Positions 1-64,000 of a DNA stretch of 64,000 bases are shown one piece after another. The DNA is from Ginsengibacter hankyongi. Its GTDB lineage: Bacteria > Bacteroidota > Bacteroidia > Chitinophagales > Chitinophagaceae. The DNA is taken from assembly GCF_008710285.1 (NCBI RefSeq), contig NZ_VYQF01000011.1, positions 62,001 through 126,000 on the forward strand, written 5' to 3'. The notes below the pieces were generated by a model that searched no databases, had not been told where the DNA came from, and saw only the letters and a list, made by a program, of their open reading frames with translations. A program made the translations under genes and the position numbers. How positions within the stretch are numbered: the first letter of the stretch is position 1; each line of letters begins with the position of its first letter.

Positions 1-2
1 AC

Positions 3-848
3 ATTATCAATTTTACAAAGCTGGGATCAACAATTGAAATGGCCATTCGGTTTTTGGATAATGTAATTGAAGTGAACCATTACCTGCTTCCGCAAACGAA
101 AACCATTGTTACAGCAAATAGAAAAATCGGTTTAGGTATAATGGGTTGGGCTGACCTGCTGATCATGCTTGAGCTTCCGTATGATTCCAATGAGGCAATA
201 TCACTCGCTCACCAGGTAATGAAATTCTTCAAAGAAAAAAGCCTTGAAGCTTCCGTTCAACTGGCAAAGGAAAGAGGCGTTTTCAAAAATTGGGAGAAAA
301 GCATTTTCTATCCAAATATTAAACTTCGCCATGCAACAAGATTAAGTATTGCGCCAACAGGAACTATCTCTATTATTGCTGACACTTCTTCGTCTATTGA
401 ACCTTTGTTTGCCGTTGCTTATCGCCGCAGTCATGTGCTTGACGGAAATATTCTTTCAGAAATAAATCCTCTTTTTATTGATTATCTCAAAAAAAATAAA
501 TTGTATTCTGAAGGCTTGATGGACGAAGTAAAAGAAACCGGGTACTTACAACATATCAAACAAATACCAGCCGCAACTAAGAATGTTTTTAAAACAGCTT
601 TGGAGATTTCCCCTGACTGGCATTTGAAGCACCAGGTGGTTTTTCAGCGCTATGTTGATAATGCTGTTTCTAAAACAATCAACCTGGCCGAAACAGCCAG
701 TGTGAGTGATATAAGTGAAATCTATTTGAATGCATGGAAACAAAAGACAAAAGGAATTACCATTTTCCGTTACAATTCAAAAAACAAGCAAGTACTTGAA
801 AAGGGCATCAGCAGCGGCATACAATCCTGCAAGGTTTGTATTAATTAA
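3..848 (+). CDS. nrdJ: Class II (B12-dependent) ribonucleotide reductase, C-terminal part (5' truncated by window edge)
   Basis: This is the C-terminal part of an adenosylcobalamin-type ribonucleotide reductase, which makes dNTPs from ribonucleotides without needing oxygen. The frame is open to the left edge, so the gene starts outside the window; the first in-frame Met at position 39 is internal. Family-typical segments are NRKIGLGIMGWADLL, the substrate-loop region SIAPTGTISIIADTSSSIEP, and NLAETASV before a C-terminal CKVC pair that fits the redox-active or metal-binding Cys tail. The class II assignment comes from sequence style; the radical-site Cys and the B12-binding N-terminus are not in view. 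It converges on the PEBP gene. Its neighbours resemble a hypoxia/stress gene set, for which an oxygen-independent reductase is a natural member. Confidence 0.85.
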   Translation: MINFTKLGSTIEMAIRFLDNVIEVNHYLLPQTKTIVTANRKIGLGIMGWADLLIMLELPYDSNEAISLAHQVMKFFKEKSLEASVQLAKERGVFKNWEKSIFYPNIKLRHATRLSIAPTGTISIIADTSSSIEPLFAVAYRRSHVLDGNILSEINPLFIDYLKKNKLYSEGLMDEVKETGYLQHIKQIPAATKNVFKTALEISPDWHLKHQVVFQRYVDNAVSKTINLAETASVSDISEIYLNAWKQKTKGITIFRYNSKNKQVLEKGISSGIQSCKVCIN

Positions 849-879
849 ATTCAAAAAAATTGTTTTTTTATAATAAAAA

Positions 880-899
880 GGGACTGTATTAGCAGTCCC
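880..899 (-). terminator. Rho-independent terminator for the PEBP gene
   Basis: A perfect 7-bp stem (GGGACTG/CAGTCCC) encloses the 6-nt loop TATTAG. Read on the minus strand the hairpin is followed by TTTTTATTAT, so it fits a terminator for the leftward gene ending at 998. It lies 31 bp after the stop of the rightward reductase gene and may work in both directions, although the plus-strand side lacks a clean T run. Confidence 0.65.
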
Positions 900-997
900 A
901 CGATACAGTAGTTTTAATATCTTTTTGCGAATTTTCAAAGCATCCCCGTGTCAATGACAACGGTCAGCATATCTGATGATAGACAGCATTATTTAAA

Positions 998-1495
998 CTA
1001 TCGCCTTTTATATAAACCAATCAGTTCGCCGAATCCAAGAATATGATCGCTCATAGCTTTTTCCAATTCTATCTTTTTTGTTGTAGCAGGCAAACGCAAC
1101 AATGCATCCAGGGCATAAATTTTAAAAAAGTATCGATGGGTACCAGATGGCGGGCAGGGGCCGTTGTAATGATTTTTCTGAAAATCATTAATTCCTTCTA
1201 TACCCTTTATATCATTTTCTTTTATGTGGTGAGTTACGGGAATATTCCATACCACCCAATGAACCCATGTGCCAATCGGGGCATCGGGATCATCAACAAT
1301 CAAAGCAAGGCTTTTTGTTGCTTCCGGAATAACTTCAATTTCAAGCGAAGGGCTGATATTATCACCATCACAAGTATATTTTAAAGGAATATATTCATTG
1401 TTATTAAAAGCGGAACTGGTGATTTTTAGCTCCGGGTTAGTAACTTCAACAGATGGAATGGCGAATTCCTTGTCTGGTTGTTTTTTCTTTTGCAT
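998..1495 (-). CDS. YbhB/YbcL family Raf kinase inhibitor-like protein (PEBP fold)
   Basis: A 165-residue phosphatidylethanolamine-binding-protein-like protein. It shows the family anion-pocket segments: YTCDGDNISPSLE near residue 40, LALIVDDPDAPIGTWVHWVVWNIP around residues 63-86, and GPCPPSGTHRYFFKIYALD around residues 112-130. The pocket Asp-Pro, His and GxHRY residues are intact. The biochemical role of bacterial YbhB proteins is poorly defined; they are described as small-ligand or kinase-modulating proteins. No signal peptide is visible, so it is probably cytoplasmic. It is divergent from the PRPP synthetase gene; the shared 315-bp gap holds two copies of a dyad motif, one for each gene. 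Family call is firm, function is not. Confidence 0.9.
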   Translation of the reverse strand: MQKKKQPDKEFAIPSVEVTNPELKITSSAFNNNEYIPLKYTCDGDNISPSLEIEVIPEATKSLALIVDDPDAPIGTWVHWVVWNIPVTHHIKENDIKGIEGINDFQKNHYNGPCPPSGTHRYFFKIYALDALLRLPATTKKIELEKAMSDHILGFGELIGLYKRR

Positions 1496-1572
1496 AATGA
1501 ACGTTTACTGCACTAAAAACATAAAGTTTAAAAAGAATCGCAAAAATTAAAGCGCCGTTTTTAAATATCCCC

Positions 1573-1617
1573 CAAAGCAAATACATTAATTGTTTGGCGT
1601 CAATGAGTATCGTCAGC
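1573..1617 (-). promoter_or_regulatory. Candidate activator-type promoter of the PEBP gene
   Basis: An imperfect dyad AATGAGTATCGTCAGC occupies 1602-1617. On the minus strand a -7-like box TTGCTTTG (seven of eight matches to TAnnTTTG) occupies 1573-1580. The two centres are 33 bp apart, the same spacing seen at the nitroreductase and PRPP synthetase promoters. This places the dyad about 41 bp upstream of the predicted start of transcription, the class II position used by CRP/FNR-family activators. Regulator identity is inferred; no such regulator is encoded in the window. Confidence 0.5.
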
Positions 1618-1743
1618 GGTTCTATTGATTATGATCATTATAAAATCGTATTCAGCCAATAGAATGTTTTAAGGTTGATAAGCACAATTTATATTTCCCG
1701 AAGGCAAAACTGCTGTTGTTTTCTGATTACAATCAATGCAATC

Positions 1744-1788
1744 AATAATTATCGTCATAAATAAAGAATCCGGATATTAGTTCCTTTG
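1744..1788 (+). promoter_or_regulatory. Candidate activator-type promoter of the PRPP synthetase gene
   Basis: A weaker dyad AATAATTATCGTCATA (1744-1759) lies 33 bp, centre to centre, from a -7-like box TTCCTTTG (1781-1788, seven of eight matches). Predicted transcription would begin near 1792, about 19 nt before the ATG at 1811. The right half-site and the TATC spacer match the dyad at 1602-1617. No TTG is seen at the expected -33 position, which fits activator dependence. Confidence 0.45.
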
Positions 1789-1810
1789 AATACTAATAGG
1801 GATCTTTTAA

Positions 1811-2782
1811 ATGAAATTATTTGCATTAAACAAAACGCGAAGCTTTGGCGAATTGGTCGCCAAAGAGCTAAACTTATCATTAAGCTTATATGAAGAAAGG
1901 GAATTTGAAGATGGCGAGCATAAAGCCCGGCCACTTGAAAATGTACGTAACCAGGATGTGTTTGTAATTCATTCTCTTTATAGTGATGGAGACCAAAGTG
2001 TAAATGATAAACTGTGCCGCCTCCTTTTTTTTATCAGCGCTCTTAAAGATGCATCAGCAAAAAAGGTTACGGCAATAATCCCTTACTTATGTTATGCACG
2101 CAAAGACCGGAAAACAAAATCACGCGATCCTGTGAACACCCGCTATGTAGCCCGTTTACTCGAAGCTTCGGGAGCTGACAATATAGTTACAATGGATGTA
2201 CATAATCTGCAGGCTTTTCAAAATTCATTTAGAATACCAACGGAAAACCTCGAAGCAAGAAAACTATTTGGCGTTTACTTGTTACCGTTAGTTAAAGACG
2301 ATTCCCCCGTAATTATGTCGCCCGATTTCGGAGGTATTAAGAGAGCAGAACAGTTTCAACGTACGCTGACTAAACAATTAAATAAAGAATTACCGGTTAT
2401 ATTTATGGAAAAATACCGAAGCAGCGGTGTGGTATCCGGCCAAAGAATTACAGGAGACGTTAAAGATAAAGCCGTCATCATAATTGATGATTTAATAAGC
2501 ACTGGTGGTACTATTGCTAGAGCTGCTGACTCCTGTAAAAAATTGGGCGCAAAAAAAGTATTGGCGCTGGCAACACATGGCCTTTTTACAGGCACACCTG
2601 ATGAAACATTGCAAAAGAGCCCACTCGATCAAATATTAGTTACCAATACAATTCCGCCTTTCAGATTGGACAATACCAGGACAAAAGAAAAAGTGACTGT
2701 TTTAAATGCAGCGCCGCTTTTTGCAGAAACTATAAAGCGTATGGAGGAAGGAGGATCGGTTACGGAGTTATTCGATGATTAA
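1811..2782 (+). CDS. prs: Ribose-phosphate pyrophosphokinase (PRPP synthetase)
   Basis: 323 residues, the normal length for the family. It makes 5-phosphoribosyl-1-diphosphate from ribose 5-phosphate and ATP. The ATP/metal region reads CYARKDRKTKSRDP (residues about 95-108) and the PRPP-binding loop reads VIIIDDLISTGGTI (about 223-236); the catalytic Lys and Arg appear as EKYRSSG near residue 200. The usual DLHxxQIQGFF signature is altered here to DVHNLQAFQNSF, so this is a divergent, possibly accessory copy rather than the housekeeping enzyme. The next gene starts 14 bp downstream. A phosphoribosyltransferase that could use PRPP lies in the same cluster. Confidence 0.9.
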   Translation: MKLFALNKTRSFGELVAKELNLSLSLYEEREFEDGEHKARPLENVRNQDVFVIHSLYSDGDQSVNDKLCRLLFFISALKDASAKKVTAIIPYLCYARKDRKTKSRDPVNTRYVARLLEASGADNIVTMDVHNLQAFQNSFRIPTENLEARKLFGVYLLPLVKDDSPVIMSPDFGGIKRAEQFQRTLTKQLNKELPVIFMEKYRSSGVVSGQRITGDVKDKAVIIIDDLISTGGTIARAADSCKKLGAKKVLALATHGLFTGTPDETLQKSPLDQILVTNTIPPFRLDNTRTKEKVTVLNAAPLFAETIKRMEEGGSVTELFDD

Positions 2783-2796
2783 AGAAATTATCGTTG

Positions 2797-3843
2797 ATGC
2801 CAAAAAATAACCATATCGAATCAGTTGTAGAACATAAAGTGCCATTAACTGAAAAGGTTTCTTTTTTAATGCAGCCACAATCTTATCCGCACCCCGTTAC
2901 CAAAGTAGAAGCAAAAGAAACTCATATGTCATGGGTTTTTTTGGTGAATGGCTTTGCATATAAACTTAAAAAACCTGTTACAAATAGTCTGTTTGATTTT
3001 AGAACGCTGGAAGCCAGGTTGAAAAACGGTATAGAAGAGGTACGTGTAAATAAAAGATTAGCTGATGATATATATCTTGGAATAGTGCCGCTTGTTATTA
3101 ATGAAGTTGGAAAACTGCAAATAGAGGGAAAGGGAAAAATTGTTGACTGGCTGGTAAAGATGAAACGCATCTCCGAAAAAAATTTCCTTCATCTGGCAAT
3201 AAAATCTCAAAAGCCGGATAAGGCTTTAGTTGAAGAAGCGGCCAAAGTATTGACTGAATTTTATAAGAATGCTTCACCTGTAAAAATAGAGCCGGTACTG
3301 CACAGGAAAAAATTGAAAGAGGACATAACTTCTACTCACGCAGAATTGATAAAAGAGATTTATCATTTTTCGGTTGCATTAGTTGAGCAAATTAGTAGTA
3401 CGCTGCTTCACTTTCTAGACAATCATTTCTTGCTTTTTGATAAACGAATTGAGGATGGAAAAATCATTGAAGCGCATGGAGACCTGAAACCAGAACATAT
3501 TTGTCTTTCACCCCAATCTGCTTTCATCGATGCATTGGAATTCAATACAGAATTAAGAATAATGGATATAGCAGAGGAATTATCTTTCCTTGATATGGAA
3601 TGTGAAATGATGGGCGACCTTGTTACGGGTCAAATCTTTTTTAATCATTATAGAAAATTAAGTGCTGATGATATCCCTGAATCCCTGATCTTTTTTTATA
3701 AATCAAAGAAAGCTTTTCTTCGTACTTATCTGGTTGCACGACATATAACAGAACCCAGCTATAAAGATGATCCAAAATGGATGATCAGGGCTAACGCTTA
3801 TTTACAATTGGCTAAAAAATACGCTTATAAATTAATTCCTTAG
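2797..3843 (+). CDS. Aminoglycoside phosphotransferase-like (COG2187-type) kinase-fold protein
   Basis: A 348-residue protein with the protein-kinase-like APH fold. The Brenner motif AHGDLKPEHICL (about residue 227) and the following FIDALEFN, in the place of the metal-binding DFG-type Asp, indicate phosphotransfer capacity. An upstream TTG is possible at 2794, but the ATG at 2797 is preferred. The protein resembles the N-terminal half of two-domain proteins such as M. tuberculosis Rv2004c (COG2187 plus an AAA kinase); the second domain is absent here. It follows the PRPP synthetase by 14 bp, so they are probably co-transcribed. Its 3' end is only 4 bp from the convergent phosphoribosyltransferase gene. 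Substrate unknown. Confidence 0.75.
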   Translation: MPKNNHIESVVEHKVPLTEKVSFLMQPQSYPHPVTKVEAKETHMSWVFLVNGFAYKLKKPVTNSLFDFRTLEARLKNGIEEVRVNKRLADDIYLGIVPLVINEVGKLQIEGKGKIVDWLVKMKRISEKNFLHLAIKSQKPDKALVEEAAKVLTEFYKNASPVKIEPVLHRKKLKEDITSTHAELIKEIYHFSVALVEQISSTLLHFLDNHFLLFDKRIEDGKIIEAHGDLKPEHICLSPQSAFIDALEFNTELRIMDIAEELSFLDMECEMMGDLVTGQIFFNHYRKLSADDIPESLIFFYKSKKAFLRTYLVARHITEPSYKDDPKWMIRANAYLQLAKKYAYKLIP

Positions 3844-3847
3844 TAAT

Positions 3848-4495
3848 TCAGCTTTTCAAAACACCTTTTTCTTTTTCCCAACGCTCCATAAATCCCAATG
3901 CATCATCATCACTAAGATTATAAAAGCTTTGGTAGGCTTGCGATACGGCGAAGAAATCACCGGGCTTTTCCAATATAATAACTTCATCTGCTTTTTCACC
4001 CAGCATTTCTTCCATGTCATACCCCGAAACCGGTGCTGCAATAACAATCTTGCCGGCTTTTCTTTTCTTACACATTTCTATCGCAGCAAAAATGGTAGCG
4101 CCTGTTGCTATCCCATCATCTGCCAGGATAACGGTCCTGTCTTTTAAATCAGGTAATGGTTTTCCTTTGCGTAAAATTTTTATCCTCCGCTCAATTTCTT
4201 TTTTCTGTAGATCTATTATTTCATTTATCGTTTCTTTTGAAAATTCTTCATTTGCAAACGGGCTTAAATAAACACTTCCGTCTTCTGCAATGGCGCCAAG
4301 AGCATATTCCGGATTTGAAGGATGGCCCAGTTTACGTGAAATTAAAAGAGAAAATTCAGCATGTAAATGAAGCGCTATATAATAAGCGGTTTCAGCGCCA
4401 CCTCTCGGAATACCCAATACGATTACGTTTTTATCCTTGTATTTTTCAAGGGCCTTTGCCAATTTCAGGGCAGCATCTTTTCTATCTGTAAACAT
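3848..4495 (-). CDS. Phosphoribosyltransferase family protein
   Basis: 215 residues with a type I phosphoribosyltransferase fold. The PRPP-binding motif is VILADDGIATGATI (about residues 121-134), and the N-terminal IPRGGAETA loop (about 29-37) forms the pyrophosphate loop. The ISRKLGHPSNPEYALGAI segment is typical of the stress-associated subgroup of uncertain substrate that includes M. tuberculosis Rv0571c. It is the last gene of a leftward unit baeRF-CapA-PRTase with gaps of 29 and 38 bp. It likely uses PRPP; the acceptor base cannot be read from the sequence. Confidence 0.85.
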   Translation of the reverse strand: MFTDRKDAALKLAKALEKYKDKNVIVLGIPRGGAETAYYIALHLHAEFSLLISRKLGHPSNPEYALGAIAEDGSVYLSPFANEEFSKETINEIIDLQKKEIERRIKILRKGKPLPDLKDRTVILADDGIATGATIFAAIEMCKKRKAGKIVIAAPVSGYDMEEMLGEKADEVIILEKPGDFFAVSQAYQSFYNLSDDDALGFMERWEKEKGVLKS

Positions 4496-4533
4496 GGCTT
4501 ATTTTTTAAATTTTATAATAGTTATGTTTTCAT

Positions 4534-5502
4534 TCATGTCAATAGTACTTGTCCCCTGTCACTAACCTTTGTTCCGAATTTTTCTGACAAATATTGCATA
4601 CGTTTTATACTCCATTTATATTCATTGCCAACTGCTAAGTTCACCTGGTAACGGGAAATCAAAACGGGGAAGAGTTCCAATTTTGTCAGGCCCTTTTCAC
4701 CGGCATCAATACGAAAGAAAAAGGAATGGTCATTTTTTAATACAGGATCAACCATATAATCATCTACAAAATCTCCTGTGTCGTAGAGTATCAATTTATG
4801 ATGGTATACCTCTATGCCCTGGAAATTATGGGCACTATGGCCATGAATAATTTCAGCACCTTGTTCAATCATTTGGTGTGCAAAATCTATAAAATACTTT
4901 TGGGGAAATTCCTGCATATTCGGTCCCCAATGAATACTGACTACAACAATATCTGCTTCTTTTTTTAGCTGCTCTATGTTGAGTAATGCCCTTTTGCGAT
5001 CATCTTCACTGGATACATTAATATAATTTATTCCGCTGCTGGAAGCACCGGCTTTCCAGGTGGGTTCGTTATCTGTAAACCCTAATATCCCTGTTATAAT
5101 ATTGTTCCTGGTTATAATAACATGTTTGGAAGCTTCTTTATCATTGATACCTGCTCCTACATATTTTATTCCGGCGTTCTTTAATGTTTGAATCGTTTCT
5201 ATTAATCCCTGTTCCGAGAAATCTAATATGTGATTGTTAGCAAGATTAGCAACCGTTACATTCGCATCTGTAAGACATTTAATTTTATCAGGTGTAGCTT
5301 TAAAGTTGAAGGTTTTTTCAACAATTTTATTGCTATTGGTTAAAGTTGTTTCCAGGTTCACAATGTTCAAATCTGTACTGTGAAGTAAGGGCAGCACATT
5401 TCCCCATACATACCGGTAACCTTCCTGGGAGATAACAGTATCAACTTCTCTTCCAATCATAACATCACCCGTTAAACCAATAACTAATTTATCATAATTC
5501 AT
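4534..5502 (-). CDS. CapA family metallophosphoesterase-fold protein (PGA_cap)
   Basis: 322 residues spanning the poly-gamma-glutamate capsule-synthesis (CapA) domain, a calcineurin-like metallophosphatase fold. Metal-site motifs visible in order are GLTGDVMIGR (residue about 9), NLETTLTN (about 50), NLANNHILDF (about 85), SIHWGPN (about 195) and HGHSAHNFQGI (about 219). There is no N-terminal membrane anchor or signal peptide, unlike capsule-operon CapA, so it is probably a cytoplasmic phosphoesterase of unknown substrate. It lies between the baeRF and phosphoribosyltransferase genes in one leftward unit. A CapA-like gene (Rv0574c) sits near a phosphoribosyltransferase in the M. tuberculosis DosR regulon as well. 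Confidence 0.8.
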   Translation of the reverse strand: MNYDKLVIGLTGDVMIGREVDTVISQEGYRYVWGNVLPLLHSTDLNIVNLETTLTNSNKIVEKTFNFKATPDKIKCLTDANVTVANLANNHILDFSEQGLIETIQTLKNAGIKYVGAGINDKEASKHVIITRNNIITGILGFTDNEPTWKAGASSSGINYINVSSEDDRKRALLNIEQLKKEADIVVVSIHWGPNMQEFPQKYFIDFAHQMIEQGAEIIHGHSAHNFQGIEVYHHKLILYDTGDFVDDYMVDPVLKNDHSFFFRIDAGEKGLTKLELFPVLISRYQVNLAVGNEYKWSIKRMQYLSEKFGTKVSDRGQVLLT

Positions 5503-5531
5503 ATTTCAATTACAGATTTTATCCTTTCAAC

Positions 5532-6662
5532 CTAATATCTCGTAATTAATGCGATGTGCTGGTAGTCTTTAAGCATACCGTTATCTGTAAAAAATACCTG
5601 TCCATTTTTTTCCAACATCATTTCAATAATATCATCTACAGCATCTGCTAAAATTCTATGTGCATTTTGCGGTGGGCGAATGAAAAGCCGGTAGGCATCC
5701 TTTACTAAAAATCCGGGTTGGCGAAAATCTTTCTCTACCAAAAGCTTTAACCCTCTTCCTTCCTGTACTGCCTTCCAAACTTCCTCTACACCATGTATGC
5801 CGTGATGTTCACCAATCTTTTCGATAAACTGTTTTATTAATTCGACTGTTTCATTATCAAGGTGGGAGCGCATCACCGGCCATACAATCGTAGCAAGGTC
5901 AATCGGATGCGTATAATTTAAACTCCGGTCAATTTTACTAATGATGTTTTTTTTGTGTGCCAGTAAATCGTCGAATAATGCCAGCTCTTTTTCGGTACCC
6001 AGCAATATTAGCGGAATGTCGTTTAACAGGTAATCATTTAAAGCTTCATTTACCCCGCGGAAAAAATCCCGGAACCTGATATCTTTCAGTGCAGATTTTT
6101 CCTTTTCAACATTTCTCACATGCGCATATCCTGCAGCAGGTGTGCCGCGGCTGGGTGGATTGTAAATGTATTCCTCTTTATATTCTTTCGGAAAATTGTT
6201 GTCATTGATCTCATTCAGGATGTTCCACGTGCCTTCGAAAAGTTTTATTTCTTTTTCGGTAAGCAGTAAAACAAAATACGGCTTCGAGTAATTCATTTTA
6301 TAAACCAGGTCACGCAATTCAAAATTGTCGCCCACCATTACTTTCTCCTCAACTGGAAAAGGAAATTGTACTAAAAGTTTGATATTGGGTGACACATATA
6401 ATCCTAATCCCTCGGGGTTATGATTAAAATCAATGCTCTTATATAATTCATCCAATGACTTTAACAATGGCTTTATTTCTGATTCTTCGTATTTGAATTG
6501 AAGAAATTGCCGGGCGTTTTCCAGCGCTTTATCCACTTCAGGTTTATCGGCCCTTCGTTCCGGAGACAACTTGTGCGTGGGAACAATAACTGAAACGCAA
6601 ATTTGCCCTTTTTCCTTTTGCATTTTCAGCAAATCTTCTTTCAATAATTTTTCACTTTCCAT
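5532..6662 (-). CDS. eRF1-like bacterial release-factor family protein (baeRF)
   Basis: A 376-residue protein that resembles the bacterial archaeo-eukaryotic release factor (baeRF) group, related to M. tuberculosis Rv2629. Support comes from the N-terminal region ICVSVIVPTHKLSPERRADK, the central LLLTEKEIKLFEG segment, and the C-terminal eRF1 domain 3-like stretch ILADAVDDIIEMMLEKNGQ followed by VFFTDNGML. These proteins are predicted to act on stalled or hibernating ribosomes, but biochemical proof is limited. It is first in the leftward unit with the CapA and phosphoribosyltransferase genes. A weak copy of the cluster dyad may lie upstream (6715-6730). Family call moderate, function inferred. 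Confidence 0.65.
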   Translation of the reverse strand: MESEKLLKEDLLKMQKEKGQICVSVIVPTHKLSPERRADKPEVDKALENARQFLQFKYEESEIKPLLKSLDELYKSIDFNHNPEGLGLYVSPNIKLLVQFPFPVEEKVMVGDNFELRDLVYKMNYSKPYFVLLLTEKEIKLFEGTWNILNEINDNNFPKEYKEEYIYNPPSRGTPAAGYAHVRNVEKEKSALKDIRFRDFFRGVNEALNDYLLNDIPLILLGTEKELALFDDLLAHKKNIISKIDRSLNYTHPIDLATIVWPVMRSHLDNETVELIKQFIEKIGEHHGIHGVEEVWKAVQEGRGLKLLVEKDFRQPGFLVKDAYRLFIRPPQNAHRILADAVDDIIEMMLEKNGQVFFTDNGMLKDYQHIALITRY

Positions 6663-6841
6663 AAAATAGCTTTGTGATGAGTGTTGAAAAATAGGTTTAT
6701 AAGTTTCCCGTACAAATGATGGCTCTCAAATATTGGTATGATTGTTATCACATCTCTTAAAAAATAATTATTCTAAAATTTCTTATTTAAAATTTACGTC
6801 ATGGTATACTGCGTTTATCCGTACCGGTTATATAAGTATTT

Positions 6842-7474
6842 TCATGCCGCATCGATAAAAAATGCATTCTTCTTAATCCTTTTATGAACTTCAGGTGTCT
6901 CATCTCCATATCCCAGGATTATGGCAAGTTTTATCTCTTCTTTTGGTGAAGTTTTTAACTGGGAGTATAGTTTGGTATGCTGCAAATATTTTCCAAATCC
7001 GACAGGGCAGGTATCCAGTCCCATGGATTTTGCTGCGAGCATAATGTTTTGTGCGCACATGCCAATGTCGAGATCAACCCACTCATTATTCCTGGGGCCG
7101 GTAATAAAAATTACAACCGGGGCTTCGTAAAACACATGGTCTTTAGTTTTTAAATAATGAAAACCACTTGAAAAATTAAGCAAGTGAATTATATTCTTTA
7201 CAATTCGTGTCGGACCAGCCTTTAAAAACTCTTTAGCTGTTATTTTTGAGATTGCCTTTGAAAACGATTGGATAGTTTCTTTATTAGTCACTACATAAAA
7301 TTTCCACGGTTGTTCATTCATCGCAGAAGGCGCCATACGTCCGGCATCCAGTATTTTTTCAATAATGGTTTTGTCAACATTTTTATTCTTGTATTTTCTT
7401 ACAGACCTTCTTCCATAAATCGATTGAAGGGTTTCAATTGTTTCCGTTACTTCGTTAATTACTGAGGTTGCCAT
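6842..7474 (-). CDS. Nitroreductase family protein
   Basis: 210 residues, an FMN-dependent NAD(P)H nitroreductase-fold protein. The FMN-binding RRSVRKYKNKNVD (about residues 22-34), APSAMNEQPWKFYVV (about 48-62) and the C-terminal LGYGDETPE segment are canonical. It probably reduces nitro compounds or quinones in the cytoplasm, or sequesters FMN as proposed for the mycobacterial Acg group; this cannot be decided here. Its own promoter carries the best copy of the cluster dyad (7562-7577). It lies 179 bp upstream of the baeRF gene on the same strand and may be a separate unit. Confidence 0.9.
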   Translation of the reverse strand: MATSVINEVTETIETLQSIYGRRSVRKYKNKNVDKTIIEKILDAGRMAPSAMNEQPWKFYVVTNKETIQSFSKAISKITAKEFLKAGPTRIVKNIIHLLNFSSGFHYLKTKDHVFYEAPVVIFITGPRNNEWVDLDIGMCAQNIMLAAKSMGLDTCPVGFGKYLQHTKLYSQLKTSPKEEIKLAIILGYGDETPEVHKRIKKNAFFIDAA

Positions 7475-7532
7475 TGTAAAAGATATTTAGAAATTAACTA
7501 ATTCTATGACCACAGTTACACCACCTTTCTAT

Positions 7533-7577
7533 CAAAATTAATTTTACAAATTCTCAGTATTAATGACCTACGTCATT
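7533..7577 (-). promoter_or_regulatory. Nitroreductase promoter with a perfect 16-bp dyad
   Basis: The outer six bases of AATGACCTACGTCATT (7562-7577) form a perfect inverted repeat, with five core bases each side of a 4-bp spacer, the FNR-box geometry. A perfect TAnnTTTG box (TAATTTTG on the minus strand, 7533-7540) lies 33 bp away, centre to centre. No -33 TTG is visible. The dyad would be centred about 41 bp upstream of transcription, as for class II activation. The 55-nt leader then reaches the ATG at 7474. Confidence 0.6.
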
Positions 7578-7995
7578 TGAATACATAATTGCTCTCATGG
7601 TTTTTAACCATAAACAAATTTTCACTGGCAAAGTGATTTAATGGTAATCAGCTAGCGATATTTTTGGGTATTTGCCCGCATAGACACTTAAAACACTAAT
7701 CCTTATATTCCAAAGGCCCAATCTTTAAACTACTTTGCGTGGTAAACAACCGGATGCATAATAAATGACATTTCAGATCCCTAACAAAAGAACAATCCAG
7801 ATAGCACAGTAGAACGAGGAAGAAGAAAAATCGACGAGCAGACGGGCCTGCGAGTTTGTACATGATTTAATTGAAAGTAAAAAAGGTGAGCATGGTGTAC
7901 GACCCCGGGCAAGCGATAGCTGCAAGCCTTCTTTAAGACGCCTATTGCTAACTTTCAGATTGTCGCTGAGGGCCACAATCGCTTCCTGTTGCACT
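7578..7995. other. Intergenic stretch without a convincing gene
   Basis: Apart from the dyad promoter next to it, this stretch between the nitroreductase and the xylan locus shows nothing I can name. A 76-codon leftward reading frame at 7773-8003 overlaps the end of the acetylesterase gene; its composition changes halfway and I do not accept it as a gene. The stretch marks the boundary between the stress cluster and the polysaccharide locus. Confidence 0.5.
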
Positions 7996-9924
7996 TCATT
8001 CATCTGTTCTGAAAGGTGCTGCCGGTAAACCTTCCTTATTAATTAAATTTGGATTAATGGGTTCGTCTGCCCAGGCATAGCGCACATATTTTGGCGACGG
8101 GACATCATCACTCCAAACAATCACTTTATCACCTTCAATTTTTGCATTTGCCCAAACGAATTTTTTGTCATCGCCCGCTATAGCAAACTCAGCAGGCGCT
8201 TCACCATCATTCGTGGTTAATCCGCTACCTGTTTCGTTGAATGAAATAATTATTTTGTTGCCGTCGATGGTTGAAGTTTTATATATCGGCCCCGCATAAA
8301 CGATATTTTCCCCGTACGCGATTTTTTCTGCCGCCAATGCAAGTCGGTCACCTACTTCTTTCTTATGATCCGGGTGTATGTCATTCCATTCACCCACATC
8401 AATAGCCACTGCCATTGCGGTGTTTGACACGGATAATGATTTTGCCTGGGCTTCTCTGAATGTGGCCCATTGACTCTCAGAAGGCAAATAATTGTAATCA
8501 CCAAAGCCGGGAAGTTGAACGAACAAAAAGGGAATATCACCTTCTTTCCATTTGTTGCGCCAGTCGGTAATCATTGCGGGCTGCCGTTTCGCATAATCGC
8601 CTGGCTTTCCTGTGTTGCTCTCACCCTGGTACCACACAAAACCTTTGATAGTATAACCGACCAAAGGAGCAATCATTGAATTATACAAGGCTGTTGGTTG
8701 GTTTTGTGCTGCAATGCCAAAGCTGCCAAAACCACGTCGTGGGAAGTTCACACGTCCCGCTTTATATTCCCAATAACCAGTGAGATCGATCGTATCATTG
8801 CCTGCAATTAATTGATATGGTTTATCCGGAACAAAGCCGCCTTTGCCAAAGTTATTGGTAACCCGAACTACAAAAAGATTTTTACCAGGTTTTAAAACAC
8901 CACCAGGAACCGGATAGCGCCGTTGCGGGTACATGTAACCGGTAGTCCCAACTTTTTTCCCGTTAATATATAATTCATCGGCATCTACAATGCGACCAAG
9001 AAATACTTTTGCAGGCACGTTAGTCATAGACGCAGGCACATCAATTTCCCTTCGATACCATACTACGCCATTCAGATTTTTTGCGCCCTGGTCTTCCCAA
9101 AAGCCCGGTATGGCAATGCGATGCCACTCTTTGGGTGTGTATGAAGGTTCAAACCATTTTTCAGTCATGCCCTTATCTTCGGGATGTGGCATCGAACTCA
9201 TAGCAGCAAACGCTTTACGATTGGCTCCGTTAACGTAAGCAGTGTCTTTATTTTTTTCAATTGTACTAAGTATTGAAGGAAGATCTTTGAAGCTTTCTTC
9301 GCTCATCATGGATTCAATGGGAACGCCGCCCCAGCTTGCATTAATGATGCCGATGGGCACATGATATTTTTGATACAAAGCTTTAGCAAAAAAGTACGCC
9401 ACGGCTGAAAATTCTTTTATATCATTTGGGTTCGCCCATTTCCATGAGCCGCCCGGCAAATCTTTCTGGGGACCTTGCAGGTTGGTTACATTAGGAACCC
9501 AGAACTGTCTTATTTCAGGATTGTTAGCATTTGCAATTTCATCAGCATAACGTATACCATGTAATATCATTTGATGTACCATGTTTGACTGGCCTGTACA
9601 CAACCACACGTCGCCCACTAATATGTTATGTAAAGTGATTTTGTTTTTGCCCGATATCTCCATCGTATAAGGTCCGCCGGCTTTCATAGATGATAATTGT
9701 AGCGACCACCTTCCATTATCATCTGTTCTTGTTTTATACTTTTTACCATTAAACTTCACGCTTATCTTTTCGCCGTTTGAAGCCCATCCCCACAAGTTTA
9801 TTTTTGCGTCCCGCTGGAGTATCATGCTGTCTCTTATAAGTTGTGGTAGTTTTACCTGTGCACTTGCATAATGTGTTGCAATCAGACAAACACCAACCGT
9901 AAAAATTTTCCTGATAAACCTCAT
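7996..9924 (-). CDS. Secreted sialate O-acetylesterase-type (SASA/SGNH) carbohydrate acetylesterase
   Basis: A protein of about 642 residues with a signal peptide (MRFIRKIFTVGVCLIATHYASAQ). The SGNH nucleophile motif is CTGQSNM (about residue 108), the block III-like GESNTGKPGDYAKRQP lies near 430, and the Asp/His block is NDIHPDHKKEVGDRL near 515. A jelly-roll insertion (about 255-370) splits the esterase domain, an arrangement known in xylan/xyloglucan acetylesterases of the CE20 type. I chose the start at 9924 rather than 9951 because it begins the signal peptide and avoids overlap with the upstream gene. Last gene of the GH115-GH10 operon. In this context it most likely removes acetyl groups from xylan; sialate is improbable. 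Confidence 0.85.
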   Translation of the reverse strand: MRFIRKIFTVGVCLIATHYASAQVKLPQLIRDSMILQRDAKINLWGWASNGEKISVKFNGKKYKTRTDDNGRWSLQLSSMKAGGPYTMEISGKNKITLHNILVGDVWLCTGQSNMVHQMILHGIRYADEIANANNPEIRQFWVPNVTNLQGPQKDLPGGSWKWANPNDIKEFSAVAYFFAKALYQKYHVPIGIINASWGGVPIESMMSEESFKDLPSILSTIEKNKDTAYVNGANRKAFAAMSSMPHPEDKGMTEKWFEPSYTPKEWHRIAIPGFWEDQGAKNLNGVVWYRREIDVPASMTNVPAKVFLGRIVDADELYINGKKVGTTGYMYPQRRYPVPGGVLKPGKNLFVVRVTNNFGKGGFVPDKPYQLIAGNDTIDLTGYWEYKAGRVNFPRRGFGSFGIAAQNQPTALYNSMIAPLVGYTIKGFVWYQGESNTGKPGDYAKRQPAMITDWRNKWKEGDIPFLFVQLPGFGDYNYLPSESQWATFREAQAKSLSVSNTAMAVAIDVGEWNDIHPDHKKEVGDRLALAAEKIAYGENIVYAGPIYKTSTIDGNKIIISFNETGSGLTTNDGEAPAEFAIAGDDKKFVWANAKIEGDKVIVWSDDVPSPKYVRYAWADEPINPNLINKEGLPAAPFRTDE

Positions 9925-9931
9925 GGTAATC

Positions 9932-11017
9932 TTATTTAATCTTTTTAGCAAATTCAGTTGAACCGTAACGGGCTAACTCAAACCCTGAAACATTTCCATT
10001 ATTATCTTTTATAAAATGAATTTTAAAGAATGAGGATGTGAGATAGAAATCAATTTCAGATGCGGCAAATAATCGGGACCAATTGTTGCCCACATAAACT
10101 GTAAGCGCATTATTTTCTGATTTCATTTCTATCATCATTCCATCGTTCAATTTATAAGTACCGTTATATTGTTGAAGAATGTTAGCTGACAATTGTAATG
10201 AAGGCCGCTTGAATACAAATTGCAAACCTCTTGCATATCCTTCGCCTTTTGTTCCTGAATGACCCGTGTTTTCTAAAATTTTACTTTCTATTTGCAGGTT
10301 TGCATAATGACGGCTTTTTAAAAATGATGTCAGCTTTTTAAAACCCGGAACACTTAATTCTGCACCACCCACACACATAAATAACTTTGCAGGAGAATTG
10401 GATTTATTTGAGTAATAATTTTTTTCATACGGATACAATATCGAATTGCTCCATGTATATGCAGGACTTGCGGCTATATAACGGTTAAACATATCCGAAT
10501 GTGTGAAGAGCGTGTAAATGGTAAACAAGCCTCCAAGGGAACAACCGACTAACGTTTTATCATTTGCATCAACACGATAATTGCTTTCAATGAAAGGAAA
10601 GATTTCATTTTTTATAACTGAAAGAAATTTATCAGCACCGCCACTTTGTGGCAATCGCTTTTCGTTGGTGGGTGTATAATCTCTTGCTCTTAAGCTGTCA
10701 GGATTTGAATGATCGCCGCCCCAGGTAATACCAACAATAATAACTTCCGGAACAAAGCCATCATAATATTGCTGACCGTATAAAGCGGTTAACAAGGGAA
10801 AATCCCATTGCGAATCCATTAAATAAACAACAGGATATTTTTTATTGCTGTTGGCATAACCTGACGGTAATGAAATCTGCAAGACATATTCTTGTCCGTT
10901 TACGATTTTCGAAATAAATGTTTTTGCTTGTGAACCAGGAATTGTTACTTCAGTTGATTGGGCAAACGTTAGAGATGCAAACAAGATGGTGAATGATATC
11001 AGTAAGTATTTTTTCAT
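9932..11017 (-). CDS. Secreted esterase of the putative-esterase (PF00756, CE1-like) family
   Basis: 361 residues with a signal peptide (MKKYLLISFTILFASLTFAQ). The alpha/beta-hydrolase nucleophile elbow is GCSLGGLF (Ser about 159), and a catalytic His is likely in LENTGHSGT (about 248-256). The family includes feruloyl/acetyl esterases (CE1) and siderophore esterases (IroE/Fes). Its place in a xylan operon makes a feruloyl or acetyl-xylan esterase most likely. The C-terminal 90 residues (QYNGTYKLNDGMMIEM onward) form an added beta-rich domain. The next gene begins 7 bp downstream. A strong 33-nt hairpin lies 17 nt before the ATG. Confidence 0.8.
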   Translation of the reverse strand: MKKYLLISFTILFASLTFAQSTEVTIPGSQAKTFISKIVNGQEYVLQISLPSGYANSNKKYPVVYLMDSQWDFPLLTALYGQQYYDGFVPEVIIVGITWGGDHSNPDSLRARDYTPTNEKRLPQSGGADKFLSVIKNEIFPFIESNYRVDANDKTLVGCSLGGLFTIYTLFTHSDMFNRYIAASPAYTWSNSILYPYEKNYYSNKSNSPAKLFMCVGGAELSVPGFKKLTSFLKSRHYANLQIESKILENTGHSGTKGEGYARGLQFVFKRPSLQLSANILQQYNGTYKLNDGMMIEMKSENNALTVYVGNNWSRLFAASEIDFYLTSSFFKIHFIKDNNGNVSGFELARYGSTEFAKKIK

Positions 11018-11033
11018 GTTATTGTATGTTGTT

Positions 11034-11066
11034 AGACCTAACAGGTTTCAAAAACCTGTCAGGTCT
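11034..11066. repeat. Palindromic repeat, copy A (intra-operon hairpin)
   Basis: Two 15-base arms (AGACCTAACAGGTTT and AAACCTGTCAGGTCT) with a single G-T wobble enclose the 3-nt loop CAA. It lies between the GH43 and esterase genes of the operon, 17 nt before the esterase ATG. A near-identical palindrome occurs at 12149-12181. The CCTAACAGGTT/AACCTGT core suggests a REP-like dispersed element. It could slow transcription, protect mRNA ends, or mask the esterase ribosome-binding region. Confidence 0.75.
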
Positions 11067-11077
11067 TCTGCGGGTAA

Positions 11078-12130
11078 TTATAGCAACACTTCTAAATCAT
11101 TATAAGGATTAATTGTTTTGATCAAACCATTTTCATCATAATCAATTTTATCAACCTTAATACTTCGTAAATGTGTTACTCCTTTGCTTAAGCTGCTATC
11201 ATGATAAAATAAGTACCAATCGCCGTTAAATTCAACAATTGAATGATGGGAAGTCCAGCCAATAACAGGATTTAAAATTCTTCCAGCATACGAGAACGGT
11301 CCGTAAGGATTATCAGCAATGGCGTAACAGATGAAATGTGTGTCACCTGTTGAATAAGAAAAATAATATTTGTTATTGTATTTATGCATCCAGGATGCTT
11401 CAAAAAATCTTCTATCGTTATCGCCTTGCAATAATGCTTTTCCATTTTCATCTGTTATCACAACATCTTTCGGCGCTTCAATAAACTGTAATAAATCACT
11501 TGTGAGCTTCGCAATTTTTGCACATAAAGCTGGTTTATCATCATTGGGTAAATGTGCCGTTGGACTTTCTGGCTGCGATGCATTAAATGTTCCAGTTTGC
11601 CAGCGTTGTAATTGTCCGCCCCAAATACCTCCGAAGTACATGTAATAACTCCCATCCTCATCTTTAAACACGGCAGGATCAATTGAAAAACTTTCTTTGA
11701 TGGCTTCAGGTTCCGCTTTAAACGGACCGGTTGGTGAGTCGCTTATTGCAACACCAATTCTAAAAATTCCATCATGATCTTTTGCAGGGAAGAATAAATA
11801 GTATGTACCATTTTTCTCATTTGCATCGGGTGCCCACATTTGTTTTTCAGCCCAGGGTACATCGCTTACGTGTAAGGCTATACCGTTATCTTTTGCGTCA
11901 CTGATTGGTGAATCCATTGAGATAACATGGTAGTCTTCCATTGCAAAGTGGCTGCCGAGATCATCAAATGCTTCGCCTGCATCCACATCATGCGAAGGAT
12001 AGATATAAATTTTCCCATTAAACACATGTGCCGAAGGATCTGCTGTAAAAATATTTGTTATTAGCGCTTGCGAAATCGCTTTTTTATTCAGTTCATCAAA
12101 GTTGATGTGTTGTATGTCGTCTTCGGGCAT
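11078..12130 (-). CDS. Cytoplasmic glycoside hydrolase family 43 protein (beta-xylosidase/arabinofuranosidase)
   Basis: 350 residues, no signal peptide, so it acts in the cytoplasm. The five-bladed propeller motifs are visible: catalytic base region NIFTADPSAHVF (Asp31), WAPDANEKNGTYYLFFPAKD, the pKa-modulating Asp in SIDPAVFKDEDGSYYMYFG, and the acid Glu probably in RRFFEASWMHKYNNKYYFSY. Sequence style fits subfamily GH43_1, which hydrolyses xylo-oligosaccharides or arabinose side groups. It lies just downstream of the MFS symporter gene, so it likely completes the breakdown of imported oligosaccharides to xylose for XylA. The gap to the symporter contains a palindromic repeat. Confidence 0.85.
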   Translation of the reverse strand: MPEDDIQHINFDELNKKAISQALITNIFTADPSAHVFNGKIYIYPSHDVDAGEAFDDLGSHFAMEDYHVISMDSPISDAKDNGIALHVSDVPWAEKQMWAPDANEKNGTYYLFFPAKDHDGIFRIGVAISDSPTGPFKAEPEAIKESFSIDPAVFKDEDGSYYMYFGGIWGGQLQRWQTGTFNASQPESPTAHLPNDDKPALCAKIAKLTSDLLQFIEAPKDVVITDENGKALLQGDNDRRFFEASWMHKYNNKYYFSYSTGDTHFICYAIADNPYGPFSYAGRILNPVIGWTSHHSIVEFNGDWYLFYHDSSLSKGVTHLRSIKVDKIDYDENGLIKTINPYNDLEVLL

Positions 12131-12148
12131 ATTTGAAGTTTTGTGGAT

Positions 12149-12181
12149 AAACCTAACAGGTTCCGAAAACCTGTTAAGTTT
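12149..12181. repeat. Palindromic repeat, copy B (intra-operon hairpin)
   Basis: Arms AAACCTAACAGGTT (12149-12162) and AACCTGTTAAGTTT (12168-12181) pair with one wobble around a 5-nt loop. It is the same family as the palindrome at 11034-11066 and has the same position relative to a gene: 18 nt before the GH43 ATG, after the end of the symporter gene. Confidence 0.75.
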
Positions 12182-12189
12182 AATTGCTG

Positions 12190-13686
12190 TTATCTACGTC
12201 TTTTTTGTTTTAAATCGCTTTCAATTTGTACTTCCATTTTTTTATTGATAGAATAGAAAAACAATAAACCTGCGCCGATCAAAAACGGGATTGCCGGGTA
12301 AACGCTAACGAGCATTTTTGTTCCCTGTATTGCTTCGGGCGATTGTACATTGCTGTTGGGAACATAGTTGTATAAACCGAGAATCCATGTGAGTACAGCG
12401 CCTCCAAGGCTGAGCCCAACTTTTAAACCAACCATCATCGCAGAAAAAATAATGGCTGTTGCACGGCGGTTGTTTTTCCATTCACTGTAATCTGCAACAT
12501 CCGCGATCATTGCCCATAACAATGGGATGGTTAAGCCATAAAAAAAGCCATGCAAAATTTGCGATGCAAACATTAACCCAACCGAGGTTGACGGAAATAG
12601 AATGAACGCTAAGATGAACAGTGTTGAAATAAATAAGCAGGTGCCGAACACATCTCTTTTACCATATTTGTCTGCAAATTTTTTTGACAGGGTGATGCCA
12701 ATGATCATAAAAATAATTCCACCTGCATTAAATAAGCCAAAGCCTGCTGATACCGGATCTTCGCCAAAAACATTGAGACAAATATTGGAAAGGAAATGAA
12801 CGATGGGACTTACAAATTTAGTAAGGCTTGCACGATCAACATAATTGTTGAAGTAATAAACATAAGAGCCACCCTTCATTGAAAGGGTGATGAACACAAG
12901 TGTTGTAAGCACCAACATAATGATCCATGGTTTGTTTTTAAACAAATCAGCTAAGTCTTCTTTTACACTTGATTTTTGTTCGGGCTTTGGAACAATGCGT
13001 TCTTTCGTTGTTAAAAAAGTGATGAGCAACATAACGGTTCCGATGATGGCAAGCCATGTCATTACTTTTTCAATCCCTTGCGATTTATCGCCGTGACCAG
13101 CAGATTCAATTATTGCCAACATGAATACCTGTACAAAAAATTGCGCAAACATCACGGCAACAAAACGATAAGAGGATAAGCTGTTACGCTCGCCCATGTC
13201 GCCGGTAATAACGCCACTTAGCGCAGAATAAGGAAGGTTATTTGCAGCATAGAAAAATAACAACAACGTGTATGTAATAACAGCATAAATAACTTTGCCC
13301 TGGTAAGAGAAATGTGGCGTGCTGAATGCGAGTAATGCAATAACACCGAGAGGAATAGCGGTAAATAAAATCCATGGCCTGAACTTTCCCCACCTGGAAT
13401 AAGTTCTGTCAGCTAATGCTCCGATGATTGGATTAAAACCAAAGCCGGCAATTAGACCCACCGTTAGTATTAATATCGAAGCGTGTTCCGGTTTAAGACC
13501 ATAAATATCGGTATAGAAATAAGCAAGGTAGGTTACTAATGTTTGAAACACGAGGTTTGCTGCAAGGTCGCCAAGACTGTACCCAACCTTTTCAAGCACA
13601 GATAATTTATGAGGCGCCACCGCGAGTTTACTTGCATTCGCTGCGCCTGTTTTTTCTTCGGGTAATGATAATTCTTCGGTGCTCAT
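12190..13686 (-). CDS. MFS (GPH family) sugar:cation symporter
   Basis: About 498 residues starting at MSTEELSLPEEK (13686). A longer open frame to 13824 overlaps the xylanase gene and lacks family similarity, so I reject it. About 12 hydrophobic segments are visible. The GPH-type signature region GYSLGDLAANLVFQTLVTYL lies in helix 1, GFGFNPIIGALADRTYSRWGKFRPW in the loop 2-3 region, and MIADVADYSEWKNNRRATAI in the second half. This is the glycoside-pentoside-hexuronide family to which xyloside transporters belong. In the inner membrane it would bring xylo-oligosaccharides or xylose released in the periplasm to the cytoplasmic GH43 and XylA. It begins 17 bp after the xylanase stop codon. Confidence 0.85.
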   Translation of the reverse strand: MSTEELSLPEEKTGAANASKLAVAPHKLSVLEKVGYSLGDLAANLVFQTLVTYLAYFYTDIYGLKPEHASILILTVGLIAGFGFNPIIGALADRTYSRWGKFRPWILFTAIPLGVIALLAFSTPHFSYQGKVIYAVITYTLLLFFYAANNLPYSALSGVITGDMGERNSLSSYRFVAVMFAQFFVQVFMLAIIESAGHGDKSQGIEKVMTWLAIIGTVMLLITFLTTKERIVPKPEQKSSVKEDLADLFKNKPWIIMLVLTTLVFITLSMKGGSYVYYFNNYVDRASLTKFVSPIVHFLSNICLNVFGEDPVSAGFGLFNAGGIIFMIIGITLSKKFADKYGKRDVFGTCLFISTLFILAFILFPSTSVGLMFASQILHGFFYGLTIPLLWAMIADVADYSEWKNNRRATAIIFSAMMVGLKVGLSLGGAVLTWILGLYNYVPNSNVQSPEAIQGTKMLVSVYPAIPFLIGAGLLFFYSINKKMEVQIESDLKQKRRR

Positions 13687-13703
13687 ATAAATTGCTTTGG
13701 TTT

Positions 13704-14840
13704 TTATTTGCTTACAGATTTTGCAGTTGCAATAACACGATAAAATGCCGGCTTCGGCTGAAAATTTCTGTCGAATAACAACGGGTAATTTGTACGGCCA
13801 CGAATTGGCCAGCCATTCAACCATGATTGTCCGTCATTAACGCCCCAGAAAGTAACGCGGCTTACACTCTTTTTATATTTTAAAAAAAGTTGAAACAAAT
13901 CTGCATAGGCTTTAGCCTGCATTTGTGCCACAGAATCCGGTAGGCCATTGGCATAAGGATTCATCTTTGCGTTGCCAGCCGCCGTTGCACTCACATCCGC
14001 TGTTGCATTGTCCCATGGATTGGGCAGTACACTTAAGTCCAGTTCAGTGAACATCACTTCAATCCCTAAAGTGGAAAATTCTTTAATACTTTCTTCTATG
14101 TCTTTCATTGGAACTTTATCATATCTCCAATGGCCTTGTATACCCACACCATCAATACGAACACCTGCAGCCTTGATTTTTTTAATCAAGGCAATAGCGC
14201 CTGCTCTTTTCTGAGGCTGTTCTATGTTATAATCATTGTAATACAATTTTGAATGCGGCGATGCTTTTTGGGCGAGACGAAACGCTTCGACCACATAATC
14301 ATCTCCGAGTTTTTGCAGGAAGATAGATTTACGTAAAGTGCCATCTTCATTCAATGCTTCATTCACCACATCCCATGAATACACTTTTCCATCATAATGT
14401 GCGGCAACAGTATTGATATGATTTACGAAATATTTGCGCACTGAATCAGCATCCTGCATGTGACGCATGAACGAAGGCAATTGGCTGTGCCAGATAAGAT
14501 TGTGTGCATTTACTTTTAAGTTATTCTTTTTTGCATAAGCGACTAACTTGTCAGCTAAATCAAAATTGTATTTATCCCAGCCGGGCTGTATGATCTCTGC
14601 TTTCATTATATTTTCCGGTGTAACAGCATTGAATTGTTGTTTAATTAACCTGTCGGATGCTGTATCTTTTTCTTCGATCTGCTGTGTGTTTATTGCAGTG
14701 CCAATGAGAAAATCATTTTTAAATACTTCCTTTAAAGAAGTTGCAAACGTGCTTTGTGCAACAACTGTTTGGGTATTTATAATCAACGCTGACAATAATA
14801 TCGTTGCAGCATAAAGGTTGAGTGACATTTTTTTTATCAT
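13704..14840 (-). CDS. Endo-1,4-beta-xylanase, GH10
   Basis: 378 residues with a signal peptide ending near TVVAQ (residue 29). A single GH10 TIM barrel with acid/base Glu161 in WDVVNEALNED and nucleophile Glu266 in FTELDLS; substrate-subsite motifs NAHNLIWHSQLP and FWGVNDGQSWL are also intact. No lipobox or carbohydrate-binding module is visible, so it is probably periplasmic and cuts imported xylan fragments. It cleaves the beta-1,4-xylose backbone. It lies 13 bp downstream of the GH115 gene and 17 bp upstream of the symporter start, clearly one operon. Confidence 0.95.
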   Translation of the reverse strand: MIKKMSLNLYAATILLSALIINTQTVVAQSTFATSLKEVFKNDFLIGTAINTQQIEEKDTASDRLIKQQFNAVTPENIMKAEIIQPGWDKYNFDLADKLVAYAKKNNLKVNAHNLIWHSQLPSFMRHMQDADSVRKYFVNHINTVAAHYDGKVYSWDVVNEALNEDGTLRKSIFLQKLGDDYVVEAFRLAQKASPHSKLYYNDYNIEQPQKRAGAIALIKKIKAAGVRIDGVGIQGHWRYDKVPMKDIEESIKEFSTLGIEVMFTELDLSVLPNPWDNATADVSATAAGNAKMNPYANGLPDSVAQMQAKAYADLFQLFLKYKKSVSRVTFWGVNDGQSWLNGWPIRGRTNYPLLFDRNFQPKPAFYRVIATAKSVSK

Positions 14841-14853
14841 AAACTAATTTTTT

Positions 14854-17430
14854 TTACTTAACAAGTGTTTCCTGCGGACCGAGATAGCTTCGTTTTAATC
14901 CGCCGAAATCGAGAACTATTTTTTGCAGGATAACTGCCGGACTTACCATCCAAAACTTAACGGTGTGTTTTTCTTTTTTACTTATTGAATGATTAGTTGT
15001 TTTAATGATGATATCATTTGCCACCCATTGATTCCATTGGCGCCCGTCATTATCATCTTTGTTGATGGAAATAATCTGCGGCTTTTCATTATCAATTGAA
15101 ATCGCGTATTGTAGACCGTTAGTGTCATTGTGAAAATTGAGTGTTGGTGAGAAGTAAGCATTCAATTTGATGGCGCCGGAATTGTAAGCATAAAAATCAT
15201 ATTCAAGCTGTGGCGTGGTTGAACCAATGGTTTGCGTTTGCGATGTTACCGGAAAGGTTGTAATTCCATCGCCGTCCCGGCCAATGTTTGGAATTACTTT
15301 CCATTGAATATTTCCGGCATCTCTTCTTTTGGTGAAGTGTGCGGCTTCAATGGAAACATATCCATTCAGTTCATAAAATAAATTTCCTTGACTATTATGC
15401 GGTATTAAAGATCTTGCAGTCCTTTCAACAGAATCTATTATGGTTAATGGTTGCGATGTGGAAGCCTGTGAGACATATTTTACTTCAGGCATTTTTTGAC
15501 TGCGTGGTTCCTGCCAGTAAGTATAACCAATGTGCGTTTGATCCATCATGTGATTCCATTTGCCGTTGTTTAGCCGGTTATATTCAGCTGAGATTAATGA
15601 ATCATTTGCATAAAATTGTTTGACTTCATCCGCATATTTATTTGCCTGGGGATTCTCCTCTTTTGCGTAAAAATGATTCCATGCAACTGCAGTATACATA
15701 TCCTGGAGATTGGCACACGCTTTTACAGGATGCAACACTAATTCAAAGAATGCATCCTTATATTCAGCCGGCAATTTATTGCTAACGTTCTCTGCTTCAT
15801 CCCGGAGTTTATTCCATTTATCTGTTACCCTGTTTGCTTCGTTATAGTTTTCGATGCTGTAGGTATTTTCATTAAGCAATTCGGGTTTTCTCCTTGCATT
15901 AAATTGTGAATATTCTTTAATAATGTTGCCGATCTCTTCTGCATGCTGCGGACCAAATTGTTTTGAAGCCCATTGCGTGTAATAATCATTAATGTTGTTT
16001 TCGTTCCACTTGTTTACATTCCAGGCATAATCTAAGAAAAAGGAGATAGGAAATTCCATTGGTTTAAGATCGCCCACATTTACTACCCATATATTTTTTA
16101 CTCCATATTCATATGCCAAATGCATTTGCTCCCATACCCGTGCAATGTTGTTTGTGTTGAGCCACTTGTAATTTCTTGGTCCACCCACGTAATCGAAATG
16201 ATAATAAATTCCATAGCCGCCGCTTCTTGGCTTATCAGTAAGTTTTGGAAGCTTGCGAATGTTGCCCCAGTTATCATCGCATAACAATAAGGTAACGTCG
16301 TCGGGTACACGCATACCTTTATCATAATAATCCTGCACTTCTTTATACAAAGCCCAGTCCTGTGGCGTTTCACTGGCGGGTTTGCCGGTAACGTCTGTAA
16401 TAATTTTTCGCTGGTCGGCCACAATTTTTTCCAGCAAGCCTATGGCGGTGCCTTGTGCCATTGGCTTATCGCCATCGCCACGCATGCCAATAGTTACAAT
16501 GCTTTCGTGATGATCCATGTTCTCAATTCCTTTTTTCCAAAAAGCCTTTAAAACAGAATCATTGGTGGAATAGTCCCAGGCGCCTTTTCCATAACGTTTC
16601 CATTCCTGCTGTGCACGCAACATCGGTTCATGATGGGAGGTGCCCATTACAATGCCCCATTTATTTGCAAGAACCGGGTTCAATGTATCATCATCATTAA
16701 ATGCATTGCCCCACATGGCCGGCCATAAATAATTTGCTTTTAAGCGCAGCAATAATTCAAACATCTTTTCATATGCGAGGTGATTTACACCGCCAAACTT
16801 TTCCTTTGTCCACCTGGAAAAAGCAGGCGCTTCATCATTGATAAATATGCCGCGATATTTTACCGAAGGCGAGCCATAATTATAGCTTCCCTTCTTAATA
16901 TAGATTTCGGATTTCTTTTTTACAGGAACATCAGCCCACCAATACCAGGACGATACGCCCATCTGTTGCGATAATTCGAATATGCCGTAAGCTGCACCAC
17001 GCTTATCGCTTCCCACAATTACCAATGCACTGCTTACACCTTTGATCGGATTGCTGATGGTTTGCAGTTTAAATGCTTCCCATTTGTTTTGTACACTTTC
17101 AACCTTTAATTTTTTTTCTTTAATGAGTTGATGAATTGTTTGCGAACCATTGATAGTGCCAATAATGATAATATTTTTTGAAGAGGAGGGGAGTGAGGAA
17201 ATGATTGGTGGTTTCCTGCCGGTTACCATTTCAATATCGCCCTGCAATAGTGAAGCAGCCTTGTGAATAAGCCAATCATCATTATTATCTACGTATATTG
17301 AAGCGATGTCTGTTGCGGTAACTAAAGGGAAAGCACCATTTTCAGTTTTTCCTGTGACAAAAGATTGAGCGGTGGAATAGTTTATAAGCAATATTGAAAA
17401 TGTAAACAGTTCCAAAAACTTTTTTTTCAT
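14854..17430 (-). CDS. Xylan alpha-1,2-glucuronidase, GH115
   Basis: About 858 residues, starting at MKKKFLELFTFSILLINYSTAQ, a signal peptide. A longer open frame to 17514 adds an unrelated hydrophobic stretch and is rejected. Family landmarks are KYRGIFINDEAPAFSRW, LWPAMWGNAFNDDDTLNP, GTSHHEPMLRAQQEW, TIGMRGDGDKPM, LLCDDNWGNIRKLP and the WVVNVGDLKPMEFPISFF core. The C-terminal beta-sandwich begins near YVSIEAAHFTKR. GH115 removes 4-O-methyl-glucuronic acid from internal xylose units of xylan, complementing GH67 which needs a chain end. First gene of the leftward operon; a perfect TAGATTTG box on the minus strand (17473-17480) could be its -7 element. Confidence 0.92.
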   Translation of the reverse strand: MKKKFLELFTFSILLINYSTAQSFVTGKTENGAFPLVTATDIASIYVDNNDDWLIHKAASLLQGDIEMVTGRKPPIISSLPSSSKNIIIIGTINGSQTIHQLIKEKKLKVESVQNKWEAFKLQTISNPIKGVSSALVIVGSDKRGAAYGIFELSQQMGVSSWYWWADVPVKKKSEIYIKKGSYNYGSPSVKYRGIFINDEAPAFSRWTKEKFGGVNHLAYEKMFELLLRLKANYLWPAMWGNAFNDDDTLNPVLANKWGIVMGTSHHEPMLRAQQEWKRYGKGAWDYSTNDSVLKAFWKKGIENMDHHESIVTIGMRGDGDKPMAQGTAIGLLEKIVADQRKIITDVTGKPASETPQDWALYKEVQDYYDKGMRVPDDVTLLLCDDNWGNIRKLPKLTDKPRSGGYGIYYHFDYVGGPRNYKWLNTNNIARVWEQMHLAYEYGVKNIWVVNVGDLKPMEFPISFFLDYAWNVNKWNENNINDYYTQWASKQFGPQHAEEIGNIIKEYSQFNARRKPELLNENTYSIENYNEANRVTDKWNKLRDEAENVSNKLPAEYKDAFFELVLHPVKACANLQDMYTAVAWNHFYAKEENPQANKYADEVKQFYANDSLISAEYNRLNNGKWNHMMDQTHIGYTYWQEPRSQKMPEVKYVSQASTSQPLTIIDSVERTARSLIPHNSQGNLFYELNGYVSIEAAHFTKRRDAGNIQWKVIPNIGRDGDGITTFPVTSQTQTIGSTTPQLEYDFYAYNSGAIKLNAYFSPTLNFHNDTNGLQYAISIDNEKPQIISINKDDNDGRQWNQWVANDIIIKTTNHSISKKEKHTVKFWMVSPAVILQKIVLDFGGLKRSYLGPQETLVK

Positions 17431-17605
17431 ATAACAAGCATTCTTACTAAAAAATGAGGCATCGTAATAAATCAAATCTAAAAAAGCACTAATAAGTAAA
17501 TTGTCTGTTCTCAAATACCAAGCGACAAGCTAGTAAGTAACGTAATCAAATTTTCCACAGTAAAATCGGGCGAAAATCGAATGTTAAGTAAAAATAGAAA
17601 AAATA

Positions 17606-17646
17606 TTGCAATCGGTTGCTTTTTAAAAAAATACTTATTATCTTCG
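17606..17646 (+). promoter_or_regulatory. LacI-type operator and rightward promoter without an annotated gene
   Basis: Operator-like dyad TTGCAATCGGTTGCTT (17606-17621) matches the motif at both susC promoters. The TTG at 17616-17618 lies 20 bp before TATCTTCG (17639-17646, seven of eight matches to TAnnTTTG). The centre-to-centre distance of operator and -7 box is 29 bp, identical to both susC promoters. The direction is rightward, away from GH115 and into a stretch with no recognised gene. The same dyad could also repress the leftward GH115 operon. Confidence 0.5.
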
Positions 17647-17652
17647 GTTAAT

Positions 17653-17887
17653 AATTGTCACATTTACACTTATAATAAAAGAAGTTAGCAGTTAATTGAA
17701 ATAAATAGGGATAAAATTGGTGCCGTCAAACGGCATTTACGTTTGCCCCTCATATTTTAGACAACCTTTTAATACTACAAGAGAATTAAGGGAATTTGAA
17801 GTTCAATCTTTTTGCAATAGTTGTGGTTAAGTTTTTCTCAAACTATATCAAGTAGTGGAGGGATGTTTCTACATCCTTCTTTTTTTT
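17653..17887 (+). ncRNA. Candidate operator-controlled short transcript (novel)
   Basis: The rightward promoter at 17606-17646 would start transcription near 17653 and the terminator at 17859-17887 would end it, giving an RNA of about 235 nt. No ATG lies between them before the terminator stem. Internally, TGCCGT/ACGGCA (17721-17735) and CAAACG/CGTTTG (17727-17745) form two mutually exclusive hairpins. A GTG at 17720 could open a 36-codon frame ending in a Cys-rich FCNSCG tail, so a small peptide is an alternative. The presence of a transcript is inferred from signals only. Confidence 0.35.
17859..17887 (+). terminator. Rho-independent terminator on the plus strand with no upstream annotated gene
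   Basis: A 9-bp stem (GAGGGATGT/ACATCCTTC, one wobble) with loop TTCT is followed by an unbroken run of T. It points rightward, while both flanking genes (GH115 and lacI) are leftward. It therefore most likely ends the candidate short transcript that starts near 17653. Confidence 0.7.
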
Positions 17888-18015
17888 ACAAAATTGTGAG
17901 ATAAAAAAGCTACCTGGCAATTCAGGGCTATTTCCAGAGAATTATAATGATTCAAACAATAGAAGCTGGTAATGAGTCGCAGAACGTTGGGTATGCCAGC
18001 AACTTTTTAAGAATC

Positions 18016-19059
18016 TTATTTATGGCTGGTACTTGCTTTTTTTAATGACGATTCCCTTATAATTAATTCAGATTTTATCACCACTGTACTGGAAAGACTC
18101 AAGTCCCATACACCTTTCAGGTGATTTATAAGATTATGCGCAGCCACCTTACCCATTTCAAAACCCGGATAATTTATAGTGGTAAGTTTCGGACTTACAA
18201 CTTTACCAATATTATCGTTGTTAAACCCAACAATTGCAATATCGCGGGGGATTTGAATACCGGCATCTTTGAGTACCTGCATTACAACCGCCGCACAAAA
18301 ATCGTTGGTTATAAAAATGCCATCCGGCAACGTTTTCAGCGCCAGGATTTGTTTTGCAGCTCTCGTTGCATCTTCTTCTTTAAGACCCTCAACAACTACC
18401 AGTTTTTCATCAAATTTTAAATTATTGTCAAGCAGTGCTTGCTTATACCCACGCATCCTTTCTGAATACACATTTCTTTTTAAACTAGACGTTATGTGTG
18501 CAATACGTCGACAACCTTGCTCTATCAAATGCGCAGTTGCATCATAGCCGGCCTGGAAGTTATTGATGATAACCTTGGCATCGTCACTCTTTTCAAAAAC
18601 GCGGTCAAAAAAAACAACGGGTATATTCTTGTTCTGGAATTGTTGAAAGTGAGACAGGTTCTCGGTATCAGAAGATAGTGAAGCGATAACTCCATCAACT
18701 CGTTTATTAAAAAGATTGCGGGCATTCACTTCTTCCAGCGCTACGCTTTCGGCGGAGTGAACAATTATCAGGTTATATTTCGCTTCGCTCGCAATTTTCT
18801 CAATGCCTGCTAATACCGATGTAATGAAAGAACTGTTTAATTCATGAAGGATAACCCCAATGGTATGGGTTTTTTGTGATCGCAGGCTGCTTGCGAAAAG
18901 ATTAGGGCGGTAACCCATTGATTCCGCCATCGCATTAATTTTCTTACGCGTGGAAAGGCTGGTGGATGGGTTATTTTTAAGTGCACGACTTACTGTAGCT
19001 GTAGACACACCAAGTTTATCAGCTATGTCATAAATTGTAATTTCCTTTTTTACTTTCAC
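18016..19059 (-). CDS. LacI family transcriptional regulator
   Basis: 347 residues. The N-terminal helix-turn-helix reads TIYDIADKLGVSTATVSRAL (about residues 8-27), followed by the hinge region and a periplasmic-binding-protein-like effector domain (HTIGVILHELNSSFITSVLAGIE onward; DGIFITNDFCAAVVMQVLKDAG). The start codon is GTG at 19059. It is divergent from xylA. An operator-like dyad lies at 19110-19125 between them, and matching dyads occur at 17606, 35517 and 47748. It is therefore the best candidate for the local repressor, probably relieved by xylose or a xylo-oligosaccharide; the effector is inferred from context. Most Bacteroides xylan loci instead use a hybrid two-component regulator. 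Confidence 0.92.
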   Translation of the reverse strand: MKVKKEITIYDIADKLGVSTATVSRALKNNPSTSLSTRKKINAMAESMGYRPNLFASSLRSQKTHTIGVILHELNSSFITSVLAGIEKIASEAKYNLIIVHSAESVALEEVNARNLFNKRVDGVIASLSSDTENLSHFQQFQNKNIPVVFFDRVFEKSDDAKVIINNFQAGYDATAHLIEQGCRRIAHITSSLKRNVYSERMRGYKQALLDNNLKFDEKLVVVEGLKEEDATRAAKQILALKTLPDGIFITNDFCAAVVMQVLKDAGIQIPRDIAIVGFNNDNIGKVVSPKLTTINYPGFEMGKVAAHNLINHLKGVWDLSLSSTVVIKSELIIRESSLKKASTSHK

Positions 19060-19085
19060 TTCCTTTTTGATTATTCCATAAAAAT

Positions 19086-19125
19086 AAGGTAACCTTTTAA
19101 AAAAATATTATGCAACCGATTACTA
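19086..19125. promoter_or_regulatory. LacI-type operator in the lacI-xylA divergent gap
   Basis: Dyad ATGCAACCGATTACTA (19110-19125) matches the operator family TTGyAAyCGrTTrCAA. A second small perfect palindrome AAGGT-A-ACCTT lies at 19086-19096, 27 bp before the lacI GTG. On the plus strand a TACTTTA element (19142-19148) follows at a distance close to that of the susC promoters, so the operator probably controls xylA and may autoregulate lacI. The rest of this 331-bp gap shows no further signal. Confidence 0.5.
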
Positions 19126-19390
19126 TTTAGAAATAAATTGGTACTTTAGATTTTAATTAGATCAGGCATTGTTTTACGATTGCCACGGTATTGGGAGATT
19201 TTGAGAAAATTTCCTGTTCGGCTTTTTAATAAACGATTGCATCTTCTACTAAAACAAAAACGTGTTATTTGAAACAAGGATTTTAAAAGATATACCATTT
19301 TTTACTCGTCTTTCTGATTATATCAAACACACTAATTCAAAGGGTTTTCAATATTTTTATCACAATAAAAAATTTAATTATTAAACAATT

Positions 19391-20719
19391 ATGGAAATAA
19401 TCTTAGGAGAAAAGGAATATTTTAAAGGATTGGGCCAGGTTAAGTATGAGGGACCGGAAAGTGACAACCCATTGGCATTTCGGTGGTATGATGAAAATAA
19501 GGTTGTCGCCGGGAAAACCCTGAAAGAGCATCTCCGCTTTGCCTGCGCCTATTGGCATTCTTTCGTAAACGAAGGTAGTGACCCCTTTGGTCCTGGCACT
19601 CATGTTTTTGAATGGAACAAAAAAAGCGATCCTGTGGAAAGGGCAAAGGATAAGATGGATGCGGCATTTGAATTTATCACGAAAATGAATTTGCCTTTTT
19701 ATTGTTTTCACGATGTTGACGTTGTCGATTACACGAGCGATGTTGCGGACAACGATAAGCGTCTGCAGACTATGGTTGAGTATGCAAAGCAGAAACAAAA
19801 AGCCAGCGGCGCAAAATTATTATGGGGCACAGCTAATGTTTTTTCTAATCCGCGCTACATGAACGGAGCCGCAACCAACCCGGACTTTCATGTGCTTTCT
19901 CATGCGGCGGCACAGGTGAAGGCAGCGATTGATGCTACAATTGAGTTAGGTGGTGAAGGCTATGTATTTTGGGGTGGGAGGGAAGGTTATATGACCCTTT
20001 TGAATACCAATATGAAACGTGAGAAAGAGCATTTTGCCCGGTTTCTTCATACTGCTAAAGATTATGCAAGAAAGAATGGATTTAAAGGTACTTTCCTTAT
20101 TGAGCCGAAACCGATGGAACCAACGAAACATCAATATGATTATGATTGCGAAACCGTAATTGGTTTTTTGCGTCAGTATGATTTGTTGAACGATTTTAAA
20201 ATTAATATAGAAGTTAACCATGCCACGCTAGCCGGGCATACTTTCCAGCACGAATTGCAAGTGGCGGCCGATGCGGGTATGCTTGGATCGTTAGATGCTA
20301 ACCGGGGCGATTATCAAAATGGCTGGGATACAGATCAGTTTCCTAATAATATTAACGAACTAACGGAGGCGATGCTGGTGTTCCTCGAAGCAGGTGGTTT
20401 AAAAGGTGGCGGTATCAACTTCGATGCAAAGATCCGTCGTTCATCAACTGATCCCGCAGACCTTTTTTATGCCCACATTGGTGGTATGGATACATTCGCG
20501 AGGGCATTGATCAGTGCTGATGCAATTCTTGAAAAATCAGATTTTAAAAAGTTCCGTAAAGATCGTTATTCCTCGTTTGACAGTGGTAAAGGAAAAGAAT
20601 TCGAAGATGGTAAATTGTCGCTGGAACACCTTCGTGCATACGCTATTCAAGCGGGCGAACCGGAACAAATAAGCGGCAGGCAGGAATATCTCGAAAATAT
20701 CGTGAATAGGTATATCTAA
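19391..20719 (+). CDS. xylA: Xylose isomerase
   Basis: 442 residues, the class II length. It converts D-xylose to D-xylulose in the cytoplasm. Active-site motifs are present: catalytic His in [11 protein letters not shown] (about residues 98-108), metal-binding Glu in [18 protein letters not shown] (about 234-251), [18 protein letters not shown] (about 271-288) and [18 protein letters not shown] (about 302-319). It stands alone on the plus strand, with a leader of up to about 235 nt if transcription starts at the TACTTTA element. No xylulokinase gene accompanies it in this window. A strong hairpin separates it from the convergent GH9 gene. Confidence 0.97.
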
Positions 20720-20742
20720 TAATATTTGAGGTACTTAAGGCG

Positions 20743-20771
20743 GACACCCCTGGCAATTTACCAGGGGTGTC
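20743..20771. terminator. Bidirectional terminator-like hairpin between xylA and GH9
   Basis: A perfect 11-bp stem (GACACCCCTGG/CCAGGGGTGTC) encloses a 7-nt loop. It lies 24 bp after the xylA stop and 36 bp after the GH9 stop in a convergent gap, so it can serve both. The T run on either side is short. Confidence 0.7.
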
Positions 20772-20806
20772 TTGCATTAATGGGTATTTAAAAATTCGAC
20801 TTTGTT

Positions 20807-23362
20807 TTATTCTCCCGCTGACACCTTATTTACGGCGGCCACCAGGAAAATATAATTAGCACAACCGCCTACTGTCACTTCATTTTCACCCCAGAAAAAT
20901 GGCCAGTCCTCTTTGTTTTCAGGAAAGTCCGGTTTTATCAATAATACACCAGGCACAATACCTCCTGCAATGAAACTGAAATTTGCCCTGTTATTTCCAT
21001 AAGTAACTTTCTTCGATTTTGTTCCGACAGAAGAAACGAAAGAGATATTAGAATAAGGATGGCAACCGAAAATATAATTCAATCCCTTGTACACGTATTC
21101 GGTGTTCATTATATCAGGATAAAATTTATTCGCATAATAATTTGTAGTTGCAAAATTTACAACGCCGCCGCTGCCACCCCAACCTCCGGTCGCAATCGGT
21201 ACACCGTAGGGATTTTGTTTGGCATAATCGTCGCAAAATGTTTTATACTTCACCACATAATCACGCAATTTCTTTTTATAATCACCATCCATGTATGGAA
21301 CTGCCTGCAAGGCTGGCGTGATTCCAAATTGAATAAACCTGTCGAGTGATTGCCACACCGCATTTTTAAATACGTTTGCGTATCGCTCATCTTTTGTGGT
21401 GATGTATAACTGCAAAGCCGCAGACATTTTAAGACTATTTCCGAATCTTTTGGAAAAACCGGATGTATCTGCCTTTGTGATACTATCGTCTTCATTCCAT
21501 AATTGTTTTGCATAGAATAAGCTTTGTTGCGATAAGCTATCATCAAAACCTTTTAATGCACGGCTTGCGGCGGCTAATGCTGCGGCGGTATAATAATCGA
21601 GGAATGTTGTTCTTTCTGTAAAAGCCCAGCGATCATCCAAAGTGCCACTTGATTTGCCATCGGTTTCATAAGGTTTCAGATCAGGGTTGTAAGGAAGATT
21701 ATCTGTTTCGTCGACAGCGTCACCAAGATGATGATACTGATGCAAGTTCGGAACAACAATGCCTCTAACTGGATGGCCTATGTTTTTTACCTGCGCCACC
21801 ATATTCAATGTGCCATGTTCAATCTGTTGCAAAATATCAGGCTTACCATCAGGGCGATGGATATCAACATAACGGGTGGGGTAGTCGACAAAAGTCTCAT
21901 CGCGGGTTGGCTTAAATTTTTCCCATGTATCCACCAAACTCAACACAGCATCGCAATGAGAACCTGTTTGGATATCAAAATCACCTGCATCAAACCAACC
22001 ACCAACAGCCAACCCGGGAATACGCTCCAGTGGTTTATATTTTGTTTGGGTTGATGCACCCATGCTGTAACCATCGAAGTGTTGATGATTCGTTGGCGCC
22101 TGTAGGGCATCATCTAAAAATGGTGCACCATGCCACACACGATAAGCCTCATTTACTTCCATGTGATCCATCTGCACTGGAAACCAAACATCTAAAGTTG
22201 GATGCCATAAATCATCGTATACATTTGGGGCAATTGAAAATGTATTTGTTTTCTGGTTGCCATATTGAATGAAGTACAGCCCGGGATCTTTTACAGAACT
22301 GAAATCGAACTTTGCATAATTGTAGCGTAAATATCTTCCCCAGGGTTTTACATCGCCTTTCAATTTCTCAATATAATTTCCGTTTGCTGTTACCTGGAAT
22401 AAGGAGGCTGTTTTTAAAGGCGTATCATTTTTATCCAATTCGATAACAGCTGTTTTCTGCTGGCCCGGAGTATAACCTACCTGTGAAAATTCAATAACAG
22501 GTTTACGTTTCCAATTAGGTATGGCATTCGGTTCAACATACCACGTTAATACTTTCCCTGTTTTGTTTGCCGGCAATAAACTGCGCACAATAAACCACCC
22601 GTTTTGTGCAAGGTTGCGGCCATCAAACAACATTAAATTTTCATCATTAGTTTCTGATACAATCTTTACTCTTCGCTCAGGATCTTCTGGCGCCAGCACA
22701 AATGTTTTACCTGTAACGATGGAAGAAGGCACAATAAATTCAACTCTTCCCCTGTCATCGAATGTTGTGTGACCTGCGAACTGTGGTATCTTTTTACTGA
22801 TTGGTTCTATACTTGTTTGGCTTGAAGGATATAGAGGGAATAAGCCAGGCTTCCCATCAGCCAAAAATGTTTTTTCAAAATAAGCAGAAGGAAGAAATTC
22901 AAGATTGAAACCTGCATTACCAATTAATTTTTCCGGAACTGGTTTATCAAGATAAACACTTATTTCAAAGCCATTGCCTTTACCCGTAACCGCTAGTCTT
23001 GAATCGAAATCAAACTCGGTATACCTCAATTCTACTTCGATGCTGTTTTTTTTCTTATCAACTTTCCTGCTTACCATCCTTGGTATCAAATCCCATTGTT
23101 CCGGTGTGTTTTGTAAGCGCACCGCACCACCTGTAGCAGTTCTTACACCATGATGAATTAACTCGATACCGGAAGTTTTTTCGTCGAAAAACATTCCGTT
23201 ATACTCGCTGCTAAAAACCAAAACATTTACGCCCTGTTTTTCGAAGTAGCTCGAATCGTTTATTTGCAATTGTTGTGAAAAAGAATTTGCGCCTAAGAAC
23301 AAAAAGCAAATAATACTACTAGCTATAACTAATATTTTTTTCGAGAGATAGATTGAATGCAT
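20807..23362 (-). CDS. Secreted glycoside hydrolase family 9 protein
   Basis: 851 residues with a signal peptide ending near NSFSQ (residue 30). A beta-rich N-terminal extension (about 35-285) precedes the CelD_N-type Ig domain (about 288-378) and the GH9 (alpha/alpha)6 barrel (about 385-845). The catalytic Asp pair lies in GGWFDAGDFD (Asp458, Asp461), the His motif in FGCHPYSNISFVSSVG, and the acid Glu in WGENEVTVGG near the C-terminus. GH9 enzymes cut beta-1,4-glucans and some act on mixed-linkage glucan or xyloglucan; activity on xylan is not usual, so it may open cellulose or hemicellulose around the xylan. The extended N-terminal module is uncharacterised to me. Last gene of the seven-gene leftward operon. 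Confidence 0.85.
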   Translation of the reverse strand: MHSIYLSKKILVIASSIICFLFLGANSFSQQLQINDSSYFEKQGVNVLVFSSEYNGMFFDEKTSGIELIHHGVRTATGGAVRLQNTPEQWDLIPRMVSRKVDKKKNSIEVELRYTEFDFDSRLAVTGKGNGFEISVYLDKPVPEKLIGNAGFNLEFLPSAYFEKTFLADGKPGLFPLYPSSQTSIEPISKKIPQFAGHTTFDDRGRVEFIVPSSIVTGKTFVLAPEDPERRVKIVSETNDENLMLFDGRNLAQNGWFIVRSLLPANKTGKVLTWYVEPNAIPNWKRKPVIEFSQVGYTPGQQKTAVIELDKNDTPLKTASLFQVTANGNYIEKLKGDVKPWGRYLRYNYAKFDFSSVKDPGLYFIQYGNQKTNTFSIAPNVYDDLWHPTLDVWFPVQMDHMEVNEAYRVWHGAPFLDDALQAPTNHQHFDGYSMGASTQTKYKPLERIPGLAVGGWFDAGDFDIQTGSHCDAVLSLVDTWEKFKPTRDETFVDYPTRYVDIHRPDGKPDILQQIEHGTLNMVAQVKNIGHPVRGIVVPNLHQYHHLGDAVDETDNLPYNPDLKPYETDGKSSGTLDDRWAFTERTTFLDYYTAAALAAASRALKGFDDSLSQQSLFYAKQLWNEDDSITKADTSGFSKRFGNSLKMSAALQLYITTKDERYANVFKNAVWQSLDRFIQFGITPALQAVPYMDGDYKKKLRDYVVKYKTFCDDYAKQNPYGVPIATGGWGGSGGVVNFATTNYYANKFYPDIMNTEYVYKGLNYIFGCHPYSNISFVSSVGTKSKKVTYGNNRANFSFIAGGIVPGVLLIKPDFPENKEDWPFFWGENEVTVGGCANYIFLVAAVNKVSAGE

Positions 23363-23409
23363 GGTCTTGATTTTAGTTTTTTATTAAAATATTTTTTAAT
23401 GTATGTTGC

Positions 23410-24966
23410 TTACTGCACCCTGAACCAGTCAACATCAACATAACCGCCCAATTCTTTTGTTGCATAATTAAACAGGCAAAATTTATTTCCTGTAAATATT
23501 TTTAAACTGAAACGCATTGTCAAATCATTGCCCAATGATTTGAAAACTTTGTTATCGGTGCTATATTGAAAACTTGCCTTAATATTGGCGTTAGAGGCAA
23601 TTGTTCTAAAATAAATGATTGAAGTGTTGGTCAAAGCCGAATCAATTGTTTTGCCATTGTTCACCATTATGATGTATTGCTTACCATTGTTTTCTTTAAT
23701 ACCAATATATGCATACGGATCCTGGAACACAGCGAGCCCTGTTATATCGCCCTCTTTCATATGCCCTACATCAATTTTTGTTGTCGCAATTGTGGGTATG
23801 TTTTGGTCATGTTTTGCAAATGGTCTTTGGGTTAATGTATTGCGTGCCATTCTGAAATCCTGGGTCTGGCTTGCCGTCATTAATCTTAAATAACCTGGCT
23901 TCTTTGTTAATGACCATTTTGTAGAATCAGGATTATGATTCCAGCCCCATTGCATGCCCAATTTCTTTTCATTGAATTCATCTGATGTAGGCAAATCTTT
24001 GATGGGATATATTTTACCAACGTTTGGTTTTTTATAAGTTGTTACTGCTTTCCCACTCACACCAATCATTGGCCAGCCATCCTTCCAGGTTACAGGTTGC
24101 AATGATGGAAAACGGCCAAACGGTCCGCTATCCACAAATAAAATCGTCCACCATTCTCCAGTTTGCGTTTGAATTAATGCGCCCTGGTGTATGCCATAGT
24201 TGATGCCTTCGGTTGTGTCATAGAGTAATAGCTTTTGTTCATAAGGTCCATAAATATTTTTGGAGCGCAGAGCAACCTGCATACCGTCACGACCACCATA
24301 CGTGCAATACAAATAATAGTAACCATTAATCTTATAGACATGTGTTCCTTCAAGACCTTTGCGAATATTTCCTTCAAACACCAATGAATCGGGGCCAATT
24401 GCAATAAGACTATCATTCACTTCAGTAATAGAAATCTTGTTGTAACCCTTCGCTACATAAACTTTACCATTATCATCAAAAAACAAACCAGGGTCATAAA
24501 AACCTTTTGGTAGATGTGTGATGTGCCATGGGCCTTCTGCTTTATCTGCTGTACACATAAAGCCGCCTTCATTCAACGTAATAAACAATAAGTAAAATTT
24601 GCCGTTATGATACTTCATACTTGTTGCCCATTGTCCATGTCCATACCTATTGCATGAATCCAAATCATAACATTTACTAAAATCAAGTCTTGGAACAGCA
24701 TTGCTGCAATACGACCAGTTTACAAGGTCACGGGATTTTAAAACTGTTACGCCGGGAAAAATAAACATCGTGGTTGTAACCATGTAGTAAGTATCGCCAA
24801 CGCATATAACATCAGGATCAGGAAAGTCTGCGGAGACTAACGGGTTCGTATAGGTGCCATTGCCTTTATCGCTGTGTACGTTTTGGGCTTGCAACCTGTT
24901 TGCAGAAATCGTACAGAGTAGTAAGAGCGATAAAACGAGCCCCCGTATTTTTCTAATCACCGTCAT
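23410..24966 (-). CDS. Secreted GH43 beta-xylosidase/arabinofuranosidase with C-terminal beta-sandwich
   Basis: 518 residues, signal peptide to about residue 28. The five-bladed propeller shows the catalytic base Asp50 (SADFPDPDVI), the Asp158 modulator (FYDPGLFFDDNGKVYVA) and the acid Glu207 (LEGTHVYKINGYYYLY). From about residue 325 a concanavalin-like domain follows (DEFNEKKLGMQWGWNHNPDS), typical of GH43_12-like two-domain enzymes where it completes the active site. It would release arabinose or xylose from arabinoxylan oligosaccharides in the periplasm. Sits between GH51 and GH9 in the operon, with short gaps. Confidence 0.88.
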   Translation of the reverse strand: MTVIRKIRGLVLSLLLLCTISANRLQAQNVHSDKGNGTYTNPLVSADFPDPDVICVGDTYYMVTTTMFIFPGVTVLKSRDLVNWSYCSNAVPRLDFSKCYDLDSCNRYGHGQWATSMKYHNGKFYLLFITLNEGGFMCTADKAEGPWHITHLPKGFYDPGLFFDDNGKVYVAKGYNKISITEVNDSLIAIGPDSLVFEGNIRKGLEGTHVYKINGYYYLYCTYGGRDGMQVALRSKNIYGPYEQKLLLYDTTEGINYGIHQGALIQTQTGEWWTILFVDSGPFGRFPSLQPVTWKDGWPMIGVSGKAVTTYKKPNVGKIYPIKDLPTSDEFNEKKLGMQWGWNHNPDSTKWSLTKKPGYLRLMTASQTQDFRMARNTLTQRPFAKHDQNIPTIATTKIDVGHMKEGDITGLAVFQDPYAYIGIKENNGKQYIIMVNNGKTIDSALTNTSIIYFRTIASNANIKASFQYSTDNKVFKSLGNDLTMRFSLKIFTGNKFCLFNYATKELGGYVDVDWFRVQ

Positions 24967-25023
24967 AGCTTTTTTAAATGTTTATGTATTCCTTAAACTG
25001 TGGCGTACTATAAAACAATCTAT

Positions 25024-27135
25024 CTATCTTGTTTGAATTTGCATTACGGTTACAGAATATGGGGGAAAGCTTTGACGAAACGTTTTCTTTAATCCATTAA
25101 CCGTTGATGTTACCGGAACAATTTTCTCCGGTTCACTGATAGTATTTGTATCAGTTGGTTTATCATTTTTTATTACGACGATAGTTGCCTTGGGTGAAAC
25201 CTTTGCAACGCCATCAAGATTTATTTTTATTGTTTGTTTTTTGGCAATTGTATTTACAACTTTCAGGTAAATAGTTCCTGTTGTATCATTCATTGTAGCT
25301 GAATAAAATATGGTAGGAACGGTTTTGGGTTGTATGCCGTCTGCACTGTCTTTTTTAGAGAGCGGCCGGTTTTGAACGGGTATATTTTCAACTGTTGCAG
25401 GCACTATTTTATCGCCTAAATAATGGCTAAATAATTTCTGCACATAATAAGATGGCGAGCCATAACTATTGAGGGCATTATATCCTATCAGGTCGGAATC
25501 CCATTGCCATGCTTTCGGTGCTGTTGAGGTTGCTGTATTTACATTTACAAACAATGGAGCATAACAGGACATAATCACTATATCTGAGTTGCGCTCCATC
25601 CCCGTCATCCAGGCAGCGTCACCCAAGGCAGCATTTAAATTGGTGGTTGGTGCACCTTCGCGTGTTGCCCATTCTCCTACAAATATTTTTGGACCATTGC
25701 GATCGTAGTTATCATATTGCGAAGCATGTTCCCACATATCCCATGAATTGCGATAGTAATGTTCATCAACCACCGCAGGTTGTTTACCTGTAACTTTCAT
25801 GGAAGGATATTGCGTAGCTGGTATCGTAGAAATACAGGTGAGTTGCGGGTACTTTGTTTCGATTGCGTCTCTAAATTGCTTGAATCTTCCATCATAACTA
25901 TTCGACCTGTCAAACCAATCTTCATTTCCAATTTCGATATAGTGAAGTTTAAAAGGTTCAGGATGTCCATCTCCAGCACGCTTAGCGCCCCAATAGGTTG
26001 TCGTATTGCCGGTAACATATTCTATTTCATCCAGCGCATCATTCACGTAAGGTTTTAATAACGGGCCTGCATCGATATGATCACCCTGCAGCGAATAGCC
26101 AGCATACACTGCTAATACAGGTTCAGCGCCCATATCTTCTGTCCATTCTAAAAACTCCAGCAAACCCATTCCATCAGATGCACGATAACCCCATGAACCT
26201 TTATGCCCCGGCCTGTTTTCAATCGGGCCAAGCGTTGTTTTCCATGGAAACGCATCTGTAATCATTGGGCCTTCCAAAAAATTGCCACCCGGGAATCGAA
26301 GAAACTTTGGTTTCATATCCACCAGCATCTGCATCAGGTCGGTACGAAATCCATTTTGCTGGTTATTAAACGTTGGAGGAAATAATGAAACAAGGTTGAA
26401 ATAATATACACCAAGGCGATTAGTTGAAATAACAAAGCGTGCATCTTTTGTCGGTTGTACATCTGCGGCGGTCGTTAATGTGAGATTATACTTTTTCCAA
26501 TAAATACTTTTTTCAAGATTGATAGTGCCCGAAGCATAGACTGTTTTACCATCATTACTTTCAATGGAAACCGTTACAGGTCCTGGCGTATTGTTTTCAA
26601 TATCAGGAAGCGGCGGTGTTGTAGGTTTTGGTTCCCATGGCCAGCGGAAAGGCTCGGTGCGTGCTGATCCTTTTATATAAAATGATGCCCTGTAAGTGGT
26701 AGATGGTTTTACGGGTATGCCCCAAAATCCTTCGTTAGCGATGCCCACTTTCCCCGAAACTTTTTCAACGGTAAGCCGTAAGCAGATTGAAAGGGCACCG
26801 TTGATAGCCTGGCCGCGTTCATCATACGGTATATGATCTTCGTTCGCAGCAATGAGTTGAATGGATGCTGTGTCGGCCGCATTATCTTTAACAAGACTCC
26901 AGCCTTCCGGGCTGGTTTTGCTGTCTTTAAATATTCTATTGCGAATCAATTCTCCATACAAACCACCATCATAAGAGTGGTTGATCTCTTCGGTCATTAA
27001 TCCATACAAATTGGAACTTACACTGGCACGTGCATGGTCAAGATGCAATGTGATTGCAAGTGTCGTCTGTGCGTGGCAGTTAGTATAACAGAAAATTGCC
27101 AATGCGGATAGAGAAAAAAGCTTGCGAAATTTCAT
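25024..27135 (-). CDS. Alpha-L-arabinofuranosidase, GH51 (with N-terminal carbohydrate-binding-like domain)
   Basis: 703 residues, signal peptide MKFRKLFSLSALAIFCYTNCHAQ. After a short GH51 N-terminal strand region (EINHSYDGGLYGELIRNR) a CBM4/9-like beta-sandwich occupies about 75-250. The TIM barrel carries acid/base Glu405 (YIEIGNEDWFDR) and nucleophile Glu488 (FVGEWATREG); a C-terminal beta-domain closes the protein. GH51 enzymes remove alpha-L-arabinofuranose from arabinoxylan or arabinan. A second, shorter GH51 without the inserted domain lies at the head of the same operon, so the two probably differ in side-chain preference. Confidence 0.93.
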   Translation of the reverse strand: MKFRKLFSLSALAIFCYTNCHAQTTLAITLHLDHARASVSSNLYGLMTEEINHSYDGGLYGELIRNRIFKDSKTSPEGWSLVKDNAADTASIQLIAANEDHIPYDERGQAINGALSICLRLTVEKVSGKVGIANEGFWGIPVKPSTTYRASFYIKGSARTEPFRWPWEPKPTTPPLPDIENNTPGPVTVSIESNDGKTVYASGTINLEKSIYWKKYNLTLTTAADVQPTKDARFVISTNRLGVYYFNLVSLFPPTFNNQQNGFRTDLMQMLVDMKPKFLRFPGGNFLEGPMITDAFPWKTTLGPIENRPGHKGSWGYRASDGMGLLEFLEWTEDMGAEPVLAVYAGYSLQGDHIDAGPLLKPYVNDALDEIEYVTGNTTTYWGAKRAGDGHPEPFKLHYIEIGNEDWFDRSNSYDGRFKQFRDAIETKYPQLTCISTIPATQYPSMKVTGKQPAVVDEHYYRNSWDMWEHASQYDNYDRNGPKIFVGEWATREGAPTTNLNAALGDAAWMTGMERNSDIVIMSCYAPLFVNVNTATSTAPKAWQWDSDLIGYNALNSYGSPSYYVQKLFSHYLGDKIVPATVENIPVQNRPLSKKDSADGIQPKTVPTIFYSATMNDTTGTIYLKVVNTIAKKQTIKINLDGVAKVSPKATIVVIKNDKPTDTNTISEPEKIVPVTSTVNGLKKTFRQSFPPYSVTVMQIQTR

Positions 27136-27204
27136 GATAAGATAAATATTGAGTTTGTAATAGTTTTTAAATTGATTTATTGTTTGCTTTAATATTTAAT
27201 AATT

Positions 27205-29586
27205 TTATTTAACCAGGCGTACAAAATAAACACCACCTGCAGTCCCATCTTTTAATGATTGAAACTTTACACGTATGTGATCTTTTCCTTTAAGCATGGA
27301 ATCCGGAATTGCATAGCTGATATCAAAGAACCTGGATTGATTCCATTTGCCTGTATAATCTTCCGTAACCAGTTTTTCATCATCAATGTAAATTTCAAAT
27401 TTCCGGTTGCCCCATTCTGCGCCCCAATAACGAACCATCAATCCAAGGTTGGTTTCTTTCTTTGTTGACAAATCATAACTAAAGTAACCTCCATTAAAAG
27501 CTTCACGATACAACTCATTTTGGTTGGTACCCGATCTTGACTGATTGCTTTGCATGGCATGATCCACTTCGGGTTGTTGTTCACCCGGTGCAACAAAATC
27601 TATCGTTCGTTTTTCCAGCGCAAGTTTTTCTTTTTCTGCTGATGATATTGAATCGAGGTATAAATGATATTGCGCATTGCTCAAAGCCATCCAATACATC
27701 ATGTAGCGTGCATCATGAATTGTATAAAATGGTTCCAACTCAACATCAATTGGGTTGATCATTTTTACATTATGCAGCGTAAAGTTTAGCGGCTTATTTC
27801 TTACCGGAACTAAATCATTTGTAATGGCTGATAAAGTGTCTTCAATAATAATAGGTGCCTTATCTAACGGTAGTTTTTTTCCGGAAGGAATCTGTCCCCA
27901 GCGACTATCGTCGGCAATTAATCCTTTTAAATCTTTTGTTCCCGTTTTTGCGCCAAGCAAAATTGGTCCGTGCATGATAGCGATATAGGTTGGAACATTG
28001 GGCAGGTAAGATATGGTATTATGCATAGGTAATATAATCTTCACAACATCACCGTTTTTCCATGTTCGGTTGATGGTAATATAAGATGAAGGATGCTTTG
28101 TATATGATACGGGGTTACCATTCACCAAAATCTTTAACGCACCATCTGCAACCCATGCAGGATAACGAACCATCAATTTGAAATGAGAGAAACCTTCTGT
28201 TATGGTTAGTGTAGTCTGTTCTTCGTAAGGAAATTTTGTTTCCTGTTTTATTTTAATGCCTTTATCTCTCCAGTTCAATTCAGATGCAATAAAAAGATTT
28301 AAAAACAACGAGTCGTGCTGATGCGTATAAATAAGCTCATTGTATTTTCCATGATTTTCCATGCCGGTTCCAACGCAGCACCACATCGCTTCATTCGGCG
28401 CAGAATAAACCCGGTAGCTGCGTGGCCGAACAGGCGTGAAATATACATAGCCCCCGGTCTCAGGATTTTGTGTTGAGAGAATATGATTATCAACTGTTCT
28501 TTCGTAATAATCCATGTACTTAGCTGAAGGAGTTGCCCTGAAAAGGTCTTCAGTTAACTTGAGCATATTATATGAGTTGCATGACTCAGGCCCTTCTACA
28601 TCATTGATAAAATCTGTATATGCAACTGCGCCTGGAAAAAATTCTCTCCGGCTGTTTCCTCCAAAAGCAAGGCTGCGGGTAGCTGTTACCGTTTGCCAGA
28701 AAAAGTTGCCGGCGTCTTCGTATTTTTCATCGTGTGATAATTCGCCAATGCGTTCAAAACCTATTGCTTTAGGAATTTGCGTATTGGCATGTTTGTTATC
28801 AAGATTATCAATACCTTTTGACATCGGATCTAATAACATTTTATGCGAGAATCTTTTTGCTGCGATTAAATATTTTTCATTTTTTGTTATTGCGAAAGCA
28901 TCTGCTAATACTTCATTCATGCCACCTTGCTCGGTGTCAAGCATTGATTGCATTTGTTCGTCGCGTAAGCCAGCAGTGATGTTTATGGCCCAATCACAAA
29001 ATTTTAATAAGATATTCTTTGCATCTTCATTGCCCGCATAATTCCATGCGTCTCTTAAACCTGCATACATTTTATGTACATTATACCAGGGAACCCATGC
29101 GGTATGAAATGCAGTGAAGTCACCGGTTTTAAGGGTTGACCATATTGTTTTGCTATTGGGAACGCCACCAACATATCCTGCGCCCCAGCCAGGATGATTT
29201 TTGGTGTTGGCTTCCTGGCAGGCTTTCAATTCGCTGATCATGTAGAGCATTCTTCTTTTACATTCGGAGTTGTTAGTGGCTGCAACATTCATTGCCAATG
29301 CTGATAAATAATGACCCCCGATATGACCATCCAACCCTTCCCAGTTTGTATAGCTGGAATCTTTAGGCGTCAATCCTACTTCTTTGAGGTATGGCGCTAA
29401 TAAGCGATCAACTTTATATTGCAATAGCGTATGTATATTGAGGTCACGGGCTTGTTTAAAAGGACCATCCAACAGCTTAACATCACTTAATGGAAATTCA
29501 TTCGCATATAACTTTTCCTGTGCAAACACTTTACTGTAAAGACATGTTACACTCGTTAGGTAAATAAAATAAAAAACAAGTTTCAT
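27205..29586 (-). CDS. Beta-L-arabinofuranosidase-type protein (DUF1680; GH127/GH146)
   Basis: 793 residues with a signal peptide ending near KVFAQ (residue 23). The family opening LSDVKLLDGPFKQARDLN is followed by an (alpha/alpha)6 barrel. The zinc/nucleophile set known from GH127 is intact: Glu334-x-Cys336 (GPESCNSYNML) and the Cys403-Cys404 pair (MWCCVGTGMENH). A long C-terminal module (about 675-793, FNGGYFSYDLSTKK onward) is present, as in large Bacteroidota members assigned to GH146. It would cleave beta-L-arabinofuranosides; why this is wanted in a xylan operon is unclear. It follows GH39 with a 164-bp gap containing an inverted repeat. Confidence 0.88.
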   Translation of the reverse strand: MKLVFYFIYLTSVTCLYSKVFAQEKLYANEFPLSDVKLLDGPFKQARDLNIHTLLQYKVDRLLAPYLKEVGLTPKDSSYTNWEGLDGHIGGHYLSALAMNVAATNNSECKRRMLYMISELKACQEANTKNHPGWGAGYVGGVPNSKTIWSTLKTGDFTAFHTAWVPWYNVHKMYAGLRDAWNYAGNEDAKNILLKFCDWAINITAGLRDEQMQSMLDTEQGGMNEVLADAFAITKNEKYLIAAKRFSHKMLLDPMSKGIDNLDNKHANTQIPKAIGFERIGELSHDEKYEDAGNFFWQTVTATRSLAFGGNSRREFFPGAVAYTDFINDVEGPESCNSYNMLKLTEDLFRATPSAKYMDYYERTVDNHILSTQNPETGGYVYFTPVRPRSYRVYSAPNEAMWCCVGTGMENHGKYNELIYTHQHDSLFLNLFIASELNWRDKGIKIKQETKFPYEEQTTLTITEGFSHFKLMVRYPAWVADGALKILVNGNPVSYTKHPSSYITINRTWKNGDVVKIILPMHNTISYLPNVPTYIAIMHGPILLGAKTGTKDLKGLIADDSRWGQIPSGKKLPLDKAPIIIEDTLSAITNDLVPVRNKPLNFTLHNVKMINPIDVELEPFYTIHDARYMMYWMALSNAQYHLYLDSISSAEKEKLALEKRTIDFVAPGEQQPEVDHAMQSNQSRSGTNQNELYREAFNGGYFSYDLSTKKETNLGLMVRYWGAEWGNRKFEIYIDDEKLVTEDYTGKWNQSRFFDISYAIPDSMLKGKDHIRVKFQSLKDGTAGGVYFVRLVK

Positions 29587-29707
29587 AGTATTCTTTTAAA
29601 AAACTTAAAGATTTTTATATCCTTTGATTTTCGTTTCGTAGATCTTATTTTTCAAACTGCCGGACAAAATTGTTTCACAAATACAAAAAAGCCGCTTTCC
29701 TAATTCT

Positions 29708-29741
29708 ACTGTTCTTGTCATGCGAAAATGAATAGAACAGT
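29708..29741. repeat. Inverted repeat in the GH39-GH127 gap
   Basis: ACTGTTCT (29708-29715) and AGAACAGT (29734-29741) form a perfect 8-bp inverted repeat with an 18-nt loop, just after the GH39 stop. No T run follows on the minus strand. It may be an mRNA processing or stabilising hairpin or a binding site; the gap is the longest in this operon. Confidence 0.4.
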
Positions 29742-29750
29742 AATCCAAAA

Positions 29751-31424
29751 TTACCACGTCAATTGAATCAATGACACGGCGTGATCGGGGAGAACAAATG
29801 TCAAATCCACTTTTCTATTATCCACCTTCTTCCAAGCCGGTGAAGTAAATAACTGTAGTTGTCCCGCTTTCTCTAATTCATTGAATTGCGCTTCACTTAC
29901 CTGTTGCGGCTTTCGCAAGGCCTTCCATTTTTCAAATGAATTGCTGAATTGTTTGTCCACGCGATAGTGATGAATCAACACTTTGTTTTTACCGATGCCA
30001 TCAATTGTAAGTGTAACCAGCGAAGACGAATCCGAAATATCTTCTTCATTAAAATTCCAAACCATCACATACACCGAATTTTGATTTTTGCAGGCTATGG
30101 CATTGATATCATTTGCTGTGGAAGAATTGTTCGATATGATATCGGTAGCGTTTAAACCATTATCTGTATGCACGGGTATTCTTTCACCGCCCATCAATCC
30201 GAACATGCGGAATACATTCAAAATAGGTTTGTCAATGCCATGTGTAGCCAGGTCGCGAAAACTTGCAAACCAATCCTGGTCTTCGAACTCAAATGACCAA
30301 CTTACTGCTCCTCTTAGATTAATTTTATATTGATCCATCAAATCATAGATCCTCGCAAAAAATGCAGCGGTATAGCTGGAGTACATTGTGCCATTTCGAT
30401 AACCGTATTGGGGATCTCTGGTTTCTGAACACGCTGCACATCCTTCCGGATCACATTCTCCAATAATAACCGGAATATTCTTTAGTTCCGGAAACGAATT
30501 CACCGCTTCAAATCCCCTTTGAATATCTTTTAATTGAACACCCATATTCATACGTATATGGCCGTTCACTATTTCGGGAGAACCTTTGGCGTGGAAGCCG
30601 ATATATTGCAGTGGCGTTCCTGTTTTGCCTGTCGCATAATTTTTTCCATGCAGGCAATGTTTAATGAATTTTGTAAGAAAATTAAATGCTTTATCATCCC
30701 GCGGGCTGGTGCTATGCGGACCGCCAATAGTACATTCAGGGCAAGCTTTTTTTAACCCGTCGGCAGCATAATCGTATAGCTTGCAATATTCATCAAATGT
30801 ACCGGACCAATAACTGATATTCGGTTCATTCCATACTTCCCACAACCATGTTGTAACTTCTTTTTTCCCATAACGTGCAACAGAATGTTTTACCCATTGG
30901 TACAGTAGTTCTCTCCATTTATTGTAATCCTTCGGGGGATAAGTCCAGCCGGTCCAAAGATTGCCGCCGGTACTCCATTTATGCTCGTACGGTTCCGGAT
31001 GAGAAGAAAGATCTTTCGGCATAAACCCGATTTCCATTAAAGGTTTCATGCCTCTTTGAATGTACGTATCAATAATGCTATCCAAAATTATCCAGTTGTA
31101 AACCGGGTGGCCATTCTTATCTTCTTTATAAGCATTCGTAAAGCTCCACTTCAGATCAGGCCCGTCGCTTTTGCCTTTTGATGTAAGTAAGTTATGGGTT
31201 CTTATGTAAACAGGAACCGGGCTTAAATGCTGAAGCTCTGTCAGTAATTTCTGACCATCTTTTCTTGTTGTGTAATTCGCTTCATCATAACCAAAGAATG
31301 ACCAGAAAGGATTCATTTTGCCAATGGGTTTACTGGCATTTACTTTAATAGATACAGCACCATTCTGGGCAAATAAGCAATTAAAGCAAATTAAAAAGGC
31401 GAGTATCAATGCCAGGTATCTCAT
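29751..31424 (-). CDS. Secreted glycoside hydrolase family 39 protein (beta-xylosidase-like)
   Basis: 557 residues with a signal peptide to about residue 20. The TIM barrel contains acid/base Glu200 in LWEVWNEPNISYW and nucleophile Glu323 in VIIGECDPEGCAAC, matching GH39. The conserved GGPHSTS and LRGAVSWSFEFED segments are also present. GH39 enzymes are mainly beta-xylosidases that trim xylose from the non-reducing end; a few have other specificities. The nucleophile loop is Cys-rich (CDPEGCAAC), which is notable for a secreted Bacteroidota enzyme. It lies between GH67 and GH127 in the operon. Confidence 0.87.
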   Translation of the reverse strand: MRYLALILAFLICFNCLFAQNGAVSIKVNASKPIGKMNPFWSFFGYDEANYTTRKDGQKLLTELQHLSPVPVYIRTHNLLTSKGKSDGPDLKWSFTNAYKEDKNGHPVYNWIILDSIIDTYIQRGMKPLMEIGFMPKDLSSHPEPYEHKWSTGGNLWTGWTYPPKDYNKWRELLYQWVKHSVARYGKKEVTTWLWEVWNEPNISYWSGTFDEYCKLYDYAADGLKKACPECTIGGPHSTSPRDDKAFNFLTKFIKHCLHGKNYATGKTGTPLQYIGFHAKGSPEIVNGHIRMNMGVQLKDIQRGFEAVNSFPELKNIPVIIGECDPEGCAACSETRDPQYGYRNGTMYSSYTAAFFARIYDLMDQYKINLRGAVSWSFEFEDQDWFASFRDLATHGIDKPILNVFRMFGLMGGERIPVHTDNGLNATDIISNNSSTANDINAIACKNQNSVYVMVWNFNEEDISDSSSLVTLTIDGIGKNKVLIHHYRVDKQFSNSFEKWKALRKPQQVSEAQFNELEKAGQLQLFTSPAWKKVDNRKVDLTFVLPDHAVSLIQLTW

Positions 31425-31502
31425 GTTATTGTTTGTGCTTCTTGTAATGTATGATGAACAGCTACCACTTCATCCAAATCAATTCATAATTTGATTCCCC
31501 AT

Positions 31503-33578
31503 TTAATGTGAACGGCCATCGCCTCTTCTCGTATCATTCTTAATAATATCATCCAGGTTATTTACCGGGCGTTCTATATCATAAGGGATTGGCATGCGGC
31601 TGAATTGCTGGAAATAGAGCAGGCATGCATCTTTCCATAAGACAGCATTTATTTCCTGCTCACGCAGTTTTCGCTGAACTTCCATAAAGCGGGTGCTGTC
31701 AACAAAAGGCCCTGCTTTATCCCAGATCTTTTGAAATTCACGCACCTGGTTTACTCCTGTATCATAACGATAACACAAATCATCCCATAGCGTGCGTCCA
31801 TCTTTCATTTTATAATCCCATGGTAAATGATGAAACCATAACAGGAATTTTTCAGGACAGGTAGCCACATTATTGAATTCTGAAGAAAGCGGTTCATGAT
31901 ATTGGCTTATAGCATCGCTGCCTTTCTTTGTGCGATCAAAACCAATTCCATTTGTACTGGCCTGGTGATAATAGGGTGGCGTCCAGTCAGGCCTTATGCC
32001 CTTTGGCGCCCACCATGGCCCTGGGCCGTAATGCCCGTTTGCAGACATGATATGATGCAGGCCAAGCGGAGTCATAAAATTTACGGCTGCCTCGCGGCTA
32101 TCAATCATCATTTGCTTAACCGGTACAAGAAAGTTTTTTGTCCAGTCACCTGTATAGTCGGCTTCCCCGGATTTTTGAGATGAATCGCCATAGAAAGTAA
32201 GCTTGATCCATTCATCGGCTATCTGCCCGCTTTTTAATGTGTCATTCCATGCTAATCTTCCAAATGCGTACCAATTGGCTTGTGCAAAATGATTGCCGCA
32301 CCAGTTAGTATCCAGTCCTATGTTAGAAACTCCTGCAATGGCCGTATTTTTTTGCGGAAAGATACTTCCATCGGTACAACGTGCTACTATGCTGCCTTTG
32401 CCTTGCTGGTAGGTATCGCTCTGTAGGCATTCTTCCCACATTGTAGATAAGAACACGACATAGACGGCATGTCCAAGATATTCCTGCGTTACCTGGAACT
32501 CAGGCATTACAGATGTTTTTTTCATGGCACCAAACAGCGGACTGAATGGTTCTCTTGCCTGGAAATCAATAGGGCCATTTTTAACTTGTATAATAACATT
32601 GTCCCTGAATTTTCCATCCAATGGCATAAACTCGTCATAAGCCTGTTTTGCACGATCTTCATTGTTGGCACTATATACAAATGCACGCCACATAACAAGA
32701 CCTCCGAAAGGGTTTAATGCATCTGCCAGCATGTTTGCACCATCGGCATGTGTACGTCCATAATTTTGCGGTCCGGGTTGTCCCTCACTGCTTGCTTTTA
32801 CAAGGAAGCCTCCGAAATCCGGAATGATGCTATAGATTTCTTTCACCTTATTTTTCCACCAGGCCATTACTGCAGGATCAAGCGGGTCAGCAGTTTTAAA
32901 ACCACCAAGCGAAACAGGCGATGCAAAGTTTACAGAAAGATATATTTTAACTCCGTAAGGCCGCAATAAACTAGCGATTACCTTTGCCCTGTTGAGATAA
33001 TCCGGTGTTAATATCATTGGCGATGCATTCACGTTATTTAAAACGGAACCATTAATGCCGATGGAAGCATTTGCCCGGGCATACTCCTGCCATAATTTTT
33101 TGTCTTCATCCGTAACCGTGAAAGGATCTTGTTTACGCCAGAAAATAGAATTTCCGGCATAGCCGCGCTCAATTGATCCATCGGGATTATCCCAATGATC
33201 GAGTATGCGGAATTGGTAAGATGGATTATCGACGCCGCCTTTTGGTTTCCCGCCGGTTTGCTGGTTGCGCAACAGTTCATAAACGCCATATAAAATTCCT
33301 TTGTCAGTATTGGCCTGGATAACATTTTCATTCAATTTAAATCCATCAACTTTTACGGCCCTATCTTTTTTTATTATTAATGATATCGTGGCCCCCGGTG
33401 CACCTTGCCAGCTATCGTGCAACTCCTGGCGGGCAATGGTAAGGGTAGGAGAATTTTGTTTGCAAATAACATGTACGGGTAACGCTTTTTTATCCCGAAG
33501 CCAGAGTTGATGCCCATTCTGGGCATGAAGCAATAAAGAGGTAAAAAGAAAAAAGAAGCTGGAGATTATTACTTTCAT
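31503..33578 (-). CDS. Alpha-glucuronidase, GH67
   Basis: 691 residues with a signal peptide (to about residue 19, LLLHAQ). Three parts are visible: the N-terminal GH67N domain, a TIM barrel and the C-terminal helical domain. Family signatures are WDNPDGSIERGYAGNSIFW, INGSVLNNVNASPMILTP, VKIYLSVNFASPVSLGGF, GGFLVKASSEGQPGPQNYGR and PEKFLLWFHHLPWDYKMKDG. It removes 4-O-methyl-glucuronic acid from the non-reducing end xylose of xylo-oligosaccharides. It pairs functionally with GH115 of the other operon, which acts on internal residues. It starts 22 bp after the stop of the first GH51 gene. Confidence 0.95.
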   Translation of the reverse strand: MKVIISSFFFLFTSLLLHAQNGHQLWLRDKKALPVHVICKQNSPTLTIARQELHDSWQGAPGATISLIIKKDRAVKVDGFKLNENVIQANTDKGILYGVYELLRNQQTGGKPKGGVDNPSYQFRILDHWDNPDGSIERGYAGNSIFWRKQDPFTVTDEDKKLWQEYARANASIGINGSVLNNVNASPMILTPDYLNRAKVIASLLRPYGVKIYLSVNFASPVSLGGFKTADPLDPAVMAWWKNKVKEIYSIIPDFGGFLVKASSEGQPGPQNYGRTHADGANMLADALNPFGGLVMWRAFVYSANNEDRAKQAYDEFMPLDGKFRDNVIIQVKNGPIDFQAREPFSPLFGAMKKTSVMPEFQVTQEYLGHAVYVVFLSTMWEECLQSDTYQQGKGSIVARCTDGSIFPQKNTAIAGVSNIGLDTNWCGNHFAQANWYAFGRLAWNDTLKSGQIADEWIKLTFYGDSSQKSGEADYTGDWTKNFLVPVKQMMIDSREAAVNFMTPLGLHHIMSANGHYGPGPWWAPKGIRPDWTPPYYHQASTNGIGFDRTKKGSDAISQYHEPLSSEFNNVATCPEKFLLWFHHLPWDYKMKDGRTLWDDLCYRYDTGVNQVREFQKIWDKAGPFVDSTRFMEVQRKLREQEINAVLWKDACLLYFQQFSRMPIPYDIERPVNNLDDIIKNDTRRGDGRSH

Positions 33579-33600
33579 GCGGTTGAATATTTTAAAATCG

Positions 33601-35139
33601 TTATTGTGCTTTAACGCCCACTTTTATCTGCGTAAAGGAATGCGCAGGAAAGGCAAAAGACAACTTGTTTCCTGTAACCTTTGCTTCTTTTGTAACCGGT
33701 TTATATTGTGCCTGTTTGTCTATAGAGAATGGCGCTTTAAGGTCATCGCTATTTATTACGCTTACTTCTGCTTTACCTGAAAAATCTCCTGAGTTATTTA
33801 TTACGTCAGCAGTAATACTTTTAGCCTGCTGCCTGTTTACAACATTGATATAAGCGGTGTTGATTTCTTTAGAATACGAAGTTGTAACATCAAGATATGG
33901 TATTCCTTTGTATTGTTCTGTATTGAAAGTGTCGCAGGCAACATAAGTATCTACCGAAGCGCCACGACAATTGTTTGAGAAAAGTTTGAAAGTATAAAAT
34001 ACGGGAGATTTAAAAGTTCCTTTTTTAGGATCGCTTGACAACAAAGAAGTGAGCATTGTAAAGTTGGCCATTTTTACTACATCTGCATGTCGTATAAATG
34101 AATTCAGGCATTGCGCTATCGGCAACACACTCATGAAGTTTCTTGCAAAAGCGCCCCACTCATCAACCGAAAGATAAATAGGTTTTTTATACCCCTGCGT
34201 ATTAGATACTGCTTCTATTTCTCCGGCAGTAATTTTTATCCGGTCATCAAAAATTTTAGCCCCTGCTCCCATATTGGTATAATAGTCAGGAGAATTTTCC
34301 CAATAGCTGTGAATAGACAGGTATTTTATTTTATCGCCGATACCTGTTAATATTTTTCGATTCCAGTTATCCCAACCATCCGGACTGCTATACCAGGAAG
34401 AACCACATCCCACAAACTCGATATCCTTATCGACTGCGGACATCGCTTTAGCAGCTTCCCTGGCAACTTCAATGTAGTCTTCTGCATTTTTATGTCCTAA
34501 CTCCCATGGCTTACCATCTACTTCATTGCCCAAATCCCATATTCTAACGTTGTATGGTTCGGGATGACCGTTCTTTGCCCGCAGGTCTGAGTAGTAAGTG
34601 CCCTTTTTGTAATTACAATATTCAACGAGGTAAGCAGCGTCAAGGATAGAACCGAGCCCAAGGTTTACACCTAAAATATTTTCACTGCCGATAGATTTAT
34701 TAAGCTTCATCCATTCATCTGTTCCAACGTGATTATTATCAACACCTCCCCAGGCAAGATTTATACGTATTGGTCGCTGATCTTTTGCGCCGATGCCATC
34801 CTTCCAGTCGTAACCCATTAAAAAGTTTCCACCAGGCCAACGCATATTGGTAACCTTCAATTCTTTCATTGCGTCTATATAATCTTTGCGGAAACCGTTC
34901 TCGTCGGCTAACGGCGATGACGGATCGTAAAGATTTCCATAAAGCGTATTGAACTCAACGGAATCCGGCAAGCCCATTCTCCGCCCATTGAAATGAATGG
35001 GTTCCATAAAGACACCATAGATCTTCGGGTCAATTTCGCCAACCGTGCGGTTAACATCAATTTTAATAGTAGCATTTTGAGCAAACGTCGCAAGGGACAT
35101 CCCTAAGGCACTTAAAAAAGTAAAAATGATTTTTTTCAT
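33601..35139 (-). CDS. Alpha-L-arabinofuranosidase, GH51 (short form)
   Basis: 512 residues with signal peptide MKKIIFTFLSALGMSLATFAQ. A classical GH51 layout without an inserted module: EPIHFNGRRMG region, MRWPGGNFLMGYDW, acid/base Glu206 in IWDLGNEVDGKPWELGHKN, IHSYW, and nucleophile Glu327 in YLSVDEWGAF, then a C-terminal beta-sandwich (about 400-512). It removes alpha-L-arabinofuranosyl groups from arabinoxylan fragments in the periplasm. It is first in the leftward seven-gene operon. Upstream, at 35195-35203, only the half-operator CGATTGCAA is found. Confidence 0.95.
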   Translation of the reverse strand: MKKIIFTFLSALGMSLATFAQNATIKIDVNRTVGEIDPKIYGVFMEPIHFNGRRMGLPDSVEFNTLYGNLYDPSSPLADENGFRKDYIDAMKELKVTNMRWPGGNFLMGYDWKDGIGAKDQRPIRINLAWGGVDNNHVGTDEWMKLNKSIGSENILGVNLGLGSILDAAYLVEYCNYKKGTYYSDLRAKNGHPEPYNVRIWDLGNEVDGKPWELGHKNAEDYIEVAREAAKAMSAVDKDIEFVGCGSSWYSSPDGWDNWNRKILTGIGDKIKYLSIHSYWENSPDYYTNMGAGAKIFDDRIKITAGEIEAVSNTQGYKKPIYLSVDEWGAFARNFMSVLPIAQCLNSFIRHADVVKMANFTMLTSLLSSDPKKGTFKSPVFYTFKLFSNNCRGASVDTYVACDTFNTEQYKGIPYLDVTTSYSKEINTAYINVVNRQQAKSITADVINNSGDFSGKAEVSVINSDDLKAPFSIDKQAQYKPVTKEAKVTGNKLSFAFPAHSFTQIKVGVKAQ

Positions 35140-35194
35140 ATAGTGTTATTTATAATAAATATTTGGGTATTCAATCCTCCTGATAATGATATTT

Positions 35195-35203
35195 CGATTG
35201 CAA
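35195..35203. promoter_or_regulatory. LacI half-operator upstream of the GH51-GH9 operon
   Basis: CGATTGCAA matches exactly the right half of the operators at the susC promoters, but the left half is degenerate. It lies 56 bp upstream of the GH51 ATG. No convincing -7 box at the proper spacing was found, so regulation of this operon by the local LacI protein is possible but unproven. Confidence 0.3.
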
Positions 35204-35516
35204 TAACTTGAACCTTAAAAAATAGGACTTCGTACAACCCGGTCCGTTGATAAACCGCTTTCATTCGTGCAATGTTTAAAAGTAATTTTCATCTTAATAA
35301 ATACAGTCTGGCAGGAAATGACCCTAAGCCAAAGCATGTCAGGCCTGCATGTTTTACATAGTCCATTTTTTATATTAGAGATCTGGAGATGATTTTACTG
35401 ACCTAAATCTCAATTAATAAAGTGGATTCGAAGAATTTTATGTTAACGATCTCTGGCCCCATTTCATGTTTATCAATCAATCGTTTAAACGAAAATAAGA
35501 TATTTTAAGAAAAAAA

Positions 35517-35557
35517 TTGTAACCGATTGCAATTTTTGAATTTTTTTCTCTACTTTG
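35517..35557 (+). promoter_or_regulatory. susC1 promoter with overlapping LacI-type operator
   Basis: The dyad TTGTAACCGATTGCAA (35517-35532) is followed by CTACTTTG (35550-35557), close to the Bacteroidota TAnnTTTG -7 box. The TTG inside the operator (35527-35529) lies 21 bp before TACTTTG and would be the -33 element, so a bound repressor would block polymerase. A leader of about 255 nt follows. The rest of the 680-bp divergent gap shows only AT-rich sequence. Confidence 0.65.
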
Positions 35558-35715
35558 CATGAGTATTGATGTTTGGAACATACAAATTGCTTGATTATAC
35601 TCCGGATATTTAGTGTCAATAAAACTTGAAAGTTTCTCGAATTATCAAAACTCCGGATTGAATACAGTGAGTAAGAAAAAAGACTGTTGTAAATAAATTC
35701 TGTTATTTATCATAT
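35517..35715 (+). repeat. Duplicated promoter-leader segment, copy 1
   Basis: From the operator through the first 150 or so nt of the leader this segment aligns with the region upstream of susC2 (47748-47945), with only scattered substitutions and short indels. Shared blocks include TTTTTGAATTTTTTTCTC, GGTTTGGAACA-like and ATTGCTTGATTA. The two downstream leaders then diverge. It indicates duplication or selection on leader function. Confidence 0.7.
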
Positions 35716-35818
35716 TCAGTCGTTTTGCTTAGGGAGAGAATATGAATAATAGATAATCCAAAAAGTTCAAGGAAATAATACCAATTAATCGATTTTTAAA
35801 CCAATAATTGCTTCTATT

Positions 35819-38800
35819 ATGAGACAAATCAAAATTAACGGAGTGATGAAGGCCGTACTGTGGGCTATCATATCCGTGTTTTTTTCTTTCACACAGTTAT
35901 CGGCGCAGAACGCCTCCACTAGAATAATAAAAGGTAAGGTGATCTCTAGCGTTTCGCAGGCTTCTGTACCTGGCGCTTCAGTCTCCGTTAAAGGAACACA
36001 TAATTCAGTTATTGCGGGGGATGACGGTGAATTTACTATTTATGCCCAAACGGGTGATATATTGGTTGTATCTTATGTAGGATTTAAATCGAAGGAAGTG
36101 AAGGTAGCCGCTGGAGAAAATACAATAAACATTGGTCTCACCCAAGATTACAGCAATCTGCAGGATGTTGTGGTAATTGGATATGGTAAAACGAGAAAAT
36201 CAGACTTAAGTAGTGCCGTAGGTACGATTTCAAATACAGAACTTACAAAAACCATAAATGTTACCCTTGATGAGGCACTGCAAGGTAAAGCAGCCAATGT
36301 ATATGTATCTCAAACCAGCGGCCAACCTGGTGCAGGCGCATCTGTTATTATAAGAGGGGTTAGCACGGTTACTGGTAATTATCAACCGCTATATGTAATA
36401 GATGGTGTTCAAATAAGGCCCAGCACCCCTACTGGTGGAACTTATAACCAACCATCAGGATATACTAATGAACTGGCTGGGTTAAATCCTGATGATATCG
36501 AAAATATAAGTGTACTGGAAGGGGCGGCAGCAACCTCAATATATGGCGCAGCGGGGGCAAACGGGGTCTTAATGATTACTACAAAACGTGGTAAGTCAGG
36601 ACAAACAAAAGTAAGTGCAAGTAGCTTGTTAACTTCGCAACAAAGGCCTACAGAAAGGCCCGTAATGAATTTGCAGGAATATGCAATATACATTCATAGG
36701 CTACAAGCGCTAGGATTAGTAGGTGCTGAGCCACCTGAATTAGGAGACCCTTCTCTATTAGGACCAGGAACAAACTGGCAGAACGCACTATTTCGCAATA
36801 CCCTCTTGCAAAAGCATTCATTAGCGATAAGTGGTGGTTCAGATAAAACAACCTTTTATTTATCAGGAGACTATTTGTCCCAGGATGGGGTTGCGCTGGG
36901 CTCAGGTTTTAATAGAGGATCTATAAGGCTGAATCTCGACAACCAGGCGAATAAGTGGCTTAAATTCGGGGTAAGTTTAAATGCATTTACAACAAAAGAA
37001 AAAGTGAATACCCTCAATGGAAACTTGATTAATATCGCTATTACTCAAAATCCAACTATACCTGTAAAAAATCCCGATGGTTCATTTGGCGGTCCTGCAC
37101 CAGCTCAGACGCAATATGCTCAAACGAATCCGGTTGCATTGGCGTTACTCAACAACAACTATAATACCTCTTTTGGGGGAATCGGAAATTTTTACCTCGA
37201 CATAAGTCCGATAAAGGGCTTGGTATGGCACACAGAAGTAAATGGCAACTATACATTTACTAATAATTACACTTTCAATCCTTATTATTCTCTTGGATCT
37301 TACCAGGGAAACAAAACTTCAGGCAGCAGGGCAAGCGGTAATAATTACTGGACATCGCTTAATACAAGAGTTCAGTATGATTTTGCAATTCAAAAACATG
37401 TTATTACGGCTATGGCCGGGCACGAAGCTGCCCACTACGCCTACCAGGGTTTAAGCGCTTCGGGCATTAATTATTCTACAAGTTTAATCCAGGAATTAAG
37501 CGTGGCGGACCCATTGTCTCCTCCGGGAACGAGTTATAGAGGTGATGGCGCCACTGAGTCATATTTTGGGCGCTTGAATTATACATACGACAATAAGTAT
37601 ATTGCGCAATTTGTAATAAGGAGAGATGGAAGCTCCAACTTTGGAGCAAACAATAGGTTCGGAACATTTCCCGCAGCGTCAGTTGCGTGGAAAATATCTG
37701 AAGAAAAATTCATGAAAAGTCTCACTTTTATCAATGATTTAAAACTAAGAGCTGAGTACGGCATCTCAGGAAATTCCGGTAACAACGGCAGCGCTATATA
37801 TTCTAATTTATATGCCGCATCCACAGTGTGGGGAGGTGGCCTTTTGCCGGCAAATTTTCAAAATCCGAATTTAAAATGGGAACAGGATAAATCCAAAAAC
37901 ATAGGGCTTGATCTTCATATGTTCAATAACCGGGTTGAAGTGATTGCAGATGCCTACATAAAAGATATTTCTAACCTTATATTGATTGCATCAGGATCGG
38001 ATGTTTTAGGCGGAAATATCAGTGGCGGATATGGGGGCCTTCTGAGCTGGCCTACTGAAAATTATGGCGGCATTCAAAACAGGGGTCTGGGTATTACACT
38101 TAATACCGTAAATGTTTCTACAAAGGACTTTCAATGGAAAACCGGTTTTAATTTTTCAATTGATAAGAATAAAGTAACAAAATTAGTAACCCCGCTTCTC
38201 ACAACCTATCAGTCTAATACAAACAGCCTGCAGGCCCAATTTCTTACCGAAGTTGGCCAGCCAATTGGTATGATCACTGGCTATATTGCTGAAGGGCTTT
38301 TTGCTGATTATAAGGATATAGCAGGCCATGCCATACAAACTTCTAATGGTATTTTAACAATTGATCCAAGACAGGGGTCATGGGTTGGCGATGTTAAGTT
38401 TAAAGATATTGCCGGAAAGGATACAATAATAAATGGAAAACATGAAAGTTTACCGGATGGAATTATTGACGCAAAAGACCGAAAAATACTTGGAAATCCA
38501 TGGCCAAAATTTACTTATAATTTCACGACCTCCTTTAGTTATAAGGGCTTCGATTTAAGTTTATTTTTCACAGGAGTATCGGGAAATCAAATACTCAACC
38601 TAACCCGTTATCAGAATGAAATGCCCCTTGGATCAGGCGTTTATAGCAACTATTACAAATCGGTGGCAAATTTTGCAGTGCCCAGTAGCCTGGACGCAGC
38701 GGATGCACTTACTGCAACATTAACCAATCCTGGTACAAAAATTTTCCGGCCCACACAAACGGACGCCAATGGAAATGTGAGGCTTTCTCAATGGGACATC

Positions 38801-39061
38801 GAAAATGGCTCATATCTTAAGTTAAAAAATGCACGCCTAGCATACCGGGTTCCGTCGAGGTACTTATCTTCTACTCACATTATAAGGGGTGCCACCATTA
38901 TTGCCCAGGCACAAAATGTCTTTACAATAACGAAGTACACGGGTTTTGATCCGGAAGTGGGAATGTATAACTATAAAGGTGTTACCAATATTATAGGATT
39001 GGATGAAGGTAGATATCCGGTTACAAGATCCTATTCAATAAGCCTGGCTTTAGACTTTTAA
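35819..39061 (+). CDS. SusC-like TonB-dependent outer-membrane transporter 1
   Basis: 1080 residues with a signal peptide ending near QLSAQ (residue 30). Order of parts: carboxypeptidase-regulatory-like domain (about 37-108, IIKGKVISSVSQASVPGASV), TonB-box-like VVVIGYGKTRKSDLS (about 117-131), plug domain (about 135-245 with QPLYVIDGVQIRP and TSIYGAAGANGVLMITTKRG), then a 22-strand barrel to the terminal YSISLALDF. It imports xylan oligosaccharides into the periplasm with its SusD partner encoded 23 bp downstream. Controlled by the operator-bearing promoter at 35517. Substrate inferred from the neighbouring enzymes. Confidence 0.95.
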   Translation: MRQIKINGVMKAVLWAIISVFFSFTQLSAQNASTRIIKGKVISSVSQASVPGASVSVKGTHNSVIAGDDGEFTIYAQTGDILVVSYVGFKSKEVKVAAGENTINIGLTQDYSNLQDVVVIGYGKTRKSDLSSAVGTISNTELTKTINVTLDEALQGKAANVYVSQTSGQPGAGASVIIRGVSTVTGNYQPLYVIDGVQIRPSTPTGGTYNQPSGYTNELAGLNPDDIENISVLEGAAATSIYGAAGANGVLMITTKRGKSGQTKVSASSLLTSQQRPTERPVMNLQEYAIYIHRLQALGLVGAEPPELGDPSLLGPGTNWQNALFRNTLLQKHSLAISGGSDKTTFYLSGDYLSQDGVALGSGFNRGSIRLNLDNQANKWLKFGVSLNAFTTKEKVNTLNGNLINIAITQNPTIPVKNPDGSFGGPAPAQTQYAQTNPVALALLNNNYNTSFGGIGNFYLDISPIKGLVWHTEVNGNYTFTNNYTFNPYYSLGSYQGNKTSGSRASGNNYWTSLNTRVQYDFAIQKHVITAMAGHEAAHYAYQGLSASGINYSTSLIQELSVADPLSPPGTSYRGDGATESYFGRLNYTYDNKYIAQFVIRRDGSSNFGANNRFGTFPAASVAWKISEEKFMKSLTFINDLKLRAEYGISGNSGNNGSAIYSNLYAASTVWGGGLLPANFQNPNLKWEQDKSKNIGLDLHMFNNRVEVIADAYIKDISNLILIASGSDVLGGNISGGYGGLLSWPTENYGGIQNRGLGITLNTVNVSTKDFQWKTGFNFSIDKNKVTKLVTPLLTTYQSNTNSLQAQFLTEVGQPIGMITGYIAEGLFADYKDIAGHAIQTSNGILTIDPRQGSWVGDVKFKDIAGKDTIINGKHESLPDGIIDAKDRKILGNPWPKFTYNFTTSFSYKGFDLSLFFTGVSGNQILNLTRYQNEMPLGSGVYSNYYKSVANFAVPSSLDAADALTATLTNPGTKIFRPTQTDANGNVRLSQWDIENGSYLKLKNARLAYRVPSRYLSSTHIIRGATIIAQAQNVFTITKYTGFDPEVGMYNYKGVTNIIGLDEGRYPVTRSYSISLALDF

Positions 39062-39084
39062 AATAAATCCGAAAAAAATAATTT

Positions 39085-40794
39085 ATGAAACAAAAAATAT
39101 TAATAGCAATTACATCTTTTGTGAGTTTCTTTTTCATACAAGGATGTAAAAAAGATTTTCTTAACCGGCCGCCCCAGTCTTCACTTACATCAGGAGTTTT
39201 TTACGCCACAGACGCCGACATTCTTACTGGCACAGGGGCTCTGTATAGCGTTTCATGGAGTTCTTACAACGGAACGCCCCTCAATGCTTTCGGGGATGTT
39301 TTGGGCGGTAACCTTATATGGGATAATTATCAAAACAGGGCTGCTTATATTAACTTCGCGATTTCAGCTACCGACCAAAGCGGATCTCTTTCCAGTACTT
39401 ACAATGCCTTCTGGTCTGAGATAGCAAATGCCAACGTTATTGCTTATAATATTCAACACGCTGCTCCGGGCGCATCTGTATCGGGTAAAAATTCCGGCTT
39501 GGCAGAATGCAGGTTTATGCGTGCAACGGCATATTATTATCTCGCGTTAAATTGGGGAGCCGTACCGATTATTTATGATAATATAAAACAGATTGGTGAC
39601 ACAGGTATTCGTAGAAATAACCTCGAAGATGTATGGAAATTAATTATTTCCGATCTGACCTGGGCAAAAGATCATTTGGGAGCGACACCTCTGCAGCCGG
39701 CCCGTATTACCAAGTGGAGTGCCGAAGGCATGTTAGCAAGGGCTTATCTGGTGAGGTCCGGTTTAGGTCAATCTGGAGGCACACGTGTTCAAAGTGATCT
39801 CGACAGTGCCAAATTTTATGCGGGCGATGTATGTAACAATAGTGGCTTAACATTAATGTCAAATTACTATGACCTTTTTACCAGTAAAAATTTCAGTGGT
39901 ACCAATGTTCCATCTGAAAGCTTGTTTTCTTTATTGTGGGTTCCGAATGGTGATTATTTTGCGCACAATCATATGCAGGCTAATCTTGCCTACTCTTCTA
40001 AAATAACTCAAACTGGTGATGGCTGGGGCAGCTCATTTGGCGCGTCTGCCAGTCTATTGCAATATTATTTCGATCCTGCGAATAAAGCAGATTCTATTCG
40101 CAGAAGGGCAACATTTTTTATGCCGAATACTTACTATCCGGATATTGATGTGGCAGATGGAGGCTGGAAAGTTGATACCACCTTATTCAATAATTCCAAA
40201 ATATACGTACCTGGTCAGTCCGGCAACGGAAATACCAATGACAGGGCTTTCGTAAAAAAATATGTAATTGGTTCTCCCGCTGACAATGGCGGAATCGGCG
40301 GAACACAGAATATAAATTTAAATACCTATATGTTTAGGCTTGCCGAGGTATACCTGATATATGCGAATGCAATTTTGGGTAATAACGCATCAACATCTGA
40401 CCCGGAAGCATTGAAATATTTTAACGCTGTAAGATTACGGGCTGGAATTGCCCCAAAATCATCTATTACATACGCAGATATTTTCCAGGAAAAGAAAGTT
40501 GAATTTGCCTTCGAGGGCAACGCCTGGTACGACTGGAAGCAGTGGTATTATTTTGACCCAACTAAGGCGTTGCAATACTTCAGTACACAGGACAGGGGAC
40601 CTTATAATATTTCTTATAATAATGGGAATCCATTTATTACTTTCTTTGGCCCAGATAATAAAACACCTGGTACCGTTACTTATCCTATTACGCCAAATAC
40701 TGTAGATGCTCCTTACCCCGAGACATCACTTTTGGTAACGCCATCCTTAGCGCTACCGCCCGTACCTTTTGATTTTAGCAAACTGAAATATTAA
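39085..40794 (+). CDS. SusD/RagB-like surface glycan-binding lipoprotein 1
   Basis: 569 residues. A lipoprotein signal peptide ends at Cys21 (FIQGCKKDF). The SusD N-terminal TPR region (NRPPQSSLTSGVFYATDADI, RFMRATAYYYLALNWGAVPII) and C-terminal RagB domain (YMFRLAEVYLIYANAILG, FNAVRLRAGIAP, KKVEFAFEGNAWYDWKQW) are present in order. It forms the lid of the SusC1 channel at the cell surface and captures oligosaccharides. It is followed within 24 bp by a TIG-domain lipoprotein gene, as in many xylan loci. Confidence 0.95.
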   Translation: MKQKILIAITSFVSFFFIQGCKKDFLNRPPQSSLTSGVFYATDADILTGTGALYSVSWSSYNGTPLNAFGDVLGGNLIWDNYQNRAAYINFAISATDQSGSLSSTYNAFWSEIANANVIAYNIQHAAPGASVSGKNSGLAECRFMRATAYYYLALNWGAVPIIYDNIKQIGDTGIRRNNLEDVWKLIISDLTWAKDHLGATPLQPARITKWSAEGMLARAYLVRSGLGQSGGTRVQSDLDSAKFYAGDVCNNSGLTLMSNYYDLFTSKNFSGTNVPSESLFSLLWVPNGDYFAHNHMQANLAYSSKITQTGDGWGSSFGASASLLQYYFDPANKADSIRRRATFFMPNTYYPDIDVADGGWKVDTTLFNNSKIYVPGQSGNGNTNDRAFVKKYVIGSPADNGGIGGTQNINLNTYMFRLAEVYLIYANAILGNNASTSDPEALKYFNAVRLRAGIAPKSSITYADIFQEKKVEFAFEGNAWYDWKQWYYFDPTKALQYFSTQDRGPYNISYNNGNPFITFFGPDNKTPGTVTYPITPNTVDAPYPETSLLVTPSLALPPVPFDFSKLKY

Positions 40795-40818
40795 GAACCT
40801 CATTTTAAATAAATTGAT

Positions 40819-42306
40819 ATGAAACAAATAGGACTATTGATAATTATAGCAGGAGGTATATTTTTTTCCTGCAAAAAAAATGAATCTGGTTCGGGACAGC
40901 CAGTAATCACAAACGTAAGAAGCGTTGACACCACAAAACGTGATAGTTCATTTACCAAGGCGATTCCAGGCACTCTTATCGTAATACAAGGAAATAATTT
41001 TGATGGATTAGAGGCTGTATTTTTCAACGATACATCCGCGTACTTTAATCCGTCCTTTGCAACCAATACAAATATAATCGTTACTATACCGGCAACTGCC
41101 CAAACGGCTGCAACGGACCCAACAGTTCCGAGCATTATTAAAGTGGTAACTAATCATGGAACGGCAACATACTCTTTCCAGCTTTATTTGCCTCCTCCGG
41201 CCATAACTTCTATTTCCTTTGATAATAGCGGAACGATGGTTTTCATTAACGGATATAATTTCAAAGGTGTTAAGAAAATTACATTCCCTGTGCCCGGTGC
41301 CGACACCGCACTTTCCTATTCAGTTAATAAAGAGTTTACCCAGATAACTGCGGCGATACCTCCGGGAGCTGCTTTTAACGATTCTCTACGTGTTTATGCC
41401 ACTTTTGGAGTTGGCGCATTTTCTTATCCGCCTCCCATGATTATCACTTCAGTTTCCAATGAAAACAGCACAGCAGGTACAATAATCACGTTAAACGGGA
41501 CAAATTTTGTTGGTATCAGCGACGTAATCTTTCCGGGAAATATTATGGGGACGAATTTGCAAATTGCCGGCGTTAATCAGTTGTCCGTTACTGTGCCTCC
41601 GGGAATCACCACTACCGATTCCTTGAGATTAAGCGGTACATTGGGTAAAGCAGCTTCACCTCAACTTTTTGATTCGTATATCACCCACCCGTCACCTGGT
41701 TACTTGTCTACCTTTGATGTTCAATACAACACTGACAACACAGGTTTCGTGGGCTGGACAGGTGGTTATGCTGATGCTCCAACCACATCAGCCAATTATC
41801 CCGGAGGAACGGGCGCTTCAGCAGTTTTGTTGCAATCAATTGCAATGCCAGCGAATGCTGGTCCAACCTCTCAAGGCAATCCTGGGCTCTTGCAACTAAA
41901 CGCTGTGCCGTGGGTGTCTAATACAGGCACTTCAATAAATAGTTATTCACTAAAATTTGAGCTTTTCGTTAAAACTCCATGGACTTCCGGAGAACTATGG
42001 ATTGCAGTTGGTGGATGGTATGGATGGAGCTCTTATACGGCAAGATATGCTCCGTGGGAAACGGCTGCAAGTGGCAAATTTCAGCCAACGGGGTGGGTAA
42101 CTGTAACTATTCCTCTGACAAAATTCATTAAAGGAAATGAATTTTGGCAAACATCATGGAACCCGGCAGGAGCGGCTGCTTCGAAGTTCTCAGATTATCC
42201 TGCAACGGCCTTAGGTTTCCTTATTGCAAATGATCAACCAAAGGCAGTTCCGGCAAATAGTATAAACCTCGCTATAGACAATGTTAGAATTGTAAAGGGG
42301 CAATAA
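40819..42306 (+). CDS. Surface glycan-binding lipoprotein with IPT/TIG domains (SGBP-like)
   Basis: 495 residues, lipobox Cys18 (IFFSCKKNES). Three IPT/TIG-type Ig repeats can be followed (about 28-110, 115-200, 203-285), each with a GTxIxIxGxNF-like start: GTLIVIQGNNFDGLEAVFF, GTMVFINGYNFKGVKKI and GTIITLNGTNFVGISDV. The C-terminal 200 residues form a different beta-sandwich (WTGGYADAPTTSANYPGG to the end) with many Trp/Tyr, probably the glycan-binding face. This layout matches SusE-position surface glycan-binding proteins of xylan loci. It would stand on the cell surface and hold xylan for the adjacent enzyme and transporter. Confidence 0.85.
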   Translation: MKQIGLLIIIAGGIFFSCKKNESGSGQPVITNVRSVDTTKRDSSFTKAIPGTLIVIQGNNFDGLEAVFFNDTSAYFNPSFATNTNIIVTIPATAQTAATDPTVPSIIKVVTNHGTATYSFQLYLPPPAITSISFDNSGTMVFINGYNFKGVKKITFPVPGADTALSYSVNKEFTQITAAIPPGAAFNDSLRVYATFGVGAFSYPPPMIITSVSNENSTAGTIITLNGTNFVGISDVIFPGNIMGTNLQIAGVNQLSVTVPPGITTTDSLRLSGTLGKAASPQLFDSYITHPSPGYLSTFDVQYNTDNTGFVGWTGGYADAPTTSANYPGGTGASAVLLQSIAMPANAGPTSQGNPGLLQLNAVPWVSNTGTSINSYSLKFELFVKTPWTSGELWIAVGGWYGWSSYTARYAPWETAASGKFQPTGWVTVTIPLTKFIKGNEFWQTSWNPAGAAASKFSDYPATALGFLIANDQPKAVPANSINLAIDNVRIVKGQ

Positions 42307-42309
42307 TGA

Positions 42310-44076
42310 ATGGTGAAAAAGAATTTTAAAATGGAAAAATTATCATCGGCCTCAATTCTTTTTGTTGTGTTACTAAACATAAGTTGTAAAAAGAATTCGT
42401 TGGCTGGCGGCGGTGGGGGAGGTATTAATCCTCCCCCACCAACTGATAGTGTTTATAATCCTACAGACCCTTCTTTAACTTCAACCATCGGGTTTTTTAA
42501 CGAAGGATGGAAACCAAAATCTTTTACCGTGCCCGACGTCATTGCCGGGTCGGTTGCCTCAAATTCAGCAACAGATTCCTTAACGATTGATGTAAATAAG
42601 GTACTCGTTAAGGTACCCCCCTACGTTTATGGGGCCAATTCAAATTTATGGAGCGGGCAAACGGTTAACCAGCCTGCTTTAATGCAATACCTTACCGATC
42701 TTTCTCCCAACATAATCCGCGGCCCTGGCGGTAGCATCAGTGATGTTTATTTCTGGAACGGTACAGATGCAAATCCCTCTCCCCCTGATGCGCCAGCTAG
42801 CCTGCTTAATTCGGCGGGAATAGCCACCACCGCCAGCTACTGGTATGGTGGTAACAATGCGTCGTGGACATTTAGTCTCAGCAACTATTATAATCTACTT
42901 GCACAGACAAATAGCACGGGAATCATTACTGTAAATTATGGCTATGCACGCTATGGTACAAGTGCCAATCCTGTAGCAACGGCGGCGCACCTGGCAGCTG
43001 ATTGGGTAAGATATGATAAAGGCAGGACAAAATATTGGGAGATTGGAAATGAAAATTATGGGAATTGGGAAGCGGGCTACAATATCGATCCGGCTAAAAA
43101 TAAGGATGGGCAGCCGGCCACAATATCCGGCGCTGTTTATGGCAGCCATGTAAAAATATTTGTAGACTCGATGAAGACCGCAGCACAGGAAACAGGCGCC
43201 ACTATTTACATCGGTGCAGTGTTATACCAGCAACTGCCTGCGAATTTTGACTATACGTCAATTAAAACATGGAATCTTGGGGTGTTACAAAATGCCGGCA
43301 GTAAAGTAGATTATTTTATTGTACATGATTACTTTACCGCTTATGCCGCCAATTCTTCCGTGTCGGACATTTTAAATACAGGAGCTACAATTCCTGCTGG
43401 CGTAATGTCTTATGTGAGCCAGCAATTAACTGCTTCCGGAGTGGGATTAAAACCCGTTGCCTTTACTGAGTGGAATATCCAGGCGATCGGTTCCAAACAA
43501 AGTGTTTCTTATATTTCAGGTATCCACGCGGCAAAAACGATCGGTGCCATTATTAAAAATAATTTTGGCGAGGCAAGCCGGTGGGATATTGCCAACGGTT
43601 ATGCAAACGGCGACGATCAGGGCATGTTTAATAATGGTGACGAGCCGGGGGCTCCTCTGTGGAATCCACGGCCATCATTTTATTACCTGTACTATTTTCA
43701 GAAATTTTTTGGCGACCGAATGGTATTTGATACGCTTAAAGCGCTAAATTCAGATATTACTACCTATTCTTCAACATTTTCTTCAGGCCAGGCGGCAACT
43801 GTTATTATCAATTCAGCGGGCTTGAGCCATGTGGTTGCTATTGACTTTAAGCATTTTCCTGCCGGCAGTAAATATTACTGGTATGTGCTTACGGGCGGAA
43901 CAGATAACGCCCCATTTTCAAGCCAGGTATTTGTTAATGGAAATGGACCTTCTACGGCAACTGGTGGACCCTTGAACTACAGCTCGCTTAAAGCTTATTC
44001 AGCAAATCTTAATGGTACTATAAAAATCAATGTACCTCCATTAAGTGTGATTTATTTGGTTGCAGATAAAAAATAG
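42310..44076 (+). CDS. Surface lipoprotein, clan GH-A-like glycoside hydrolase of unresolved family
   Basis: 588 residues. A lipoprotein signal ends at Cys26 (LLNISC; Cys19 if the start is the ATG at 42331) and is followed by a Gly6/Pro4 linker. The rest reads as a TIM-barrel glycosidase: IIRGPGGSISDVYFW, ITVNYGYARYG, putative acid/base Glu248 in YWEIGNENYGNWEAGY, VDYFIVHDYF, putative nucleophile Glu387 in PVAFTEWNIQ, and a C-terminal beta domain. It resembles GH51/GH39/GH44-type folds but I cannot place it in a family. Only 3 bp separate it from the SGBP gene, so translation is probably coupled. As the only lipid-anchored enzyme of the locus, it is the likely surface endo-acting enzyme. Confidence 0.7.
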   Translation: MVKKNFKMEKLSSASILFVVLLNISCKKNSLAGGGGGGINPPPPTDSVYNPTDPSLTSTIGFFNEGWKPKSFTVPDVIAGSVASNSATDSLTIDVNKVLVKVPPYVYGANSNLWSGQTVNQPALMQYLTDLSPNIIRGPGGSISDVYFWNGTDANPSPPDAPASLLNSAGIATTASYWYGGNNASWTFSLSNYYNLLAQTNSTGIITVNYGYARYGTSANPVATAAHLAADWVRYDKGRTKYWEIGNENYGNWEAGYNIDPAKNKDGQPATISGAVYGSHVKIFVDSMKTAAQETGATIYIGAVLYQQLPANFDYTSIKTWNLGVLQNAGSKVDYFIVHDYFTAYAANSSVSDILNTGATIPAGVMSYVSQQLTASGVGLKPVAFTEWNIQAIGSKQSVSYISGIHAAKTIGAIIKNNFGEASRWDIANGYANGDDQGMFNNGDEPGAPLWNPRPSFYYLYYFQKFFGDRMVFDTLKALNSDITTYSSTFSSGQAATVIINSAGLSHVVAIDFKHFPAGSKYYWYVLTGGTDNAPFSSQVFVNGNGPSTATGGPLNYSSLKAYSANLNGTIKINVPPLSVIYLVADKK

Positions 44077-44110
44077 ACCGGCGTTATTTTATTTAAGGAT
44101 AAGGGAAACC

Positions 44111-44135
44111 ATAATTTTTATTTAATAAAAATTAT
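44111..44135. repeat. AT-only perfect palindrome before the FG-GAP lipoprotein gene
   Basis: A 25-base perfect palindrome (12-base arms beginning ATAATTTTTATT, one central base) made only of A and T lies 35 bp after the GH-A-like gene and 40 bp before the next GTG start. It could be a weak terminator, a promoter-melting region or chance in AT-rich DNA. Confidence 0.35.
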
Positions 44136-44175
44136 CGTTTCATGTTTATATTAGTTGATTGCTTAAAAATATTTA

Positions 44176-47100
44176 GTGAGAAATCTTATTATATCGTTCA
44201 TCCTGCTTTCATTAATTACCTCCTGCGCTTCACCCAAAAAGCGCAACGGTTTATTTTTTTCCATTTTGCCTTCATCCCAAACAGGTGTTGATTTTAATAA
44301 TGCAATCGTCGAAAATGATTCAACGAACATGTTTGTAAATGAATATACGTATATGGGCGGTGGCGTAGGTATAGGCGACTTTAATAACGATGGCTTGCCT
44401 GACATATTCTTTACAGGCAGCCAGGTAAATTGCGCATTGTATATTAATAAAGGCAATATGCATTTTGAAGATATTACAAAAAGCGCCGGCGTAACAACTA
44501 GTGCGTGGTGCACAGGCGTAAGCATTGTTGATATTAATAATGACGGGTGGCCCGATATTTACGTTTCCGTATCAGGCAATGTGCCTGGGAACAAAAGAAA
44601 AAACCTGTTATATATTAATCAACATAACCTCACCTTTAAGGAAGAAGCGGCAGAATATGGGCTTGCAGATTCATCTTATTCCACCCAGGCAGTTTTTTTT
44701 GATTACGACAAAGATGGAAGGTTGGACATGTACCTGCTGAATCATACATTAAATGATCATAGGCCAAATGATATTCGGGATAACAGAATTGACAGCGATG
44801 CAATAGCAGCAGATAAATTATATCATAATGAAGGTATATCGGCGGGCATGGACCACCCTGTATTTAAAGATGTGTCTAAACAAGCCGGCATTATAGAGGA
44901 CGGCAATGGCCTTGGTGTTACCGTCAGCGATTATAACGGTGACGGATACCCGGATATATATGTTGCCAATGATTACATAAAAAATGATCTTCTTTGGCTT
45001 AATAATAAGAATGGAACATTCAGTAACTGCATAAGTTCTGCAATAAAGCACCAAAGTTACTCCAGCATGGGTGCCGATGCTGCTGATTTAAATAATGATG
45101 ATAAGACAGACATTATAACGCTTGATATGCAGCCGGAAACAAGTGAACGAAAAAAAATGATGTATTCGTTTTTAAATGACCAACGCCACCAATTGGAAAT
45201 GGATAAAGGTTATCAGCCGGAATATATTCACAACATGCTGCAGTTAAATAACGGTACAAGACAAATGAACAATCGGAAAGAACCCTTTTTCAGCGAAATT
45301 GGCGAAATGGCCGGAATTGCCGAAACTGACTGGAGTTGGAGTGTTTTGATTGCGGACCTGGACAATGATGGGTGGAAAGACGTACACATAACGAATGGCC
45401 TGGGAAGGGATCCAACCAATATCGACTTCCTTGAATACCGTCATCAGACCGTTATGGCCAGTGGAATTCCGGATAATGACCCTGCCCAGATCAAAATTTT
45501 TATGGATCACCTGGCTCAGTTAGGAAGTGTTTCACTAAACAATTATTTATATTTAAACAACGGTGGATTATCCTTCCAGGATATTTCAGCAGCCGTAGGA
45601 ATAAATCAAAAATCGATATCTAACGGTGCCGCCTATGTGGACCTGGATAATGACGGCAATCTTGATCTTGTTACCAACAACATAAATGGTAACGCATTTA
45701 TTATTCATAATGAGATGGGTGCACAAACTGATACTCTTAAAAAAAATAGTTACCTGGAAATTAAATTGAATGGAGATACATTAAATAAAGAAGGGATTGG
45801 CACTGTGTTGTATGCTTATTCAAATGGTGTAACACAAATGCTGGAACAATACCCTGTACGAGGCTATTTATCAACCGTAGACAGCAGGCTGCATTTTGGA
45901 TTTGGTCAACATAATTGCGATTCACTAAAGATCACCTGGCCCGACGGAAAAATGCAATTGATAAAACACCCTCCATTAAATAAAATATTGTTCGTTAGCT
46001 ATAAAAATGCAGCTCTTGAAAACGCACGAACTGATTCGATTTCCGATTCAAATTTTGCAGATGTTACTCAAAGCCTGAATATAGATTTCCAACATAAAGA
46101 AACCACGTTTTTTGATTATGGTTTTCAGCCGCTTCTTCAACAAAAGTATTCGCAGGAAGGGCCATTCTTAAGCACGGGAGACATGAACGGTGACGGGCTT
46201 GAAGATTTTTTTATCGGTGGTGCCTTTAAACAATCGGGCAATGTGTTTTTGCAACAAAAAAACGGCACATTTAAAAGCAAAGATCTTACCACAGGTACCA
46301 AATACGAAGAAGATATGCAGAGTGTTTTATTTGACGCTAACGGTGACGGTTATCCTGATCTATTCATTGCCGGCGGCAGCAGCGAATTTGACCCCACCTC
46401 TTCTTTTTACCGCCCACGCCTTTATCTTAATGATGGAAAAGGAAATTTCAAATCAGACAGTCTTGCATTTTCGCCAATTATCCGTACTCCAGCAAAAGCC
46501 ATTGCTATTGCTGATATGGATGGCGATGGTGACATGGACATTTTTATTGGCGGAAGAGTGACGCTAGGTACGTATCCCTTTCCACCTCGAAGTTATTTGT
46601 TACGAAATGATAGGGGCAGGTTTACCGATGTCACAAGGTCCGTTTGCCCGGAACTCGAAGATATTGGACTTATAAATTCTGCACAGTGGATAGACATAGA
46701 TGGAGATAAAAAACCAGAACTTATTATGGCAGTAGATTGGGCTCCCATACGTATTTTTAAGAACAATGGAACGACGCTTACTGAAATTACCACTCAGACA
46801 GGATTACAAAATTTTCCAGGACTCTGGAGAAGTTTTGTCGTTACAGACATAGATCATGATGGCGACCTGGATATAGTTGCAGGCAACATAGGATTAAACA
46901 ATCCGTACCACATCAACCAACAACAGCCTGCAGAATTAATTGCAAAAGATTTTGACGGAAATGGTACGATCGAGGATATTTTATGTTATTACATTAAGGA
47001 TAATAGCGGCAAATACATTTTATCATCTGGTATTTCCAGGGACGATTGGGCGAGACAAATGCCCTCCATCAAAAAAAAGTATGAGCAAAACAGTTCATAT

Positions 47101-47559
47101 GCGAAGGCATCGATGGATGAATTATTTAATAAAGAAATGATGACCGGTGCTACCGTTTTAAAATGCAGTGAAGCGAGAAGCGGTTATTTTGAAAATAACG
47201 GTAAAGGTCAATTTACTTTTCATCCTTTTCCTTTGATGGCACAAGAAGCGCCTGTTAACGCTATTGTTTGCGATGATGTAAATGCAGATGGAATGACAGA
47301 TGTTATAATTGCAGGAAACGAATACCAGGGTAATGTGATGCCGGGACGTTATGATGCCTCCTATGGTTTGCTTCTAACGGGAATGGGCAAAGGACAATTT
47401 AAAGTGGTACCTCCGGCAAGCAGTGGCTTAATAATCGATGGCGACGTAAAAGATCTTAAAATAATTACCGTTGGAAAACGAAAGATATTATTATCAGCAG
47501 TGAATGATTCGAAAATGAAAGCGTTCAGTATTAATAAAAATAAACACGAAAAATTTTGA
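44176..47559 (+). CDS. Large FG-GAP/VCBS-repeat lipoprotein with UnbV/ASPIC domain (CRTAC1-like)
   Basis: 1127 residues from a GTG start (an in-frame stop lies four codons upstream). The lipoprotein signal ends at Cys17 (LITSCASPKK). I count about 14 calcium-type DxNxDGxxD loops such as DFNNDGLPD, DYNGDGYPD, DMDGDGDMD and DIDHDGDLD, consistent with two seven-bladed propellers. Between the first and second set lies a UnbV/ASPIC domain (about 525-615: YLEIKLNGDTLNKEGIGTVL to ITWPDGKMQL). Such proteins accompany SusC/SusD genes in many Bacteroidota, but their role is not established; surface adhesion or glycan binding is likely. It is the last gene before the second SusC promoter. Confidence 0.85.
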   Translation: MRNLIISFILLSLITSCASPKKRNGLFFSILPSSQTGVDFNNAIVENDSTNMFVNEYTYMGGGVGIGDFNNDGLPDIFFTGSQVNCALYINKGNMHFEDITKSAGVTTSAWCTGVSIVDINNDGWPDIYVSVSGNVPGNKRKNLLYINQHNLTFKEEAAEYGLADSSYSTQAVFFDYDKDGRLDMYLLNHTLNDHRPNDIRDNRIDSDAIAADKLYHNEGISAGMDHPVFKDVSKQAGIIEDGNGLGVTVSDYNGDGYPDIYVANDYIKNDLLWLNNKNGTFSNCISSAIKHQSYSSMGADAADLNNDDKTDIITLDMQPETSERKKMMYSFLNDQRHQLEMDKGYQPEYIHNMLQLNNGTRQMNNRKEPFFSEIGEMAGIAETDWSWSVLIADLDNDGWKDVHITNGLGRDPTNIDFLEYRHQTVMASGIPDNDPAQIKIFMDHLAQLGSVSLNNYLYLNNGGLSFQDISAAVGINQKSISNGAAYVDLDNDGNLDLVTNNINGNAFIIHNEMGAQTDTLKKNSYLEIKLNGDTLNKEGIGTVLYAYSNGVTQMLEQYPVRGYLSTVDSRLHFGFGQHNCDSLKITWPDGKMQLIKHPPLNKILFVSYKNAALENARTDSISDSNFADVTQSLNIDFQHKETTFFDYGFQPLLQQKYSQEGPFLSTGDMNGDGLEDFFIGGAFKQSGNVFLQQKNGTFKSKDLTTGTKYEEDMQSVLFDANGDGYPDLFIAGGSSEFDPTSSFYRPRLYLNDGKGNFKSDSLAFSPIIRTPAKAIAIADMDGDGDMDIFIGGRVTLGTYPFPPRSYLLRNDRGRFTDVTRSVCPELEDIGLINSAQWIDIDGDKKPELIMAVDWAPIRIFKNNGTTLTEITTQTGLQNFPGLWRSFVVTDIDHDGDLDIVAGNIGLNNPYHINQQQPAELIAKDFDGNGTIEDILCYYIKDNSGKYILSSGISRDDWARQMPSIKKKYEQNSSYAKASMDELFNKEMMTGATVLKCSEARSGYFENNGKGQFTFHPFPLMAQEAPVNAIVCDDVNADGMTDVIIAGNEYQGNVMPGRYDASYGLLLTGMGKGQFKVVPPASSGLIIDGDVKDLKIITVGKRKILLSAVNDSKMKAFSINKNKHEKF

Positions 47560-47747
47560 GTGTTTAAGACTTGCCTTATTTTGACGCAATATCTCTTGCG
47601 CAGTTATGCATGTAAACTTTATTTTAGTTTCATTCAACCACTTTCCCCTTAAATAAATTGAAGAAATTAACGGAATGTTGTCCTGCTGGTTCCTTACCAT
47701 GTTCATTAATCGACTGATCTACGAAAATGAGATTTTCAATAAATAAA

Positions 47748-47788
47748 TTGTAACCGGTTGCAATTTTTGAATTTTTTTCTCTACTTTG
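47748..47788 (+). promoter_or_regulatory. susC2 promoter with overlapping LacI-type operator
   Basis: The dyad TTGTAACCGGTTGCAA (47748-47763) is the most symmetrical operator copy, and CTACTTTG (47781-47788) follows with the same 29-bp centre spacing as at susC1. The leader to the susC2 ATG is about 490 nt, longer than at susC1. The remaining parts of the 722-bp gap hold no gene I accept. Confidence 0.65.
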
Positions 47789-47945
47789 CATGAATATTGA
47801 GGTTTGGAACACAAAATTGCTTGATTAAATATTCGGATATCGAGCCTCAGTAACACTTGTAAGTTTCTAGAATCATCAAAATCCTGGATCGAATACAGTA
47901 AGCATGAGTAATGGTTGTCATAATTAAATTGCATTATTTTATCAT
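47748..47945 (+). repeat. Duplicated promoter-leader segment, copy 2
   Basis: Counterpart of the segment at 35517-35715 upstream of susC1. Similarity covers the operator, the -7 element and roughly 150 nt of leader, ending near TTATTTTATCAT. After this, susC2 has about 330 bp of unrelated leader not present at susC1. Confidence 0.7.
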
Positions 47946-48281
47946 GTATATGCATTTCATTAATGCAATCAATTGCATTGTTTATAGTTGGCCCGGTTAT
48001 TACGAGTAAAGTCCGATTGCGTATGAATATCAGAGTATCTAAACATAAGGTATTAGCTAATCCAAGGGAAAAACTGCCTTTAAAAATATTGTGGACACCC
48101 TTCAGAATCATTTCTCCGGTAACGTTTTCCAACTGCATGTGCCTGGTAGCAATCTATCCCCGTGGAAAAATCGGGCACGATCACCTTTGCCGATTAAGAT
48201 TATAGTAAAAAAATCTAAAAACTAATTTCTATTCCATCATTCGTTTACCAATAATGCGCTTAATAAAAAATATTTTAAATC

Positions 48282-51200
48282 ATGATAAAAAAAATCAAAG
48301 CCAAAATTCTCTGCGTTATCCTCATGCAAATGTTTGCAACCTGGGGCTTTGCTCAAACCCTAGTGGTAAAAGGCACCATAGAAGATGATACAGGAGCACC
48401 CGTAGCCGGCGCTTCTGTTGTTGTCAAAGGAAGCAATACTAACGGTACTACCACAGACGCAAATGGTACTTATTCTCTTTCCGTACCCGCGGGAACAACC
48501 ATTGTTGTTAGTGCCGTAAATTTTCTTCCTAAAGAAATAAAAGTTACCTCAGGCGGCACAAGAAATGTTGCCTTAACCCGCTCAGAAAAATCGTTGGGCG
48601 AAGTGGTGGTAATCGGTTACGGTACTCAACGAAAAGAAGCCGTAACGGGTTCTGTTGCCTCAATCAGTGGGGCAGCGCTACGTGAAGTACCGTCGACCAA
48701 TATTACGCAAGCCCTGCAAGGCCGTTTGGCAGGCGTGGAAATTTCACAAACCGATTCGAAGCCGGGTGCTACTATGCAAATTCGGGTTAGGGGTACAAGA
48801 TCACTTACGGCCGACAATAACCCGTTGATAGTACTCGATGGTATCCCTTTTGTCGGTGGGCTCGGTGATATTAACCCCAGCGATATCAAAAGTCTTGATG
48901 TATTGAAAGATGCTTCGGCAACAGCAATTTACGGCTCGCGTGGTGCCAATGGGGTTATTTTAATAACAACCAACAGAGGCCGCAAAGGAGATAAGCCAAG
49001 GGTATCGTACAACGGTCGTGTCGGTGAAGTTACTCTTTTTGCCAAATACCCAATGATGAACGGCCCCGAGTTTTACGCGCTTCGTAAAGCAGCGGGTTTA
49101 TATACAACCCTGGGAGCTGATGAAGACAGCACGGCAAATACTGATTGGCAGAAAATGTTTTTCAAAACCGGTTGGGAGAATAGCCATGATGTGGATGTTT
49201 CCGGCGGAACCCAGGGTGGTAACTATAGCTTCGGGCTGGGATATTATAACAACCAGGGTGTAGTACCTACGCAGGCATATACCCGTTATTCAATGCGGTT
49301 TGCCATTGACCAGGAAGTTGGTAAATATTTCCGCTTTGGCTTAACAACAAATAATAATTATAATCTTACTACAGGCAGCCAGGTAGGCTTGTACAACGTT
49401 TTGAGCATGTCGCCTATCGCTGTTCCCTATAACCCGGATGGCACATTGAAGAGAAGCATACAAATGCCATTAGATAACCAGTTTGTTCAAACAAAAAGTG
49501 TGGTAGACAGTTTAAAAGATCTTTGGCTAAATGAGACCAAGGGCTATGCGACATACAATTCAGCCTACGGTGAAGTGAAAATTCCGGGTGTACAAGGATT
49601 AAAGTATCGTTTTAACCTGGGCCTGGATTTTGTTCAGAATAATAACGGTGCATTTACCGGACCGGGCGTGGGAAGTTCCAATCCAACAACGCCATCAACT
49701 GCTTCGGTTGATCATCAAACTACCTACCACTGGACAATGGAAAACCTGCTTAGTTATGACCGTACTTTTGCAACAAAACATACATTGAATATAGTAGCAT
49801 TGTATTCTGCCGAACAAAACAGGTTTGTGAGGACAAACATGTCGGCGCAAAACGTCCCTTCTGACGCTTTTCAATACTACAATATTGGTCAGTCAAACGC
49901 AACAGATATAACGGTTGATCCAAGGAACCAGGCTTACCAGTTATCTGGTTTAACGTCGGCGATGGGACGTGTAATGTACTCCTATAGTAATAAGTATATG
50001 GTTTCTGCCACCATACGCTCTGATGGTTCTTCCAGGCTGGCGCCTGGACATAAATGGCACACCTATCCTGCAGTTTCTGCCGGATGGAATATTACCAACG
50101 AACCGTTTATGCAAAATATATCTGTTATAACCAGGCTGAAACTTCGGGCCGGATACGGAGAAACCTCCAACCAGGCGGTTGCTCCATACTCAACCCTGGG
50201 CTTGTTATCAACTTCCCCCTATAATTTTGGACCTACAGGATATGCAACGGGGCTATATGTATCCCAACTGCCTAACCCACAATTAGGTTGGGAATATTCT
50301 AAGACATGGAACTTCGGACTGGACTTCGCCTTACTTAAGAATAGGCTGTCTGGTACAGTAGAGTACTATATTACGAATACCAATGATATCCTTTTGGGAG
50401 TATCGCTTCCCCCAACATCCGGAGTGGCCAGCTATACAGGAAATATTGGATCCACTCAAAACAAGGGTATTGAGGTTAGCCTCGACGGAACTATTCTCGA
50501 TAACGTAAATGGATGGACCTGGACAGCAGGGTTTAACGTGTATGCAAACCGGAACAAGATAGTTTCCCTGGCTTCCGGCGAAAAGCAGGATATAGGCAAC
50601 GGATGGTTTGTGGGTCACAATATTAATGCTATTTACGATTATAAAAGAGTAGGACTTTGGCAGGCTAAAGATCAGTATTTAAGCGTCCTGGAACCAGGCG
50701 GAAAAGTCGGTATGATCAAGGTGCAGTATACGGGTGCTTACAATCCGGATGGTTCGCCGACAAGAGCAATTGGGCCCGCTGACCAACAGGTTATGGATGT
50801 AGATCCAAAATATGAAGGAGGCTTCAACACCAATGTATCTTATAAAGGATTTGATTTCAGCATTGTCGGAGTTTATCAGCACGGAGGAATTCTTGTAAGT
50901 TCCATCAATGGCTCAGCAGGCTATCTTAATCTTGAGACCGGCCGTCGTAACAATATCAAGATTGATTATTGGACACCCACCAACACCGGGGCCAAATATC
51001 CGAATCCGGCTGGCGTAATAAGTGGCGACAACCCTAAATATGCCAGTACGCTTAGTTATTTTGATGGTTCCTATATGAAGGTAAGGGCAATCTCACTTGG
51101 CTACAACTTTGCAGAGAACAGCTTGCTGAAAAAATCCCAAATCAGCAACCTGAGGCTTTACTTCACGGTACAAAATCCTTTTGTTATGTTCTCGCCATTC

Positions 51201-51353
51201 ACGAAAGAAATGGGCCTCGACCCGGAACCCAACTCCTATGGCAATCAAAATGCAGCAGTACCATTCTCTTACAATCTAAGAAGGATACTTACAGTAGGTT
51301 ATAATACGCCATCTACCCGAAATTACGTACTCGGCGTTAACTTGACATTTTAA
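48282..51353 (+). CDS. SusC-like TonB-dependent outer-membrane transporter 2
   Basis: 1023 residues with a signal peptide ending near WGFAQ (residue 25). A carboxypeptidase-regulatory-like domain (about 28-100, VKGTIEDDTGAPVAGASVVV) is followed by TonB-box-like EVVVIGYGTQRKEA, the plug (NPLIVLDGIPFVGG, TAIYGSRGANGVILITTNRG) and the barrel ending in YVLGVNLTF. It is clearly diverged from SusC1 in the barrel, so the two probably import different oligosaccharides. Its promoter-leader is a copy of that of susC1. The susD2 gene starts 12 bp downstream. Confidence 0.95.
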   Translation: MIKKIKAKILCVILMQMFATWGFAQTLVVKGTIEDDTGAPVAGASVVVKGSNTNGTTTDANGTYSLSVPAGTTIVVSAVNFLPKEIKVTSGGTRNVALTRSEKSLGEVVVIGYGTQRKEAVTGSVASISGAALREVPSTNITQALQGRLAGVEISQTDSKPGATMQIRVRGTRSLTADNNPLIVLDGIPFVGGLGDINPSDIKSLDVLKDASATAIYGSRGANGVILITTNRGRKGDKPRVSYNGRVGEVTLFAKYPMMNGPEFYALRKAAGLYTTLGADEDSTANTDWQKMFFKTGWENSHDVDVSGGTQGGNYSFGLGYYNNQGVVPTQAYTRYSMRFAIDQEVGKYFRFGLTTNNNYNLTTGSQVGLYNVLSMSPIAVPYNPDGTLKRSIQMPLDNQFVQTKSVVDSLKDLWLNETKGYATYNSAYGEVKIPGVQGLKYRFNLGLDFVQNNNGAFTGPGVGSSNPTTPSTASVDHQTTYHWTMENLLSYDRTFATKHTLNIVALYSAEQNRFVRTNMSAQNVPSDAFQYYNIGQSNATDITVDPRNQAYQLSGLTSAMGRVMYSYSNKYMVSATIRSDGSSRLAPGHKWHTYPAVSAGWNITNEPFMQNISVITRLKLRAGYGETSNQAVAPYSTLGLLSTSPYNFGPTGYATGLYVSQLPNPQLGWEYSKTWNFGLDFALLKNRLSGTVEYYITNTNDILLGVSLPPTSGVASYTGNIGSTQNKGIEVSLDGTILDNVNGWTWTAGFNVYANRNKIVSLASGEKQDIGNGWFVGHNINAIYDYKRVGLWQAKDQYLSVLEPGGKVGMIKVQYTGAYNPDGSPTRAIGPADQQVMDVDPKYEGGFNTNVSYKGFDFSIVGVYQHGGILVSSINGSAGYLNLETGRRNNIKIDYWTPTNTGAKYPNPAGVISGDNPKYASTLSYFDGSYMKVRAISLGYNFAENSLLKKSQISNLRLYFTVQNPFVMFSPFTKEMGLDPEPNSYGNQNAAVPFSYNLRRILTVGYNTPSTRNYVLGVNLTF

Positions 51354-51365
51354 AATAATAATATT

Positions 51366-53318
51366 ATGAAACATATTCAAATAAAAACTCTAATCGCCTC
51401 CGCACTGCTAACAGTAGTCTTTGCGGGATGTTCTAAAATTTTGGACGAGAAGCCGCGAAGCATTTACACGCCGGGATTTTTTCAGACTCAGGCTGGTGTT
51501 TACGACGGATTAACCTCTTTGTACTCTAACCTGAGATACATGTACGGGAATGCCTACTACTATAATTCCTGCGAAACCGGGACAGACGAGGTGACTTATG
51601 CTCAAAGCGCTGACCAAAACTTCAAAGTAATGGACGTTAGCGGTAATGGGGATATTACTTCTACTTCGAGCCGTGCAGACGTGCTGTGGAATAACGTATT
51701 TCACAACATCAACACCGCCAGCGGTATTATTCAAAATGCCAGCGCAGTTGGGCTCCCGGCTTCACTTATCGCTGAGGCCAGGTTTTTCCGTGCATTTGAT
51801 TATTTCCAACTGGTACAAACTTTCGGTGGAGTGCCTTTGGATCTTGGAGCAGGAGAGCTTCAGTTTAATACAAATCCAGTAAGAACGTCCGTGCGCAACA
51901 CGGTTCCGGAAGTTTATACGAAAGGTATTTTTCCTGATTTGGATTCAGCCGTAAATGACTTGCCAGCTGCGGGTCGTGTAACGGGTGGTGCTACCCAAAC
52001 CCTTGCCCGCCTATATTTAGCCAAGGCCTACCTTACCTATGCCTGGTGGTTGCAAAACCCAAACAACATTCCAACATACCCCGCGAGCGACCGTAAGGAC
52101 CCCGGGGGACATGATGCTGCGTATTACTTTCAGCAGGCATATGATGTGGCAACGGCCGCTATTCAGAGTCATGGAGCCTTTGGTTTACAGCCAACTTACT
52201 ATGACCTGCATGTAGGATCGAATGACCGGAATAAAGAGGTATTATTGTACGCAGATCATACACAGCAAAACGAACAGTACAACGGCGCCAGCCTGACTTA
52301 TGGCAGCGGTGGCGGCCAGGATAATTTCGCAGGCTGGATGATGACCTGGAATTATACCGTTATACACAGTGCCAAAGATCCTGCCTGGACAAGTACGGTT
52401 AATTCTGTACAGCGTGCTGCGGAGCAACACCTGGGACGCCCATGGACCCGTATGTGCCCAACAATCGGTGCGATTGAAAATACTTTTTCCGATAAAACTA
52501 ACGATTCACGTTACGATGGCACATTTACCACAGTTTATCGCGGCAACTGGAACTTGGCAGGAACCGGAGTTAGCCAACAAACATTGTATGGCGCAAATGG
52601 ATTGCCGCTGAAGGCGGGAGATGCTGTTTTGACTTTTCTTGACAGCGAACCGGGTACCCCTATTACCTATCCCAGCGGAGCAGGTAAAAGCAATTGCGGT
52701 GGAGGAGAATTGCCCGGAAGATCAGACTTTGTAATATCACCGGAAGGCATAAGTCGTATCACGTATCCGGGTTTATGGAAACTTGGCGAATACCGTACAG
52801 ATAATGCCGGCGGACTCGGACAACCTAATGCTGCAAGTACACGCCCTTTTAACATTGCCTATTTTTCCGAGCTCTACTTTGTTGCGGCCGAAGCTGCCGT
52901 AAAAGGTGCAACTACAACAGCAGGTATGGGTGCCCGGGACCTTGTTAATGTAATTCGTGCACGTGCAGGCATGTGGCGCTTCGACAATAACGGTGATTCA
53001 ACCCGGATAGAAGACCATAGCGCTGATATGATTGCTGCTACGCCCGCTACTATCGATATTAACTATATTCTTGCAGAGCGTTCACGCGAATATTATGGTG
53101 AAGGCCAGCGCTGGTTTGACCTGGTACGCACCCAAACCTGGGCAGACCTTGCCTCAACCTATAGGATTTGCGGACCTAACAACGGAGATCATACACCGAA
53201 GACAATAACGCGGAATATTCAACCTTCTCTTTATCTGCGCCCCATACCGCAAGGTCAGCTCGATGGTATGCAAGCGTCCGATGCAGACAAGGCAGCTTAT
53301 CAGAACCCAGGATACTAA
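51366..53318 (+). CDS. SusD/RagB-like surface glycan-binding lipoprotein 2
   Basis: 650 residues, longer than SusD1. Lipobox Cys22 (VFAGCSKILDEKPRS). The TPR region contains LIAEARFFRAFDYFQLVQTFGGVPL, and the C-terminal RagB domain contains FNIAYFSELYFVAAEAAVKG, VNVIRARAGMW and ILAERSREYYGEGQRWFDLVRT. The partner is SusC2. A rho-independent terminator follows, separating this pair from the GH95 gene. Confidence 0.95.
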   Translation: MKHIQIKTLIASALLTVVFAGCSKILDEKPRSIYTPGFFQTQAGVYDGLTSLYSNLRYMYGNAYYYNSCETGTDEVTYAQSADQNFKVMDVSGNGDITSTSSRADVLWNNVFHNINTASGIIQNASAVGLPASLIAEARFFRAFDYFQLVQTFGGVPLDLGAGELQFNTNPVRTSVRNTVPEVYTKGIFPDLDSAVNDLPAAGRVTGGATQTLARLYLAKAYLTYAWWLQNPNNIPTYPASDRKDPGGHDAAYYFQQAYDVATAAIQSHGAFGLQPTYYDLHVGSNDRNKEVLLYADHTQQNEQYNGASLTYGSGGGQDNFAGWMMTWNYTVIHSAKDPAWTSTVNSVQRAAEQHLGRPWTRMCPTIGAIENTFSDKTNDSRYDGTFTTVYRGNWNLAGTGVSQQTLYGANGLPLKAGDAVLTFLDSEPGTPITYPSGAGKSNCGGGELPGRSDFVISPEGISRITYPGLWKLGEYRTDNAGGLGQPNAASTRPFNIAYFSELYFVAAEAAVKGATTTAGMGARDLVNVIRARAGMWRFDNNGDSTRIEDHSADMIAATPATIDINYILAERSREYYGEGQRWFDLVRTQTWADLASTYRICGPNNGDHTPKTITRNIQPSLYLRPIPQGQLDGMQASDADKAAYQNPGY

Positions 53319-53342
53319 AAATTGTGTGTTTTTGCAATCTTC

Positions 53343-53376
53343 AAAAGGAACGGCATTTTTCGTCGTTCCTTTTTTT
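53343..53376 (+). terminator. Rho-independent terminator after susD2
   Basis: Stem AAAAGGAACG/CGTTCCTTTT with an 11-nt loop, running directly into a T-rich tract (53370-53376). It ends the susC2-susD2 unit 25 bp after the susD2 stop. Confidence 0.8.
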
Positions 53377-53567
53377 AATTGTATCCGGAAGCATGGATTA
53401 CTATAGAACACAAAATATTTGTAACCAACCCCCAGCTGTTGTTCGCCGGTTTTTTTTATAATGAAACAGATGTATTCAAGCAAGGGTGTTTATATCAAAT
53501 AGAGTTAATTTGTTAAACAAAATCAACAAACCGTAAACGATTATCTTAACTTCTAATAATATCTTCA

Positions 53568-56030
53568 ATGAAACAACTCTGTTCAATCTTTTTCCTACTC
53601 TCAACAACTGTTGGTTTTTCCCAAAATAAAAACCTGTTAAAACTATGGTACAATAAGCCGGCCGGTAATACCTGGGAAAATGCATTACCTGTTGGGAACG
53701 GAAAGCTGGGCGCCATGATATATGGAAACGTAGATACTGAAACTGTTCAATTAAATGAAAATACTGTTTGGAGCGGCAGTCCAAACCGCAACGATAATCC
53801 ACTGGCCCTGGATTCATTGGCGGTAATCCGTAAGTTGATTTTTAATGGTAAACAAAAACAAGCCGAAATCCTGGCCAATCGTGTTATTATCAGCAAGAAA
53901 TCGCAGGGGCAGATGTTTGAGCCGGTAGGTAATCTTGTCCTGGCTTTTCCCGGGCAGCAAGATTATTCACATTACTACCGGGAACTCGATTTGGAAAATG
54001 CGGTACAAAAAACGACCTACCAGGTTGGCGACATTTCATATATGCGTGAAGTAATCGCCTCGTTACCTGACAGGTTGATTGTAATACATTTAACGGCCAG
54101 CAAGCCAGCCAGCATTTCTTTTACCGCATCTTTCTCAACCCCGGAGCCAAATGTGAGTATAAAAACAAATACTACCAATGAACTTACCATCGCCGGTACA
54201 ACTATAGATCACGAAGGAGTGAAAGGTATGGTGAAATTTAAAGGCATTGCACGATTTAAGCTGGCTGGGGGATCTCTGGCTAAAACAGATAGTACACTCG
54301 ATATAAAAAACGCCAGTGAAGTAACCATTTATATTTCCATTGCTACCAATTTTAATAACTATCATGATCTTAGTGGTAATGAAAATGAAAGGGCGGCCAG
54401 CTACCTGTACAGGGGATACTCAAAATCTTTTGCCACTATTTTAAAAGCACACATTGCCGCCTATAAGAAGTACTTTGACCGGGTAAAACTTGATCTGGGC
54501 ACAACGGAAGCGTCCACGCTTCCAACAGATGAGCGCCTGGAAAATTTTGATACTGCAAACGATCCGCAGTTTGCTGCCCTTTACTACCAGTTCGGGCGGT
54601 ATTTATTAATTTCCAGTTCGCAACCGGGCGGCCAGCCGGCCACCTTGCAGGGAATATGGAATAATAAATTATATCCGCCATGGGACAGCAAATACACCAT
54701 TAATATAAATGCTGAAATGAACTATTGGCCCGTTGAAAAAACCAACCTGGCCGAGTTAGATCAGCCTTTCATCCAAATGGTAAAAGATATGTCCGTAACC
54801 GGTAAACAAACGGCAAGGGATATGTATGGGGCAAGGGGATGGATGGCTCATCACAACACAGACATCTGGAGGGCAACCGGTGGTGTGGACGGCGCTTTCT
54901 GGGGCATATGGAACAATGGGGGCGGATGGACAATTCAAAATCTTTGGGAACATTATTTATACAATGGCGATAAAAATTACCTCGCGTCGGTTTATCCTGT
55001 CTTAAGAGATGCAGCACTATTTTATGTTGATTTTTTGGTGGAACATCCAAAATATCACTGGCTGGTTTTATGTCCTGATATGTCGCCCGAGAATGCACCG
55101 GCAGCCCACCAGGGCTCCTCCCTCGATGCGGGTGTAACCATGAGCAATCAAATTGTTTTTGATGTGTTTAGCACCGTTATTGATGCTGCGAAAATTTTAA
55201 ATAAAGACAAAACATTTTCCGACAAATTAAAACATATACGCAGCCTTTTACCACCGATGCACATCGGCCAATATGGCCAATTGCAGGAGTGGTTAGATGA
55301 TGTGGATGATCCAAACGATCATCACAGGCACATTTCGCATTTATACGGCCTGTTTCCATCCAATCAAATATCACCTTACCGCACGCCTGAATTATACAGT
55401 GCCGCCAAAAATACCCTTATCCAGCGCGGGGACGTATCAACCGGCTGGAGCATGGCTTGGAAGATAAACTGGTGGGCAAAAATGCTGGACGGTAATCACG
55501 CTTATAAGCTCATTCAAAACCAGCTTAGGCCCGTAGGTACCAGCGCGGAAGGAGGCGGAACCTATAATAACCTTTTTGATGCGCATCCGCCTTTCCAGAT
55601 CGATGGTAATTTTGGTTGCACATCAGGCATTACCGAAATGCTGATGCAAAGTGAAGATGGAATGTTACACCTGCTGCCTGCTATTCCTGATGTATGGCAG
55701 AAATGGGGGAGCGTGAGCGGGCTACTTGCAAGAGGCGGTTTTGAAATAATAAATATGCAATGGAAAGAGGGTAAACTGGTGAAGGCAACAATCAAATCGG
55801 GCTTAGGGGGTAACCTGCGCCTGCGGGTTCCCAACCAGGTGACATTAAGTGGTGGTGCCGGATTAAAGCCTGCCATTGGAGGAAACTCGAATCCATTTTA
55901 TAAAACTGAGGTAACACCGGCGCCCATTATATCGCCGAAAGCAACAATAACACTTCCTGAACTTAAAAAAACTTTCGTCTACGACTTGCCTACCCAACCG
56001 GGAAAGACCTACACAATCGTTTTAAAATAA
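53568..56030 (+). CDS. Secreted GH95 alpha-L-fucosidase/alpha-L-galactosidase
   Basis: 820 residues, signal peptide to about residue 19 (GFSQ). The N-terminal beta-domain opens with [25 protein letters not shown], then an (alpha/alpha)6 barrel. Catalytic candidates are Asn379 and Asn381 ([12 protein letters not shown]), Glu508 ([10 protein letters not shown]) and Asp679 (PFQIDGNFG). Thr377 stands where characterised alpha-L-fucosidases have His (HxNxN), the substitution reported for the alpha-L-galactosidase that acts on complex xylan in Bacteroides ovatus. Thus it may remove L-galactose from corn-type glucuronoarabinoxylan. It follows the susD2 terminator and probably has its own promoter. 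Confidence 0.88.
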
Positions 56031-56175
56031 TGAATTGTAATTCGCGGGGGAAAAGGATTGTAGAACTACACACAGCTTAAATTGTAGCTGTAATAAATGC
56101 CCTCTACGCAGGTTCGGGATAGGATACTCTTTATTCCGATTTCGTGACACATGGATCAGGTGGCAGGACAACATT

Positions 56176-56619
56176 TTACTGTTTGTAAACAATGTAGTCA
56201 GTAACCAAAGGATCAAGTCCGTGTTGCTTAAATTCCGTTGCAATTTGTGCCCTGTGATAGGTGGAATGGTTAATTACGTGAAAAAATATGTCCCTGGCAC
56301 GGTTACTAAATGGTTGTCCTTTGCTGTTTAAGTAATTGATAGTCTCGTTTAAGTCAATCGTGTCAAGTATTTGCAAAGTCTGTTCGTAGTTTGTTTGGTC
56401 AATGTTTTTTAAGTGCTCAATTGCGTGAAGTTCCCAAACACCGAAAGTCGTTTGTTTTGGTTCAATTCTGTTATTCCAGATTTGATGAGCGTTCAAAATA
56501 TGATTAAACAGTTTCACAGCTTTTTCAGACGTCTTATCCGGATTGTCCGTAAAAACGTCAGACAGTTTTTGATTAAAATGATGGCTATATTCAAATAGTT
56601 CTTTAAATAAATCTTTCAT
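56176..56619 (-). CDS. DinB family protein (1)
   Basis: 147 residues, a DinB-like four-helix bundle. The metal-site His residues are visible in FNHILNAHQIWNNRI (about 43-57) and FHVINHSTYHRAQIATEF (about 112-129), where the HxxxHRxQI pattern marks the family. Members are metal-dependent enzymes, often thiol transferases, or stress proteins of unknown reaction. No signal peptide. It opens the accessory island downstream of GH95 and is followed upstream by a dispersed repeat. A second DinB-like gene lies 250 bp away but is only distantly similar. Confidence 0.85.
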   Translation of the reverse strand: MKDLFKELFEYSHHFNQKLSDVFTDNPDKTSEKAVKLFNHILNAHQIWNNRIEPKQTTFGVWELHAIEHLKNIDQTNYEQTLQILDTIDLNETINYLNSKGQPFSNRARDIFFHVINHSTYHRAQIATEFKQHGLDPLVTDYIVYKQ

Positions 56620-56667
56620 TCATCTATGTTTTTGTTTATTTAATCGTTTTCGCTTTACCCCGCGGCT

Positions 56668-56833
56668 ACGTTTGGATGAGTGATTTAATTTTTAAAGTTA
56701 ATTACGGGCACAAGCATTAAATGAAATTATTCATTTGATAGTTACCATAACGGTTAAACATACACGAAATGTATAATAAGGAAGCACAAGCAAGATGCTT
56801 ACGCCATTGCAACCTGGCGCTAAGTGGGAATTT
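56668..56833. repeat. Dispersed repeat, copy 1 (truncated at its left end)
   Basis: Contains the shared core ACGTTTGGATGAGTGATTTA followed by an imperfect hairpin whose 3' arm contains ATTAAATGAAATTATTCATT, then the right-hand block with CATACACGAAATGTATAATA and TTGCAACCTGGCGCTAAGTG. Full-length counterpart at 60209-60377, shorter one at 57560-57640. It lacks the left ATCCAAA arm. It fills most of the gap between the two DinB genes. Confidence 0.8.
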
Positions 56834-56868
56834 AGGTACATAGGATACCTTTTTAGCGGCTGGTGTTC

Positions 56869-57345
56869 TTAGATTTTGTTCCATTCCCAAATTCCGTATT
56901 TTAGTTCGTCTGTAAGTTTGAAACCACACAGTTTTAAAGTTAGCAAAATATTTCCTCGATGATGTGCCTCGTGATGGATAAAATAACCTAATAATGGAAC
57001 AAGTCCACGTTTATTGCCTTTTACATTTCCGCCGTTTTCAATTCCTCTTTTCAACACTTCTGCTACTAAGTCGGCAGAAAGGGTATGACAATCTTTAAGC
57101 ATAGCAATAGTTTTGGTGTCCTCAGCTTTTATGGTTGTCAAATCTTTTACAAGTTCTTTGTTAAGTTTTTCGAGTTTCCAGAATCTAACATTGTAAATAT
57201 GAGCCAACTGATAACCAACATTACCACCACCACGGTTTGATGTTGATAATGTCAGGGATTCTTCTGTTAAATTATCCAATAATTTTAAATTAGTTCTGTG
57301 ATTGATAAACCAGGTTTCTAAAACCTGTTGCTCAATTGCGTTCAT
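56869..57345 (-). CDS. DinB family protein (2)
   Basis: 158 residues, DinB-like helical bundle. His-bearing segments GGNVGYQLAHIYNVRFWKLE (about 40-59) and LLGYFIHHEAHHRGNILLTL (about 118-137) supply the three-His metal site. It resembles damage-inducible/DUF664-like proteins of unknown reaction. It is flanked by copies of a dispersed repeat on both sides (56668-56833 and 57560-57640), so it looks like a separately acquired unit. It is not closely similar to the first DinB protein. Confidence 0.8.
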   Translation of the reverse strand: MNAIEQQVLETWFINHRTNLKLLDNLTEESLTLSTSNRGGGNVGYQLAHIYNVRFWKLEKLNKELVKDLTTIKAEDTKTIAMLKDCHTLSADLVAEVLKRGIENGGNVKGNKRGLVPLLGYFIHHEAHHRGNILLTLKLCGFKLTDELKYGIWEWNKI

Positions 57346-57811
57346 TAATTTTTTTCGATTAAGGTTTTGATATTATGCAGTAAAGTAGTCATCACAAGCT
57401 TTTTTCGTTTGAAATAACCGCTACCGTTTGTATTTATGTATTACACGATACTCCAATTTTATACAAATCATTAATTTCATTTAATATTTGTTTTGTTTTT
57501 CCAATTGTCGGGGCGCGCCAATGCAACTACCAGTCTAAAGTAAAACTTTTAATGAGCTCATCCAAAACGTTTGGATGAGTGATTTAATTTTTAAAATTCA
57601 CTACGGGTACAGGCATTAAATGAAATTATTCATTTGATAGCTAAACAATCTACACCGATACGGGGTTACTTCGTTCACCCCACAACGTTAGTCCCCACGA
57701 AAAACTAATTTATGAAGATAGTACCAATGCCCGATAATGAAAGCCTGCCTTAAGCTGCTACTGATAGCTGGTGCATCCCATAACGTTTGTTCAGAGTGAC
57801 CCCCTTTAATG
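57346..57811. other. Intergenic stretch holding dispersed repeat copy 2
   Basis: This gap contains the repeat at 57560-57640. To its right lie short boundary-like motifs CACAACGTTAG (57673 region) and CATAACGTTTG (57779 region) around a roughly 100-bp stretch of mixed sequence. I see no gene here. Confidence 0.5.
57560..57640. repeat. Dispersed repeat, copy 2 (left part only)
   Basis: Starts with the perfect small palindrome ATCCAAA-ACG-TTTGGAT (57560-57576) and continues through the imperfect hairpin GATGAGTGATTTAATTTT / TGAAATTATTCATTTGAT. The right-hand block found in copies 1 and 3 is absent. Confidence 0.8.
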
Positions 57812-58777
57812 TTATACAGCAAATTTTTTACGATAGTCAAGTGGCGATAAGTCAGTAAATTTTTTGAATACCTTTCTAAACGCATCAATATCATTGTAGC
57901 CTGTTTCGTAAATAATTTCGTTTACGGTCTTTCGTCCGGTCTCCAGGCGTTTTTTTGCGAACTCAACCTTCACTCTTTGTATGTATTCCACCACTGAGTT
58001 GCTCGTGTTGTTTTTAAATCTTCGTTCAAACGTCCTTCGTCCAATGCTGAACTTGTCGCAGATTCCATCAACCGTAAAGGTTGCTGTCGGGTTGTTTTCT
58101 ATAAATTCCTGGGCTTTCAAAACCACTTCGTCTCCGTGTTGCTTTTGCCCTATAAAAATCACAAACGGATTTTGACTTTTTCTTTCAATATCAATTTCAA
58201 ACATTTTTGATGCAAGTACTGATATTTCCCTGCCGAGGTGTTTCTCAAAAATGTAGAGCAGCAGGTTCAAATACGAAAACCCGCCACCACAAGTATAAAT
58301 TCCTTTTTCATCAGTAATAATCGTATCGTCAGTAATTTTTATGCCGGGGAACATCTTTTTAAACTCGTTTTTTACAGCCCAGTGCACAGCACACTTTTTA
58401 TCGTTCAACAGTCCCGTTGATGCAAGAAAAAATGAACCAACACAGAGGCACACAATCTCGGCGTTGTTGTGGTATTGATGTTTTATCCAGTCAATGTATT
58501 TTTTATTTTTTGAAATTGCCTTTGCAAAATCGCCGCATAATAAGGGAATCACTATTACATCTGTTTTTACAATTTCATTTATATTCTTATCAGCATGAAT
58601 ATGGTAAAGCCCGTTGTTGAGTTTTGTTTTCTTTTGTGTGCCCACTAATTCCACAGTGTAGAATGGTGGTTTGCCCTGGTATTTCATAAAGTCGTTGACC
58701 CGTGAGAAAAGTTGATAACTGCTGTCAATGCTCGAAAGTGTTGCATCGTATAGCGGCAGGATGGATACATGTTTCAT
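57812..58777 (-). CDS. GlxA-type AraC family transcriptional regulator (DJ-1/PfpI-like domain plus HTH)
   Basis: 321 residues. The N-terminal DJ-1/PfpI-like domain (about 3-190) includes the nucleophile-elbow region NAEIVCLCVGSFFLASTGLL (Cys in position as in GlxA) and TDEKGIYTCGGGFSYLNLLL. The C-terminal AraC HTH (about 215-318) has FSIGRRTFERRFKNNTSNS and INEIIYETGYNDIDAFRKVFKKFTDLSPLDYRKKF. Cytoplasmic DNA-binding regulator with an unknown ligand. It is divergent from the VOC gene, which is its most likely local target. Confidence 0.9.
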   Translation of the reverse strand: MKHVSILPLYDATLSSIDSSYQLFSRVNDFMKYQGKPPFYTVELVGTQKKTKLNNGLYHIHADKNINEIVKTDVIVIPLLCGDFAKAISKNKKYIDWIKHQYHNNAEIVCLCVGSFFLASTGLLNDKKCAVHWAVKNEFKKMFPGIKITDDTIITDEKGIYTCGGGFSYLNLLLYIFEKHLGREISVLASKMFEIDIERKSQNPFVIFIGQKQHGDEVVLKAQEFIENNPTATFTVDGICDKFSIGRRTFERRFKNNTSNSVVEYIQRVKVEFAKKRLETGRKTVNEIIYETGYNDIDAFRKVFKKFTDLSPLDYRKKFAV

Positions 58778-58903
58778 ATGGCAAATGTAAAGCAGTATGT
58801 TGTCGCAATCAACGGGTAATATTGTCGTATCCGCCGGATGTTACTGTTGGATTGCACAGGTAGCTTTGCATGAAAACAATTCGTAATTCTAAAAAACAAA
58901 AAA

Positions 58904-59230
58904 ATGAAATCAGTAGAAATTATTATGCTTCCTGTAAAGGATAGACAAAAAGCAAAAGAGTTTTATTTGAAACTCGGTTTTGAAATCGTTGTGGAAGCAC
59001 CAGACCAACACGGTGAAACATGGATACAAATGCGCCTGCCCGGTAGCGACACGAGCTTGTCTCTTGCCGGTTTTCAAGGTATTATTTGCGAAACAGATAA
59101 TATAGAAAAAGAATCGAAAGATTTAGAGGCAAAAGGCATCCACGTGGAGAAAATTGATGATACGCCCTGGGGAAAGTTTGCGTGGCTGAAAGACCTGGAT
59201 GGTAACAGTCTGTGCCTTCATCAAAAATAG
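58904..59230 (+). CDS. VOC (glyoxalase/bleomycin-resistance fold) protein
   Basis: 108 residues, one complete VOC module: VEIIMLPVKDRQKAKEFYLKLGFEIV (about 3-28), GETWIQMRLPGSDTSLSL (about 38-55), IICETDNIEKESKDLEAKGI and GKFAWLKDLDGNSLCLHQK at the end. The metal or ligand pocket would form in a dimer. The substrate is unknown. Divergent from the AraC-type regulator gene with a 126-bp gap. A strong hairpin follows downstream. Confidence 0.9.
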   Translation: MKSVEIIMLPVKDRQKAKEFYLKLGFEIVVEAPDQHGETWIQMRLPGSDTSLSLAGFQGIICETDNIEKESKDLEAKGIHVEKIDDTPWGKFAWLKDLDGNSLCLHQK

Positions 59231-59306
59231 TAAATGTTAGTATTGTTTTTGGTCGGCAGCTTCATGCTGTTAACGGCAGGTGCATTGACTGGGAATTGAT
59301 AGCTTT

Positions 59307-59366
59307 CGGCCCGGCAATTTGGTGGTATTTGAAAATCGGTAGCCGCTCCACCATATTGCCGGGCCG
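59307..59366. repeat. Long inverted repeat between the VOC and VIT genes
   Basis: Arms of 19 bases (CGGCCCGGCAATTTGGTGG and CCACCATATTGCCGGGCCG) pair at 18 positions around a 22-nt loop. It lies between convergent genes and may terminate both, although no T run follows. It is followed by TTGTTGTGTG, similar to motifs at 60489 and 61637, giving it an integron-attC-like look. Confidence 0.75.
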
Positions 59367-59380
59367 TTTGTTGTGTGTAT

Positions 59381-60097
59381 TTACGGTACGTTAGTATTGA
59401 ATAAATATCCTACTAAAGCCGTTAGCCCCATGGCCACGGTTCCCCAAAATGTAATTCTAAGAATTGCTTTTCCCACGCTTGACCCGCCGGTTTTTGCTGC
59501 CACTACCCCTAAGATTATTAGAAAGAAAAGTGCAAACCCGTACAGCGTATACTCCATGTGTTTTAAAGGCAGAAACAGTGTTACTAAAAGCGGCAATATT
59601 CCTCCTACAGAAAAAGATGCACCCGACGCAAATGCAGCTTGAATTGGTTTAGCCTGGCTAATTTCGTTTATTCCTAATTCATCCCGGGTATGCGATCCTA
59701 ATGCATCATGTATGGTTAATTCCTTTGCCACTGTTAAAGCGGTGGCTTTCTGCAAGCCTCTTTTCTCATAAATTTCTGCTAACCGTTGTAATTCTATTTC
59801 GGGCATATCCTTCAATTCTTTTTTTTCTCGTTCAATGTCGGCTCTTTCTACATCTGTTTGGGAACTTACCGAAACGTATTCTCCAGCCGCCATCGACAAA
59901 GCACCTGCCACCAGCCCTGCTAATGTTGCTAATATAATAGGTGCCCGTCCGTTAGTTGCGGCAGCCACACCAATTGCAAGGCTTGCTGTTGATAGAATTC
60001 CGTCATTTGCACCGAGAACTGCTGCCCTGAGCCAATTACTCCTGTGTATGTAATGACTTGCTAAATAATTGTCTAACGATTCAGTTTTTTTAATCAT
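59381..60097 (-). CDS. VIT1/CCC1 family iron/manganese transporter-like protein
   Basis: 238 residues with five predicted membrane segments: two in the N-terminal part (AAVLGANDGILSTASLAIGV and an ILATLAGLVAGALSMAAGEY helix), then a charged cytoplasmic metal-binding region rich in Glu (ERADIEREKKELKDMPEIELQ, divided), then three C-terminal helices. It matches the VIT family that exports Fe2+/Mn2+ from the cytoplasm. No Fe-responsive element is evident upstream. It sits alone between repeat elements. Confidence 0.9.
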   Translation of the reverse strand: MIKKTESLDNYLASHYIHRSNWLRAAVLGANDGILSTASLAIGVAAATNGRAPIILATLAGLVAGALSMAAGEYVSVSSQTDVERADIEREKKELKDMPEIELQRLAEIYEKRGLQKATALTVAKELTIHDALGSHTRDELGINEISQAKPIQAAFASGASFSVGGILPLLVTLFLPLKHMEYTLYGFALFFLIILGVVAAKTGGSSVGKAILRITFWGTVAMGLTALVGYLFNTNVP

Positions 60098-60208
60098 TTT
60101 ACTGGTTCATTTTAAATTACACGTATCGGTTATCAGTTTGGCTATATGCAGCATTTCGTGGTGCGGCCCGTAACCTTTGCTAAATTTAAAAATAAAAGTC
60201 CATTATTG

Positions 60209-60377
60209 ATCCAAAACGTTTGGATGAGTGATTTAATTTTTAAAGTTTATTATGGTACAGGCATTAAATGAAATTATTCATTCGATAGGTACTTAACGGT
60301 TAAACATACACGAAATGTATAATAAATAAGCACAAGCGAGACGCTTACGCTATTGCAACCTGGCGCTAAGTGGGAGT
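60209..60377. repeat. Dispersed repeat, copy 3 (full length)
   Basis: Begins with palindrome ATCCAAA-ACG-TTTGGAT (60209-60225), continues with the imperfect hairpin and then the right-hand block ACATACACGAAATGTATAAT, CACAAGCGAGACGCTTACGC and CAACCTGGCGCTAAGTGGGA. It is the most complete of three copies found within 3.7 kb. No open frame or transposase is inside, so it is MITE-like or a non-autonomous element. Confidence 0.8.
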
Positions 60378-60489
60378 TCCCCGAAACTGATTTATTTTAG
60401 AAGACTTGTTAGTGGGAAACCCCGCTGAGACAGTAAGAATAACCGCTGCTGACTGCTCTAATGTCCAGCCCCGCTATTGGCAATAACAA

Positions 60490-60505
60490 TGTTGTGCGCT
60501 CGTGC
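60490..60505. repeat. Boundary motif TGTTGTGCGCTCGTGC (left copy)
   Basis: Sixteen bases immediately after the stop codon of the membrane-protein gene on its downstream side. It recurs at 61638-61653 with two transitions (TGTTATGCGTTCGTGC), so the gene with its upstream region is bracketed by direct repeats 1148 bp apart. Confidence 0.6.
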
Positions 60506-61408
60506 TTAATTATGGTCTTTTTCGAAATGATATTTATTTTCAAAATAGTGAAGTAAGCGTATTTGGTTGTCTTTCAGGTTAAGTAACATTTTTTTATGGT
60601 TATAAGTTACCCTATAATAAAGTTTTAGCTCATTGAAATACTTATTTAATAAAGCTTTATCATCAGTAAATAAAATGGGGGCTGTAACATCATCGCTATT
60701 GAATGAAGTAATCAAATTTCCTTCTTTCGGCTTAAACATCTGATTGTTTGCATTGAAATTTATAAGCATGTCAAAAGTGTTTCTAATATTGTTTTGAGCA
60801 TCCTGGAATACCGTTAATTGGAAGTCTTGAAAATTGTCGTACTCTTTTTGATACATTATGATACTGTCGGCATCTTCTTTTGGCAAAAGCCGAAAACCTC
60901 CTGCATTAAACAATTGATTTAGGGTACGTTCCGTTTTTTTAAACGGTCTGTTTATTGAGGTATTTTTAATTATGTCAAGAAGGCAAGATGCTTCTTTATC
61001 ATTTTGAGTAATCGTATTGTAGCAACTGGATAGATTATCCAAAGATCGAATTTTGATTTCATCAAAATTTGTATAAAAAGAAATTCTGGCAGTATCTGTT
61101 TGCAAATCTTCATAAAACGATTCAATGTATTGCCTTCCTCTTTCTTTTTCCACTTGATGCTCTCTGTAATTTTCTGCGAGAAAGCCAAGAAACACTGCCA
61201 GAAAAAGCATGATAAATTCAAGTAAATATTCGCCCCATTCCTTTTTGTGTGTTACATTGTGTGGATGTTTATGTACTTCCATATTTGCATTTTCTTGATT
61301 TGAATTAGTAATTTCTCTTTTAGTAGCAGGAGTAACTTCGTCAGATGTATTTTCCGATTGAGTGTTTGCTGAATTATCTAAATGTTCTTCGTTTGTATTG
61401 TCTGCCAT
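60506..61408 (-). CDS. Conserved single-pass membrane protein of unknown function
   Basis: 300 residues. A polar, Asn/Glu-rich N-terminal tail (about 1-55) precedes one membrane segment (YLLEFIMLFLAVFLGFLAEN, about 61-80), then a helical domain beginning YREHQVEKERGRQYIESFYE (about 81-100). The arrangement EWGEYLLEF-TM-ENYREH is a pattern I associate with a Bacteroidota-specific family (DUF6090-like), but I cannot name its function. Two direct repeats of 16 bases flank it. No operon partner. Confidence 0.7.
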   Translation of the reverse strand: MADNTNEEHLDNSANTQSENTSDEVTPATKREITNSNQENANMEVHKHPHNVTHKKEWGEYLLEFIMLFLAVFLGFLAENYREHQVEKERGRQYIESFYEDLQTDTARISFYTNFDEIKIRSLDNLSSCYNTITQNDKEASCLLDIIKNTSINRPFKKTERTLNQLFNAGGFRLLPKEDADSIIMYQKEYDNFQDFQLTVFQDAQNNIRNTFDMLINFNANNQMFKPKEGNLITSFNSDDVTAPILFTDDKALLNKYFNELKLYYRVTYNHKKMLLNLKDNQIRLLHYFENKYHFEKDHN

Positions 61409-61845
61409 TTATTTTTGTTGGTTAAGTTAATAAAATGCTCAATCGCACGACAGTCAGGGCTTGCCAAAGTGGGGGAAATTGAAATTCGTCCAGCCGGCTA
61501 ACTGAAGCTAAATTTATAAATAAAAGTTGATGATTTGCACATAGCTAACTTAATAACGTCAATCTGGATATGAAGCTAAATTGAAAATGAAAAGTTGAAA
61601 CATAGCTTCCGTTTGCCCCCCATTTTGGCAAGCCCCTTGTTATGCGTTCGTGCTACTTTGTTCACAAAGATGTACTGTTCAATTTTCAACAATGTTTCCT
61701 TTTGCTCCTTTTGCTGTAAGCCCTGTTCTGTCTGTAACTTTTCCTTTAGAAATTTGTACGGCTATGCCTTGTTTAGATGTTGCGGAAATATTGGTTAGCG
61801 GTGATATAGCGGACTTAATTAAAAAGAAGAAATCCCATTCCGCTG
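61409..61845. other. Intergenic stretch with large inverted repeat and tandem repeats
   Basis: Contains the inverted repeat 61445-61653 and the direct repeats 61504-61530 and 61572-61598. The remaining part (61654-61845) shows open frames on the plus strand that I regard as chance. No gene is supported. Confidence 0.5.
61445..61653. repeat. Large inverted repeat, attC-like
   Basis: Outer hexamers GCACGA (61445-61450) and TCGTGC (61648-61653), then 20-base arms AGGGCTTGCCAAAGTGGGGG (61456-61475) and CCCCCATTTTGGCAAGCCCC (61617-61636) that pair at 18 positions, enclose 141 bp. Two imperfect 27-base direct repeats starting GAAGCTAAATT lie inside (61504 and 61572). The layout of outer boxes, unpaired spacers, inner arms and variable loop resembles integron attC sites, though it is longer than usual. 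Confidence 0.65.
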
Positions 61846-64000
61846 TTAATTTGTATTGCTCACCATTTCTTCAGGCGCAAGTTTCCAATTATTATCAAAG
61901 AACCCAGCCATCTCCACACGATTTGCGCCTGATTGCAACATACCTAACCTAAAGATCATAAAGTCAGGGAAACCACTGGCGCCTGCAAAGTATTGGTTTG
62001 GGTTTGCCGCATTCATTCCATTGATGCCTGTACCGGCTATTACGCCTATAGAATTTGATGGCAAATTTTTCATCGGCCATACAAAATAGGCTCCAAGGTC
62101 ATCACCGGTAAAGGTTTTGTCACCTACTTTAATACCACTACGCGTTACCGTTATGGGGCAATCGGCCAGCAGACTTTTCCATGCCGAATTTGAACTGGCA
62201 TTCCCATAAATAATTACATTTCTTCCGGCGTATTTCTCGATAGAATATTCTTTATCCGGAATAATAGCCACTGCGCCATTACCGCGATAATACCAGGTTT
62301 CCGCATCATATGTTGCCTTATTGTAATTCCATTCGTTTTCCTGTTTGTTGCCACTGGTTCCATATACAAAGATCATTTTATGATTAAAGGCTTCTTTAAA
62401 AGTTCCATATCGCTGCGGATTCTTTGCATAACTGGAAGGCCTATCCGCAAAAGACCATTGATTATTTTTGTGCAAAAGAAAAATAGTATCATCGTTACTA
62501 ACCGTTTTATAATGGAGTGAACTATTATCAAGCTCAAAATTCACATCACTCCCGGCGTTGAAATCATTAAGCGCCATTTTTAATAAATGAATATTTTCAG
62601 TGGCTCCTGATATATTGTTCTTTAATTTATTTCTTAATAATTGAATATGGCTCAATTCTAAGGGGTGAATTTGTTGCTGAATGGAAACCCAATGATAGTT
62701 TGCAGAAATTCCCGGGCTTGCAGTAGTAAAATCTATCGAATTAACTGCAGTATCCACGGGCAATGAGTGCCATTTAAAAAAATCAAAAAGAGGTTTCCAA
62801 TCAACACTTTGGTTGCCAAACCAATGTTCTCCGCCGGGATATTCATAATAACTAAAATCTGCCTGGAAATCTCCAAGCACTTTTCTCATTTGCCTGGCAT
62901 ATTTTACAGGTACCACCTTGTCTGAATCGCCATGTAAAATATAAACCCCAAAAGCTTTGTAGTTATGAGCCAGCTTAATTACATCACTCTGGTTACCTGC
63001 CCGCAGGAGCACTTGTTCTATAAGTGATTTGCTGCTGTCAGGAACAAGGCCATCCGCCGAGCCATACTCTTTTAATGTAGGATAACCCGAGCAAGCACCG
63101 ATAGCAGCCCATTTATCCGGATAGGTAGCTCCTAAAAACCAGGTTCCATGTCCGCCCATTGAATGACCGGTAAGATAGATATGTTGAGGATCCGGATGAA
63201 ATTCTTTTTTTGCAATATTTAGTACTTCCAGTGCATCTAATCTTCCCCAATCTTCCCAGTTAAAACCGCGTGGACGCCGATTGGTTGCTGCAACTAAAGT
63301 TCCCCAATCTTTAGAATGATAGGCCCTTGCTTGTCCTATCGCCTCAACACCAGCGCCATGAACTGATAAGAACAAAGCAGCATTATCATGAGGAGTTGAT
63401 TGAGGCGTTACTGCATAATATTGAAGGCTTCCATCTATATCACTGGTAAAGGTTTCGCTATAATGGTCTGAAGGATCTACAGCTTCGATACTTATTATTT
63501 TTTGATCGATTACTTTGCCTTTATCAAGCAATGTTAAGTTGCAATTGTATGTATCTTTTTTTGAAACGTCGCCTGCATCAAAATCAAAACTTATCTTTCT
63601 TGATGCTAAAGATGGTATGGCGGGCAAAGGAGTAATTAGTTCCCTGCCTTCTATGTTACTTTTTATTTGCAGGTTTTTTAGCTCTTTGCCGGACGTATTT
63701 AAAACTACAATGGCACCATGCAGCAAATTATTATTGTGGGTTAAAACTACAAACGGAAGCGTTGCATCTTCAGTATTTATTGAAACCTGTTTCTTTGGAA
63801 AAATCAGGCTGGCAGTCGTTTGAAAATAGCCGCGTATGAAGAGTTCATTCAAACCCTTTTTCAGTTGCACCGGAATATATAGCCAGCCCGAACTGTACGG
63901 ATCGCCTGTATGAAGTTCGCCATTTAAGAACAGGAAACTATTACCCTTTACATGCAACAAGGCGGGTTGTTTTTTATCAGAATTGTAGGTGAGATAAATA
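61846..64000 (-). CDS. Large alpha/beta-hydrolase (prolyl-oligopeptidase/esterase type), 5' end beyond window
   Basis: At least 717 residues; the frame is open to the right edge, so the Met at 63960 is not necessarily the start. N-terminal part: beta-rich domain (LNGELHTGDPYSSGWLYIPV). Hydrolase core: GTLVAATNRRPRGFNWEDWG, nucleophile Ser in YLTGHSMGGHGTWFLGATYP, acid Asp in ILHGDSDKVVPVKYARQM and His in YPGGEHWFGNQS. The C-terminal 300 residues (from about SPGISANYHWVSIQQQ) form an extra domain of unknown role. Such proteins are annotated as S9-type peptidases or carbohydrate esterases. The signal peptide cannot be seen. Genome context to the right is missing. Confidence 0.75.
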   Translation of the reverse strand, partial: IYLTYNSDKKQPALLHVKGNSFLFLNGELHTGDPYSSGWLYIPVQLKKGLNELFIRGYFQTTASLIFPKKQVSINTEDATLPFVVLTHNNNLLHGAIVVLNTSGKELKNLQIKSNIEGRELITPLPAIPSLASRKISFDFDAGDVSKKDTYNCNLTLLDKGKVIDQKIISIEAVDPSDHYSETFTSDIDGSLQYYAVTPQSTPHDNAALFLSVHGAGVEAIGQARAYHSKDWGTLVAATNRRPRGFNWEDWGRLDALEVLNIAKKEFHPDPQHIYLTGHSMGGHGTWFLGATYPDKWAAIGACSGYPTLKEYGSADGLVPDSSKSLIEQVLLRAGNQSDVIKLAHNYKAFGVYILHGDSDKVVPVKYARQMRKVLGDFQADFSYYEYPGGEHWFGNQSVDWKPLFDFFKWHSLPVDTAVNSIDFTTASPGISANYHWVSIQQQIHPLELSHIQLLRNKLKNNISGATENIHLLKMALNDFNAGSDVNFELDNSSLHYKTVSNDDTIFLLHKNNQWSFADRPSSYAKNPQRYGTFKEAFNHKMIFVYGTSGNKQENEWNYNKATYDAETWYYRGNGAVAIIPDKEYSIEKYAGRNVIIYGNASSNSAWKSLLADCPITVTRSGIKVGDKTFTGDDLGAYFVWPMKNLPSNSIGVIAGTGINGMNAANPNQYFAGASGFPDFMIFRLGMLQSGANRVEMAGFFDNNWKLAPEEMVSNTN

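Follow-up and report, generated by a model that had tools for sequence, protein, structure and literature searches.

The window analysed here is a stretch of 64,000 nucleotides from Ginsengibacter hankyongi (contig NZ_VYQF01000011.1, positions 62,001 to 126,000); coordinates below are window positions, negative ones lying to its left. The first-pass annotation had placed six gene families side by side at 3..7474, together with a PRPP synthetase and a PEBP protein, and we found all of these genes in place, with family assignments that hold, for all but the kinase in Pfam or NCBIfam profile matches. The window opens with the C-terminal part of a class II (B12-dependent) ribonucleotide reductase, NrdJ/NrdZ (1..848, plus strand), whose complete gene encodes 592 aa and starts at -930, overlapping the end of polX (-2644..-905). 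It is followed by a PEBP / YbhB-YbcL family protein (998..1495, minus strand; PF01161, TIGR00481) and by a PRPP synthetase, Prs (1811..2782, plus strand; TIGR01251), of the subfamily that is paired with COG2187 kinases in Proteobacteria. An aminoglycoside-phosphotransferase-like kinase (2794..3843, plus strand), of the family whose number we take to be COG2187, lies 11 bp downstream of Prs in the same direction. On the minus strand, a baeRF family 3 protein (baeRF3; 5532..6662; PF18845, NF052287) leads a run with a CapA-like (PGA_cap) protein (4534..5502; PF09587) and a phosphoribosyltransferase, PRT (3848..4495; PF00156). A nitroreductase-family protein (6842..7474, minus strand; PF00881) had been likened to the Acg/Rv2032 type, and here the finer assignment differs: against the Acg model NF047509, which has a cut-off of 199, it scores 38 bits.

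These genes belong to one unit, a stress island of about 20 kb from -12,964 to 7,474, of which the window region is the right-hand half; the earlier cluster was thus right in its genes and too short in its extent, which reaches leftward. Further members are PolX, an AMP-binding acyl-CoA synthetase-like gene, a flavodoxin, a methyltransferase, a 2-oxoacid dehydrogenase E1a/E1b/E2 set, an inositol-phosphatase-family (CysQ-like) gene, a second COG2187 kinase and a separate AAA kinase (gene calls in the scripts were mechanical open reading frames with greedy overlap removal). The COG2187-type kinase at 2794..3843 had no Pfam or NCBIfam match; it shares 27% identity over 338 aa (E 6e-33) with a ‘bifunctional aminoglycoside phosphotransferase/ATP-binding protein’. 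The second copy shares 29% over 322 aa with the phosphotransferase half of the bifunctional protein, and homology to that half was found for both copies.

The baeRF label of the first-pass annotation was correct at family level, and the finer type differs: the Balon model NF052287 gave baeRF3 255 bits, against a cut-off of 330, and the MSMEG_1130 model NF052288 gave it 29. It matched the Balon structure 8rd8 chain B over its full length (residues 9-376, E 2.5e-20, phmmer). In the accessible part of the published description, 8RD8 is Balon from Psychrobacter, and Balon is without GGQ and NIKS (PMC10901736); both strings are absent by eye from the baeRF3 translation. Judged by sequence, baeRF3 is a homologue of the Balon family of ribosome hibernation factors. 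The profile of another baeRF family, PF18859 (acVLRF1), was unmatched in this genome.

We identified a palindrome, TGAYNNNNRTCA, upstream of most transcription units of the island, a new observation here. All 11 intergenic copies in the 122 kb scanned lie inside the island, in 2,840 bp of intergenic DNA, and there is no copy in the other 11,263 bp of intergenic DNA of this stretch (binomial 2e-8, with motif and limits picked on the same sequence). Ten of the 11 stand upstream of a gene; a site at 955..966 falls in a non-promoter position, where the NrdJ and PEBP genes run towards each other. Between PEBP and Prs there are two, at 1626..1637 (131 bp ahead of the start of PEBP) and 1724..1735 (75 bp ahead of that of Prs). 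Others precede baeRF3 by 77 bp (6739..6750) and the nitroreductase by 90 bp (7564..7575), the latter within the perfect palindrome ATGAC-CTAC-GTCAT. The 331-bp gap of the unit of the AAA kinase and one COG2187 kinase (COG2187a) holds neither a TGAYNNNNRTCA site nor even TGA-N6-TCA. A shared Fnr-type promoter motif predicts joint control of the island units, and the common palindrome before most of them points to a shared dormancy switch, probably one of low-oxygen type.

Co-occurrence of the families beyond this genome, as the first-pass annotation had expected, was borne out by a neighbourhood search. One relative, from another genus, holds 13 of the 20 island genes, shuffled, within 35 kb. 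Six of the eight named genes (RNR, Prs, COG2187, PRT, CapA and baeRF3) lie within about 22 kb in genome G357, and five (RNR, PEBP, Prs, COG2187 and CapA) within about 8 kb in G229. COG2187 matches at E<=1e-30 were found in 7/195 genomes, 7/7 being among the 41 baeRF-positive ones, and the close form of the kinase is patchy (4/195). Gene order is not conserved, and most of the 40 baeRF neighbourhoods examined hold few island genes. Other genera carry the set in altered order and its units share a motif, so that it is more than a chance assembly. The Prs-COG2187 pair is also present in Proteobacteria, where plasmids of rhizobia carry it next to Usp, Hsp20 and GroEL, and Rhodococcus has a Prs-PRT pair. 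On transferability, as proposed in the first-pass annotation, the findings are this plasmid location and the patchiness of the kinase. A haloarchaeal plasmid was rejected as an island of this kind (CapA 40% identical and two Hsp20 genes nearby, no other named family being listed), and the RNR of a Rubrobacter plasmid and the PRT of Halorussus are without such an island around them.

In relatives the palindrome is often paired in tandem at a spacing of 22 bp, and its distance to a -7 box is constant. A TGAYNNNNRTCA site lies upstream of 25/41 baeRF homologues (four controls gave 0, 1, 1 and 0), the other 16 being without one. The 40 baeRF neighbourhoods contain 148 sites in 85 kb of intergenic DNA versus 50 in 601 kb of coding DNA, and six control patterns gave 4-12 intergenic matches each. 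Tandem spacing of 22 bp was seen in 25 pairs, the next commonest spacing in 2. Of 25 occurrences of TAnnTTTG, which we take to be the Bacteroidota -7 box consensus, 15 lie at offset +35 and 5 at +57 (35+22). With transcription starts placed from the -7 box alone, a TGA-N6-TCA core falls near -41 of promoters, and the tandem boxes and their spacing to the -7 box have the predicted geometry of class II Crp/Fnr activation. Elsewhere in the G. hankyongi genome, box-bearing regions hold CcoNO, Hsp20, PfkB, HPF, Usp, NiFe hydrogenase and a HemN-like radical SAM protein.

The genome encodes a 352-aa fusion of receiver, cNMP_binding and HTH_Crp_2 domains (C1:810176-811234), whose gene adjoins a PAS histidine kinase resembling FixL and is not adjacent to the window island. 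We infer that this receiver-Crp fusion is the best candidate regulator of the island. In the family set, tandem sites occur in 109/138 genomes with a receiver-Crp gene versus 11/57 without (29 of the former thus lack a strict tandem site), and in the class set the tandem pattern occurs in 71/97 versus 28/101, both among the matches listed and both between related genomes, so that Fisher values overstate the link. With one genome per genus the figures are 59/73 and 7/28. All these linkage counts are lower bounds, with at most 10 first-look candidates scored per genome in the regulator search, in which some absences may be misses. The fusion was found in at least 57 of the 121 genera sampled in the class, about half. 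Its link to baeRF in the class set is weak (receiver-Crp in 20/29 genomes with baeRF versus 77/169, P 0.026; site counts, P 0.26; among the matches listed).

Around receiver-Crp genes we found 1.28 sites per intergenic kb versus 0.12 elsewhere in the same 14 genomes. Usp (7/20), Hsp20 (6/20) and CcoNO (4/20) occur near receiver-Crp genes versus 0/20 each in comparison regions, which were 20 places in these genomes, picked by round position within large contigs and not by a random generator; the comparison regions gave histidine-kinase-like matches in 3/20, E1b in 1/20 and an esterase in 1/20. Among the best 80 loci of a scan of contigs with the receiver-Crp alignment, 11 (L190-L200) matched almost all of the regulator, a Leptolyngbya locus (L201) matched residues 1-273 at 34%, and 11 others, Bacteroidota by title, served as controls. 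Receiver residues D9, D52 and K104 and helix residues E317, I320 and R321 are invariant in 19/19. For the kinase PAS domain, the heme PAS domains of FixL and DosP are among the best PDB matches, and a histidine aligns with the heme histidine of FixL in 37/40 kinase rows, or 35/39 once a duplicate of the own kinase is dropped and a row aligned outside the PAS is not counted. A histidine at this position is also found in PAS domains not known for heme binding. The FixL arginine motif, which we take to be GIGR, is absent from nearly all kinase PAS rows; literal GIGR is found only in the Arcticibacter kinase (L196), and GLGR in that of Sphingobacterium (L200).

Given these observations, we consider it likely that the survival island is part of a genome-wide, co-activated dormancy regulon under the receiver-Crp protein as a class II activator; both oxygen control and DNA binding at the island are inferred from sequence. 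The PAS kinase would sense a drop in oxygen, or else redox state or NO, through its FixL-like domain and phosphorylate the receiver-Crp fusion, one or two dimers of which, near -42 and -64, would activate the island in class II Crp/Fnr fashion. The products may keep the cell idle and yet recoverable: the Balon-family factor would block and protect ribosomes, the B12-dependent reductase would supply dNTPs without oxygen, and PolX would repair DNA. Prs and PRT, together with the COG2187 kinase, may manage the pool of PRPP and nucleotides; carbon and redox may fall to the 2-oxoacid dehydrogenase, acyl-CoA synthetase and nitroreductase, and CapA may protect the envelope. Such a circuit would work like DosS-DosR, or like FixL-FixJ-FixK with FixJ and FixK merged in one protein.

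The same genes could instead form a general stationary-phase or energy-stress regulon, in which the PAS kinase senses redox or energy and hypoxia is one trigger. The scarcity of the FixL arginine motif favours this alternative, which we regard as somewhat unlikely, since the other box-bearing regions hold the low-oxygen genes CcoNO, HemN-like radical SAM protein and NiFe hydrogenase, and the same families stand under Fnr/FixK-type boxes in rhizobia. Less probable still is that the palindromes are bound mainly by a stand-alone DNR-type Crp/Fnr protein and that the island answers to NO or denitrification. A DNR-like Crp gene (C28:235584-236177) lies next to genes of NosZ-like and ScdA/RIC-like type (assigned by eye), has a site in its own neighbourhood (C28:235497), and encodes the same E-x-x-I-R helix as receiver-Crp. 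Where receiver-Crp is present, tandem sites occur in 49/51 genomes with the DNR-like gene versus 60/87 without (rank test on counts, P 0.002); where it is absent, the difference is weak (4/10 versus 7/47, P 0.049). However, the DNR-like gene is found in 61/195 genomes, versus at least 138 with receiver-Crp and at least 120 with tandem sites, the receiver-Crp effect is still strong without it (60/87 versus 7/47, P 8e-10), and the palindromes cluster around receiver-Crp genes.

A true DosR-type regulon, moved with its regulator from Actinobacteria to Bacteroidota, would explain the family-level overlap, six or more genes shared with the DosR blocks in the part of the source available (PMC5309233). 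We disfavour this as very improbable: baeRF3 is nearer the Balon model than the MSMEG_1130 model, the candidate regulator has a Crp-type and not a LuxR-type output, and no DosR-type box, whose core we take to be GGGACTNNAGTCCC, was found within one mismatch in the 122 kb. A looser core, GGGACNNNNGTCCC, gave 5 matches with one mismatch in a Rhodococcus plasmid stretch, a count not above chance (mean 2.8, maximum 8, in 200 single-base shuffles of the stretch); one of the 5, a possible DosR-type box, lies 96 bp upstream of a PRT-hydrolase gene. That unrelated stress genes gathered by chance beside polysaccharide-use genes is refuted in substance, for all the unconserved order and sparse baeRF neighbourhoods, by the 35 kb stretch in another genus, the confinement of the motif to the island, the density of sites around receiver-Crp genes and the baeRF-positive status of all seven COG2187 genomes.

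Extending the favoured low-oxygen reading, we suggest, at a confidence just short of even, that much of the Bacteroidia has an oxygen-dormancy regulon not described before: a FixL-like kinase would act on one receiver-Crp protein (FixJ and FixK merged), which through 22-bp tandem TGAYNNNNRTCA boxes would turn on Balon-type hibernation, the cbb3 oxidase, Usp/Hsp20 and mobile survival islands, the present one included. We found no description of such a regulon in the open-access literature, judged from titles and abstract starts. If it is real, a dormancy programme known chiefly in mycobacteria and certain Proteobacteria has a counterpart in Bacteroidota whose switch is different and simpler, and Balon-type ribosome hibernation gains a concrete regulatory circuit. 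Function predictions for several unexplained families, namely COG2187 kinases, the Prs paralogue and the p142 family, would become testable via one box, and a recurring ‘dormancy’ gene set recruited by unrelated regulators would be suggested.

The first-pass annotation had read the cluster as a mirror of the mycobacterial DosR regulon, and its premise is in print: Rv0570, Rv0571c, Rv0574c, Rv2004c, Rv2629 and Rv2032 are DosR genes in the accessible part of the list (PMC5309233). Against that list the island has in common the class II RNR, PRT, CapA, COG2187 kinase, baeRF and nitroreductase families; Usp, Hsp20 and PfkB lie elsewhere in this genome, and two-component control would be a further likeness. 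The parallel holds for gene content and not for the box, and it probably does not extend to the regulator: in domain make-up, the candidate and its sensor differ from DosS/DosT-DosR. A specific mirror is thus not upheld, the content being equally like that of lxa and the rhizobial islands. With the Balon family, baeRF3 shares its full-length sequence match and a stress-operon setting, as published for Balon in the part available; the Crp/Fnr-type box upstream of many Bacteroidota homologues is a new context for the family.

The lxa locus of Burkholderia cenocepacia is likewise an island of stress genes, described in the accessible part of its report as 50 genes with six Usp, Hsp20/alpha-crystallin and phosphofructokinase, tied to anoxic persistence and a fixK homologue, and already likened there to DosR (PMC6127331). 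It differs in being proteobacterial, and no class II RNR, Balon-type factor or receiver-Crp is named in that part of the report (PMC6127331). Rhizobial plasmid islands place Prs beside a COG2187 kinase, with Usp, Hsp20, GroEL and glucokinase, and with baeRF family 12 a few kb off in the two stretches examined, which differ from the island in having no CapA or RNR listed. Fnr/FixK-type (anaerobox) TTGAYNNNNRTCAA boxes number 8 in the Sinorhizobium and 9 in the Ensifer stretch, 8/8 and 6/9 lying outside the listed genes of an incomplete gene table, and the remaining 3 in Ensifer touch two listed hypothetical genes. The rhizobial box, unlike that of the island, retains an outer T-A pair, and in rhizobia FixJ and FixK are separate proteins. 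The closest known analogues of the island are these FixK-linked low-oxygen islands of Burkholderia (lxa) and the rhizobia.

Judged from sequence, the cluster is a real, recurrent and co-controlled putative survival island. The first-pass annotation had placed eight named genes at window positions 3 to 7,474. The families and coordinates of all eight are borne out, with Pfam or NCBIfam matches for all but the COG2187 kinase, but the left limit does not hold: the window opens inside the ribonucleotide reductase (RNR) gene and, reading contig C3 further upstream, we found that the functional block spans window -12,964 to 7,474 (negative positions lie upstream of the window start). From its left edge, at about -12,964, the block begins with a gene of the inositol-phosphatase family (CysQ-like), followed by an AAA kinase (PF13671), a first COG2187 kinase (COG2187a), a methyltransferase and a leftward run encoding p142 (142 aa), an AMP-binding acyl-CoA synthetase, E1 alpha, a flavodoxin, a zinc ribbon protein, E1 beta and E2. 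After this dehydrogenase run come overlapping genes for PolX and class II RNR, then PEBP, Prs and a second COG2187 kinase (11 bp between these two), a leftward baeRF3-CapA-PRT run and, at the right end, the nitroreductase. Gene names are based on Pfam except for COG2187, which we named by similarity to an annotated protein and presume to be the correct COG number, and p142, whose 142-aa copy had no match in the Pfam scan. The p142 family (142-165 aa; copies at L001:14667-15095 and at C1:164067-164564 of the G. hankyongi genome) opens the dehydrogenase run in the island and occurs in several baeRF neighbourhoods. The Prs-linked COG2187 copy (window 2794-3843) has the motif HGDLKPEH, and its kinase activity may be changed or lost; the other copy (locus L001:6633-7643) has HGDLHSRN, which we take to be the usual phosphotransferase motif.

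Reading of the intergenic gaps revealed perfect palindromes, ATGAC-N4-GTCAT, at the left and right island edges. In 122 kb there are 15 copies of the general form of this box, TGAYNNNNRTCA, four of them in coding sequence. The 11 intergenic copies are confined to the island (window -13,300 to 7,800), whose gaps add up to 2,840 bp; the other 11,263 bp of intergenic DNA hold no copy. The binomial value for this confinement, 2e-8, is an overstatement because motif and limits were picked on the same sequence, a choice that does not affect the box tests on relatives. Of the 11 boxes, ten stand upstream of a gene: 68 bp from the CysQ-like gene, 73 and 95 bp from the methyltransferase, 91 bp from p142, 69 bp from PolX-RNR, 75 bp from Prs, 131 bp from PEBP, 77 bp from baeRF3-CapA-PRT, 90 bp from the nitroreductase and 87 bp from a flanking outer-membrane-like gene. 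No box lies in the gap of the AAA/COG2187a unit. By eye, both flanks carry apparent polysaccharide-use genes. Directly after the island, at window 7996-14840, lie sialate-esterase-like, esterase-like, glycoside-hydrolase-like and sugar-transporter-like genes (also by eye), and no boxes were found in the gaps of these genes.

The families recur together in relatives, surveyed in a family set of 195 genomes and a class set of 198, with the G. hankyongi genome in both. A baeRF3 match was detected in 41 family-set and 29 class-set genomes (own genome included). Among 40 baeRF neighbourhoods read, 39 in relatives plus that of the own-genome paralogue, most hold few island genes and some hold several. 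COG2187 is present in its close form in four of the 195 family genomes, and in seven when the other form is counted too (E up to 1e-30); all seven are baeRF-positive (hypergeometric 1e-5) and all seven carry the receiver-Crp gene described below. Co-occurrence beyond this genome, which the first-pass annotation set as a check, is borne out. Genome G357 has 13 of 20 island genes, in a different order, at C172:41.9-76.8 kb (baeRF3, methyltransferase, acyl-CoA synthetase, E1 alpha, E1 beta, E2, RNR, CapA, PRT, COG2187, Prs, CysQ-like and PolX), with additional matches to PPDK, ROK, BON, Usp and PNPOx. Nine lie on one 12 kb contig in G229 and six within ~9 kb in G335, if both COG2187 forms are included along with a partial PolX match.

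The 40 baeRF neighbourhoods contain 148 boxes in 85,147 intergenic bp versus 50 in 601,155 coding bp, and six control patterns gave 4 to 12 intergenic matches each. Box pairs are spaced at exactly 22 bp in 25 cases, the next commonest spacing occurring in 2. In 107 gene-site pairs aligned on the gene-proximal site, of which the own island contributes 9, a second full TGA-N6-TCA lies 22 bp upstream in 37, versus at most 11 at other offsets. TAnnTTTG, presumably the Bacteroidota -7 box consensus, is present 25 times in this alignment; 15 copies begin at +35 and 5 at +57, offsets that place the near site close to -42 and the far site close to -64; the near box would thus occupy a class II Crp/Fnr position. 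Of 41 baeRF homologues, 25 have a box in the 230 bp that precede the match start (0, 1, 1 and 0 for four control patterns).

Co-regulation of the island units by a Crp/Fnr-type protein is a well-supported prediction. The genome has five Crp-type HTH matches; one is interrupted by a stop, and two share an E-x-x-I-R recognition helix. Of these two, one is a receiver-cNMP_binding-HTH_Crp_2 fusion adjoining a PAS-PAS-HisKA-HATPase kinase, at C1:810176-812849; the other is a stand-alone DNR-like protein (C28:235584-236177), by eye beside NosZ-like and ScdA-like genes. The fusion is likely to be the regulator. All 19 of its sequences compared keep D9, D52 and K104 in the receiver as well as E317, I320 and R321 in the helix. 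With no more than 10 candidates scored in each genome, the fusion was detected at E up to 1e-60 in 138 of the 195 family and 97 of the 198 class genomes. A strict tandem pattern occurs 358 times in 120 family-set genomes (reversed control, 4) and 289 times in 99 class-set genomes (reversed control, 1; both controls counted by eye). Tandem sites are present in 109 of 138 genomes with the fusion versus 11 of 57 without it in the family set, in 71 of 97 versus 28 of 101 in the class set, and in 59 of 73 versus 7 of 28 with one genome per genus. This association is strengthened, but not explained, by the DNR-like protein.

Boxes are also dense around fusion genes: 20 such regions from 14 genomes hold 1.28 per intergenic kb, and 20 other regions of those genomes hold 0.12. 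In named records, the values are 1.16 at fusion loci and 0.08 at other response regulators (11 loci each). The 20 fusion-gene regions include Usp (7), Hsp20 (6), baeRF homologues (5), CcoNO (4), PNPOx (3), P-type ATPases (3), PfkB (2) and HemN (2), none of which occurs in the 20 comparison regions. The family set has 50 baeRF places, and at least 12 of them lie within 14 kb of a fusion gene. The baeRF-regulator link is weak in the class set (fusion in 20 of 29 baeRF genomes versus 77 of 169 others, P 0.026), where baeRF genomes showed no significant excess of tandem sites (P 0.26). A Crp-type HTH match with an in-frame stop (C1:605942-606115), near a box at 605930, is possibly a broken regulator.

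Across the genome, each strand holds 154 copies of ATGAYNNNNRTCA, whereas the same pattern reversed gives 72 and 56. Many boxes lie at C1:149-197 kb and C1:785-832 kb, with genes for Usp, HPF, PPDK, a glycogen-phosphorylase-like protein, P-type ATPases, a second baeRF, Hsp20, PfkB and CcoNO. Three boxes at C1:591047-591170, including one 22-bp tandem pair, adjoin a NiFe hydrogenase cluster, which is likely a further regulon target.

Oxygen is a plausible signal. FixL and DosP heme PAS domains are among the best PDB matches of the kinase's first PAS domain, the top match being an unnamed multi-sensor kinase (10jx). The column aligned to what we take to be the FixL heme histidine holds His in 35 of 39 rows (own-kinase duplicate dropped, a row aligned outside the PAS not counted); by eye, the PAS of the Arcticibacter (L196) and Sphingobacterium corticibacter (L200) kinases resembles an ordinary FixL PAS. 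Together, PAS matches and conserved His favour oxygen sensing, the His alone being no proof. Class II RNR does not need oxygen. The baeRF3 protein matches Balon along its whole length, and neither GGQ nor NIKS occurs in its translation. From their family names, other products may serve in PRPP supply, envelope and redox functions.

Parts of the gene set also recur outside the phylum. Among 93 plasmid records with a COG2187 match, the 10 best places listed each have a Prs of 44-53% identity no more than 4.1 kb away, as compared by eye. Usp, Hsp20, GroEL and glucokinase are encoded on both of two stretches from Sinorhizobium and Ensifer plasmids; PEP synthase, CBS, PfkB, PRT and a bifunctional protein (APH/ATP-binding) are each encoded on at least one. 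Their 'host attachment protein' genes (L270:3336-3782, L271:3109-3567) match baeRF family 12 (131 and 121 bits), and thus Prs-COG2187 islands of two phyla hold release-factor-like proteins of two different families. The two stretches contain 8 and 9 TTGAYNNNNRTCAA boxes, 14 of the 17 outside listed genes and the other 3 touching two hypothetical genes. On the Rhodococcus opacus plasmid pR1CP1 (L332), typed as mobilizable, Prs directly follows a PRT-hydrolase gene, with Hsp20, CBS, GAF and PNPOx genes there; DosR-type boxes in this stretch were not above chance. A plasmid of the haloarchaeon Haloarcula pelagica (L331) encodes a CapA 40% identical to that of the window, with two Hsp20 genes near.

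Titles and abstract openings in the literature yielded no description of the Bacteroidota regulon, its tandem box or a receiver-Crp regulator. The Myxococcus NmpR system (PMC11841059) is another oxygen-linked regulon with a Usp, and its box is unrelated to the Bacteroidota island box. The first-pass annotation had likened the cluster to the mycobacterial DosR set. Shared families stand (DosR gene list in PMC5309233), and several families of the two boxed C1 regions are present in the DosR regulon and missing from the window island; but no DosR-type box was found with up to one mismatch in 122 kb and the candidate regulator is of another type. PMC6127331 likens the Burkholderia lxa locus to DosR, so the parallel is not new in kind, and names a fixK homologue for lxa. 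As to how they are controlled, the lxa and rhizobial islands resemble the Bacteroidota island more than the DosR regulon does.
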